Shown: piece by piece, positions 1 through 34,014 of the stretch | Layout: every line of letters starts with the position of its first letter | Numbering within the stretch: position 1 is the stretch's first letter | Source of the DNA: a virus | Strand: one strand, 5' to 3' | Virus record (IMG/VR): IMGVR_UViG_3300042922_000402 | Location: 1 to 34,014 of that record | DNA: 34,014 bases | Made by a program: the position numbers and the translations under genes | Notes under the pieces: model-generated | Told to the model about the DNA's origin: nothing | Seen by the model: only the letters and a program-made list of their open reading frames with translations | Databases searched by the model: none

Positions 1-34
1 AATTTGGATGGGAAAGTCAACTTTGAACGCATTT

Positions 35-100
35 TTGACCGAATATCGGTGTAATTTACCGCTTATTTACCGACACATTACCGTTTCATTTTGTTATATT
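35..100 (+). promoter_or_regulatory. Putative activator-dependent late promoter with phased repeats
   Basis: A TATATT -10 box lies at 95-100 with an extended TG at 92-93. The -35 position (72-77, GACACA) is poor. Just upstream are three copies of TTACCG at 56-61, 67-72 and 78-83, spaced exactly 11 bp, about one helical turn, and a dyad ACCGA-ATA-TCGGT at 38-50 with the same ACCG core. A weak -35 overlapped by phased repeats is the usual design of a promoter that needs a DNA-bound activator. Its position ahead of the terminase genes suggests the late promoter. The activator is not identified in the window. Confidence 0.5.
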
Positions 101-106
101 AGTAGT

Positions 107-383
107 GTGGGGTAGTTAAGAGGAAGCTTCCAACGCACTCCCAAATATGTTAACGTGGTGGCGGAAGATAGACGCTAGGATCAGGGGTAGAAACTCGTTC
201 GAACCGAGTTTTCCAAGATAAGTGCCTGAACTGCTTATCATGCATAGGTGAGAGTCCTATGCCCACGTTTAACAAGGTGACAAGCGCGTACCGGGGGACT
301 GGGCATGATGGCGTCATGTAGCGCATCACATAAGAAGAAGCACTAGCCGCTATCGAGAGCAGCCGGTGCTTCTTTTGTTTTAT
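107..383 (+). ncRNA. Structured leader RNA ahead of the late operon
   Basis: No convincing gene lies here, but the RNA can fold extensively. A 10-bp closing stem with one bulge (149-158 with 263-273) encloses a 3-bp arm (161-163 with 171-173) and three perfect hairpins: 191-211 (7 bp, loop TTCGAAC), 217-239 (6 bp) and 242-262 (7 bp, loop TGAGAGT). A second domain pairs 277-287 with 321-329 and contains a hairpin at 304-318. The region ends in a strong terminator. It could be a short terminated late leader, like lambda 6S RNA or HK022 put RNA, or a free-standing phage RNA. I do not recognise a known family. Confidence 0.55.
335..383 (+). terminator. Rho-independent terminator of the leader RNA
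   Basis: A perfect 9-bp stem, AAGAAGCAC at 335-343 with GTGCTTCTT at 366-374, has further short pairing inside and is followed by a T-rich run (TTTTGTTTTAT). It would stop transcription from the upstream promoter before the first late gene, so full late expression would need read-through or antitermination. Confidence 0.75.
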
Positions 384-437
384 CCCTGCTTCGAAATCGA
401 CCGAATCCTCCCAGGACGAAGTCCGGGGGCCGTAACA

Positions 438-584
438 ATGGTTATTGCATTGATTCAATGGTCTATCTTACTATCCTTATTCACCCTATACAGGATATTA
501 GCCAAAGCCACAATAAAAAGCATAGAAAAAAAGGAAACAGACGAATGGAACACTACGAATACCGAACAAAAGTCAGACCCATAA
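438..584 (+). CDS. Small membrane protein, hypothetical
   Basis: 48 residues, with one hydrophobic segment at about residues 2-20, followed by a basic stretch and then a polar, charged tail. This looks like a single-pass membrane peptide with its tail in the cytoplasm. The ATG at 438 follows a GGGGG run about 10 bases upstream. The reading frame extends further upstream, but that part overlaps the terminator, so the ATG at 438 is preferred. It overlaps the next gene by 40 bases. No family is recognised and a non-coding frame is possible. Confidence 0.4.
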   Translation: MVIALIQWSILLSLFTLYRILAKATIKSIEKKETDEWNTTNTEQKSDP

Positions 585-790
585 ACGCCAGACACTGGGA
601 CGGGAAGGACGAACTGTCCATTATGATATTCACCAAAGGTCAGGCGCGGATCAACGAGAACGACACCGTCACCATCCAGACGCCACGCGGGGAATTAACC
701 GCACAGGTGGGGGACTACATCGTCAAGGACAATGGGATATTGTATCCGCTGGCTCCAGCAGCATTCTGGCGGATGTGTGAGCGATATTGA
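545..790 (+). CDS. Small phage protein of the PGDYIV type, hypothetical
   Basis: 81 residues. The ending, with TPRGELTAQVGDYIVKDN and then YPLAPAAF, resembles a widespread small phage protein in which a beta-rich domain ends in a GDYI...YPCKPDIF-like motif. Its molecular role is unknown. The start at 545 is chosen because AAGGAAA lies at the right distance upstream; the frame is also open back to 458, but that segment overlaps the preceding small gene and lacks a good ribosome site. It is the last gene before the terminase pair. Confidence 0.65.
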   Translation: MEHYEYRTKVRPINARHWDGKDELSIMIFTKGQARINENDTVTIQTPRGELTAQVGDYIVKDNGILYPLAPAAFWRMCERY

Positions 791-869
791 TACGTTATGT
801 TTCAACTTCGCCGTACCAGTATAAACATGATTGATACACAACGTAACAATAGTGGGGAGGTAATGAGGT

Positions 870-1370
870 ATGGCATTGACGGATAAGCAAATGAATTTTG
901 TCAACGAGTATATGAAGGATATGAACGGAGCAGCCGCTTATCTGCGTGCCGGATACAAATGCTCCGAAGATGCTGCAAGGGTAAATGCTTCAAGACTGCT
1001 AACAAATGATAACGTGAAGGCTGAAATTGCTACAAGACAGGCGCAATTGCAGCAAGAATCCAACATTTCCGTGCAATGGGTGCTAACAAGCTTCAAAAGC
1101 ATCGCAGAACGGTGTATGCAGGCAGAGGAAGTAAAGGACCGCGATGGAAACGGAACGGGAGAGTACAAATTCGATTCATCTGGCGCAAACAAAGCACTAG
1201 AGAACATCGGTAAGTACCTTGGCATGTTCACGGATAAAGTAAGAATGGATGTTAGCGGAGGTTTAGACAGCACAACAACCGATCTAACCGGACTCTCGCC
1301 AGAGGAACGGAAGGTGAGAATCAATGAGCTTATCCGAAAGAGAGGAAATGGAACTCCTCCAGCTTCTTGA
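870..1370 (+). CDS. terS: Terminase small subunit
   Basis: 166 residues, similar to the Terminase_2 (XtmA) family. The N-terminal part starts LTDKQMNFVNEY and continues with an NGAAAYLRAGYK stretch and a short helical segment, the usual helix-turn-helix that recognises the packaging site. A central helical region probably mediates oligomerisation, and the C-terminus is polar. It would select phage DNA and hand it to the large subunit. A GGGGAGGTAATGAGGT ribosome site precedes the ATG. The gene overlaps terL by 47 bases, so translation is probably coupled. The call is firm from the start of the protein and the neighbouring terL. Confidence 0.88.
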   Translation: MALTDKQMNFVNEYMKDMNGAAAYLRAGYKCSEDAARVNASRLLTNDNVKAEIATRQAQLQQESNISVQWVLTSFKSIAERCMQAEEVKDRDGNGTGEYKFDSSGANKALENIGKYLGMFTDKVRMDVSGGLDSTTTDLTGLSPEERKVRINELIRKRGNGTPPAS

Positions 1371-2868
1371 AATCGAGGAGAAGCATCGGGCTGCGAATAA
1401 TTACTATGATTATGTAAAATACACTCATGGTTCGATGTACAAATACACTCGCCATGGTGAATATATATGCCTCACATTGGATGAGGCAGTAAAGAAACGA
1501 AAGCGTATGTTAGCCGGGGAAATACCGGTGGAGACGCAATATATCATGGTCAACGTTCCTCCGCAACACGGGAAGTCGATGCACATTACGGAAACATTCC
1601 CATCGTTCTTCATGGGTAACTTCCCCACGGAAGGATGTATTGAGGTAAGTTATAACGACACCTTTGCCAGCAAATTCGGTTCCAAGAACAAGGACAAGAT
1701 TACAGAGCATGGCGAGGAATTATTCAGTATTCGCGTTTCCAAGGACACCAACGCAAAGGGCGAATGGGAGATTATCGATGCCAAGACAGGGAAGAAGACG
1801 CGAGGAGGAATGATTTCACGCGGTATCATGTCTGGCATTACCGGTTCAAGCCTGGGTGATTGCATTATAGTGGATGACCCCATTAAGAACCGGGAGGAAG
1901 CCAGTTCAGAGGTTATCCGCGAGAAGCATTGGGGTGAATGGTCGGACTCTATATCCACTCGGATCCACCCCGGCGCTATCGTGATTATCATCATGACACG
2001 TTGGCACGAGGATGACCTGTGCGGCAGGCTGTTGAATCCCGAAAAGGCAAAGGTGCTTCCGTGGAAACGGATTAACCTTCCGCTGGAATGCGATGAAAAG
2101 CACATTGCAGAAGAAGGGAATCCATTAAACAGAGAAATCGGAGAACCGCTATGGCCGGAACGTTACGGAGTTGCATTTATTGAAGAGCGCAAACAGTTGC
2201 CATCCAGCTTTAACGCGCTGTTTCAGGGCAGGCCAACCAGCCAGGAGGGGAACATGCTTAAGCGTGATTGGTGGCAGTATTACAGCGTACTGCCTGAATT
2301 ATCCGGTATGCTCATAAGCGTTGACGCCGCGTTTAAAGACGAGGACGACAGCGACTATGTAGTGTGCCAAGTATGGGGTAGATACGGCCCTAACGTCTAT
2401 CTGGTGGATCAGACAAGGGCAAAAATGAACTTCCCAGCTACCGTACAGACCATTCGAAACATGGCAAAGAAATATCCGCAAGCTGCAGTCAAATTGATTG
2501 AAGATAAGGCCAATGGATCAGCGATCATTCAAACACTTACTATGGAGATTCCGGGAATCATTAGTGTTAACCCGGAAGGTGGGAAAGTGGCGAGAGTGAA
2601 CGCTGTTTCTGCGTTTATAGAAGCGAAAAATGTCTATTTGCCGCAAGGATCGACATGGATCCATGACTTTGTTGAAGAGTGCGCAAGCTTTCCCAATGGT
2701 GCACATGATGACCAAGTAGACGCCATGAGCCAAGCACTACACCGCTATTACTACATGAGCGGTAAAGTGGTTAAGGAAACCAAATTCCCCACACAAGAAG
2801 AAATCGCACAGAAGAACATTGAGAAATTTGTCAAGAAGAAGACAAAAAGGGGTGATCTGGTGGGATGA
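1324..2868 (+). CDS. terL: Terminase large subunit
   Basis: 514 residues, the normal size for a packaging motor. The ATPase part shows a Walker A-like VNVPPQHGKS at about residues 77-86 and a Walker B-like CIIVDDPIK near 180-188. The C-terminal RNase H-like nuclease shows an ISVDAAFKDEDDSDY segment near 331-345 and HDDQVDAMS near 461-469, which carry the acidic metal ligands. It cuts concatemeric phage DNA and pumps it into the procapsid. The ATG at 1324 follows GGAAGGTGA inside the end of terS; an internal ATG at 1348 is possible but has a poorer site. Confidence 0.95.
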   Translation: MSLSEREEMELLQLLEIEEKHRAANNYYDYVKYTHGSMYKYTRHGEYICLTLDEAVKKRKRMLAGEIPVETQYIMVNVPPQHGKSMHITETFPSFFMGNFPTEGCIEVSYNDTFASKFGSKNKDKITEHGEELFSIRVSKDTNAKGEWEIIDAKTGKKTRGGMISRGIMSGITGSSLGDCIIVDDPIKNREEASSEVIREKHWGEWSDSISTRIHPGAIVIIIMTRWHEDDLCGRLLNPEKAKVLPWKRINLPLECDEKHIAEEGNPLNREIGEPLWPERYGVAFIEERKQLPSSFNALFQGRPTSQEGNMLKRDWWQYYSVLPELSGMLISVDAAFKDEDDSDYVVCQVWGRYGPNVYLVDQTRAKMNFPATVQTIRNMAKKYPQAAVKLIEDKANGSAIIQTLTMEIPGIISVNPEGGKVARVNAVSAFIEAKNVYLPQGSTWIHDFVEECASFPNGAHDDQVDAMSQALHRYYYMSGKVVKETKFPTQEEIAQKNIEKFVKKKTKRGDLVG

Positions 2869-3107
2869 TCATTATTTCGTGTGTCGCAATTATCGCGATT
2901 GCTGCGTTGAGTATTGGTATGACATGCCAACAAGTGAAGCAAAACAGCCTATTTGAGCGTGAACGTGACAGTTGGAAGCAGGAGCGCCAAATGCTGCTAG
3001 ACCGCATCCAAGCGCCAAGCTTTGCGGAGTACACCAGTAAGGTAGTCAAGGAGATCAAGGCAGCAAAGCCAGAAGAAGAAAAGGACAAGCAGGATTACAT
3101 CAGCTAG
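2865..3107 (+). CDS. Small membrane-anchored coiled-coil protein, hypothetical
   Basis: 80 residues. The first 20 or so residues are a hydrophobic segment (IIISCVAIIAIAALSIGM), followed by a charged helical region rich in E, R, Q and K that looks like a short coiled coil, and an acidic, lysine-rich tail. It overlaps the terL stop by four bases (ATGA), which supports coupled translation. The layout resembles an Rz-like spanin or holin-associated protein, but the position between terminase and portal does not support a lysis role. Function unknown. Confidence 0.6.
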   Translation: MIIISCVAIIAIAALSIGMTCQQVKQNSLFERERDSWKQERQMLLDRIQAPSFAEYTSKVVKEIKAAKPEEEKDKQDYIS

Positions 3108-3117
3108 GAGGGATGAC

Positions 3118-3345
3118 ATGGCCGTATATGAATTATCGTTTGGACGGGTTAAGCATTTTGTTTCGGCAGAGAGTGAACAAGACGCCTATCTGCAAGGGAC
3201 GGACCCGGAACAGTTCCCGGATATCAACTATTTACCTTTTGAAATCAGGGAGGTGATTGTACCGGGCCACACCATTACCGTCACACCTAACGAGCAGGAA
3301 ACTACAAAGAACAAGGGTGGACGTCCGAGGAAGGTAGAACCATGA
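3118..3345 (+). CDS. Small phage protein with AT-hook-like tail, hypothetical
   Basis: 75 residues behind a strong AGGAGG ribosome site. Residues 1-55 look like a small beta-rich domain. The C-terminus KNKGGRPRKVEP contains GGRPRK, which matches the core of an AT-hook and could bind AT-rich DNA in the minor groove. That is a motif reading only. The gene lies in the terminase-portal interval and overlaps the next start by four bases. No family name is offered. Confidence 0.6.
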   Translation: MAVYELSFGRVKHFVSAESEQDAYLQGTDPEQFPDINYLPFEIREVIVPGHTITVTPNEQETTKNKGGRPRKVEP

Positions 3346-3575
3346 GTTTTGATTATGACGTTAAGGGAAAGCGGAATCTTGACTCTGAAATGATGAGCAT
3401 TATTTCTGCGTACGTCAAGGGCAATGAATGCTTCCCGAAAAGAATAATCGTATCCAAGGAAAAGTTTTCCGAATTTAAAGAAGTATTCCCATCCATTTAT
3501 CCTATCGTTTTTGAATATGACAACATTACAATTGAATGCGACATTAACCAAACAGAAGATTATAAATTGTCCTAG
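3342..3575 (+). CDS. Hypothetical small phage protein
   Basis: 77 residues, acidic, with alternating charged and hydrophobic stretches and no membrane segment or cysteine pair. It begins in an ATGA overlap with the stop of the preceding gene and ends 15 bases before the portal start, so it is part of the same translationally coupled run. No motif or family is recognised. Confidence 0.55.
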   Translation: MSFDYDVKGKRNLDSEMMSIISAYVKGNECFPKRIIVSKEKFSEFKEVFPSIYPIVFEYDNITIECDINQTEDYKLS

Positions 3576-3590
3576 AAATGGGGTGATGCT

Positions 3591-5708
3591 TTGGCGAATA
3601 AGGAGAAGCAAGATAGCGTCAGTTTTGTAAAGGAACGCGCGGAGGAAGGCACAAATTGGGCAATCCTGCGGCAAATTATGATCAACCGGGCGTTCTACTC
3701 CTCCCAACAATGGATTAGCTGGGACCGGACACAGAAGCGCGTGTATGTGCCGGATTTACGTCCTGGTGAAAAGCGCATGACGTTCAATAAGCTGCGCCCG
3801 GCCATCCTCACGCTGCTGTCCAAACTCAGCAAGAACCGCGTAAAGCTGGAGGTAAAGCCGGATACCAACGATACCGAACGCATCGAGGTTGCCAAGGCCG
3901 GGTTGAAATACCTGCATTACCAGTGGGACGCCGACAAGATGGACACCAAATCAAGACGGTTGAAGTTGCTCATGCTAACCGATGGTTGCCCGGCTTTGAA
4001 GGTGTTTGTCGACAAGAACAAAGGCGAGGATATCCCGAAGACAGAGGAATTGCCGGAGGGCGTAGAGAAAGCCCCAGCCAAGACAGGCAAGATATGCACG
4101 TTAGTGTGCGATCAATTCGCTATCAAGGTGGACCCGAACGCCGAAGATGTGACGGAAATCAAATGGGCGGTGGAGGAACGGCCCACGGATGTGGATGAAA
4201 TCCGGGAGCAGTACGGCAAGGAAGTCCAGCCGGAGAGCATCGAACAGCGCAATTCCTATGAGTTCGGATCCATCACCGATAAGCCTCGTAAGTACGGCAA
4301 TCATGCGATGGTCCGTGATTACTGGGAATGGCCTTGTGTGAAGTATCCGAAGGGCAGACGGATTGTCACCGCAGGCGACCAAGAGCTGCTTCGGGAGGAG
4401 AAAGACCCCGGCGAGAATCCATACATCTTCTTCCCGGCGCTTCCGATTCCTGGACGTGCGGTTGCGGATGCCGTAGTCACGGACCTTACAACACCACAGC
4501 GCTCCTACAACATCAAGCGAACTGCAGAGGCTCGAATCCTGGAGGAAATGGGAAATCCCATGTGGTTGAATCCAGGGGCTGATGACGAAGAGCTGGTGAA
4601 TGAAATCGGCAGTATCATCCACTACACACCCAACGAAACATTGAAGCCGGAGCGAGTCAGCGGTATTGAGCCTGGAGCCGGTTGGCAGAACGCTATGGAA
4701 CGCGATGAAGCCGACATGGAGGATATCTCCGGGGCGCATGAGATCAGCCAAGGCGCAACACCTCGCGGGAACAACACGCTAGGCGGTCTACAACTCCAAG
4801 TGGAGCAAGACGAAACAAAATTAGCGCTCCTGGTTCAGTCTTACGAGGACGGTATCAAGATATGGGGCGAGAAAGTCCTCCGGTTGGTGCAAAAGTATTT
4901 CCCGGAAGAACAGCAATTGACCATTGTTGGGGAAACCGGAGAGATCGAGGCCTTTACCTTTACCGGGGCAGACCTGACGGGAAGCGAAGTGGTAGATGTG
5001 GTTCCGGGATCGTCCATGCCTACGCTAAAAGCCGTGCAGGACGAAAAAGTTCTTGCTATGTGGGGAGCCGGAATGTTCACCGATCCCAAGACCGGACAGC
5101 CGGATACACGCCGGGTAGTGCGGATGCTGGGCGAATCCATCGCCTCTCAATACTTTGATGACACCGAACAAGATGAAAACAAGGCACTTATGGAGGTTCG
5201 ACAGTGGCAGCAGTCCTTTGAAGACCCCATGATATTGCAGCAAATCCAGCAATACATGGCACAAATGCAGGCGTATCAAATGTCCGCTCAAGAAGCTGCT
5301 ATGATGGGAGCAGCGCCGGAACAACTTGGAATGATGCCTCCTCAACCTGTACCGGGTTTGCCCATTGTCCGAGACTTTTACGACCATGAAGTACATCTGA
5401 TGGTGCATAACCGGTTCCGCAAATCCCGGGAATATGACGAACTGGACCCGATGCTACAGCAGATTGTAGATGCTCACTGCGATGAACACATCCAGTACAT
5501 TATGGCACCACAGATTCAAGCGCAACAGCAACAAATGATGATGCAGCAACAGCAAACCGAGCAACAAGCACAAGAGGCTGACAAATCCCATCAGAGACAG
5601 ATGGACATGAAGTCCATGGATTTACAAGCCAGATCCGATAGCGAAGCGCTAAAGGCCAATACCGCGCTGCAAACCGCAGCTATGCGACAACCGACAGGCG
5701 TTAGGTGA
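3591..5708 (+). CDS. Portal protein, P22-like
   Basis: 705 residues, close to the P22 portal (about 725) and much longer than most siphovirus portals. It follows terL and precedes a scaffold-like gene, the expected place. Twelve copies would form the ring through which DNA enters and leaves the capsid. The segment around residue 300 (VTDLTTPQRSYNIKRTAEAR) resembles the conserved stem region of this family. From about 641 the chain becomes very rich in glutamine and methionine and then helical, matching the long C-terminal barrel of P22-type portals. Translation starts at TTG 3591 behind GGGGTGAT. Confidence 0.88.
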   Translation: MANKEKQDSVSFVKERAEEGTNWAILRQIMINRAFYSSQQWISWDRTQKRVYVPDLRPGEKRMTFNKLRPAILTLLSKLSKNRVKLEVKPDTNDTERIEVAKAGLKYLHYQWDADKMDTKSRRLKLLMLTDGCPALKVFVDKNKGEDIPKTEELPEGVEKAPAKTGKICTLVCDQFAIKVDPNAEDVTEIKWAVEERPTDVDEIREQYGKEVQPESIEQRNSYEFGSITDKPRKYGNHAMVRDYWEWPCVKYPKGRRIVTAGDQELLREEKDPGENPYIFFPALPIPGRAVADAVVTDLTTPQRSYNIKRTAEARILEEMGNPMWLNPGADDEELVNEIGSIIHYTPNETLKPERVSGIEPGAGWQNAMERDEADMEDISGAHEISQGATPRGNNTLGGLQLQVEQDETKLALLVQSYEDGIKIWGEKVLRLVQKYFPEEQQLTIVGETGEIEAFTFTGADLTGSEVVDVVPGSSMPTLKAVQDEKVLAMWGAGMFTDPKTGQPDTRRVVRMLGESIASQYFDDTEQDENKALMEVRQWQQSFEDPMILQQIQQYMAQMQAYQMSAQEAAMMGAAPEQLGMMPPQPVPGLPIVRDFYDHEVHLMVHNRFRKSREYDELDPMLQQIVDAHCDEHIQYIMAPQIQAQQQQMMMQQQQTEQQAQEADKSHQRQMDMKSMDLQARSDSEALKANTALQTAAMRQPTGVR

Positions 5709-5722
5709 GAATCCTAGTGCCT
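5696..5722 (+). promoter_or_regulatory. Stable hairpin at the portal stop codon
   Basis: AGGCGTTAGG at 5696-5705 pairs with CCTAGTGCCT at 5713-5722, giving ten pairs including two G-T. The 7-base loop TGAGAAT contains the portal stop codon. No T-run follows, so it is not a standard terminator. It may limit read-through, slow RNA decay or uncouple portal from scaffold translation. It closely resembles the hairpin at 242-262 in the leader RNA. Confidence 0.45.
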
Positions 5723-5782
5723 ATTTACTTTACTCGCGGGCGTTAAAACGTCATAGCCGCCGTATGACAGGAGGAAACGAAC

Positions 5783-6487
5783 ATGGAAGATGAAGTACAA
5801 ACGGGCGTAGATGACGTGTCTGCCGCCGAGACACAACTTGAAACGAATGAAACGGGCGTGGAAACAACTCCTGCCGCCGGGGAGAAGGAATTACGGGCAG
5901 AAAAAGCGTTCGCCACCAAACTAGCCGCCGAAAAAGCAAAGTGGGAAGCATCGGTCAGTGAGAAGTACAAGGATTACGACACCATGAAGGAAATCGCATC
6001 CTGGGCACAAGAAAAAACGGGAAGCGATGCATTGTCGCTGAAAGAACAAATTGAGATGGAACGCTTGCAAGCCAGAGCCGAACAGAACAACGTCCCTCCT
6101 GAAGTTATGAAACGTTTGGATGAACTGGAAGCCAAGGCCGCTAAAGCTGCTGAGTACGAGCAGCAAAGCCAAGCCCAGCAAGCGTACAGCCAGTTTCGCC
6201 AAGGGCTGGAGGTGTTCGCCAAAGAAAACGGCGCTGAACCTGATGCCATTCAGGAATTTATGGTGAATAACCAAATTGGCAACATGGAAGTGGCCTACAA
6301 AGCCATGCAGTACGAAGCGATGAAACAGCAGTTGGAAACCGCCAAAAAAGAAGGCGTAAAGGAATTTCTTGCCGCCAAAGGTAGCATCCCGAATATTCCG
6401 GGAAATTCGGCGTTGGGGCAAGTGCAATCACCCGCGCCCAAGACAATGGAAGAGGCCCGACAGCGGGCACTACAACGATTACAATAA
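5783..6487 (+). CDS. Capsid scaffolding protein
   Basis: 234 residues, almost entirely charged, A/E/K/Q-rich and predicted helical, with an acidic unstructured start and a basic end. This is the usual build of a podovirus or siphovirus scaffold, which guides capsid protein assembly and then leaves. It lies directly between portal and major capsid gene, and starts with AGGAGG nine bases before the ATG. No protease domain is visible, so it is scaffold only, not a fused protease-scaffold. The assignment rests on composition and position. Confidence 0.82.
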   Translation: MEDEVQTGVDDVSAAETQLETNETGVETTPAAGEKELRAEKAFATKLAAEKAKWEASVSEKYKDYDTMKEIASWAQEKTGSDALSLKEQIEMERLQARAEQNNVPPEVMKRLDELEAKAAKAAEYEQQSQAQQAYSQFRQGLEVFAKENGAEPDAIQEFMVNNQIGNMEVAYKAMQYEAMKQQLETAKKEGVKEFLAAKGSIPNIPGNSALGQVQSPAPKTMEEARQRALQRLQ

Positions 6488-6501
6488 GGAGTGTATAATC
6501 C

Positions 6502-7683
6502 ATGGCATTTGATTTGACACAAGCCAATGCGGTACTGAAAGAGGACTATCTGGGTCCGGTACGGGATCAACTTAACAATGATAACCCGATCATCAAAAAG
6601 CTGGCAGCTAAGAAACAAGAGGCCACAGGTAAACGGTTTTTCGTGCCCCTCCACTATGGCCGCAACAATGGTATCGGATACCGCGCAGAAGGCGCCGCTC
6701 TTCCAACGGCAGGGAACCAAAAATACAAGGAATCCACCGGGAATGTGAAGTACCTGTACGGTGTCATCGAAATCACTGGTCCTACCATCAAGGCCATGCG
6801 GAACGACAAGGGTGCATTTATCCGGGCCGTAGACAGCGAAATGAAAGGGCTGCTGCGTGACTTGAAGGATCAACGGGCGCGGGCGTTGTTTGGAGATGGA
6901 ACGGGGAAACTGGCGAACTTTGCGGTTAATACGTCTGTAAATACGTTAACCGTGAGCAAAATTAAATATTTTCAAGTCGGCATGGCGATTGATATCGTAA
7001 ACAACTCCGGCACTGTTACTGTAACCGGCAGAACAATCACTAATATTGACGCGGCCAACTCCACCATTACCATCGGCGGTGCAGCTGTGACAACCGCAGC
7101 TACAGACTATGCTGTGGTAACAGGCGACCTGAACAACGAGGCTATGGGACTTGGTGGCATTATGAGCCAGTCCTTGTTACTGCAGGGCATTGACCCAACG
7201 ACTAATCCGTGGTGGAAGCCGAACCGGATCGCTAATGGCGGCACAAACCGGGCTATTAGTCTTGCTCTTATGCGCCAAGCCATGGACACATCCGAACTGC
7301 AAGGTGGTAAGGTAGACTTCCTGGCAACATCCTATGGAGTACGGGCGGCATACGAAGCATTGCTGCAAAACAATGTGCGTTATGTGAACGCCATGGAGTT
7401 GGAAGGAGGGAACAAAGTCCTGGAGTTCGACGGAAAGCCGCTGTATGTAGACAGGTATTTCGAATCCAATCGCATGGACTTCCTGGACTTGGATGAAATC
7501 GACCTTTACCAACTGTCTGATTTTGAATGGATGGAAGATGATAAGGGCGCTGCTCTGGCTCCTGTTCCTGGTTTTGACAAATACGCAGCTACCATGTTCT
7601 GCTATGAAACATTGGTCACGTATCGCCGGAACGCTCACACCGAACTGGCTGACCTGACCGAAGCCACGGGATACTTGGTCTAA
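6502..7683 (+). CDS. Major capsid protein (HK97 fold)
   Basis: 393 residues. The N-terminal part has an N-arm and an E-loop-like segment (KRFFVPLHYGRNNGIGYRAEG), followed by a spine-helix-like region (DLKDQRARALFGDG). Residues about 150-215 are a beta-rich, T/V/N-rich insertion (NTLTVSKIKYFQVG and following), typical of capsid proteins with a small added surface domain. The C-terminal half returns to the A-domain (SYGVRAAYEALLQNN, GKPLYVDRYF). It follows the scaffold and is the only gene with a strong terminator directly behind it, consistent with high separate expression. Confidence 0.9.
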   Translation: MAFDLTQANAVLKEDYLGPVRDQLNNDNPIIKKLAAKKQEATGKRFFVPLHYGRNNGIGYRAEGAALPTAGNQKYKESTGNVKYLYGVIEITGPTIKAMRNDKGAFIRAVDSEMKGLLRDLKDQRARALFGDGTGKLANFAVNTSVNTLTVSKIKYFQVGMAIDIVNNSGTVTVTGRTITNIDAANSTITIGGAAVTTAATDYAVVTGDLNNEAMGLGGIMSQSLLLQGIDPTTNPWWKPNRIANGGTNRAISLALMRQAMDTSELQGGKVDFLATSYGVRAAYEALLQNNVRYVNAMELEGGNKVLEFDGKPLYVDRYFESNRMDFLDLDEIDLYQLSDFEWMEDDKGAALAPVPGFDKYAATMFCYETLVTYRRNAHTELADLTEATGYLV

Positions 7684-7691
7684 TACAAAAT

Positions 7692-7724
7692 GAGGAGGGG
7701 CTTAGGCTCCTCCTTTTCTTTTAT
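7692..7724 (+). terminator. Terminator after the major capsid gene
   Basis: GAGGAG at 7692-7697 pairs with CTCCTC at 7707-7712, followed by CTTTTCTTTTAT. It begins 9 bases after the capsid stop. Downstream late genes have no visible new promoter, so it is probably leaky and lowers expression of the connector and tail genes relative to capsid. Confidence 0.75.
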
Positions 7725-7733
7725 GGAGGGAAT

Positions 7734-8081
7734 ATGTGCGCATTTGCTGACATTTATCACATTGAAGACCGTCTGAAAGAACTGGATTCAAACATTCTAC
7801 GTGTGGATTTTGACTGGAGATCCATGAGGCATCATGTCATTTGTACTGATGGATACGAAGAATATACCGCGATGAGTGTACCGCTAGGGGAATTGGACTC
7901 ACGGGTGGTACGACGGATGCAAGAGATTGACCCGAGGCGCGGATATAACCCGTTCCGGGAGATTGACGCGGCCAACGCTTTAAAAGAACGCCGCCAAGAT
8001 GCTGAAATATCCGAAATTTCACGCGGTATGGCGGACGTACTTTACAAACCACTGATGAACCACGCCTTATATGGGGGGTAA
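7734..8081 (+). CDS. Hypothetical virion-region protein
   Basis: 115 residues, soluble, charged at the C-terminus, with no cysteine motif or membrane segment. Residues 1-60 look like a small alpha/beta domain and residues 70-115 look helical. GGAGG precedes the ATG. Its place between capsid protein and the first connector suggests a minor head or assembly protein. No family is recognised. Confidence 0.65.
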   Translation: MCAFADIYHIEDRLKELDSNILRVDFDWRSMRHHVICTDGYEEYTAMSVPLGELDSRVVRRMQEIDPRRGYNPFREIDAANALKERRQDAEISEISRGMADVLYKPLMNHALYGG

Positions 8082-8086
8082 TACCC

Positions 8087-8674
8087 GTGATTTTGCATGA
8101 TCTGAAAGATCGAATCTTCCGCATGACCAATGATCAATACCACGATACCTTCCACATGCGCGATCTAATCAATAGCGCCCTTACAATGCTGTCTAACGAG
8201 GCCAGAATTGAGGGTGTACAAAGTTACTCTGTCGCGTCTGGGACAGCTAATTACACCCTTCCTGAGCGCTACAAGTCGCCCAGGGCATTAGTGGATGGAA
8301 GCATTGACAATCCAGCACAAATATTTGATCTGGTGACCATTGATGACGTAAGTTTCGGTTACGCCATATGGGCCGGGGAGATTATCTTGAAGCCCAATCC
8401 CACCAATGATAAGACGCTGAATTTCTATTACTACAAATATGCCACGCTCCTGCAGAATGACATGGATGAAAGTGATCCCGAGTTTAACGGATATGAGGAT
8501 GTGGTGGCTTCTTATGCCGCGGCTATGATTCTCTCACTCCCGGGTAATAGTGAACAGTCCAAATATCTGATAGACCGCTATTTTGCCACATGGGATGCAG
8601 GGAAACGGAGATTTAAGACGGATTTGGCGAAGCAAAACAAGCAGGCCACGGTTAGGAAGGTGAATTCCTGGTGA
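8087..8674 (+). CDS. Head-tail connector (adaptor) protein
   Basis: 195 residues. The start (LKDRIFRMTNDQYHDTFHMR, then a helix with NSALTMLSNEAR) and the middle (ASGTANYTLPERYKSPRALV, then IWAGEIILKP) form the pattern of a helical bundle with a beta-sandwich insertion, as in adaptor proteins that sit under the portal (P22 gp4 or gp6-like in role). It starts at GTG 8087 behind a GGGGGG run and overlaps the next gene by four bases. The exact family is not certain. Confidence 0.65.
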   Translation: MILHDLKDRIFRMTNDQYHDTFHMRDLINSALTMLSNEARIEGVQSYSVASGTANYTLPERYKSPRALVDGSIDNPAQIFDLVTIDDVSFGYAIWAGEIILKPNPTNDKTLNFYYYKYATLLQNDMDESDPEFNGYEDVVASYAAAMILSLPGNSEQSKYLIDRYFATWDAGKRRFKTDLAKQNKQATVRKVNSW

Positions 8675-9333
8675 CCCAACTCTACACCGCCGGGGAACTG
8701 GCGCAGATGATTATTGAGCAGAACCGGATGGATATCGAGGAATTGGGGAATGCCACATCACAGAAATCCTACATCTACGGGTACATGAACATTGCTCTAA
8801 TGGAACTGGCGAAGATTGCAGATCGCTCCATGTACTCCGATGCTGTCGAGATTGACGCAGATGGATATGTGACCTTTACCCAATCCGGTAGCCCCATCAC
8901 CAATATGTTCGAGCCAAAAACGATTATGATGCCAAATGGTCAGTCCATGAAAAAGCGCACGGCAGACGAAGCGCCTATTGGTTGGTGGCGAGAATCAGCG
9001 CTGCAGCAAGTCCATGTGCGAGGTTTTGGTTTGACCACGCCCGATAAACTTGTTCCGGGATTGTACACTCTCAAATATCTTCGATATCCCAACAAAGTAA
9101 CATTGGATAGCGATTATCCAGATATCGAGCCAACGGGTTACAGAGCATTAATGAACAATGTGTCTATGCAAATCAAGTACAGCAACAACAGTCTTGCCAA
9201 TGCTCAATACTTCGACACTCAATACAGGACATCCATTGGTAACATGGCCCAAGGCTCTATCAGCGCCCGCGGAACCGGCACAACTGGTCAACCATTAGGC
9301 GACAATGACGTGGCGAAAGCGAGGGGGAACTAA
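8671..9333 (+). CDS. Second head-tail adaptor or tail component
   Basis: 220 residues, starting at a GTGA overlap with the previous stop. The N-terminal 60 residues are helical (LYTAGELAQMIIEQNRMDIE, then a YGYMNIALMELAKIA helix), followed by a beta-rich domain (VEIDADGYVTFTQSGSPITN, then WWRESALQQVHVRG) and another helix. This is the same helix-beta-helix plan as the preceding gene. The two together probably form successive rings between portal and tail hub. The name is inferred from fold plan and position. Confidence 0.6.
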   Translation: MTQLYTAGELAQMIIEQNRMDIEELGNATSQKSYIYGYMNIALMELAKIADRSMYSDAVEIDADGYVTFTQSGSPITNMFEPKTIMMPNGQSMKKRTADEAPIGWWRESALQQVHVRGFGLTTPDKLVPGLYTLKYLRYPNKVTLDSDYPDIEPTGYRALMNNVSMQIKYSNNSLANAQYFDTQYRTSIGNMAQGSISARGTGTTGQPLGDNDVAKARGN

Positions 9334-10895
9334 TGGCACAGAACCAATACCAGCCGTTTGAAGTCAAGGTTTCCCCTCTTTTAGGGACAGACACCGCCTC
9401 AGCTCCTACCACACTGGCAAAAGGGCGTTGGCGCTATCAGATCAACGCCTATCAAAATAAAATCGGCTCATCCACAAAACGTCCCGGCAGCGTACCTGTC
9501 ACGAACACAGCGTTGGGTGCATTGATCAAGCACCTAACCGTGTACCGTAGCGGCGCGTCAGAGACGATTCTAGGGGCATCAGGAACCAGCCTATACAAAT
9601 ATGCCTCCAACGCCTGGAGCGCGGCTACAGGGTCATTAACGAGCGCAGACATGCAGGATGTGGACTTTACCAATGCGGACTTGGACAGCCGGAAGCTGAT
9701 TACCGATGGAGGAAGCCTGAAAGAGTACAACGCAACCACTCATACGGTGAGCGCAGTTACCCCAGCTGCAGATGATCCAGACCCGGCACCGGGAAATGCG
9801 CTGGCCGATATCAACGCTAAGGGACCAAAGTACATCTTCACTTATTTCGGTCAGGTGTTTATCTCTGACGGCAAGGATGTATGGTATTACTCCAAGCCCT
9901 ATGAATACGACTACTTCCCGGAAACACAGTTTGAACGGTGGGTTAGACAAAATGACTATTTCACCGGTAATGGCGTGGTGTTTGATAATGTTGTTCTGCT
10001 GCCCATGCGTAAAGGGTGGGGCATCCTCACCGGGAAAGATTTTGATGATATCGAAGGTAACCTGTTTCTGAACTCCAATAATGGCTGTATCGCGCCGCGT
10101 AGCATCCAAAAAGTCACCTACCCGAACGGCTCCCAAACCGTTCTTTTTTTATCCGATGATGGCGTTTATGAAATCTATGACACGGGTTATCTGGACGTAG
10201 GGTCACGGCGCTATTCCACCCGTAGCAAAACGGCGAATATCATCGACTTCACGGGGATCGGCTTTACCGAGGCCGAGAAAGCTGCAGCGGTGAGTTATTA
10301 CGATGCACAGAACTACATGTACATGCTCTGTATCAGCCGCGACACCCAACGCTTGATGATGGGGTTTGATACCCGTAACGGCGAATGGTACCTCTGGACC
10401 AACATCCGAGCTAATGGTTTGGTACGGACGGACGCACTATATTACGCTGGGGAAACGGGACATCTGCATAAGTTTGACACCACGCTCTACAGGGACTGGA
10501 ACGAGGTAGCGAAGACCACCGGTACTATCGTGGATTGGGACTGTTTAACTGATCTCATCGCCTTTGAGAAGTCCGGCTATGCGTCCTACCTGGATTATCT
10601 GGTAGTGTCGTCCAAGCAGTACGATATCCCATCCTCCATTGATGTGGAGATCCGGGCGTTAACCTCCAGCGTGGAGTACGAGAGCGCGGTAAACAACGAG
10701 ATCATGATATGGGGATTGGGTACATGGGGAGTTGCATCATGGTATAACCCGGACTTCTCCGAACTGGTGGGCAAGCCGAAAAGGCTGGTACTCAAAAAAC
10801 GTTCCGTCTATTTCCAAATACGATTCAGAAACAACCGCGACGAGCCGTGTGAGTTGTACGATTATACGGCAATTGGCCGCGTGTCGGGGAGGTAA
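9333..10895 (+). CDS. Tail hub/nozzle protein (P22 gp10-like in position)
   Basis: 520 residues, rich in short beta strands that repeat roughly every 40-50 residues (HLTVYRSGASETILGASG, KYIFTYFGQVFISDGKDVWY, QTVLFLSDDGVYEIY). This pattern fits a beta-propeller-like body, as in the short-tail hub or nozzle of podoviruses such as P22 gp10 and T7 gp12. It lies after two adaptors and directly before the tailspike, and overlaps the preceding gene by one base. Its role would be to close the head and hold the tailspikes. Fold assigned by eye. Confidence 0.7.
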   Translation: MAQNQYQPFEVKVSPLLGTDTASAPTTLAKGRWRYQINAYQNKIGSSTKRPGSVPVTNTALGALIKHLTVYRSGASETILGASGTSLYKYASNAWSAATGSLTSADMQDVDFTNADLDSRKLITDGGSLKEYNATTHTVSAVTPAADDPDPAPGNALADINAKGPKYIFTYFGQVFISDGKDVWYYSKPYEYDYFPETQFERWVRQNDYFTGNGVVFDNVVLLPMRKGWGILTGKDFDDIEGNLFLNSNNGCIAPRSIQKVTYPNGSQTVLFLSDDGVYEIYDTGYLDVGSRRYSTRSKTANIIDFTGIGFTEAEKAAAVSYYDAQNYMYMLCISRDTQRLMMGFDTRNGEWYLWTNIRANGLVRTDALYYAGETGHLHKFDTTLYRDWNEVAKTTGTIVDWDCLTDLIAFEKSGYASYLDYLVVSSKQYDIPSSIDVEIRALTSSVEYESAVNNEIMIWGLGTWGVASWYNPDFSELVGKPKRLVLKKRSVYFQIRFRNNRDEPCELYDYTAIGRVSGR

Positions 10896-10898
10896 ACC

Positions 10899-12911
10899 AT
10901 GCTTGATCCTATTAACAAAGCGCCATTAATCGCGGCACAAATTAACCTTGTGAACGGTGAAGTGTCAGACGCACCTGTATTAGAGGAAGCAGTAGAAAAC
11001 CTTTATACTAATGCAGATACCACCATAGCGGCTATCAACGATCACCTGTCAGCTCCTACACTCCCCCATGCGGATGGTTCGGTTACAGGCCCCAAACTTG
11101 CTAGTAGTTCTGTGACCGATCCTAAACTAGCAACAGGTGCTGTGTTAAGTAGATCGTTAGCTGCCAACTCTGTCATTACGGAAAAGGTAGCTAATCAGAA
11201 TATCACAGAGCCCAAACTAGCTAATCAAGCAGTGAGTAGCCGGACTATCGCCAATCAAGCGGTGCAAGCACAGCACATTGATCCTACTTTATTTGCTCCT
11301 TATCCGGACACTGCGGTGTGGGTGAAATTTGCTGATGTTGATGAACGGTTGGCGGATACAGTTACCTTATCGCCGTCGGGAGGTAATGATACAGACTCAT
11401 TTAACGCTGGTATTGCTAAGCTATCCAATGGTGGCGTGCTCTATTTGGCAAATGGGGACTATTACATTGATGTGGTGGTATTAAAGTCAAATATCAAAAT
11501 AGCTGCCAGAGGTTCTGTGCGATTACTTACTGATACAACTGCTCTTTTTTGTAACAGTGGTAGCGCAGATATTGCTAACAACTTAACTAACGTCACAATA
11601 GACGGTGTTATATTTGAGGCAATAACAAAGACTTTCTCAGAGCACATCCACCTATTTTCGGTAAGCGGGATTAGTAATTTGATTGTACGCAATTGTACCT
11701 TTATTGGCTTCCGCGGTGATGGAATTTACCTTGGAAGTGGTGGTGTGGGAGAAGAAAGACACAACACAAATGTACAAATAGATAATTGTGTATTTGATGG
11801 GGTAGCGCACCAAAATCGTAACGCCATCAGCATTATAGATGTTGACGGTTTAATAATTTCAAACTGTAAATTCCGTAATTGCACGAAATCAGATATGCCA
11901 GGGGCCATCGACATTGAACCCAATAGCAATAATTTTGCGGTTATTCGTAACGTGCTAATAAACAAAAATAACCTCAAGAATATTGGCGGGAATGCAGGAG
12001 CGATAGGCGGATATTTCCCACTAGGGCAATCAGCTCTCATTAACCCGATTCAAAACATAACGATTGAGGGCAATGTAATTGAGTCAACGGCAGGCACACA
12101 GATGGGTATACACATCAGACAGGTTAATGCTACAATAATTGACTATTCCACCCCACGCATTAACATAAAAGTGGCTGACAATACAGTAAAGGGTTGCGGT
12201 CATTTTGGCGGATTTTTCACGGGATTAAGAGGAGTGGAATTGCGGAACAATCTGTTTGAGGAAAATGCCAATGGAGTAATATTAGGGTCTGCTGATGCTG
12301 TAGTAAACAAAATGATTGATGTTGTGGTGTCGGTCTGTCGATTCTATAAAACGATTGGCGCGGTAAACGGCGGTCTGCTCATATACACCGCGGACGATGT
12401 CTACGTGGACGCAAGTGATTTCGTGGACTGTAAATTCTCTGGAATCATTTTCATGGATGGGACATCATCTAAAGTAACCTTACAAAAAAACAACTTTTAC
12501 GCACCGACAGCAAATATGAGCGTAGCTGTTGAGCGCAGAGCTGGGCACACCTTTACCACAAGCGCTAATATCGATAAAGATAATACTTATACAAGCTTAA
12601 TCTATCAGTTTCAGGCTGATAACAAAGACTACTTTTTCAAGACGACATACGATACCTCGAAACTGCCGGAATCGTTCGTTGTGGGTGAGGAAACATCCAT
12701 GGTTGACGGCGACCTCAACTTGCCCTCGGCAAGCAAACAGGGGATATTAAAAACCATCCGGCCTATCGCTCTTGGTGGTGCGTACAATAAGTACACAATC
12801 CAATGGTTTTATCCAGCAAATAATGACGCCACAACACTAGCTGATATGTATTTTCGCAAAGGTTTAACAACAGATGCGTGGTCTGCATTCAAAAAGTTGA
12901 CAGGTGTGTGA
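10899..12911 (+). CDS. Tailspike with parallel beta-helix (putative polysaccharide depolymerase)
   Basis: 670 residues. Residues about 1-50 are a likely virion-anchoring head. Residues 50-127 hold repeats of the form SVTxxKLA (SVTGPKLA, SVTDPKLA, NITEPKLA), a pattern seen in phage fibre shafts. From about 145 to 560 the chain is a right-handed parallel beta-helix of the pectate-lyase type, with stacked turns such as IDNCVFDGV, ISNCKFRNC, IRNVLINKN and IEGNVI. The last 45 residues (MYFRKG...TDAWSAFKKLTG) resemble a pyocin-knob carbohydrate-binding domain. It would bind and probably cleave host surface polysaccharide. Confidence 0.85.
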   Translation: MLDPINKAPLIAAQINLVNGEVSDAPVLEEAVENLYTNADTTIAAINDHLSAPTLPHADGSVTGPKLASSSVTDPKLATGAVLSRSLAANSVITEKVANQNITEPKLANQAVSSRTIANQAVQAQHIDPTLFAPYPDTAVWVKFADVDERLADTVTLSPSGGNDTDSFNAGIAKLSNGGVLYLANGDYYIDVVVLKSNIKIAARGSVRLLTDTTALFCNSGSADIANNLTNVTIDGVIFEAITKTFSEHIHLFSVSGISNLIVRNCTFIGFRGDGIYLGSGGVGEERHNTNVQIDNCVFDGVAHQNRNAISIIDVDGLIISNCKFRNCTKSDMPGAIDIEPNSNNFAVIRNVLINKNNLKNIGGNAGAIGGYFPLGQSALINPIQNITIEGNVIESTAGTQMGIHIRQVNATIIDYSTPRINIKVADNTVKGCGHFGGFFTGLRGVELRNNLFEENANGVILGSADAVVNKMIDVVVSVCRFYKTIGAVNGGLLIYTADDVYVDASDFVDCKFSGIIFMDGTSSKVTLQKNNFYAPTANMSVAVERRAGHTFTTSANIDKDNTYTSLIYQFQADNKDYFFKTTYDTSKLPESFVVGEETSMVDGDLNLPSASKQGILKTIRPIALGGAYNKYTIQWFYPANNDATTLADMYFRKGLTTDAWSAFKKLTGV

Positions 12912-12918
12912 TTTGTAC

Positions 12919-12947
12919 TTGCTTACAAGGCGGAAATTCCTTATATT
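12919..12947 (+). promoter_or_regulatory. Promoter of the EpsG-like gene
   Basis: TTGCTT at 12919-12924 and TATATT at 12942-12947 are separated by exactly 17 bases. Both lie in the short gap between the tailspike stop and the next start, and a GGTAGGGGAG ribosome site follows. The gene can therefore be expressed apart from late transcription, including in a lysogen. Confidence 0.6.
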
Positions 12948-12975
12948 GTGGTAAAAAGGTAGGGGAGTAATATCG

Positions 12976-14022
12976 ATGGCAGCCTTGGTACCTCATGTAA
13001 CGTTTATATTCGCCTGGCTATTTTCTTTACCCGCACTTAATAAAAAGGTCCCTTTTTACTTGTTTGTTTTCTGGATTTTGCTGCTGTTTTTGTCGTTGCG
13101 CTACGGCTATGGTAATGACTATTGGGCTTATGCCCAGCATCATTACTACATGTACATTGACAAGGCGATTCCGATCTGGCAGCAAAAAGAAATACTATAT
13201 AAATATCTCAACACGCTAGTGCCTAATTTCCAGTGGCTCATTGTGATAATAAGCACGTTCTATATTTACACAATTAGCCGATTGCTTAAAAAGAATCTAA
13301 AAATTAATCAATACTGGTTTGCGGTGTTAATCCTGTTGATCAACCCATATCTATTTTTGGTACATCTGTCCAGCCTACGGCAAACTATTGCGATCTGTTT
13401 TATTACTTTCGCCATCGAGTACGCCATAAAAAGAAAACTCGTGAGGTATGTGCTGCTTGTACTTATTGCATCTGGATTTCACCAAAGCGCCCTTATACTG
13501 CTACCCGCTTACTTTTTTTTGAACGAGAAGAAAATAAGCAAAAAAATGATGATCATTATTTGTAGCTTTTTGGCCGTCCTACTTGCGACTCCGTTATTTG
13601 ATATTATTATAAACAAAGCGTTAGTGTATTTTCCAAAGTACGCTATGTACCTTGAGTGGGGGTTAAAAAACAGTATCAGATCAGCTTTATTGAGCAGCTT
13701 CTTTTTCTTGCTGATCTTATTTAATATTAACAAGCTGGAAGGAAAGGAAATCATCTACGGTAAGTTGGCGTTAATTGGAGTATTGATATCCATCCTGTCT
13801 GTTAAATTAAACATGCTGGGTAGGATAGAGATGTACTTCGGCATATTTTTAATAATTGCTATACCAACGATTTTTTCAAAGTTTAAACCGAACCTAAAGC
13901 CCCTGGCTCCAAAGCAGCTTTTATTCCTGATCGTAATCACAATATATCTGCTAAGGTATGTATCGTTCATCATGAATAACAGTGCCGGCTATGGATTGTA
14001 CCACACCATATTGAGTATGTAA
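12976..14022 (+). CDS. EpsG-family polysaccharide polymerase (Wzy-like), phage-borne
   Basis: 348 residues with about nine or ten membrane segments. It carries the family hallmarks: LRYGYGNDYWAYAQHHYY near residues 41-58, LSSLRQTIAICFITFAIEYA near 132-151 and ASGFHQSALILLPAYFF near 165-181. EpsG/Wzy proteins join repeat units of extracellular polysaccharide at the outer face of the membrane. The gene is more AT-rich than its neighbours, has its own promoter and terminator, and interrupts the structural genes between tailspike and ejection proteins. This is a typical acquired accessory gene; changing the lysogen's surface polymer is the likely purpose. Family call firm, role inferred. Confidence 0.85.
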   Translation: MAALVPHVTFIFAWLFSLPALNKKVPFYLFVFWILLLFLSLRYGYGNDYWAYAQHHYYMYIDKAIPIWQQKEILYKYLNTLVPNFQWLIVIISTFYIYTISRLLKKNLKINQYWFAVLILLINPYLFLVHLSSLRQTIAICFITFAIEYAIKRKLVRYVLLVLIASGFHQSALILLPAYFFLNEKKISKKMMIIICSFLAVLLATPLFDIIINKALVYFPKYAMYLEWGLKNSIRSALLSSFFFLLILFNINKLEGKEIIYGKLALIGVLISILSVKLNMLGRIEMYFGIFLIIAIPTIFSKFKPNLKPLAPKQLLFLIVITIYLLRYVSFIMNNSAGYGLYHTILSM

Positions 14023-14051
14023 GCAATCAGCAGGACCATACCACGCTATAA

Positions 14052-14080
14052 GCCTCGGGGCATCCCGGGGCTATTTTCAT
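14052..14080 (+). terminator. Terminator of the EpsG-like gene
   Basis: GCCTCGGG at 14052-14059 pairs with CCCGGGGC at 14064-14071 (one G-T pair, loop GCAT), followed by TATTTTCATT. It closes the accessory gene as a single transcription unit. Late transcription must pass it to reach the ejection proteins. Confidence 0.75.
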
Positions 14081-14094
14081 TGGGGGGTGAACAC

Positions 14095-15699
14095 ATGGCA
14101 ACCGCAAATAAAAATTTATTTCCAGATCTCAGCAACCCCAACGCCGAATACTACCAAGTGTATAAACCCACCTACAGCACGACACCATCCTATGCTGCAC
14201 CTACATCCTACAGCGGGCAACAATCCTCACTGGGCAACATAACAGGAGTGAGCGCAGACAAGACCAACGCAGCCTATACCGGGTTTGCAGACAACGCTAG
14301 AGCAAGCGGAACAGCCGGATCAGGTGGACAGGTCAACATGTACACAGCTCCAAACAACAACGTGTATAACACCTCCAACATGACACCACAGCAGATTCAT
14401 GCGTTATCGCTGAACAAGGAAAACAACCCGAACGCCGCGGCAATACTCTCCGGTATGGGGTTGGACATCAACGGCAATCAACGCATTAAAAGCCCGTGGG
14501 AGGAAGGCTTGGACCGTCTGCGTGATGGATATGCCCAACGTACCGGGAACACCTACAACTATCAGACAGGGGCGTATACGTCACCTACGGGATCAGGTAG
14601 TGGAAGTGCATACAGTGTTCCGCAGAATGGTGGATACATCCCACCGTCCACGGCAAGTGCGGCGAAAGGCCTGTTTACGGCACCTACATCATCTATGGCA
14701 ACACAGCAAAGCTCCTTACAGCAACAAGCCGCGGCACAAGTAGCTGCTCAACGCGCAGCTATCGCAAGCGCCGTAAACCAGCAATTAAGCAGTTTGAGAG
14801 GAAATATGGATTACACCCAGCAGTTGCAAAATGACAGCAATGTCCTAGAGGATGTAGCATTCCAGCGCAACAATAACCCGTTTAGTGGACGTACTGGTTA
14901 TGCTCAACGTCAAACCTTGCGTGACCGAGGCATTGAAAATACAGCATTGATGCGAGATTACAACACACAAGCGTCCGCAGCGCAGCAGCAACTAGCGGAC
15001 TTTGACGCCAATTCTGCGGCGTTGACGCAACAGATTTTGAATGAACTGACACAGCAACAAATGCAAAACGATATGAATCTTGCTCAATTGACCGGAAATT
15101 ACAACGGCCAGCGCACATTGGCCGGAAGCGCACAAGACGCTAATTTGCAGAATCAACAGTTTAATCAAAATCTCACAAACCGTCAGGCTAATTTGGAGGC
15201 AGCTTTACAGGTGGGCAATCAACAAGGCCGCGTTCTGCAGCCGAAGGATGATTGGTCAAACTTGTACAACCAAGCAGACGCACCACTCAATACCCAAGGG
15301 CAGCAATTGGCCTATCAACAGGCGCGTGATGCGATTGCGGACAAACAGTATCAACAAAAGTTTGACGAGGATGTACGGAGATACGGGTTAGATTATGGCT
15401 TACAACAAGCACAACTGCAAAATCAAATTTCTAACTCAGCGGCAGATAATGCGCGTCAGAATGCTGCGCTTGGATTACAGAGAGAGCAGTTTGAATATGA
15501 GAAAGCTAATCCCCAAACGTCATCCACCACACAAAAAACAACTGACTATAAAACAAACCCGGATTTTGCTTCGGATATTTCCTTTCTTAAAAGTAATCCA
15601 AACGCCGCGGCGCAACTTGATTCTAATGCTGAGGCGTTTATTTCTGCTTACGGCTATGATGGGTATCTCGCACTACGCAAAGCAGCAAACCTTGAATAA
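14095..15699 (+). CDS. Internal virion/DNA-ejection protein, Q/N/A-rich
   Basis: 534 residues from the ATG at 14095, preferred over an in-frame TTG at 14080 because GGGGGGTGA lies at the right distance before it. The first 200 residues are low-complexity (Y, S, T, G, N, P). The rest is long helical sequence rich in Q, A and N (QQQLADFDANSAALTQQ, NGQRTLAGSAQDANLQ), typical of internal core or ejection proteins of short-tailed phages. It lies directly before a 1539-residue internal protein and ends 11 bases before it. No enzymatic motif is seen. Assigned by composition and position. Confidence 0.65.
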   Translation: MATANKNLFPDLSNPNAEYYQVYKPTYSTTPSYAAPTSYSGQQSSLGNITGVSADKTNAAYTGFADNARASGTAGSGGQVNMYTAPNNNVYNTSNMTPQQIHALSLNKENNPNAAAILSGMGLDINGNQRIKSPWEEGLDRLRDGYAQRTGNTYNYQTGAYTSPTGSGSGSAYSVPQNGGYIPPSTASAAKGLFTAPTSSMATQQSSLQQQAAAQVAAQRAAIASAVNQQLSSLRGNMDYTQQLQNDSNVLEDVAFQRNNNPFSGRTGYAQRQTLRDRGIENTALMRDYNTQASAAQQQLADFDANSAALTQQILNELTQQQMQNDMNLAQLTGNYNGQRTLAGSAQDANLQNQQFNQNLTNRQANLEAALQVGNQQGRVLQPKDDWSNLYNQADAPLNTQGQQLAYQQARDAIADKQYQQKFDEDVRRYGLDYGLQQAQLQNQISNSAADNARQNAALGLQREQFEYEKANPQTSSTTQKTTDYKTNPDFASDISFLKSNPNAAAQLDSNAEAFISAYGYDGYLALRKAANLE

Positions 15700-15710
15700 G
15701 GGGGCGCACA

Positions 15711-18700
15711 ATGGGCGTATTCCAGCAGTTACAAACGGGTAATAAAAAATCAGGAGGCGTGTTTTCCCTACTGGAGACGCAGAAGCAAACCAAATGGGAA
15801 GAAGAAAACCAGCGCCAAGAACAGACAGCAAAAGCAGCCGGTGTGCCTAGTGTGGCATCGGCTATTTCTGCTCCACTTGGCGTGACCAGAAAGCAACTGG
15901 AGACGGTGCAACCTATTCAGGTTAGTACGAAAGAAAAGGAAACTGGCGTATTCAGTAAGATCAAATCCGTTCTAGACGCGGCAAACACATTTACCGAATC
16001 CGTAAGCAATGAACTTTCTTTTGGACTGACCAACAAACTTCTACGAAGTAAGGAAGAAGTGCAAGAACAAAAGGATTCCATTGCCGGTAAGGCCGGATCT
16101 ATTGCGGGTTCATTTGCACCAATTGGAGGAGCTTATAAACTTGCCGGAGGACTCACAAAGAGTGCATTGCAGAACGCGCCAAGATTGGTTGATTTGGCAG
16201 TGAAAGGTGGTGTGGCTGGGACATTATACGGCGCAGCTAAGGAAGGCGTAGACGCGGCGCTGGACACACGTATGGATGGATCCCAGGGATTAGGACAACG
16301 CGCTACGAACGTAGCCAAGGAAGCAGCTTTATTTGCGGCAGGAGATGCTGCTTTAGGCGGAGCAGGAATGGCCTTGCGTAAATTCGCGGGAACAAAAATA
16401 GGCGAATCACTTACTAACCTTGTAAAGCGGAAGCAATCAATTGCACCGGAAGTGGAACAGCAGATAACGGAAGCGTTGGCTCCCAAAACAGTCTCTTTAC
16501 CCGGAGTTTTAAAGAACGCCAACCAAGAACAGTACATCAACCGCGTTATGAGCGATATTCGACAAATCGTTACAGAACGGATGACACCACCTTTAGAAAA
16601 TCCCAATGAGCTGGCAAAATGGTTAAAACCACACCTTGGAGAAGCATCCTTAAATGAAGTACGCAAGCTACCCTATGAGGATATGGTAGAGTTAGCAAAC
16701 GAGGTAAGAACAAGCCTCAGTACGGCAGATATCGCGGCTCAGGTAGCCAAAGAGCACGGTTATAACCTAATGGATATCCTAGAAGGGAAACTACCGTCCA
16801 TCAATCAGCGTGTGCAACAATACGCTTCCCGGAGAGCGTATGGGGTATATGATGCCCCAACTTTAAACATTTCCCGTCCAGTCAGCGATACTCCGGTTAT
16901 GCGTCCGTTACGTTTCACTCCTGAAATACCCACTATTCGTAATCAAATTTCTCAGAGTGCTCCACTCGAATCCTTGCGCAACTCCGCTAATGATTTAGGT
17001 GAAGGATTAGGAAACTTCGGCGGCGGTGCAGTGGATGCCATGTATGATGCCCTATGGAAGAAGGTTGTTAAAGGCGATGTGACAGAAGGTGGCTCACCTT
17101 CGGCGTTGCTCCAAGTAGCAAAATTGGTGAGAGACAACGGAGGGTTAAAGACACAGGATGATTTTCGGAGATTGGCCGCTGATGTTACTGCCGCAAGAAA
17201 TAAAGGGTTAACCGGACCAGCCTATCAAAATGAATTAAGGAATGTAGCAACCAAACATATCAGCACAAGCAAATCACCTGCGTCACCTGTACAAGCAAGT
17301 GCTATTCCTCCAAGGACACAAACTAAGAGCAATCCTAATGAACGCGGTTTAGTCACCAATCTTCGGGAATCGGGAAAACTCACACCAGAGGTACAGGCAG
17401 GTTTAGAAGCATCGTCCAAGCGAACTTACACGCCCATCACTAATGCTGCAACAGTAGAACGTGCCAATGCCAAAATTACGAAGGACATGGCTGCTGCAGA
17501 ATCTGCCGTTCTGAACACGCGCGGACGGTTAACGGCGGATAAGGTAGCCACCGGGTTCCGGCTGATTGACGAGTACCAAAAGGCCGGAGACATTAACCGG
17601 GCGGTGAGCATGGCAGAAAATTTGGCTACCAAGCTTACCGAAGCCGGGCAGGCGGTGCAGGCCGCGTCAATCTGGAACCGTTTGACGCCGGAAGGGGCAT
17701 TGGTGGCAGCTACGCGTAAGGTAGAAGCCATCAATCAACGGTTACCCAAAGGCGCTGCAGATGTGGTGCTGACAGAGAAAAACGCCACAGACATTATGAC
17801 CGCAGCGCAGGCTATCCAAATCGCAGGTGTGAGCAAGGAGCGCGCCGGAAATGTAATTGAAATACTGGATAACCTGAAAGCCGGGAAGCAAATCACTGCC
17901 GAAGAAAAGCAGATTGTATCCGACTTCGTCAAAGACGCTCAACAATTTGTGAAGCCGCCGAAACAAACCATTGTACGCGAAGCCAGACCGCCCAAGGAAC
18001 TCGCTGAACCGCGTGTACGGGATAAGGTAGTATCATTTATGGACGAGGCTGAGAAGGCCGCTATGGAGCGCATCAAGGCGCGTAGAAATCGACTCAGTTC
18101 CACGCCCTTTGATGAATGGGCCGATTATGCGATTGTCGGGGCTTCCAAGCTGGTCAAGGGCGGCGTGAAGTTTGCGGATTGGTCCACTGAAATGGTGAAG
18201 ACCTTTGGCGAAGAGATCCGTCCGCAGCTGCAGGCCATCTACCAGAAAGCACAGGAACAGTTGACCATCAATACAAAGCGGATCAGCCAAGAACGAATCA
18301 CCCAGGCGGAACGCATTGCAGAAACTTACTTGAAGAAAAACGAAACAAAATTAGCTACAACTGATATCGATTTTGTCCGAAACATTGCTAAAAACGTATC
18401 GGAACTGTCCGGTGATGCTCAACGCGCAGCATCCCAAGACCTGCAGGCGGTGTTGAATGGGTTTGAACGTGCTGGCGTTGGTCAAAAGTTGTCGTCCGCG
18501 CAATACATTTCCATGTTACTGAATCCTAAGACGCAGATTCGGAACATTGTCGGCAACGAAATGCTGTACCGGATTGAGCGCATCCAGCGCATGGCCGCGA
18601 CACCCATTGACTTTGCGGTATCCAAACTGACAGGTACGGACAGGCAGATCACCTTTAAGCGTGGACCGATGTCCTGGGACAACTTTTTCAGCCCCACCAC

Positions 18701-20330
18701 CAGCTTTATGAAAAGCCTTGGCGAAGGCGCTAAAGCCGGTTGGAGAGGCGTAAACCCGGAAGGGCTGACCACCGCTTATGATATCTCCGGCCAGGCATTT
18801 AAAAGCAAGTTAAACCCTATCACCTACCTAGAAAAGGCGCTTGGCGCAACTATGAAGGGGTTTGATTATGCGGCCTATAACCGTGCTGTAGATGGCCGTT
18901 TGCGGGAAATGGCATACCTGGACGCCATCAATAAAGGTGTCAAAGGCAGACAAGCACAGCAGGCCCATATTGATCGCCATATCGCCAATTTGGACAACAA
19001 CATTGCCGATGTAGCCAAGGAATTCGGACGGTACATCACTTTGCAGGATGAAACCACCTTATCCCGGTCGCTGTCCCGTTTAAAGCGCGGCGCAAACAAA
19101 CTCACCACCGGCTCCGAAAACTTTGGAGTTGGTTCATTGGTCATCCCGTTTGCGAAGACTCCGGCCAATCTCTTGCTTCGGGCCATCGACTACAGCCCTG
19201 CGGGATTCGCCAAGGCCATCACCCAGGGGTATCAAATCCTCCAAAGCCGGAATACCGACTTAACCCGGGCGGATGTAATACAGTCCGTCACCCGGGCATT
19301 ATTCGGTACTGGTCTATCCGGTGTTGGCGTGTGGCTGGCCTCCAAAGGCGCACTACGCGGCGAAACCTCGCCGGATGTGGATGTACGCGAACTGGAAAAG
19401 GCTGCTGGGCTGAGCCAATACCAACTTAACGCATCGGCTGTAGGACGGATGTTTGATGCTATGGTAACGGGGAATCTGTCGGACGTAGACAAGGCCGCAA
19501 AACCTCAACCTGGAGATACCTTCTATCAATACGAATGGGCGCAACCCAGTTCTATTCCGCTGGCGCTGGGGGCCAATATCATCAACGAGCGCCGCCAAGC
19601 TGCCAAGGACCTGCTGAAAACAGGGAAGACAGAAGGGTTGCCGAAACAAGCCACGGACGTCACCTTGGGCGCACTCAATACCCTGTTTAACACATCCGTC
19701 CTGCAAGGCATCCAACAGGCGTTTGAATTTGCGCCAGGGGAGAGCAACAAGGTTAAGGCCTTTGACATCAATGTTTTGAAGCAGATTCCTACCATGGCAA
19801 CACCTTCTTTTATCAGCCAAATCAATCAGATCATGGACAACAAACTCCGGGAGAATTATAGCCCAGACTTCACAGAAGGTTTGCTGAATCCGGCACGTTC
19901 CCGGGTTCCGATTGCAGCTCAAGGCATGGAGCAAAAGGTAGGGACGCTAGGACAGCCTCAGACGCGCTTGGATAATGTGTTTGACGTATTCCTTAACCCC
20001 GCGCAGCGAAGCGTCTACAAGCCAACCAAAGAAGCGCAGATGGTTATGGAACTGCTGTCCGATACGGGCGATGACACTTTAGCACCGCGCCGCGTATCCA
20101 AGTACATCACGGGTACGGACCCAGTCACCCGAGCGCAGAAACGGGTTGACTTGACCACAGAACAATATGTACGCTACCAAACCATTGTCGGACAAGAAGT
20201 CGCCAAGCAGTTGGGCAGAATCCCCGCAAATGCCACCACTCAAACGAAGGTGAAACGCATCAAAGACATTTTGACAGATGCCGGAGAAAAGGGCCGGAAG
20301 GAAATGAAAAAGGAATTGAATCTTAGATAG
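15711..20330 (+). CDS. Giant internal virion protein (ejection protein)
   Basis: 1539 residues, similar in scale to T7 gp16. Near residues 115-225 are glycine/alanine-rich hydrophobic helices (SIAGSFAPIGGAYKLAGG, AGTLYGAAKEGVDAAL, LFAAGDAALGGAGMAL) that could enter membranes. Residues about 920-1230 resemble the large polyvalent-protein region found in very large phage proteins (LNPKTQIRNIVGNEMLYRIE, then VIPFAKTPANLLLRAIDYSP). The last 300 residues are helical with IPT/ITGTDPVT segments. No lytic transglycosylase motif is visible. It probably travels inside the capsid and helps DNA cross the cell envelope. RBS GGGGGC. Confidence 0.72.
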   Translation: MGVFQQLQTGNKKSGGVFSLLETQKQTKWEEENQRQEQTAKAAGVPSVASAISAPLGVTRKQLETVQPIQVSTKEKETGVFSKIKSVLDAANTFTESVSNELSFGLTNKLLRSKEEVQEQKDSIAGKAGSIAGSFAPIGGAYKLAGGLTKSALQNAPRLVDLAVKGGVAGTLYGAAKEGVDAALDTRMDGSQGLGQRATNVAKEAALFAAGDAALGGAGMALRKFAGTKIGESLTNLVKRKQSIAPEVEQQITEALAPKTVSLPGVLKNANQEQYINRVMSDIRQIVTERMTPPLENPNELAKWLKPHLGEASLNEVRKLPYEDMVELANEVRTSLSTADIAAQVAKEHGYNLMDILEGKLPSINQRVQQYASRRAYGVYDAPTLNISRPVSDTPVMRPLRFTPEIPTIRNQISQSAPLESLRNSANDLGEGLGNFGGGAVDAMYDALWKKVVKGDVTEGGSPSALLQVAKLVRDNGGLKTQDDFRRLAADVTAARNKGLTGPAYQNELRNVATKHISTSKSPASPVQASAIPPRTQTKSNPNERGLVTNLRESGKLTPEVQAGLEASSKRTYTPITNAATVERANAKITKDMAAAESAVLNTRGRLTADKVATGFRLIDEYQKAGDINRAVSMAENLATKLTEAGQAVQAASIWNRLTPEGALVAATRKVEAINQRLPKGAADVVLTEKNATDIMTAAQAIQIAGVSKERAGNVIEILDNLKAGKQITAEEKQIVSDFVKDAQQFVKPPKQTIVREARPPKELAEPRVRDKVVSFMDEAEKAAMERIKARRNRLSSTPFDEWADYAIVGASKLVKGGVKFADWSTEMVKTFGEEIRPQLQAIYQKAQEQLTINTKRISQERITQAERIAETYLKKNETKLATTDIDFVRNIAKNVSELSGDAQRAASQDLQAVLNGFERAGVGQKLSSAQYISMLLNPKTQIRNIVGNEMLYRIERIQRMAATPIDFAVSKLTGTDRQITFKRGPMSWDNFFSPTTSFMKSLGEGAKAGWRGVNPEGLTTAYDISGQAFKSKLNPITYLEKALGATMKGFDYAAYNRAVDGRLREMAYLDAINKGVKGRQAQQAHIDRHIANLDNNIADVAKEFGRYITLQDETTLSRSLSRLKRGANKLTTGSENFGVGSLVIPFAKTPANLLLRAIDYSPAGFAKAITQGYQILQSRNTDLTRADVIQSVTRALFGTGLSGVGVWLASKGALRGETSPDVDVRELEKAAGLSQYQLNASAVGRMFDAMVTGNLSDVDKAAKPQPGDTFYQYEWAQPSSIPLALGANIINERRQAAKDLLKTGKTEGLPKQATDVTLGALNTLFNTSVLQGIQQAFEFAPGESNKVKAFDINVLKQIPTMATPSFISQINQIMDNKLRENYSPDFTEGLLNPARSRVPIAAQGMEQKVGTLGQPQTRLDNVFDVFLNPAQRSVYKPTKEAQMVMELLSDTGDDTLAPRRVSKYITGTDPVTRAQKRVDLTTEQYVRYQTIVGQEVAKQLGRIPANATTQTKVKRIKDILTDAGEKGRKEMKKELNLR

Positions 20331-20356
20331 GGGCCTCTAAGGAGGCTCCTTTTCTT
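20330..20356 (+). terminator. Terminator after the giant internal protein
   Basis: GGGGCCTC at 20330-20337 pairs with GAGGCTCC at 20342-20349 (loop TAAG, one G-T pair), followed by TTTTCTT. The following TTATGGGAGGGATACGATG closely matches the stretch after the capsid-gene terminator. It separates virion genes from the lysis cassette. Confidence 0.75.
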
Positions 20357-20370
20357 ATGGGAGGGATACG

Positions 20371-20664
20371 ATGATTTCCTATGTAGAATACCGCTATTGT
20401 ATCTGGGACGGCCTGCCAATTGGTGAATCACCAGTGTACCAAACGATCAAGTTTGAACACGGGGTAAAAGTAGCCAACCGATATGCGCGGCGCATGGTCA
20501 CACCGATGAATCATCCGCCTCCAAGGGGTGAGCAACATGACACTATACGAATTCATCTTGGACACAATACACACGCTGATCCGCAACGGAATCACACTCA
20601 GTTCCGGTATAGCGATCCTTGTTTTAGCCTTGAAGAATCGCAAGTTGAAACGGTACATCAATAA
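20371..20664 (+). CDS. Hypothetical protein at the head of the lysis cassette
   Basis: 97 residues behind GGGAGGG. The first 50 residues look like a compact beta-rich small protein (VEYRYCIWDGLPIGESPVYQ). The remaining 45 overlap the next gene by 128 bases and read like the product of a second frame, with many H, Q and R. The gene may once have ended near 20530 and lost its stop. No family is recognised. Confidence 0.5.
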   Translation: MISYVEYRYCIWDGLPIGESPVYQTIKFEHGVKVANRYARRMVTPMNHPPPRGEQHDTIRIHLGHNTHADPQRNHTQFRYSDPCFSLEESQVETVHQ

Positions 20665-21190
20665 CCATTTGCCCCGGCGGTTCCGGGATCCGCAAGAGGA
20701 CGACATAAGGGAAATTTTGCTGAACGTGAAAGCCATATCCCGACATTTGGGGGTTGAAGCATGGAGTGTCGCAAAGAAAGACTCGAACGCAAATATAGTA
20801 AGGAATTCACGGCCCTGTTTGGCGCGTGGATCCCGTGCCCGGTTCATGGCGTTATTCACACGCCGGAAGGGGACAAACCCATCAACATTAAGGAGGAGAA
20901 GACGAATGAGAGAATATCTTAAAAAGCTTGGCCGTACCAAGTTTCAGGCCTTTTTAATTATGACCTTTACCAACATCGCCACTATGATCCTGGTGTTTAC
21001 CGGAACCATAGACATCGATGACGCGGTCAACAAATGGCTACCGGCTATCAACATTACCGCTCAAGTCATCGTAACCTGGCTCTATGTATGGGTAGAGGGT
21101 GGCATTGACAAGGAGGCACAGAAGGCGCAGCAAGGGGGAGGAGTGAACACCGGTGCGGAATCTGACTATACCCCAGGAAGTTTTAAATAA
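20537..21190 (+). CDS. Long membrane protein with the holin nested at its C-terminus
   Basis: 217 residues from ATG 20537, which follows AAGGGGTGAG. Residues 1-35 contain a membrane segment (TLSSGIAILVLALK), then a basic, helical region (REILLNVKAISRHLGVEAW). Codons 75-123 form an arginine-rich linker, then the frame runs straight into the complete holin that starts at 20906. The linker is overlapped in another frame by a separate small gene. Either this is a true long form that could act as an antiholin, or the first gene has lost its own stop. Both starts have good ribosome sites. Confidence 0.5.
   Translation: MTLYEFILDTIHTLIRNGITLSSGIAILVLALKNRKLKRYINNHLPRRFRDPQEDDIREILLNVKAISRHLGVEAWSVAKKDSNANIVRNSRPCLARGSRARFMALFTRRKGTNPSTLRRRRRMREYLKKLGRTKFQAFLIMTFTNIATMILVFTGTIDIDDAVNKWLPAINITAQVIVTWLYVWVEGGIDKEAQKAQQGGGVNTGAESDYTPGSFK
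20761..20922 (+). CDS. Small overlapping lysis-cassette protein, hypothetical
   Basis: 53 residues (MECRKERLERKYSKEF and following), ATG at 20761 after TTGGGGGTTGAAGC. It has a protein-like mid-section, ALFGAWIPCPVHGVIHTPEG, with a Cys-Pro-Val-His pair, and a charged end. It lies entirely inside the frame of the longer gene at 20537 but in another frame, and overlaps the holin start by 17 bases. Its regular composition suggests it is the real gene here and the longer frame is the shadow. Function unknown. Confidence 0.5.
   Translation: MECRKERLERKYSKEFTALFGAWIPCPVHGVIHTPEGDKPINIKEEKTNERIS
20906..21190 (+). CDS. Holin
   Basis: 94 residues with two membrane segments: about 14-33 (FQAFLIMTFTNIATMILVFT) and about 44-65 (WLPAINITAQVIVTWLYVWV), a short loop between them, and a polar, glycine-rich C-terminal tail. 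Size, topology and position directly before the amidase fit a class II-type holin, which makes the membrane lesions that release the endolysin. AGGAGG lies nine bases before the ATG. It overlaps the amidase start by 38 bases. The exact holin family is not named. Confidence 0.78.
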   Translation: MREYLKKLGRTKFQAFLIMTFTNIATMILVFTGTIDIDDAVNKWLPAINITAQVIVTWLYVWVEGGIDKEAQKAQQGGGVNTGAESDYTPGSFK

Positions 21191-21899
21191 AACTGGCGTC
21201 CCGCAGATAATCGATATTACCGATCAGCTTCCGGTCAACAAAAACTATACCTGGGCGCAGCTGGCCGGAACCCGGGATATCAATGACCTGACCACCGTGG
21301 CGTGGCATCATGATGACATCGCAAAATCACTCCGCGCCGGGTGGGATAACATCAGTGTCGCCAAGCGGATTGCTGAGAATCATATTGAATTAACCAAAAA
21401 CGAAAAGAAAGGCGATGCCGGATTCCCCTATCACTTCTGGATCCGCGACGGAAAAATCTATCAATGTAACAACGTCCTAGACCGCACCTACGGCGTTGCC
21501 GGAAATAATGGCTATACAGTACATGTCTGTATCTCCGGGTCATACGCAGGAAAGGACACGCTGGAGGACGCGGACAGACGCGCACTACAGGCCATTACAT
21601 TGACGCTGATGCGAGAGCTACCGCAATACCAAGCTATCAAAGCACACAGCGAATTAAACGCCACCGATTGCCCCGGATACGACTATCAGACGATTCGTAA
21701 TGAAGTCATCAACCTGGATATGAAGATCAAGCAGGAGTCCACCTGGGCCGGGAAAGTGAAACTGGTGAACGAGGTAGCCAACCAGTACAGTTTTATGACC
21801 AATCTCATGAAAGCCGGGGAGTCAGACGGAAATGCACAATGGGCCGCGAATCAACTTTTGGCGGTGAGAGAAATACTGATTGCGCAGAAGCTTCTATAA
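21153..21899 (+). CDS. Endolysin, N-acetylmuramoyl-L-alanine amidase (Amidase_2)
   Basis: 248 residues, starting at GTG 21153 after GGGGGAGGAG. It cleaves the bond between muramic acid and the stem peptide. An Amidase_2 domain covers about residues 45-190. Zinc ligands are visible: H52 or H53 in VAWHHDD, H165 in KAHSELN and C173 in ATDCPGYD. FPYHFWIRDGKIYQCN at about 92-107 is the usual central strand region. The final 55 residues are helical (KLVNEVANQYSFMTNLMK) and probably a cell-wall-binding or dimerising tail. It is the last gene of the late operon. No signal peptide, so export depends on the holin. Confidence 0.92.
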   Translation: MRNLTIPQEVLNKTGVPQIIDITDQLPVNKNYTWAQLAGTRDINDLTTVAWHHDDIAKSLRAGWDNISVAKRIAENHIELTKNEKKGDAGFPYHFWIRDGKIYQCNNVLDRTYGVAGNNGYTVHVCISGSYAGKDTLEDADRRALQAITLTLMRELPQYQAIKAHSELNATDCPGYDYQTIRNEVINLDMKIKQESTWAGKVKLVNEVANQYSFMTNLMKAGESDGNAQWAANQLLAVREILIAQKLL

Positions 21900-21903
21900 A
21901 TAA

Positions 21904-21940
21904 AGAAAAGCCGGGGGTGATGTTACTCATTCCCGGCTAA
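21904..21940 (-). terminator. Terminator for the minus-strand accessory genes (also faces the lysis operon)
   Basis: AGCCGGG at 21909-21915 pairs with CCCGGCT at 21932-21938; two G-T pairs and TGA/TCA extend the stem inward, leaving the loop TGTTAC. On the minus strand the hairpin is followed by TTTTCTTTATTT, a strong terminator. On the plus strand only a weak AATTCTT follows. The stem overlaps the stop codon of the HD-domain gene. Confidence 0.75.
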
Positions 21941-22365
21941 TTCTTGTCTATGCTATTTAAAGCATCTAATGATTTTTTATATCGTTTTAATCTACTAAAA
22001 TCTTGTTCTGTTGGATTGGTAATTCTCGTCAAATCCATATTGTCTTCAATATCCAATATTTTTACTTTCCGAGCGATATCATTTTTCCCTATGCGATCGA
22101 TAAAATCTGCATATACCTCACCTTCTGCTCTTGTTAATGCCATAACTGCATCAATAATTAATGAAGAAAAACCATTTTTGATTAATGTTTCTTTTGTGCA
22201 GTCTGTATCCTCGATAACATCATGTAAAACGGATACAATGCGTTCAATATCATTATCCGCTTTTAACATCAACCTAAGAGGATGTAAGATATAAGGATGT
22301 CCTCCTTTATCAAACTGACCATGATGCATTTTCGTTGCTAACAATATTGCCGTAGTTAGATCCAT
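21937..22365 (-). CDS. HD-domain hydrolase of the small alarmone hydrolase type
   Basis: 142 residues. The HD metal-binding pattern is complete by eye: H14/H15 in KMHHGQFDKGG, H28 in PYILHPLRL, H48-D49 in VLHDVIEDT with E52-D53, and the later KILDIEDNMD segment. This matches the hydrolase part of RelA/SpoT and the stand-alone Mesh1/SAH enzymes, which remove pyrophosphate from (p)ppGpp and related nucleotides. AAAGGAGTGATAAG precedes the ATG. It is the last gene of the minus accessory group. No synthetase or toxin gene is nearby, so it may act against host alarmone signalling or a toxin. Substrate not proven. Confidence 0.75.
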   Translation of the reverse strand: MDLTTAILLATKMHHGQFDKGGHPYILHPLRLMLKADNDIERIVSVLHDVIEDTDCTKETLIKNGFSSLIIDAVMALTRAEGEVYADFIDRIGKNDIARKVKILDIEDNMDLTRITNPTEQDFSRLKRYKKSLDALNSIDKN

Positions 22366-22377
22366 CTTATCACTCCT

Positions 22378-22566
22378 TTACTCATTCCCGGCTTCATTTG
22401 CTATCGCATAACCCATCAGTTTTTTACCTGGATGAATGGAACAGATGTGTTCCCTGAATTTATTGTGGTCTTCTGGTTTGTCCCAATCGATAGTGTATTC
22501 AATTGAAAAATTCTTGGATCTTGGTTTCTTCCCTTCATTCCACCATAATCCATAATTAATTTTCAC
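22378..22566 (-). CDS. Hypothetical accessory protein
   Basis: 62 residues from the GTG at 22566, chosen over the GTG at 22575 because GGGAGTGAT then lies at a normal distance. The product is small and aromatic-rich (YGLWWNEGKKPRSKNF, YTIDWDKPED), with no membrane segment. It ends with AGNE encoded by the repeated CATTCCCGGCT element. Function unknown; it lies between the HD protein and the zinc/Myb-like protein and is probably cotranscribed with them. Confidence 0.55.
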   Translation of the reverse strand: MKINYGLWWNEGKKPRSKNFSIEYTIDWDKPEDHNKFREHICSIHPGKKLMGYAIANEAGNE

Positions 22567-22591
22567 TTGTATCACTCCCTCTCATTCCCGG

Positions 22592-22879
22592 CTACTCCCT
22601 TATACGATTCAATTCTGGCAACAATTTGATGTACCATCTTGACCTTATCGAACTAAAACTTATATTCATTTCTTTTGATATTGTTCTGAATGTCTCGTTT
22701 ATAGGAATTCCATCACCTGTTAACATGCATACTGTATCAATAATCGCGCAATCTTCATCATCTGTGAATATGTGTCTAACTGGTTCGAAATTATCTGATT
22801 TGTAGAATTGTAAATAATGCTTTTCGCAGTAACCCCTTGTAGCAGAATTTATTGTGCACCCTTCATGAACGCACTTCAA
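22592..22879 (-). CDS. Zinc-knuckle plus Myb/SANT-like DNA-binding protein
   Basis: 95 residues, TTG start at 22879 behind GGGGGTG. Residues 3-21 carry C-x4-C-x9-C-x3-H (CVHEGCTINSATRGYCEKH), the small zinc element often found at the start of HNH homing proteins and phage regulators. Residues 35-90 (FTDDEDCAIIDTV ... SFSSIRSRWYIKLLPEL) resemble a Myb/SANT-like helix-turn-helix in spacing and tryptophan placement. No HNH catalytic motif is present. A small DNA-binding regulator is likely; the Myb reading is moderate. Confidence 0.55.
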   Translation of the reverse strand: MKCVHEGCTINSATRGYCEKHYLQFYKSDNFEPVRHIFTDDEDCAIIDTVCMLTGDGIPINETFRTISKEMNISFSSIRSRWYIKLLPELNRIRE

Positions 22880-22931
22880 TCATTACACCCCCTATATCGA
22901 TCCAGTTAGGTGTTTTTTCTTCATCTACCAT
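22863..22931 (-). CDS. Possible 22-residue leader peptide
   Basis: A 22-codon frame starting at ATG 22931, with a good AAGGGAGTGATAGG ribosome site, ends inside the first codons of the zinc/Myb-like gene. It fills the otherwise empty interval and the ribosome site is as good as those of its neighbours. It could couple translation or be a remnant. Nothing in the peptide suggests a function. Confidence 0.3.
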   Translation of the reverse strand: MVDEEKTPNWIDIGGVMIEVRS

Positions 22932-22935
22932 CCTA

Positions 22936-23118
22936 TCACTCCCTTATCTGAACTAATCCATCCATGTAAATATATAAGGTATATTCCCATCCTTGGTGTT
23001 TGTAGGTGTATAGGCAGATTTCTGCTTGGTTGCCGATCCGGCCAAAGTATTTCAGTTCGCCTCGTTCTTGCAGGTAGGCTTTAGCAGCTTCAAGGGATTC
23101 AAATTTACGTTGTCGCAT
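22936..23118 (-). CDS. Hypothetical accessory protein
   Basis: 60 residues, basic at the start (MRQRKFESLEAAKAYLQERG), then a beta-rich segment with many tyrosines (ICLYTYKHQGWEYTLYIYMD). The ATG at 23118 has no clear ribosome site; TATACT lies a few bases upstream, so the message could start very near the ATG. It is the promoter-proximal member of the minus-strand accessory group and borders the likely attachment region. No family is recognised. Confidence 0.55.
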   Translation of the reverse strand: MRQRKFESLEAAKAYLQERGELKYFGRIGNQAEICLYTYKHQGWEYTLYIYMDGLVQIRE

Positions 23119-23221
23119 GATTTCAGTATACTACAACCAAAATAAAGCGAATAGTGGAGGTGAAATTAATACACATAATAAACTATTGATACGGCTAACG
23201 TACTAAAAGTGTAGTAAATAG
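23119..23221. other. Candidate phage attachment region (attP)
   Basis: This 103-base gap lies between the 3' end of the integrase and the accessory genes, where attP is expected if the lysis-side accessory genes and the integrase are at opposite ends of the prophage. It contains ACTATT (23182-23187) with AATAGT (23217-23222) and TACTA (23201-23205) with TAGTA (23212-23216), but no convincing single centre. No core can be named without the bacterial junctions. Confidence 0.35.
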
Positions 23222-24661
23222 TCAAGCGTTAACTTCGATTTCCTCAATTCTCCACGTTTGTCCAACCTTAATTATGGTTATGCGCTTGAATATCTTCTGT
23301 ATCCTTACTTTTTGTTCGATATAACTCCAAGTGTTCCAGTCTTGCTTGAGATTCTTCAATTCCTCCACAATCTCCCCAAGTCTCCGTGTGTCTGTCTTTT
23401 GTTCATGCGGTAAGTCCGCGAGTTGTTGCTCCAGGATATCCACCCTCTGTTTCTCTTCGTCACGCAGTTGCACATAAATGTCAAAGTCAATATTTCCGGA
23501 TGACATGGCCTTGGCTAGTTTCATCTGTTTCTCTTTGGATTTCAGCAATTCTTTTTCAATACGTTTTCTCTCTTTTCCAACATCCGGTCTTTCCTCGTGA
23601 ATTTCTTTGTTCGGGTCAAAAGATTGGAAATCAAAGTGAATAGTGTCAAACACCAGCTTTGTTAGTTTGCGCTCGGATATGGTGGATGCTTCACAGGTTC
23701 CCGGATGCACTTTGCCGCGACAGAAATACAATCGGGTTGGGTTTTGACGTTCATTTTTTAGATTGGTATACCGACCATAGTAAGAGGATCCGCACATGCC
23801 ACACTTGACGATGGTGGAAAACGGAAAATCATAGCTGGATTGGCTCATTGTTTTCTCGCGGCGTCGGTTGATATAATCCTGTACTTTTAAAAAGATATCT
23901 CGTTCTACGATAGGTTCATGTGTGTTTTCGGCAAATATCCGTTGATCTTCTGGCAAGCTTTGCTGTTTCCAGTCGCTCATGCCGATATAAGCCGTGTTTC
24001 TCAATATTGTCGCAATGGTCTTGTGATACCATGTGACACCGCCAAGCGGAGCTGGTATTTGATCTTGCTCTAACCCTACACAAATTTTTATCTTCCCTGT
24101 ACCCATTAAAAATTCCCGAAATATCCTTCGCACAACCTCGGCTTTATCTTCATCGACGACCAGTTTCAAATTTTCCCCGCAGGTATACCCGTACGGCGGT
24201 GTAGGCGTGTTTCTGCCGCCTTGTCTGGCTCTAGCTTGCTGACCCAATATAACTCTCTCCCGGATCTTCTCGCGCTCTGCTTGGGCCATAGAGAGGCGGA
24301 TGGTGTACATCATAAATCCGTCCGGTGTAGAGGTGTCGATATCTTCGGTAATGCTGGCAAACTCGATCCCATTGGGTTTGAACGTCTCCTGCACCATCCT
24401 TAGACCGTCCAGGGTGTTCCGTGTAAGCCGATCCAGCTTCCAGATGACCAGCAGCTGAAACTTCTTATCCCGGGCGTCACGCATCATCTGTTGCAGTTTG
24501 GGACGATTGGTGTTTTTAGCGGAATAGCCATCATCAATATAGGTATCTACCAGTTCATGACCTTCGGATTTAATGTACTGTAAACATTGATTGACCTGTT
24601 CTTCCAAACTGTATACACTCTGCTCCTCTTTACTGATCCGCACATACAACGATGCTTTCAT
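23222..24661 (-). CDS. Large serine recombinase (phage integrase)
   Basis: 479 residues. The catalytic domain (1-145) has Ser10 in YVRISKEEQ and the LDRLTR arginine motif at 76-81. The recombinase domain follows (PPYGYTCGE, then DEDKAEVVRRIFREFL). A zinc ribbon has C287, C290, C314 and C323. A coiled coil is likely at about 355-420. Large serine integrases join attP and attB without host factors and need a directionality factor to excise. AGGAGG precedes the ATG. The gene is divergent from the LytTR-like gene and is transcribed away from the immunity region toward attP. All expected domains are present, so it is probably active. Confidence 0.95.
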   Translation of the reverse strand: MKASLYVRISKEEQSVYSLEEQVNQCLQYIKSEGHELVDTYIDDGYSAKNTNRPKLQQMMRDARDKKFQLLVIWKLDRLTRNTLDGLRMVQETFKPNGIEFASITEDIDTSTPDGFMMYTIRLSMAQAEREKIRERVILGQQARARQGGRNTPTPPYGYTCGENLKLVVDEDKAEVVRRIFREFLMGTGKIKICVGLEQDQIPAPLGGVTWYHKTIATILRNTAYIGMSDWKQQSLPEDQRIFAENTHEPIVERDIFLKVQDYINRRREKTMSQSSYDFPFSTIVKCGMCGSSYYGRYTNLKNERQNPTRLYFCRGKVHPGTCEASTISERKLTKLVFDTIHFDFQSFDPNKEIHEERPDVGKERKRIEKELLKSKEKQMKLAKAMSSGNIDFDIYVQLRDEEKQRVDILEQQLADLPHEQKTDTRRLGEIVEELKNLKQDWNTWSYIEQKVRIQKIFKRITIIKVGQTWRIEEIEVNA

Positions 24662-24720
24662 CGGTCTACCTCCTGTATAAATCTTTTCTCTGTTGGATAT
24701 ATCATAACTGAGGTGAAGTT

Positions 24721-25041
24721 ATGATACCAGTAGCGAATGAAGAAACGGGAGAAGTGACACATATTGACGAACGGGATATTTTGTTTCTGGTGGTCAAAAG
24801 AGGGACAACCTATTTTCACACCTGGAAAGGAACATACAGACGTATAAAGGGCGCAGAAGAATTCGCGGCGATCTATGAGCCGAAAGGATTCACCAGGGTA
24901 GACCGCCACATATTCGCGCAGGCCGATAAAATAACACGGCACGATAAATTGCTGCGAATTGCTTATTTTGATCACCCGGAATCTGAGTATCCCACTCAGG
25001 CGTGTTTCTTTGGAACTGAGTATGGTAAAAAATTGAAATAA
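24721..25041 (+). CDS. Stand-alone LytTR-like DNA-binding protein
   Basis: 106 residues. Residues about 10-85 fit a LytTR domain: THIDERDILFLVV, then YFHTWKGTYRRIKGAEEFA, and the signature GFTRVDRHIFAQADKI, close to the FIRVHRSYIVNLDKI consensus. LytTR domains bind direct repeats in promoters. There is no receiver or membrane domain. GAGGTGA precedes the ATG. It is divergent from the integrase with only 59 bases between, so control of the integrase or a role in excision is possible. Family call moderate. Confidence 0.65.
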   Translation: MIPVANEETGEVTHIDERDILFLVVKRGTTYFHTWKGTYRRIKGAEEFAAIYEPKGFTRVDRHIFAQADKITRHDKLLRIAYFDHPESEYPTQACFFGTEYGKKLK

Positions 25042-25297
25042 TGGTTCCAACACAGCGTACCGAAATCTTTGTCACAAACCTCTAAAGATATGCTATATTA
25101 TACCTATATCAACCAATTGTAATCGGTTTCAAAGTCACGGACTGAAATAGTCTGAACATTTCGAAGCTTTATAACGGAGGTGCTTAATACTTACGAAAAT
25201 GTCGAAAGTGTGTTGATTTAATAGTTCGATTATCACCCATAGGACATATTCCAATCAGGGGCGTGAGCAGTTATAATCTACTCACAGGGCCTTTTGA
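25042..25297. other. Gene-poor interval with a plus-strand promoter
   Basis: TTGTCA at 25069-25074 and an extended -10, TGC-TATATT, at 25091-25099 (19-base spacer) form a plausible plus-strand promoter. A GGAGGTG sequence near 25176 looks like a ribosome site but is not followed by a real reading frame. A hairpin at 25264-25285 (GTGAG with CTCAC) precedes GGGCCTTTTGAT, a weak terminator at best. The interval may make a short RNA of about 190 bases or be what is left after a gene was lost. Confidence 0.4.
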
Positions 25298-25510
25298 TCA
25301 GTCAATATAACGCTCATGTAAATCTTCCATTTTGCAACCGAGGAAATAAGCAGTGTGCGCTGCTTGCTCGTAGCTGAGTTTCTTCTTATTGTTTGCAACT
25401 CTGGAAATGAAGGATTGGTACATGCCAAGGTATTCCGCCAATTCCTCCTGCGTTTTGTTGGCCTCCTGTAATCGTCTGATCAAAAGGCTCCCCCCGATGT
25501 GGAGAGCCAT
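25298..25510 (-). CDS. XRE-family transcriptional regulator
   Basis: 70 residues, a single Cro/CI-type helix-turn-helix at about 8-62 (IRRLQEANKTQEELAEYLGM, then YQSFISRVANNKKKLSYEQA) and no other domain. AGAGGT lies seven bases before the ATG. It is the last gene of the minus-strand immunity operon, after a secreted protein. A 12-bp perfect inverted repeat lies at its stop (25290-25301) and within its first codons (25476-25487). It may help maintain lysogeny or regulate the integrase region. Confidence 0.82.
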   Translation of the reverse strand: MALHIGGSLLIRRLQEANKTQEELAEYLGMYQSFISRVANNKKKLSYEQAAHTAYFLGCKMEDLHERYID

Positions 25511-25545
25511 AGGTAATACCTCTCAAAATTTTTTTACATAAAAAC

Positions 25546-25559
25546 AGAACATACATTCC
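25546..25559. promoter_or_regulatory. SOS (LexA/DinR) box-like site
   Basis: AGAACATACATTCC matches 12 of 14 positions of the Gram-positive LexA consensus CGAACRNRYGTTYC. It lies upstream of the minus-strand XRE gene at 25510. A damage-responsive lysogenic gene would fit, but a single near-match of this length can arise by chance. Confidence 0.25.
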
Positions 25560-25609
25560 TATTTATTAATTTTCGTGTTAATATTAGTTTTGCGGATATA
25601 GCAAAAGTA

Positions 25610-26482
25610 TTACTTTAGTTTTTGGACTTTCACTTTCTTTTCTATACCATCTACTACCATTATGTAATTTGATCCATCTTTATAAATTGTTACTTTTGGA
25701 TTGTACTTATAAGAATAGTGATAAGTGTAGTCAATTTGTTCCCATATCTGACCATTTTGAAGTTTGAATAATTTACCATTATCAAAACCTTCAAAATCTC
25801 CGTCAATCTTTGATTCAACAATATTAGATTCGCTTACTGACGATGTGTTTATCTGAGACAGTCCGAATTGAATAGGATCTCTAAACCCATTTATTGGAGT
25901 CCATGTCCATGCTTTCTTGTAATAATCTTCTATCGAACTGTATTCCATTATTTTCTTGGCATACATTGTTGGGATGCTGAAAAATCCCATATATGAATTA
26001 CCATAATAAATATTAACAAACACTATTTCTGCATCTGTATCAACATGTAATTCACTAGCGCTAGCGATATTATTTAAATTCGATACAATATCATCACTAA
26101 TGACTGTGTCAACAGATATATATGGACCAAGATCAGTAACAATATATTTAACGTTAGAAGAGTTATATTTCTTAGAGTTTTCATTCTTTTTTGCCATTAA
26201 TTCTCGCAATGTAGAGTTGCTAAAATTTTTTGAGTAAATACTAGCTGTATAAGTATTATTATCCCAATAAACTGTTGAACCAAGGGATTCAGAAACATCC
26301 CTAATTGGAATTAGTGTTGTTCCGTCGTAAATTATGGCCGGAACTTCTCCATTAACTTCTTTACCATCGACGGTAATCTTTACTATTGGATTTCCTTTAT
26401 AATCCCCATTAATGCTTGAAGCGCTTACGGTTCCGGCTATCAAAGTAGAGAGGAGGAGTACCGCGGCTATTTTCTTTTTCAT
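25610..26482 (-). CDS. Secreted protein with copper-amine-oxidase-type stalk domain
   Basis: 290 residues. A signal peptide covers about residues 1-22 (KKK, a hydrophobic core, then SASS). Residues about 31-87 (VKITVDGKEVNGEVPAIIYD, TLIPIRDVSESLGSTVYWD) match the Cu-amine-oxidase N-terminal/stalk domain, a cell-surface module found in many Paenibacillus proteins. The remaining 200 residues are Y/N/S-rich and unassigned. The gene is markedly AT-rich. It lies between the repressor and a second XRE gene on the same strand, so it is probably made in lysogens. GGTGA precedes the ATG. Function unknown; the stalk domain alone is not an oxidase. Confidence 0.85.
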   Translation of the reverse strand: MKKKIAAVLLLSTLIAGTVSASSINGDYKGNPIVKITVDGKEVNGEVPAIIYDGTTLIPIRDVSESLGSTVYWDNNTYTASIYSKNFSNSTLRELMAKKNENSKKYNSSNVKYIVTDLGPYISVDTVISDDIVSNLNNIASASELHVDTDAEIVFVNIYYGNSYMGFFSIPTMYAKKIMEYSSIEDYYKKAWTWTPINGFRDPIQFGLSQINTSSVSESNIVESKIDGDFEGFDNGKLFKLQNGQIWEQIDYTYHYSYKYNPKVTIYKDGSNYIMVVDGIEKKVKVQKLK

Positions 26483-26610
26483 AGTTTCACCTATACATAG
26501 TTCCAGATCGGTTCCGGGATTTTACTACAACAGAGGGACGGTGTTAGTTAATGGAAGACGCAGAGGGAAAAAGAGTTGATGACCGACAGACAAACGAAAC
26601 GGAAAACAAG

Positions 26611-26970
26611 TTACTTTCCATCCTTACCTCGTGCGATCCGGAGCAAATCGAAAGCGTCAGAGAGCATCTTCTGGAACAAGGGATCTTGGGTGGATAACCC
26701 AAGTTTTTTTGCTTCTTCTTCAATTAACCTTATTGTTGTAACGCTGTCATTCTTCACTTCCTGGGAATCCTTGTGCTCCTCACCAAGAAGAAAACTTACT
26801 TCCACTTCCAGCGCTTCGCATATATCCTTCAATTCATCTGATCGAACTGGCCTTTGTCCCAATTCAATTCGGTTGAATACACTGGGGCTTATTCCAACCT
26901 TCTGAGCAAGTTTCTTTTGTGGCCACCCCTTCCTTTCCCTGAGCCTCCTTATTTTCTCGCCTATTTCCAA
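26611..26970 (-). CDS. CI-like phage repressor (XRE family)
   Basis: 119 residues. An XRE helix-turn-helix fills residues about 7-62 (IRRLRERKGWPQKKLAQKVG, ISPSVFNRIELGQRPVRSDE, LCEALEVEVSFLLG-like end). The C-terminal 50 residues are helical, with no LexA-type protease domain, so inactivation is likely through the antirepressor. The start is TTG at 26970 after GAGGAGG. It is divergent from the Cro-like gene across a control region with four 17-bp operators. The first of these lies over its own promoter, so it can control its own level. Confidence 0.88.
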   Translation of the reverse strand: MEIGEKIRRLRERKGWPQKKLAQKVGISPSVFNRIELGQRPVRSDELKDICEALEVEVSFLLGEEHKDSQEVKNDSVTTIRLIEEEAKKLGLSTQDPLFQKMLSDAFDLLRIARGKDGK

Positions 26971-27002
26971 AATTTTTCCTCCTCAAATGAAATCTACTAT
27001 CA

Positions 27003-27030
27003 ATTATAAACAAATTTCTAAAAACGAAAA
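27003..27030 (-). promoter_or_regulatory. Repressor promoter (P_RM-like) overlapped by operator O1
   Basis: On the minus strand a perfect TATAAT (27008 to 27003) leads into the CI-like gene. The -35 region near 27026-27031 is weak. The operator-like sequence ATTTCTAAAAACGAAAA at 27014-27030 (3 mismatches to the others) fills the spacer, so a bound regulator would block or tune this promoter. Confidence 0.6.
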
Positions 27031-27117
27031 TTTTTCTTTCTAAAACAGAAATTTTATTGTTGACATTTCTAAAACAGAAATGTATAGTGAAATCACAAGG
27101 ATTTCTAAAACAGAAAT
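27014..27117. repeat. Operator array: four copies of a 17-bp near-palindrome
   Basis: ATTTCTAAAACAGAAAT occurs perfectly at 27065-27081 and 27101-27117, with one mismatch at 27036-27052 and three at 27014-27030. The half-sites ATTTCT and AGAAAT form a dyad. Gaps between copies are 5, 12 and 19 bases. These are almost certainly the binding sites of the CI-like and Cro-like proteins. A fifth copy with one mismatch lies outside this array, at 27342-27358. Confidence 0.85.
27060..27088 (+). promoter_or_regulatory. Early promoter (P_R-like) with an operator in its spacer
   Basis: TTGACA at 27060-27065 and TATAGT at 27083-27088 are 17 bases apart, a near-consensus promoter. A perfect operator copy (27065-27081) lies exactly between the two boxes, and another (27101-27117) lies just after the expected start of transcription. 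Binding would shut the promoter completely. It drives the Cro-like gene and probably the whole early operon. Confidence 0.85.
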
Positions 27118-27134
27118 GGAAGGCGGTGAACAAT

Positions 27135-27362
27135 GTGACTACACTGGACCTGGCTAAAATCAAGCGCCGTAGAAAAGAAATGCGTATAAATCAACAAGAA
27201 ATGGCAGAAATGCTGGGTTTTAAGAACGCCTCTACTTACTGCAAGTACGAGAATGGCGATTACACTTTTGATGCCAATCATGTTCCAATCATTGCAAAGG
27301 CGCTTAAATTCAAAGTTTCCGAGATTTTTTTTGAAGAAATAATTTCTAAAACAGCAATTTGA
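27135..27362 (+). CDS. Cro-like XRE regulator
   Basis: 75 residues from GTG 27135, preceded by GGCGGTGA; the frame is open further upstream but that part is operator and promoter sequence. A helix-turn-helix fills about 7-60 (IKRRRKEMRINQQEMAEMLG, KNASTYCKYENGDYTFDANH). It is the first gene from the early promoter and divergent from the CI-like gene, the classic Cro position. Its last codons (ISKTAI) are encoded by a fifth operator copy at 27342-27358. Confidence 0.82.
   Translation: MTTLDLAKIKRRRKEMRINQQEMAEMLGFKNASTYCKYENGDYTFDANHVPIIAKALKFKVSEIFFEEIISKTAI
27342..27358. promoter_or_regulatory. Fifth operator copy inside the Cro-like gene end
   Basis: ATTTCTAAAACAGCAAT differs by one base from the perfect operators and lies 241 bases beyond the fourth copy. 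It covers the last codons of the Cro-like gene, immediately before the antirepressor's ribosome site. A protein bound here could act as a roadblock or loop to the main operator array. Confidence 0.6.
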
Positions 27363-27375
27363 AGGAGGTATTACA

Positions 27376-28122
27376 ATGAACGAAATTTTTAATTTCGACG
27401 GAGTGCAAGTTCGCACAATTGTGAAAGATGGGGAGCCATGGTTTGTTCTGAAAGACGTATGCGATGTTCTTGGACTACGTTCTCCAGATGTAAGAGCAAG
27501 GCTGCATGGCGATGTGGTTTCAAACCACACCGTGAAAGACTCATTAGGAAGAGACAATTCAGCAACCATCATCAACGAAGACGGACTTTACGACGTAATC
27601 CTGGAATCCCGCAAGCCGGAGGCCAAAGCATTCCGCAAATGGATTACGTCCGAAGTCCTGCCCTCCATCCGCAAGCACGGTGCCTACATGACACCGGAAG
27701 CACTCTTCACAGCATTAAGCACCCCTGACGGCATGATCCAAATCCTCACCCGGTTAAAAGACGAACAGACCGCACGAGCTGCAGCAGAAGCGAAGATTCT
27801 GACAGATAAGCCTAAAGTCGCTTTATACGATGTGGCTATGAATGCAGGAAACAACAAGGCCGTTGGAACAGTGGCTAAAATGCTGGGTTATGGACGGAAC
27901 AAACTATTTGAACTGCTTCGGGAAGAAAAGATTCTTCGGTACAACAACGAACCGTACCAATCTTTCATTGATCGTGGGTATTTTGAACTTCGACTTTATC
28001 CTATCCCACATACTAACGGCGAGATTGAAAACAAAACACAACCGATGGTGACACCAAAAGGAATTGATTTCATTCACAAACTTCTGTTGAAGAAGGGGAT
28101 TGTACAAGAGGTGACATCATGA
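27376..28122 (+). CDS. Phage antirepressor (Bro-N plus KilAC/ANT domains)
   Basis: 248 residues. Residues 1-105 are a Bro-N domain (VRTIVKDGEPWFVLKDVCDV, LGLRSPDVRARL, AFRKWITSEVLPSIRKHGAY). Residues about 135-245 are a KilAC/ANT domain (YDVAMNAGNNKAVGTVAKML, YGRNKLFELLREEKIL, VTPKGIDFIHKLLLKKG). Such proteins bind or displace the prophage repressor and trigger induction. AAGGAGG lies at the right distance before the ATG. It is the second gene of the early operon, directly behind an operator copy, so the repressor can control its own antagonist. Family assignment is firm. Confidence 0.92.
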   Translation: MNEIFNFDGVQVRTIVKDGEPWFVLKDVCDVLGLRSPDVRARLHGDVVSNHTVKDSLGRDNSATIINEDGLYDVILESRKPEAKAFRKWITSEVLPSIRKHGAYMTPEALFTALSTPDGMIQILTRLKDEQTARAAAEAKILTDKPKVALYDVAMNAGNNKAVGTVAKMLGYGRNKLFELLREEKILRYNNEPYQSFIDRGYFELRLYPIPHTNGEIENKTQPMVTPKGIDFIHKLLLKKGIVQEVTS

Positions 28123-28253
28123 CAACAAAAACTCTTATCTTCCGACCTGATGAATCCGGCAAAATCACCGCCACTATCACCGAAGCCCTTGTCATGGAAT
28201 ACGCCAGAACCGTACCGGATGCAGGGAAAAAGAAAACAGACAAATCCGCATGA
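28119..28253 (+). CDS. Small early protein, hypothetical
   Basis: 44 residues starting in an ATGA overlap with the antirepressor stop; GAGGTGACATC provides the ribosome site. The product begins MTTKTLIFRPDESGKITATI and ends in a lysine-rich tail. It has no membrane segment or cysteines. The tight coupling supports a real gene. Function unknown. Confidence 0.55.
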   Translation: MTTKTLIFRPDESGKITATITEALVMEYARTVPDAGKKKTDKSA

Positions 28254-28313
28254 TGAATATTTTACCAGAAACCACTATTTAATGCTCTAAATAATCCGTA
28301 AAGGAGGATAAAC

Positions 28314-28985
28314 ATGGTACACGGGAAGATAAATCGCAACATGAAATACGCCGGATTGCTCATGATTTTGACTTGGGTTGTCATTGTCGGGGTTGTGCTG
28401 TTATTCGTATCAACAGGAAATGGGTACGCGGATCGGCCATCAGAAGAGGAGCGTATCCAATCCCTATCTCCAGTCATCGGGGAAAGCGTGGTGTACATCG
28501 ACACACTAGGCCAAAGCGGTACAGGGTTTTTCATAGCACCGAAAACTATTCTAACCAATCAACATGTGGTGGCTAAAGCGGGAGAAACCGTATTTGTAAA
28601 AGTAGGGGATCGGAATGTAGAGGCCAAGGTTGGGTATCGGGAAGAAATGTGGGACTTGGCTATCTTGACCACAGAGGTTGAGGGCAATCCTCTCACACTA
28701 GCAAGAAAGAATCCCTCCATTGGTACTACAGTGGTCACATTGGGATTCCCCAAAGTGTTTGGCCTGACGGTCTCCAGAGGCATCGTATCCGGCAATTGGA
28801 ACAGCTACATGATCATGGATATGGCGATTAACTCCGGCAACAGCGGAGGCCCTTTGGTCAATCTCATAGGGGAAGTAGTCGGCGTGGTAACAGCTTCCGG
28901 CAAGGATGCTCAAGGAATCGGAGCTGCGGTATCCATTGAAGATGTAAAGCAATTCTTGCAACGCGGTGGCGTGTCCATCAACTAA
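28314..28985 (+). CDS. Membrane-anchored trypsin-like (HtrA-type) serine protease
   Basis: 223 residues. A membrane anchor spans about 11-33, followed by a short linker. The protease domain has the full triad: H84 in TNQHVVA, D114 in MWDLAIL and S177 in NSGNSGGPL. It matches HtrA/DegP proteases but lacks a PDZ domain; the catalytic domain would be outside the membrane. AAAGGAGG precedes the ATG. It lies in the early operon after the antirepressor, with a 60-base gap that may hold a weak promoter. It could cleave host surface proteins, act in superinfection exclusion or process a phage product. Substrate unknown. Confidence 0.9.
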   Translation: MVHGKINRNMKYAGLLMILTWVVIVGVVLLFVSTGNGYADRPSEEERIQSLSPVIGESVVYIDTLGQSGTGFFIAPKTILTNQHVVAKAGETVFVKVGDRNVEAKVGYREEMWDLAILTTEVEGNPLTLARKNPSIGTTVVTLGFPKVFGLTVSRGIVSGNWNSYMIMDMAINSGNSGGPLVNLIGEVVGVVTASGKDAQGIGAAVSIEDVKQFLQRGGVSIN

Positions 28986-29063
28986 AATAATCATCCATCC
29001 ACTAAACATCGCGCCTTATCCACACCAAACGTTGCTCCCGGATGAACAAAGGGAGAGATAAAC

Positions 29064-29195
29064 ATGAAAGTACGCATCAACGGCCAAGAGATCGACAATG
29101 TACATCGGCTGGAAGTCATCAATCACGAGGTATCCAACACTGAGGCAATCGCCGTAGTCATGATCCTGCTTGCGATGGGATGGTGGTTACTGTGA
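29064..29195 (+). CDS. Small C-tail-anchored protein, hypothetical
   Basis: 43 residues with a polar first half (MKVRINGQEIDNVHRLEVIN) and a hydrophobic C-terminal segment (EAIAVVMILLAMGWWLL). AAAGGGAGAG precedes the ATG. The stop overlaps the next start (GTGA). It looks like a small tail-anchored membrane protein. No family is recognised. Confidence 0.6.
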   Translation: MKVRINGQEIDNVHRLEVINHEVSNTEAIAVVMILLAMGWWLL

Positions 29196-29440
29196 TCGGA
29201 GTCGCCGCAATCCATAGACGTTTAGCCGAGTTGCAGCTGAAAGCCACTAAGTTAGGCGGATGGAACAAGCTTGATCCGCTGGACCAAACCGACTTGCACC
29301 ATTGTCTCCGGCATAACGCCAGCATGATACAGCGATTGGATGAACTCAAACAACTCTCCTATATAGCGTACTGTGCAGGGGATATCAATTGGCATCATGA
29401 GATATGCAGGGAGATTGAAAAGCAAGAGGACAAATTCTGA
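29192..29440 (+). CDS. Small early protein, hypothetical (DUF-type)
   Basis: 82 residues from GTG 29192, which overlaps the previous stop by four bases; an in-frame ATG at 29180 is possible but lies inside the preceding gene. The product is helical (AAIHRRLAELQLKATKLGGW, HHCLRHNASMIQRLDELKQL, WHHEICREIEKQE), typical of small phage early proteins between antirepressor and recombination genes. Function unknown. Confidence 0.6.
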   Translation: MIGVAAIHRRLAELQLKATKLGGWNKLDPLDQTDLHHCLRHNASMIQRLDELKQLSYIAYCAGDINWHHEICREIEKQEDKF

Positions 29441-29453
29441 GGAGGATGAAATC

Positions 29454-29612
29454 ATGAAAACTTTTATCGAAAATTATAATGGCGCAAAACTCTACTGGGT
29501 TGGATATGGATACAACGCAGTTTGCTTTACTCACCCGAAATGTGATTGGCCGAATGAATTTGATTCAAAGCAGGATGCAATGGCAGCTGTTGACAAACTC
29601 GTTTCAAAATAA
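29454..29612 (+). CDS. Small early protein, hypothetical
   Basis: 52 residues; GAGGAGGATG ribosome site before ATG 29454, which is preferred to a longer in-frame start upstream. Aromatic-rich (YNGAKLYWVGYGYNAVCFTH) with an AMAAVDKL helix at the end. It resembles small phage proteins of a split beta-alpha shape. No function assigned. Confidence 0.6.
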   Translation: MKTFIENYNGAKLYWVGYGYNAVCFTHPKCDWPNEFDSKQDAMAAVDKLVSK

Positions 29613-29626
29613 CAGGAGGGATTTAC

Positions 29627-29800
29627 ATGCTTGAAAATCAGATGTTACAGCCGCAATACCGCTATCCCATCATGGAAGTACCTGTAACCTGGACCACCAC
29701 CTGCTGTGATGTATGCGGCATGTATGAGGCTACGGTACAGTTCCGGCAGACTAAGTTGTGCGACAAGTGTGCATCTGAGGAGGGAATTAAGCTGTTATGA
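29627..29800 (+). CDS. Small zinc-ribbon protein
   Basis: 57 residues with two CxxC-type pairs, CCDVCG near residues 26-31 and LCDKC near 44-48, forming a typical four-cysteine zinc ribbon. AGGAGGG precedes the ATG. The stop overlaps the next start by four bases. Small zinc-ribbon proteins are common in phage early operons and often bind nucleic acid or partner proteins. Specific role unknown. Confidence 0.65.
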   Translation: MLENQMLQPQYRYPIMEVPVTWTTTCCDVCGMYEATVQFRQTKLCDKCASEEGIKLL

Positions 29801-30054
29801 GGCCTCTTGCGAATACAGAACCCAACACCGCAGCCAACACCATGTATGAATGGGTAGTAGACACCGAATGCGACCGACACTTCATTTGGTCCGCCAGCAG
29901 CCTGGAAACACTCGCAGCAAGAGTAACCGAAAAAGGCTACCGCATGAAGTTTGTCATGGAACTGTCAGAGTACGAGGATATGCAAGACATGGAACAACGG
30001 AAGATGAACGAGGAGATCAAGAAGCATGTAGAGGGAGGGAACAGCGCAGCATGA
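29797..30054 (+). CDS. Small early protein, hypothetical
   Basis: 85 residues starting in an ATGA overlap. A first part with W, C and H residues (YEWVVDTECDRHFIWSASSL) is followed by a charged helical end (EYEDMQDMEQRKMNEEIKKH). Its stop overlaps the next start by four bases, so three genes in a row are coupled. No family is recognised. Confidence 0.6.
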   Translation: MRPLANTEPNTAANTMYEWVVDTECDRHFIWSASSLETLAARVTEKGYRMKFVMELSEYEDMQDMEQRKMNEEIKKHVEGGNSAA

Positions 30055-30344
30055 TCAAGCTTGAGGAGATTAAGCAATTAGTAAGTGTTCTTCAAGACCC
30101 GGATTCATCTTTCTTAGATTTTTCTCAAGCAGACGAAACGATGACAGAAAAACATCAAGAGTACGTTCCATTCCTCCTATCCCTCATAGAAGAAAAGGAC
30201 AAAGCGCTGGAACAATTTGCAAATGAAGAAAACTGGATGGACATTTGGGACCCAACATCAGAGTGTTGCAAGAGAGAGTGGGCGCCTTTTGGAAACCCGG
30301 CTGATATTGCCCATGCAGCCCTTAAATCTACTAAGGAGGAATAA
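30051..30344 (+). CDS. Small early protein, hypothetical
   Basis: 97 residues from ATG 30051 (overlap ATGA), after GAGGGAGGGA. Acidic and helical (KLEEIKQLVSVLQDPDSSFL, EYVPFLLSLIEEKDKALEQF), with a short C-terminal part containing CCKREW. The frame is open upstream to 29850, but that part is a shadow of the preceding gene. Function unknown. Confidence 0.6.
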   Translation: MIKLEEIKQLVSVLQDPDSSFLDFSQADETMTEKHQEYVPFLLSLIEEKDKALEQFANEENWMDIWDPTSECCKREWAPFGNPADIAHAALKSTKEE

Positions 30345-30346
30345 CC

Positions 30347-30562
30347 ATGAGTGAAAAAACAATCAGCATCACCGAGGCCATCCAATCCGGGGATAAGATA
30401 CCCCCATCTGTGTATCAAATGTGGATAGAGGAACTGATCCGGGAACGCGAGATTTTGGTGGACTTGGCAAAAGGCATTCGCAACCATGCTCAGCGTGTCG
30501 GATTAAGAGGATACTACGCGCAGACCGATGAAGCGCTGACTAAGGTTGGTGAACTCCCATGA
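30347..30562 (+). CDS. Small early protein, hypothetical
   Basis: 71 residues behind AAGGAGGAATAACC. Sequence MSEKTISITEAIQSGDKIPP then helical (YQMWIEELIREREILVDLAK) with a basic mid-part. It is soluble and helix-rich. It overlaps the next small gene by four bases. No family is recognised. Confidence 0.6.
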   Translation: MSEKTISITEAIQSGDKIPPSVYQMWIEELIREREILVDLAKGIRNHAQRVGLRGYYAQTDEALTKVGELP

Positions 30563-30669
30563 CATACCATGAACTAGCCTCAAAATGGAGGTGGAGGGTG
30601 CCAAACGGCCGGATGATCGCCATGATTATGCTGAAAAACCACCTGATAAAGCAAAAAGACGCTGTTTGA
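30559..30669 (+). CDS. Very small basic protein, hypothetical
   Basis: 36 residues from an ATGA overlap, rich in W, R, M and K (MTYHELASKWRWRVPNGRMI). Its last codons and stop lie in the hairpin at 30658-30677, with the stop in the loop. Size and coupling suggest a real small gene, but no homologous pattern is recognised. Confidence 0.45.
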   Translation: MTYHELASKWRWRVPNGRMIAMIMLKNHLIKQKDAV

Positions 30670-30677
30670 GCAGCGTC
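30658..30677 (-). terminator. Hairpin with a minus-strand T-run
   Basis: GACGCTG at 30658-30664 and CAGCGTC at 30671-30677 form a perfect 7-bp stem with loop TTTGAG. On the minus strand it is followed by TTTTTGCTTTAT, as in a rho-independent terminator, though all neighbouring genes are on the plus strand. It may stop antisense transcription or act as a plus-strand RNA structure. Confidence 0.45.
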
Positions 30678-30728
30678 AGAGATCAGGAGATGACACAACT
30701 ATTTTATCACATTAAGGAGCATGGTGCT

Positions 30729-31037
30729 ATGGAATCTTATACACGCTGCCTCCTCCGACATAAAGGGACTCACCTGTTTATCGCAAGATCGTATGACACC
30801 GCTACACGGCGAATGGAGACATCCAAAACTATGAAAGGTGCGCTAAGATTCGCGGATACTTCGGATGCCTCAGAATGGCTCCTAAACGCGCCTACAGCAC
30901 CGCAAGAAACAGATCAATATGAATATGTCACGATTCGGATTTCTATAGCAGAGGAGGATCCATATGGACTCGAAACTCAACTTATACCAGAAGATAAGCA
31001 AGGTCATGCAGGAGGTGGCTTACCTCTCCAAAGATGA
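30729..31037 (+). CDS. Early phage protein, hypothetical
   Basis: 102 residues from ATG 30729, chosen because AAGGAG lies nine bases upstream; an earlier in-frame ATG (30690) has its AGGAG directly against it. The sequence begins MESYTRCLLRHKGTHLFIAR and includes GALRFADTSDASEWLLNAPT and DQYEYVTIRISIAEE, a pattern seen in small phage proteins located upstream of recombination genes. It overlaps the ERF gene by 74 bases. The C-terminal 20 residues read from that overlap. Function unknown. Confidence 0.6.
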   Translation: MESYTRCLLRHKGTHLFIARSYDTATRRMETSKTMKGALRFADTSDASEWLLNAPTAPQETDQYEYVTIRISIAEEDPYGLETQLIPEDKQGHAGGGLPLQR

Positions 31038-31590
31038 CAAGGTGGAGTTTAACAACACCAAGTATAAAGCGATATCGGAAGAAAAGGTTACATCCGCAGT
31101 CCGCGAAAGCCTGATCAGGAATGGGTTGGTCATTCTGCCGTTTGAGCAATCGCACAAGCGCGAAGGAAACCTGTCTACCGTGGATACCAAGTACAAAATC
31201 ATCGACATTGACACCGGAGAGTTTGAAGTAATCGTCAGCTCCGGCACTGGCGCAGATACCCAGGATAAGGGTGTAGGTAAGGCCATGACATACAGCTACA
31301 AATACTTGCTATTGCGTTCCTTTGCGATTCCCACAGGCGAAGACCCCGACAAGATCAGCAGCGCAGAATTGGACGACAAGCAGCGTAAGGAAGAAGAGAA
31401 GCGCATGAGAGAAGCAGAAACAGACGCAGCATTACTTTCTCAATTGCATGACAAGTGGAATGAACTCGCTGGTAGCTTGGTAGGTTTTGAAGAATGGCAT
31501 ACCAAGCAAAAAGCAGCTGGTCAATCCAATGCAAAACTCAATGTATATCTCGCAAATAAACTATCTGAAAAGAAAAAGGAGACAGCCTAA
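30964..31590 (+). CDS. ERF-family single-strand annealing protein
   Basis: 208 residues. Residues about 5-125 match the ERF family (YQKISKVMQEVAYLSKDD, KYKAISEEKVTSAVRESLIR, GTGADTQDKGVGKAMTYSYK, YLLLRSFAIPTGEDPD). ERF proteins pair complementary single strands and act with SSB in phage recombination and replication. The C-terminal 70 residues are charged and helical. GAGGAGG precedes the ATG. It lies directly before ssb, a typical arrangement. Confidence 0.9.
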   Translation: MDSKLNLYQKISKVMQEVAYLSKDDKVEFNNTKYKAISEEKVTSAVRESLIRNGLVILPFEQSHKREGNLSTVDTKYKIIDIDTGEFEVIVSSGTGADTQDKGVGKAMTYSYKYLLLRSFAIPTGEDPDKISSAELDDKQRKEEEKRMREAETDAALLSQLHDKWNELAGSLVGFEEWHTKQKAAGQSNAKLNVYLANKLSEKKKETA

Positions 31591-32001
31591 ATGAACGTAG
31601 TCGCATTGGTTGGGCGTTTAACGAGGGACCCGGAATTGAGGTACACGCAGAACGGAACAGCAACATGCACATTTACTATAGCGGTGGATGACCCTTTTGC
31701 TAAGGGAGATAAGAAAGCGGACTTTATCCCCGTTGTGGTATGGCGCCAAGCCGCTGAAGCTTGCGCCAACTATCTCAAAAAAGGACGTCTCTGTGCAGTT
31801 GATGGACGATGGACCACTCGCAATTACGAGAACAATGAGGGCAAGAAGGTATATGTCAATGAGTGCATCGCCAATAATGTCCGGTTCCTGGAGCGCGGCG
31901 AAGGCGGACAGCAAGTAGAACGCCAAGCAGACAGACCGAATGCTGATCCGTTTGGAGATAGCAAGCCCATCGACATTTCCGATGATGATCTTCCGTTCTG
32001 A
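31591..32001 (+). CDS. ssb: Single-stranded DNA-binding protein
   Basis: 136 residues. The OB-fold covers about 1-105 ([57 protein letters not shown]). A short linker leads to the acidic tip DDDLPF, the usual site for binding partner proteins. It protects single-stranded DNA during phage replication and recombination. The ATG begins one base after the ERF stop, with AAAAGGAGAC inside the preceding gene. All family marks are present. Confidence 0.96.
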
Positions 32002-32003
32002 TT

Positions 32004-32336
32004 ATGGCTATTAACCTAGCGAACGAGCCTGTCCGCGCATATACCAAAGACATGCAAGTCCGTAGCAAGCCTGTAAAGCTTTCTCAGAAGCAGATGGGGG
32101 ATATCAGCACAAAGGTAGACAAACAGTTGAAGGATCGCTCAGGCGGACTCTGTGAACGTTGCAGAGCCGCCGAGGCGGTACAGCGGGCGCACATCATCGG
32201 CAGAAAGCAGTTGAAGCATAAAACAACAGTAAATGACCTGTTGCATGTATGTGTTCCGTGCCATAAGTGGTTGGATGAAACGCCGGAAGGGATCCGGTAT
32301 AAACAAAAATTACGCGAAAGGATGAATAAACGATGA
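32004..32336 (+). CDS. HNH-type nuclease-like protein
   Basis: 110 residues. A zinc HNH domain lies at about 46-95: C-x2-C (LCERC), RAHIIGRKQLKH, NDLLHVCVPCH with the second CxxC. Nuclease activity is likely because the histidine and asparagine positions are kept. It might be a homing-type or recombination-associated endonuclease. It starts two bases after ssb with no clear ribosome site, so coupled translation is likely. It overlaps the next gene by four bases. The exact role is not known. Confidence 0.78.
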   Translation: MAINLANEPVRAYTKDMQVRSKPVKLSQKQMGDISTKVDKQLKDRSGGLCERCRAAEAVQRAHIIGRKQLKHKTTVNDLLHVCVPCHKWLDETPEGIRYKQKLRERMNKR

Positions 32337-32857
32337 AGGCAAATGTTGTCTTGGATATTGACAAGGAAGATTTGAATTATGAGTTAAAAGAGCTTATTTC
32401 AGAGATTGCAAGTGTCGAAATTCGGAAAATGGTTAAAGAAACCGCGCAAAGACTGGTTGAAGATGAAGTGAAAAACATAATTTCACCAATCGTAAACAGT
32501 TATCTTGAAGAAGCTGTTGTGGGAAGGGAATATACGTCTGCTCATGACAGATTCCCCAATAGGCGAGATGTTGACAAATACATTAAGGCTGTATTGAAGA
32601 ATTACCTAGACGAACCGTGCTACTTGTACTCAAAGACTTCAAACAAGATGGCGGAACGCTACATGCCTTCCTCACAGGGTGGAGATAAGACAACTAGAGC
32701 CGAACACTGGATTATGGATAAAACAAGAAAATATGCAGAAACGGAACTGTTCGGTGTTTTGGAAGAAAGGCTGAAAGAGGTTGCTAAAAAAATCATTCCA
32801 AGCGAGGAACGGATCCAAGAGATTATTAAGGCAGAACTTAAGAACTTGGTTGGTTGA
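32333..32857 (+). CDS. Hypothetical early protein
   Basis: 174 residues starting in an ATGA overlap. It is mainly helical: N-terminal DIDKEDLNYELKELISEIAS and ETAQRLVEDEVKNIISPIVN, a middle with a DRFPNRRDVDKYIKAVLKNY stretch, and a C-terminal helix ending in IIKAELKNLVG. It probably self-assembles through long helices. No enzyme motif or family is recognised. Confidence 0.6.
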   Translation: MKANVVLDIDKEDLNYELKELISEIASVEIRKMVKETAQRLVEDEVKNIISPIVNSYLEEAVVGREYTSAHDRFPNRRDVDKYIKAVLKNYLDEPCYLYSKTSNKMAERYMPSSQGGDKTTRAEHWIMDKTRKYAETELFGVLEERLKEVAKKIIPSEERIQEIIKAELKNLVG

Positions 32858-32919
32858 ATACATCGAGACGATCGAATCACCCAGCGCAGCGAAGGCCGAA
32901 TCCGGTATGGGAGGTACTC

Positions 32920-33090
32920 ATGGAACAAGTAGATAAACAACTGCTGCTAAACCATCTGGAATCAGTTGAATTCGTGTATGCAACTTCTGCTTCTGATTTT
33001 GATCATGGAGTATTTTGGATCGTAAAGAATCTTCAAAAACATATAAGGGAAGGCCAATTCGATATCCAGGAGGTAACAGATGATCAGTAA
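32920..33090 (+). CDS. Small early protein, hypothetical
   Basis: 56 residues from ATG 32920 after GGGAGGT; an upstream in-frame TTG at 32854 is not supported. Begins MEQVDKQLLLNHLESVEFVY, followed by a short loop and a helix (HGVFWIVKNLQKHIREGQFD). No family is recognised. It overlaps the next gene by 11 bases. Confidence 0.55.
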   Translation: MEQVDKQLLLNHLESVEFVYATSASDFDHGVFWIVKNLQKHIREGQFDIQEVTDDQ

Positions 33091-33262
33091 ACGTGAACTG
33101 ACGCAGATGCGCGAATCCGCAGCAGTTGGAGCACTTCTTCCCGGACCGCAGACGCTGAAACTGTTGAACGATATCGACAAGTTGAAAGAGGAAATCCGAT
33201 TCTTGAAAAAGGACAACGCGGACACGATCAAGGCGATCTTAGAGGGATCATTCGAAATGTAA
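33080..33262 (+). CDS. Small coiled-coil early protein, hypothetical
   Basis: 60 residues behind AGGAGGT. The C-terminal half is a clear charged helix (LLNDIDKLKEEIRFLKKDNA) with heptad-like spacing of hydrophobic residues. It could be a dimeric adaptor. The next gene has a similar overall shape. Function unknown. Confidence 0.55.
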   Translation: MISKRELTQMRESAAVGALLPGPQTLKLLNDIDKLKEEIRFLKKDNADTIKAILEGSFEM

Positions 33263-33281
33263 CCATTGGAGGGGACGACAG

Positions 33282-33500
33282 ATGCTTAGTAAAGAAGAGA
33301 TAGAGGTATTGAAGGGGCAATATGCAGATGAACAAAAGTGGGCTGCAGACCCAAACGATGTAAGGAAACTACTATCTACCATAGAAACATTACAGAAAGA
33401 AGTGGAACGGAAGAATGGACTATTAACAGAGATATTGGAAACCACAGGACGATTGGAAATGTGGGCGCAGGTAAAGATACGTCAGGAGTTAGGTATATGA
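33282..33500 (+). CDS. Small coiled-coil early protein, hypothetical
   Basis: 72 residues behind TTGGAGGGGAC. A helical product (LSKEEIEVLKGQYADEQKWA, KLLSTIETLQKEVERKNGLL) with coiled-coil spacing in the second half. It may be related in shape to the preceding gene, though no sequence repeat is evident. It ends in an ATGA overlap with the next small gene. Confidence 0.55.
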   Translation: MLSKEEIEVLKGQYADEQKWAADPNDVRKLLSTIETLQKEVERKNGLLTEILETTGRLEMWAQVKIRQELGI

Positions 33501-33598
33501 CCCTCTATGAACGCATCTATTTTATCCCTCAGGGGATAAGGGCCAGCCTATACGGCCTCCGCCACTACGTGACTCAGCATATTCGGACGAGACGATGA
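33497..33598 (+). CDS. Very small basic early protein, hypothetical
   Basis: 33 residues (MTLYERIYFIPQGIRASLYG and an arginine/histidine-rich end) starting in an ATGA overlap. The basic tail suggests nucleic-acid contact or a membrane-surface peptide. No family is recognised. Coupled start and short gap to the next ribosome site support a real gene. Confidence 0.45.
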   Translation: MTLYERIYFIPQGIRASLYGLRHYVTQHIRTRR

Positions 33599-33615
33599 AA
33601 AAAGGAGAATAAAAA

Positions 33616-33795
33616 ATGAACCCGAGAATCGCAGTGAAAGAAGCAATTAGATTCAACCTTATAAACTCTGGTATGGATGAAGAACTTGCCAGAAGCGTAG
33701 CAGAACAAATGCATGACGATCCAACGTTTCTTGAATCATTCGAGGATTTCATTAATGAATTTCTGGACGACTTTGGCGAAAATTACGGATTGTAA
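33616..33795 (+). CDS. Small acidic early protein, hypothetical
   Basis: 59 residues from ATG 33616 after AAAGGAG. A strongly acidic, helical product (MDEELARSVAEQMHDDPTFL, ESFEDFINEFLDDFGE). Small acidic phage proteins sometimes mimic DNA or block host enzymes, but nothing specific shows this here. It is the last plus-strand gene before the convergent XRE gene. Confidence 0.55.
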   Translation: MNPRIAVKEAIRFNLINSGMDEELARSVAEQMHDDPTFLESFEDFINEFLDDFGENYGL

Positions 33796-33827
33796 ATAAA
33801 ACAGGAAGGGATTACTTCCCTTCCTCC
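33796..33827 (-). terminator. Terminator of the edge XRE gene
   Basis: AGGAAGGG at 33803-33810 and CCCTTCCT at 33818-33825 form a perfect 8-bp stem with loop ATTACTT. On the minus strand GTTTTATTTAC follows. The stem overlaps the stop codon region of the XRE gene. It may also slow convergent plus-strand transcription. Confidence 0.7.
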
Positions 33828-34014
33828 TCCCAATACAGGATATCGCCTACGTCACATTGGAAATAGCGGCAGAGCGCTTCTAGTGTTTTGTAGTCAATTC
33901 CGGTGTTCTTATCATCGTAAAGATTGGTTAGAGTTCTTCGGTTCAATTCTGTCCGCCGCGACAGTTCCGCAATACCACGTATTTTCTTATCGGCCATGAG
34001 TTGAGGCAATCGAC
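33812..34014 (-). CDS. XRE-family regulator, cut by the window end
   Basis: At least 67 residues; the frame stays open to the last base, and family members usually begin a few residues further out (about RLPQLMADKK). A Cro/CI-type helix-turn-helix fills the sequence (IAELSRRTELNRRTLTNLYD, YKTLEALCRYFQCDVGDILY). It is the only minus-strand gene at this end of the early region, so it may be a regulator of the early-to-late switch or part of an accessory unit. Confidence 0.78.
   Translation of the reverse strand, partial: RLPQLMADKKIRGIAELSRRTELNRRTLTNLYDDKNTGIDYKTLEALCRYFQCDVGDILYWEEEGK

Follow-up and report, generated by a model that had tools for sequence, protein, structure and literature searches.

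A tRNA-Leu-like RNA skeleton in phages with a hypervariable insert where the anticodon and variable arms would be

Results

Layout and fold of the module

We analysed the 34,014-base virus record IMGVR_UViG_3300042922_000402 (hereafter the window, that is, the whole stretch of DNA at its full length). The module at 149-273 is almost certainly a skeleton of the tRNA-Leu type in which the anticodon and variable arms have been replaced by an insert. We delimit the whole module as 149-273, with the skeleton proper at 152-269. The acceptor stem is formed by AACGTGG (152-158) and CCACGTT (263-269), as indicated by the fold, by covariation among the homologs and by the 7-bp limit of their pairing, and no CCA follows the 3' strand, as had already been noticed. 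A preliminary description, made from the window alone, had drawn a closing stem of 10 bp here; such a stem is present, but it consists of the 7-bp acceptor and three further pairs (149-151 with 271-273) past a bulged T. The tRNA-Leu-like 5' and D-arm sequence that it had pointed out, GTGGCGGAAGATAGACGCTAG, was found in the region of 158-178, and comparison with the homologs placed the D-arm at 161-175, with a stem of 3 bp (161-163 with 173-175) and a loop, GAAGATAGA, which has no GG, as described (class B, see below). Note that the letters of the D-stem were set by our search pattern, and their invariance is no evidence.

The T-arm, of the 7-bp class, lies at 242-262 (GCATAGG, loop TGAGAGT, CCTATGC), where the homologs also have their T-arms. 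The preliminary description had seen this hairpin of 7 bp and 7 nt correctly but had taken it for an additional one stacked on the acceptor, and had assigned the T-arm to the hairpin at 191-211. The latter, with its 7-bp stem and its loop TTCGAAC, is real in the fold, but no homolog was seen to keep it, which ruled it out as the T-arm. It occupies the place of an anticodon arm, and its 7-nt loop would read U33-CGA-A37. It is part of the hypervariable insert (176-241), which is unrelated between members of the family and takes the place of both the anticodon arm and the variable arm. The insert also contains stem S2 (217-223 with 233-239), which was predicted by the fold and ends 2 nt 5' of the T-arm, a register common in the homologs, and helix S1 (TCAGG, 181-185, with CCTGA, 225-229), which crosses S2 and would form a pseudoknot (P = 0.035 for the window unit).

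The predicted folding energy of 148-273 was -39.2 kcal/mol, compared with -30.3 +/- 3.4 kcal/mol for 200 shuffled sequences (z = -2.6; 1 of the 200 was as good). By itself this energy is only suggestive; the case for the module rests on the homologs. ARAGORN detected neither a tRNA nor a tmRNA at the module, in agreement with the reported absence of an anticodon arm. Rfam gave no match of any kind there (tRNA and tmRNA included), and blastn with the 560-nt leader against phages gave no match. Rfam scans of the window and of further loci likewise led us to reject a known Rfam family as the identity of the module. Thus, the tRNA and covariance scans that had been suggested were blank at the module with ARAGORN and Rfam, whereas a covariance model of the family described below does match it.

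A family of homologous units

Among relatives of the window's terminase small subunit (TerS), the leaders 5' of terS hold varied structured RNAs, including real tRNAs. A search of viral DNA with a pattern made of the tRNA-like 5' part and the 3' closing strand detected 56 stretches, which correspond to 50 distinct units. These have in common the 5' side GTGGTGGCGGAA(TAGGT)AGACGC and, mostly, the 3' side ATGCAAGGTGCAAATCCTTGCCCAC, with an unrelated stretch between the two; laid on tRNA, their order is acceptor, U8-G9, D-arm, insert, T-arm and acceptor. The leader pattern in genome contigs gave 116 stretches, most of them by chance, among which approximately eight loci looked genuine by profile score; by their titles, the genome-contig loci with such leaders are from Paenibacillus. 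Loci that were new from a looser module pattern were left out of the counts, except L220, which was found again by the stricter pattern.

Thirty-eight of the 50 units were aligned (alignment A1), leaving out L305 and L298 (no clean T-arm), L314, L325, L324 and L330 (near-duplicates), L220 (cut) and L292, L301, L321, L333 and L338 (ordinary T-loop). Since the pattern fixed GTGGTGGCGGAA, AGACGC and GCCCAC, the invariance seen in A1 is by construction for the D-stem, for the inner four pairs of the acceptor and for some of the T-stem. Beyond the four fixed pairs, the next three acceptor positions are paired in 38, 38 and 31 of the 38 units, with numerous substitutions on either strand, and an eighth pair occurs in only 17, so that pairing stops after 7 bp. 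The covariation score was 0.289, compared with 0.097 for shuffled and 0.04-0.11 for slid controls. The T-stem also shows compensatory changes across the homologs, and matches to model R1 from outside its training set have altogether different acceptors that are still fully paired at 7 bp (for example ATACTCG/CGAGTAT, GTCACTG/CAGTGAC and GCGATAG/CTATCGC). The preliminary description would have been contradicted by homologs that conserve the sequence and lose the pairing; this comparison gave the opposite outcome, namely that pairing is kept while the sequence changes, and its suggestion of a derived tRNA or tRNA mimic was right.

With the covariance model of the family, the SPP1 unit, which was outside the training set, scored 79 bits. 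The window scored 70 bits, but it belongs to the training set and this match is by construction. True tRNA-Leu genes mostly scored about 22-37 bits (nine genomes), and three were at 40.6-44.9 bits.

The elbow and the coupled D-arm and T-arm classes

For the tests of the insert stem we used 80 non-redundant units out of 92, obtained from 99 matches after removal of seven (the true tRNA-Leu genes L379, L380 and L384, and L383, L369, L298 and L381, which were misparsed or tRNA-like). Seven of the 80 failed the parser and were cut by hand; the remaining 73 were used for the counts of classes and of positions 14-15 and 48, from which the hand-cut units are absent.

Three combinations of D-loop and T-arm account for 67 of these 73 units, with six exceptions. 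A D-loop with GG goes together with a 6-bp T-stem and a loop that is mostly TGCAAAT in 46 units, a D-loop without GG with a 7-bp T-stem and a loop that is often TGARAGT in 14 (the window included), and a D-loop with GG with an ordinary 5-bp TTCGANT arm in seven. The window's class B thus has a GG-less D-loop and a T-loop different from that of class A. In class A the elbow pair 19-56, between a D-loop base and base 3 of the T-loop, is G-C in 50, G-U in three, A-U in two and U-A in one of 56 matches, a count that includes relatives. All 73 units have T at position 48 and AA at positions 14-15 (the latter partly fixed by the pattern). Together, these observations show an elbow constructed like that of tRNA, and a D-arm and T-arm that evolve together. 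As judged from covariation, the parts retained from tRNA-Leu are the acceptor stem, the T-arm and the D/T elbow.

Could the module simply be a functionless, decaying pseudogene of tRNA-Leu? Its closest relative is tRNA-Leu, the anticodon is absent and CCA is hardly ever present. However, compensatory changes in the acceptor, T-stem and elbow, together with coupled D/T classes, run across many phages and are not a product of decay. They contradict the pseudogene reading, which we rejected as having practically no probability. Nor does the module have all features of a functional tRNA. The 7-bp acceptor (seventh pair in 31 of 38) and, for class A, the 19-56 pair were found, whereas a decodable anticodon arm or recognition by a tRNA finder was not (when the viral and genome loci were scanned, ARAGORN detected nothing at their modules apart from three ordinary tRNA-Leu genes). 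CCA is encoded in only three of 85 matches, which is a weak criterion, since many bacterial tRNA genes are also without it.

The hypervariable insert

The insert ranges from 32 to 152 nt, with a median of 67 nt. A stem (-8 kcal/mol or better) whose 3' strand ends exactly 2 nt 5' of the T-arm was found in 52 of the 80 non-redundant units, compared with 8.7 expected. The variable stem of L379, a true tRNA-Leu, stops at the equivalent place, 2 nt before the T-arm. The segment between the D-arm and this stem pairs with the loop of the stem beyond shuffled controls (Fisher, P = 5e-6; 53 units, 10 of them at P <= 0.05), and also when the loop was shuffled instead (P = 3e-5); the crossing helix and the stem together make up an H-type pseudoknot. 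Both helices change with compensation between L313 or L309 and L364 (CGAGTG/CACTCG to CGGGTG/CACCCG). In a test without this anchoring, crossing helices were not preferred to nested ones (mean z, -1.14 versus -1.01; 47 units), and the predicted pseudoknot is therefore supported in aggregate, not proven unit by unit.

Two extreme forms were also seen. In Enterococcus phage FL2A (L394, about 1975-2035) a minimal form of approximately 60 nt, with an acceptor, a tiny D hairpin and a T-arm and with the insert almost gone, lies between the ArpU gene and the terminase genes. In L368 (1501-1698) the insert seems to hold two further tRNA-like units, as if such elements insert into each other.

Context in the late leader

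The window starts with the last 17 codons and the stop codon of a late-activator-like gene (1-54; C-terminus NLDGKVNFERIFDRISV), as recognised from its counterpart in the sister locus L052. The full-length counterpart (170 aa) matches the transcriptional regulators of phrog_36/phrog_248, while RinA, ArpU and sigma models stayed below cut-off. From its sequence, 56-100 is probably the late promoter region, with three TTACCG repeats (56-84) and TATATT (95-100); a simple sigma-70 promoter scan of the leader gave no promoter. The three repeats are fully conserved in L052 and are candidate activator sites. The module is followed by a second structured element (274-330), which has constant flanks (GGTGACAAGC ... 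GCATCACAT) and an interior different from that of L052, and by a terminator-like hairpin and then TTTTGTTTT (333-381), which is our own reading of the fold and was not listed by a simple scan of the + strand; the fold of 274-385 has a z of -3.7. The order on the + strand of the window is thus activator gene, TTACCG repeats, module, second hairpin, terminator-like hairpin, small ORFs and terS (PF03592, 870-1370).

In many temperate relatives the module likewise stands after a late-activator gene (ArpU, RinA or sigma type) and before the terminase. The upstream proteins matched transcription-regulation PHROGs in nine of 20 cases and in four of four in a further set, and six of 20 downstream proteins matched TerS or HNH families; terminase or HNH genes are also found 3' of the module in several annotated phages. 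In the window the module is placed in the late leader, but it is an accessory unit of many phages and more than a part of this one leader.

This position could suggest a cis element of the late mRNA, either a compact fold at the 5' end that would protect against 5'-3' decay or a site where RNase P or RNase Z would cut and separate transcripts. Indeed, a compact, sometimes knotted fold would stop an exonuclease, and the hosts are mainly Bacillota, which use RNase J. We nevertheless consider such an element rather unlikely, since a terminator-like hairpin stands between the module and the genes in the window, Paenibacillus phage Pd_22F has two opposite-strand genes after its module, large phages have the module among tRNA genes, and the variable insert would be left unexplained. 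Because the module precedes a terminator-like hairpin, as in the lambda late leader, it might also be a regulatory late leader, for example an antitermination or attenuation element for read-through into the late operon. The related leaders L014 and L037 keep the terminator without the module, however, and large phages also have it far from the terminase, which makes this reading very unlikely.

Other elements were observed in or near these leaders. At positions 388-436 of the window, 3' of the leader terminator, there is a conserved sequence of about 50 nt (GACCGAA...GGCCGTA). It recurs between genes in Paenibacillus phages and prophages as a dispersed repeat, with several copies on both strands in L162, L110 and L097. 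The genome locus L361 has an epsC/EAR antitermination element (RF01735, 968-1081) some 420 nt 5' of its module. Further leaders contain tRNA-like units with unusual anticodon regions: that of L004 (2455-2590) has an acceptor, a D-arm with GG, a T-arm and a large insert, and those of L035 (580-673) and L012 (2194-2271) have odd tRNAs according to ARAGORN.

Distribution and exchange among phages

The module was found in phages of Paenibacillus, Bacillus (SPP1), Listeria (P100 and A511), Enterococcus, Leuconostoc, Brochothrix, Lactobacillus and Weissella, as well as in prophages, and the hosts are mainly Bacillota. Annotated carriers detected by blast include SPP1, Bacillus phage Grass and its relatives, Listeria LP-101, Leuconostoc LN34, Enterococcus EFP01, Paenibacillus Pd_22F and Brochothrix BtpYZU01, in which the unit is mostly unannotated. 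There were 214 records in all, with Synechococcus and Mycobacterium among them as listed matches only. The P100 unit occurs in 46 Listeria records, A511 included. In Listeria phage CKA15, region 26,236-26,727 is reported to be among the most transcribed of the phage (PMC12282133). It does not correspond to the module, provided that CKA15 shares the arrangement of cka8, cka11 and cka14, whose modules are at 28.8-29.4 kb.

At E <= 1e-9, matches occurred in the family around G002 (Paenibacillaceae by the titles of its loci; 18 of 245 genomes), in its phylum (12 of 398, three of them ordinary tRNA-Leu according to ARAGORN) and in the Draconibacterium phylum (two of 198, both with ordinary T-loops). 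None was detected in 299 and 296 genomes of two further phyla, those to which a Rhodobacteraceae and a Thermoleophilia genome belong. These scans detect prophages only, with stricter filters in the large ones, and the group names are inferred.

The surroundings of the module vary between phages. In Herelleviridae (Listeria P100, Bacillus Grass and Schiekvirus) it stands among tRNA genes, several temperate phages have tRNA genes 3' of it, and in Pd_22F two opposite-strand genes separate it from the next gene on its own strand. In Schiekvirus L392 and L393 (1667-2014) a tmRNA gene (tag AKNEELLAVA) lies directly upstream, and the phage source of L306 has an Rfam skipping-rope RNA in its tRNA cluster (3280-3349). 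In record X89721 the SPP1 unit falls between genes 9 and 11, within the head operon; gp10 is described as unrelated to known proteins in PMC6316719. Directly 3' of the SPP1 module (L339, 3541-3590) we observed a second minimal tRNA-like hairpin pair (ACGGAC/GTCCGT; T-loop TTCAATT), the sequence of which appears as a Rho-independent terminator (6780-6824) in Table 2 of the same source.

In several unrelated phages the module is close to genes for the terminase or the head, which might suggest an RNA for packaging or assembly that works like phi29 pRNA. However, the module is accessory, close relatives being without it, and purified SPP1 gp1, gp2 and procapsids package DNA in vitro (PMC6316719), so that we regard such a role as highly improbable.

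The accessory nature is seen in closely related leaders. The window and its sister L052 are identical at 61-165 and from the acceptor 3' strand to about 297, whereas the interior differs in class and sequence, and leaders with the same 5' part hold the module, another RNA or none (L024, L044 and L045 versus L005, L037 and L014). The swapped interior and the variable equipment of the leaders show an accessory module that is exchanged as one unit.

Discussion

A possible role as a non-decoding decoy

We tentatively propose, at somewhat less than an even chance, that the module is a non-decoding tRNA mimic that works in trans, as a decoy engaging a tRNA-binding factor of the host; its structure is seen in the covariation, and its function is our inference. 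Its strict shape with free sequence, its exchange between phages and its occurrence in both leaders and tRNA clusters fit a trans mimic better than a cis element. The opposite-strand genes of Pd_22F, the SPP1 head operon and the tRNA-cluster sites likewise speak more for a trans-acting RNA than for the leader of a single gene. The interior replaced in sisters with identical flanks, together with the strict shape and free sequence, fits an accessory, diversifying trans-acting RNA. The RNA would be transcribed from a late promoter, or within the tRNA clusters of large phages, would probably be trimmed by host tRNA-processing enzymes, and may then occupy in trans a host factor that reads the tRNA elbow or acceptor. 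Candidates for this factor are a tRNA-directed defence toxin and an enzyme of tRNA maturation or quality control.

Such an RNA would be kept out of translation by the lack of an anticodon and by an acceptor/T helix of mostly 13-14 bp instead of 12 bp; a 13-bp helix is a mark of tRNA-Sec and disfavours EF-Tu. As bacterial LeuRS ignores the anticodon, charging of the module RNA with leucine is conceivable. Against the decoy proposal stand the late placement, while anti-defence functions are usually early, and the encoding of CCA in so few (3/85) of the matches.

A more far-reaching reading, which we regard as doubtful, is that these units form a widespread, unnamed class of phage RNA, a tRNA-Leu elbow scaffold with a diversifying pseudoknot for the anticodon arm. 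Its members would be fast-evolving decoys or antagonists of host tRNA-targeting immunity, possibly chargeable by LeuRS, that head the late transcript and are swapped as cassettes. A decoy role, if correct, would point to factors of the host by which tRNA is attacked or used at a late stage of infection.

Comparison with known RNAs

The module family is absent from Rfam 15, and no description of such an RNA was found in the PMC literature, a coverage with most subscription papers and preprints outside it. Among known RNAs, YrlA is a non-decoding tRNA mimic with an elbow. A tether or scaffold resembling Y RNA, in which one protein would bind the tRNA-like half and another the insert, would suit the elbow and the variable domain as a two-part adaptor, and bacterial Y RNAs contain a tRNA-like module (PMC12282133). 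Against this, TROVE/Ro60 genes were detected in none of 23 records (some of them fragments), while a control genome, Deinobacterium, matched. YrlA (RF02553) was over the cut-off in none of 17 records, with sub-threshold places away from the modules and no match up to E = 10 at the L303 module. We rejected an identity with Y RNA on both counts and consider a tether of this kind quite unlikely.

tmRNA (SsrA) also has a tRNA-like end without an anticodon, and pseudoknots. It was excluded, since ARAGORN and Rfam revealed no tag frame or tmRNA at the modules, and the tmRNA of L392 and L393 is a separate upstream gene. No Rfam match to phi29-type pRNA as a curated family was found at the module, a result whose weight depends on pRNA models being within Rfam.

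The closest known relative of the module is tRNA-Leu. The two share the 7-bp acceptor, U8, the D-arm G(C)GGAA..GGTAGACGC, A14-A15, U48, the 19-56 pair and the stem ending 2 nt before the T-arm. They differ in that the module has no anticodon arm, carries an insert of 32-152 nt, has a T-stem of mostly 6 or 7 bp, almost never encodes CCA and is missed by ARAGORN and the Rfam tRNA model. Other known systems resemble it by description only: the plant-virus tRNA-like structures as viral tRNA mimicry, phi29 pRNA as a phage structural RNA, and the lambda late-leader 6S RNA as a leader RNA between late promoter and terminator. A strongly covarying structured RNA has stood unannotated in well-studied phages (SPP1, P100/A511, Bacillus Nitunavirus and Enterococcus Schiekvirus), and, while tRNA mimicry itself is known, the module extends it to a large group of tailed phages.

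Follow-up and report, generated by a model that had tools for sequence, protein, structure and literature searches.

Why should a temperate phage carry an intact polysaccharide polymerase gene within its virion cluster, directly behind the gene for its tailspike? The question is raised by a virus record of 34,014 bases (IMGVR_UViG_3300042922_000402), which was analysed over its whole length and is referred to here as the window; the features that bear on it are collected in Table 1. Prophage conversion of surface polymers is known mainly from Gram-negative hosts, and the first-pass annotation of this locus had proposed a surface-conversion module, paired with the tailspike, in a Gram-positive host.

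The phage and its polymerase

Relatives of the major capsid protein are found at 29 loci in IMG/VR and also in Paenibacillus lycopersici, P. oryzisoli and one Paenibacillus MAG, and the host is therefore probably a member of the Paenibacillaceae, a Paenibacillus-type soil bacterium. A large serine recombinase marks the phage as temperate. The recombinase gene is internal to the record (20528-24661 region), where it adjoins the lysis genes, and is not at a record end, a gene order suggesting that the record represents phage DNA in excised or virion form and not a prophage in its integrated state. Also beside the lysis genes (21937-22365, minus strand) is a 142-aa protein that by eye resembles an HD-type (p)ppGpp hydrolase, with no Pfam family matched at E 0.001.

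Table 1. Features of the window around the polymerase gene, and the recombinase gene
Feature	Position	Strand	Basis or remark
Conserved virion-cluster gene upstream of tailspike; marker of related phages	9333-10895	+	Comparison of relatives
Tailspike, 670 aa	10899-12911	+	Anchor (residues ~1-151) conserved; beta-helix head (~154-545) variable
Tailspike head (from residue ~150) and slot gene, exchanged as a block in sister phage L092	11343-14049	+	DNA comparison
64-bp gap holding the claimed promoter	12912-12975	+	Promoter no better than chance
Ribosome-binding site AGGGGAG, 8 nt before the EpsG ATG	12961-12967	+	Sequence
EpsG-family (PF14897) multi-membrane polysaccharide polymerase, 348 aa, intact	12976-14022	+	ORF scan, Pfam
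Terminator hairpin AGCCTCGGGGCATCCCGGGGCT	14051-14072	+	Scan: 9 pairs, 7 GC; common to sister phage L092
Conserved virion-cluster gene, possible ejection protein	14080-15699	+	Synteny; L092 homologue starts at equivalent of 14095
Virion-cluster gene, 1539 aa, possible ejection protein	15711-20330	+	Synteny
Large serine recombinase	23222-24661	-	Pfam Resolvase, Recombinase, Zn_ribbon_recom

The polymerase matches the Pfam EpsG family over nearly the full profile (residues 27-337 on profile positions 3-317 of 326; E 9.5e-44, 150.3 bits against a cut-off of 30.1), and it keeps every residue that is invariant across 18 aligned homologues, including G46, R135, H169, Y179, R283 and F288. Simple hydropathy gives nine hydrophobic segments, as in a multi-spanning membrane protein. 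By sequence the protein is thus a member of the EpsG polymerase family, with a predicted activity on lipid-linked repeat units, and its description as a complete EpsG/Wzy-like membrane protein stands. Neither PHROGs nor NCBIfam gave a match for it, no EpsG relative was confirmed in a single-protein search of IMG/VR, and a sequence search of solved structures returned no relative of either the polymerase or the tailspike. Two human-gut 'phage' records with EpsG-like matches (MT835960 and MT839756) were set aside as looking by eye like bacterial DNA, and a reading of the gene as a defence system was rejected, with no match in PADLOC.

The Paenibacillaceae homologues that we aligned share 21-26% overall identity with the phage protein, and those examined sit in polysaccharide clusters, flanked by glycosyltransferases and Wzx-type flippases. 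The phage gene stands alone, accompanied by neither, and its product could therefore act only on repeat units supplied by the host. An intact polymerase gene within a temperate phage is also what is seen in lysogenic-conversion polymerases of the D3 Wzy-beta and Acinetobacter Wzy-Ph kind.

Expression signals and composition

The EpsG gene begins 64 bp after the tailspike gene, and the promoter that had been assigned to it in this gap (TTGCTT-17-TATATT) matches 8 of 12 consensus bases, which falls below the threshold of our promoter scan and was not listed by it; when the 100 bp upstream are shuffled, 61% of the copies reach a score of 8. The claim of an own promoter therefore has to be given up, and the motif is unusable as evidence for independent expression. 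The terminator fared better, the scan having found the hairpin both in the window and in L092. Hairpins follow the slot gene, that is, the gene at the equivalent position behind the tailspike, not only in these two phages but also in the prophages L117, L118, L120 and L121. The gaps flanking the EpsG gene, of 64 bp and 72 bp, leave room for a tiny ORF at most, as judged in a check for a companion inhibitor that covered these flanks.

The interval between tailspike and EpsG contains no terminator, and EpsG is codirectional with the late genes; with no promoter above chance, the gene may be silent in lysogens. This arrangement would suit a late lytic function, in which the polymerase keeps progeny from being trapped, by altering the polymer on cells that are dying or nearby, and has no role in the lysogen. 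Late expression would, however, leave little time for a surface polymer to be rebuilt, and the hairpins behind the slot in six phages look like a means of separating it from the late genes downstream; we regard this explanation as unlikely.

The G+C content is 0.36-0.38 at the EpsG gene and about 0.5 on the downstream flank. Such a composition, together with the finding of no EpsG in other phages of the group, is compatible with a passenger gene, taken from a host polysaccharide locus along with the low-G+C head of the tailspike and functionless for the phage. The intact frame and the retention of all invariant residues argue against this, as does the finding that in several relatives the slot is occupied by surface-polymer enzymes from unrelated families, and we consider it very unlikely. 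Among the features by which a moron is recognized, the locus thus has a terminator, an atypical composition and replacement or absence at the same place in relatives, and lacks a promoter distinguishable from chance.

Exchange and content of the slot behind the tailspike

A beta-helix domain was found in the tailspike by Pfam, and an AlphaFold2 model of medium confidence (mean pLDDT 58, higher in the helix region) resembles polysaccharide epimerases, lyases and the HK620 tailspike. No relative of the tailspike head was confirmed in the viral scan, and a genome search with the head gave weak partial matches only. The annotation had placed EpsG between the tailspike and ejection genes; the tailspike and the virion cluster are confirmed, whereas 'ejection' is plausible by position for two downstream genes that are syntenic in relatives, family searches having given no convincing match for the first (14080-15699) and none for the second.

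Related phages were collected by means of the marker gene upstream of the tailspike. Among them L092, which is one of the two nearest to the window, has the same backbone; identity is 95% for the marker and 75% for the gene downstream of the slot. The similarity in DNA breaks off at window position 11342, within the tailspike gene and past the anchor, and is regained at 14050, shortly ahead of the terminator; in this sister phage a single block comprising spike head and slot gene has therefore been replaced. What L092 carries instead is a spike whose head is of SGNH/GDSL type (76.6 bits) and, in the slot, an SGNH/GDSL hydrolase anchored in the membrane (75.2 bits), so that both members of the replacement block belong to the same enzyme superfamily. 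The position behind the tailspike is a cargo slot.

Other relatives fill the slot differently. Four Paenibacillaceae prophages have Wzy-type proteins there: that of L120 matches Wzy_C at 52 bits and that of L117 at 31.6 bits, just under the cut-off of 31.7, while those of L118 and L121, each with nine transmembrane segments and no useful Pfam match, are assigned to this type provisionally, from the gene context of their homologues. Homologues of the L118 protein (32-36% identity) lie in a chromosomal cluster, and in the one case where Pfam was used to check the surroundings (L131) a glycosyltransferase and a hexapeptide transferase lie next to it; the closest homologue of the L121 protein (44%) comes after Wzz and a kinase-like ATPase, and the L121 protein itself matches the IctB model weakly (27.9 bits). 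Two viral contigs carry, behind a beta-helix tailspike, an Acyl_transf_3 protein (L163; 111 bits) and a hexapeptide transferase (L165; Hexapep). In relatives with short fibres the slot is mostly occupied by small proteins or by secreted Cu_amine_oxidN1 'stalk' proteins, some of which carry a trypsin-like domain as a fusion. Sampling across the whole order brought in no further phage backbone, and loci L094-L096 were set aside, their match being limited to a stretch of the tail fibre.

To compare the two kinds of relative, near-identical intervals were merged and phages were then classed as having a tailspike (tail protein of at least 470 aa) or a short fibre (any shorter protein). A surface-polymer enzyme occupies the slot in 8/15 tailspike phages and in 1/16 short-fibre phages (Fisher p=0.006, uncorrected for phylogeny; p=0.012 without the window), in intervals delimited by hand and with some slot proteins classed by eye; given the small sample and uncorrected kinship as well, the enrichment is supportive, not conclusive. 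The pairing is not strict: seven of the 15 tailspike phages have no surface-polymer enzyme in the slot, and at two Acinetobacter loci (L089 and L090) EpsG proteins that are 59% identical follow spike heads that are unrelated.

Several further observations concern these intervals. A short-fibre phage (L158 and L167, 10817-12100) has a 234-aa SGNH hydrolase in the slot, which may be cargo or may belong to the receptor-binding machinery. Relatives keep stalk proteins, proteases of trypsin type, or both fused together, beside the tailspike, whereas in the window a secreted Cu_amine_oxidN1 stalk protein (25610-26482, minus strand) and a trypsin-like protease (28314-28985, plus strand) are located in the lysogeny/early region. 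The protease has a further match (70 bits), to the protease portion of PADLOC RT-Protease_XI models, which probably reflects no more than the common protease fold. Genes of about 220 aa, by eye of homing-endonuclease type, are inserted just upstream of the tailspike in L163 (10668-11333; no Pfam match) and L160 (11024-11686).

The content of the slot bears on a further explanation, that the polymerase is an auxiliary metabolic gene which helps the host to survive (in biofilms, or under desiccation, cold or salt) by raising or altering exopolysaccharide, and which has the tailspike as an incidental neighbour. The one viral EpsG with Firmicutes affinity has been read in this manner (PMC10405475), and the Paenibacillaceae homologues are located in polysaccharide operons. 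However, the same slot also holds acyltransferases and SGNH hydrolases, enriched behind tailspikes, and a single polymerase would not be expected to increase the yield of polymer; we therefore think this explanation improbable.

Proposed receptor conversion and its precedents

The reading that we favour, at a probability of about 60%, is that EpsG is a receptor-conversion polymerase, carried as phage cargo in a slot linked to the tailspike, and that it alters the linkage of the lysogen's polysaccharide such that the phage's own tailspike no longer fits. The exopolysaccharide or capsule pathway of the host would make and flip lipid-linked repeat units, which the polymerase would use in the lysogen, joining them by a linkage other than the host's own. 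The beta-helix tailspike would bind, and probably cleave, the original polymer, and the altered polymer would no longer fit it; we propose that the same phage is thereby kept from infecting the lysogen again, and that released particles would escape trapping on the converted polymer. What we infer here is that the gene is expressed in the lysogen, what its product acts on, that the linkage changes and that adsorption is blocked; the intact lone polymerase of a temperate phage, the block exchange in L092, the enzymes in the slots of relatives, the hairpins and the precedents in Acinetobacter and D3 all speak for receptor conversion, and the chance-level promoter and the exceptions to pairing speak against it. 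The paired surface-conversion module of the annotation accordingly survives in a looser form, upheld by the one-block replacement and by the recurrence of unrelated surface-polymer enzymes, but not as a strict pairing.

That unrelated sugar-coat enzymes occupy the same place in relatives suggests an interchangeable cassette that recognizes a polymer and then changes it, in which tailspike head and modifying enzyme would travel together. A bolder version, which we offer tentatively and think somewhat more apt to fail than to hold, is that temperate phages of the Paenibacillaceae have a dedicated slot at which the tailspike head and an enzyme of matched chemistry are swapped as one cassette, a depolymerase-type spike with a polymerase and an esterase-headed spike with a membrane esterase; were it true, each change of receptor would bring its own receptor-altering enzyme. 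A fixed slot of this kind in Gram-positive phages, holding polymerases, acyltransferases and esterases, would mean that receptor recognition and receptor alteration evolve as one unit, and the slot would offer an easy way to locate genes for receptor modification and to form a guess at the target of a tailspike. The recurrent tailspike-modifier cassette in Gram-positive phages appears to be new within the literature searched, most subscription journals lying outside it. The individual polymerase cannot be called largely undescribed, as the annotation had it, given the published Acinetobacter prophages with EpsG-family Wzy proteins (PMC9241936, PMC13228068) and the published viral EpsG, and its kind is therefore already known.

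The Acinetobacter baumannii Wzy1Ph is an EpsG-family prophage protein of 347 aa, similar in length to ours, that changes the linkage of the capsule (PMC9241936, PMC13228068). It occurs in 12 different prophages, of which all but one have tailspike depolymerase domains that are over 80% identical, and in two prophages with wzy2Ph the common sequence reaches into the C-terminus of the depolymerase (PMC13228068). In both systems, as in the window, the polymerase gene stands alone and the temperate phage that bears it also has a tailspike of depolymerase kind, and protection from related phages has been proposed for them; they differ in acting on a Gram-negative capsule, with structures solved, and in belonging to another phage lineage, whereas the window represents a Paenibacillaceae-type phage in which the function is predicted and in whose relatives other enzyme classes fill the slot. 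In phage D3, infection leads to superinfection resistance, attributed to its polymerase together with an inhibitor (PMC4815439). The D3 unit (Wzy-beta, Iap and a third component; PMC4815439) is comparable to the conversion proposed here in that its polymerase changes the linkage between units and its lysogens resist superinfection; it is, however, a three-gene unit that includes an inhibitor of the host polymerase and acts on O antigen, while the window has a single gene of another polymerase family with no inhibitor seen.

The viral EpsG from Arctic cryopeg brine likewise lies in a phage genome and clusters with Firmicutes EpsG; it was read as an auxiliary exopolysaccharide gene, and a link to a tailspike is not described in the accessible part of the report (PMC10405475). 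Closer in arrangement is Acinetobacter phage MD-2021a (L086), where a T7-type fibre (a sub-threshold match) is followed by a 152-aa gene and then by EpsG at 110 bits; there and in L089 and L090 EpsG is the first or second gene after a T7-type tail fibre or spike, a layout similar to that of the window, although MD-2021a is an unrelated phage. In L089 a gene that looks transposase-like by eye (3935-4864) lies between tail fibre and EpsG. Finally, acetyl esterase activity has been shown for two SGNH tail fibres from temperate phages of Klebsiella, and these receptor-binding proteins resemble L092 in their SGNH head and in that acyl modification is a prophage trait; the portion of that paper available (PMC13123978) does not describe a fixed slot in which tailspike and modifier go together.
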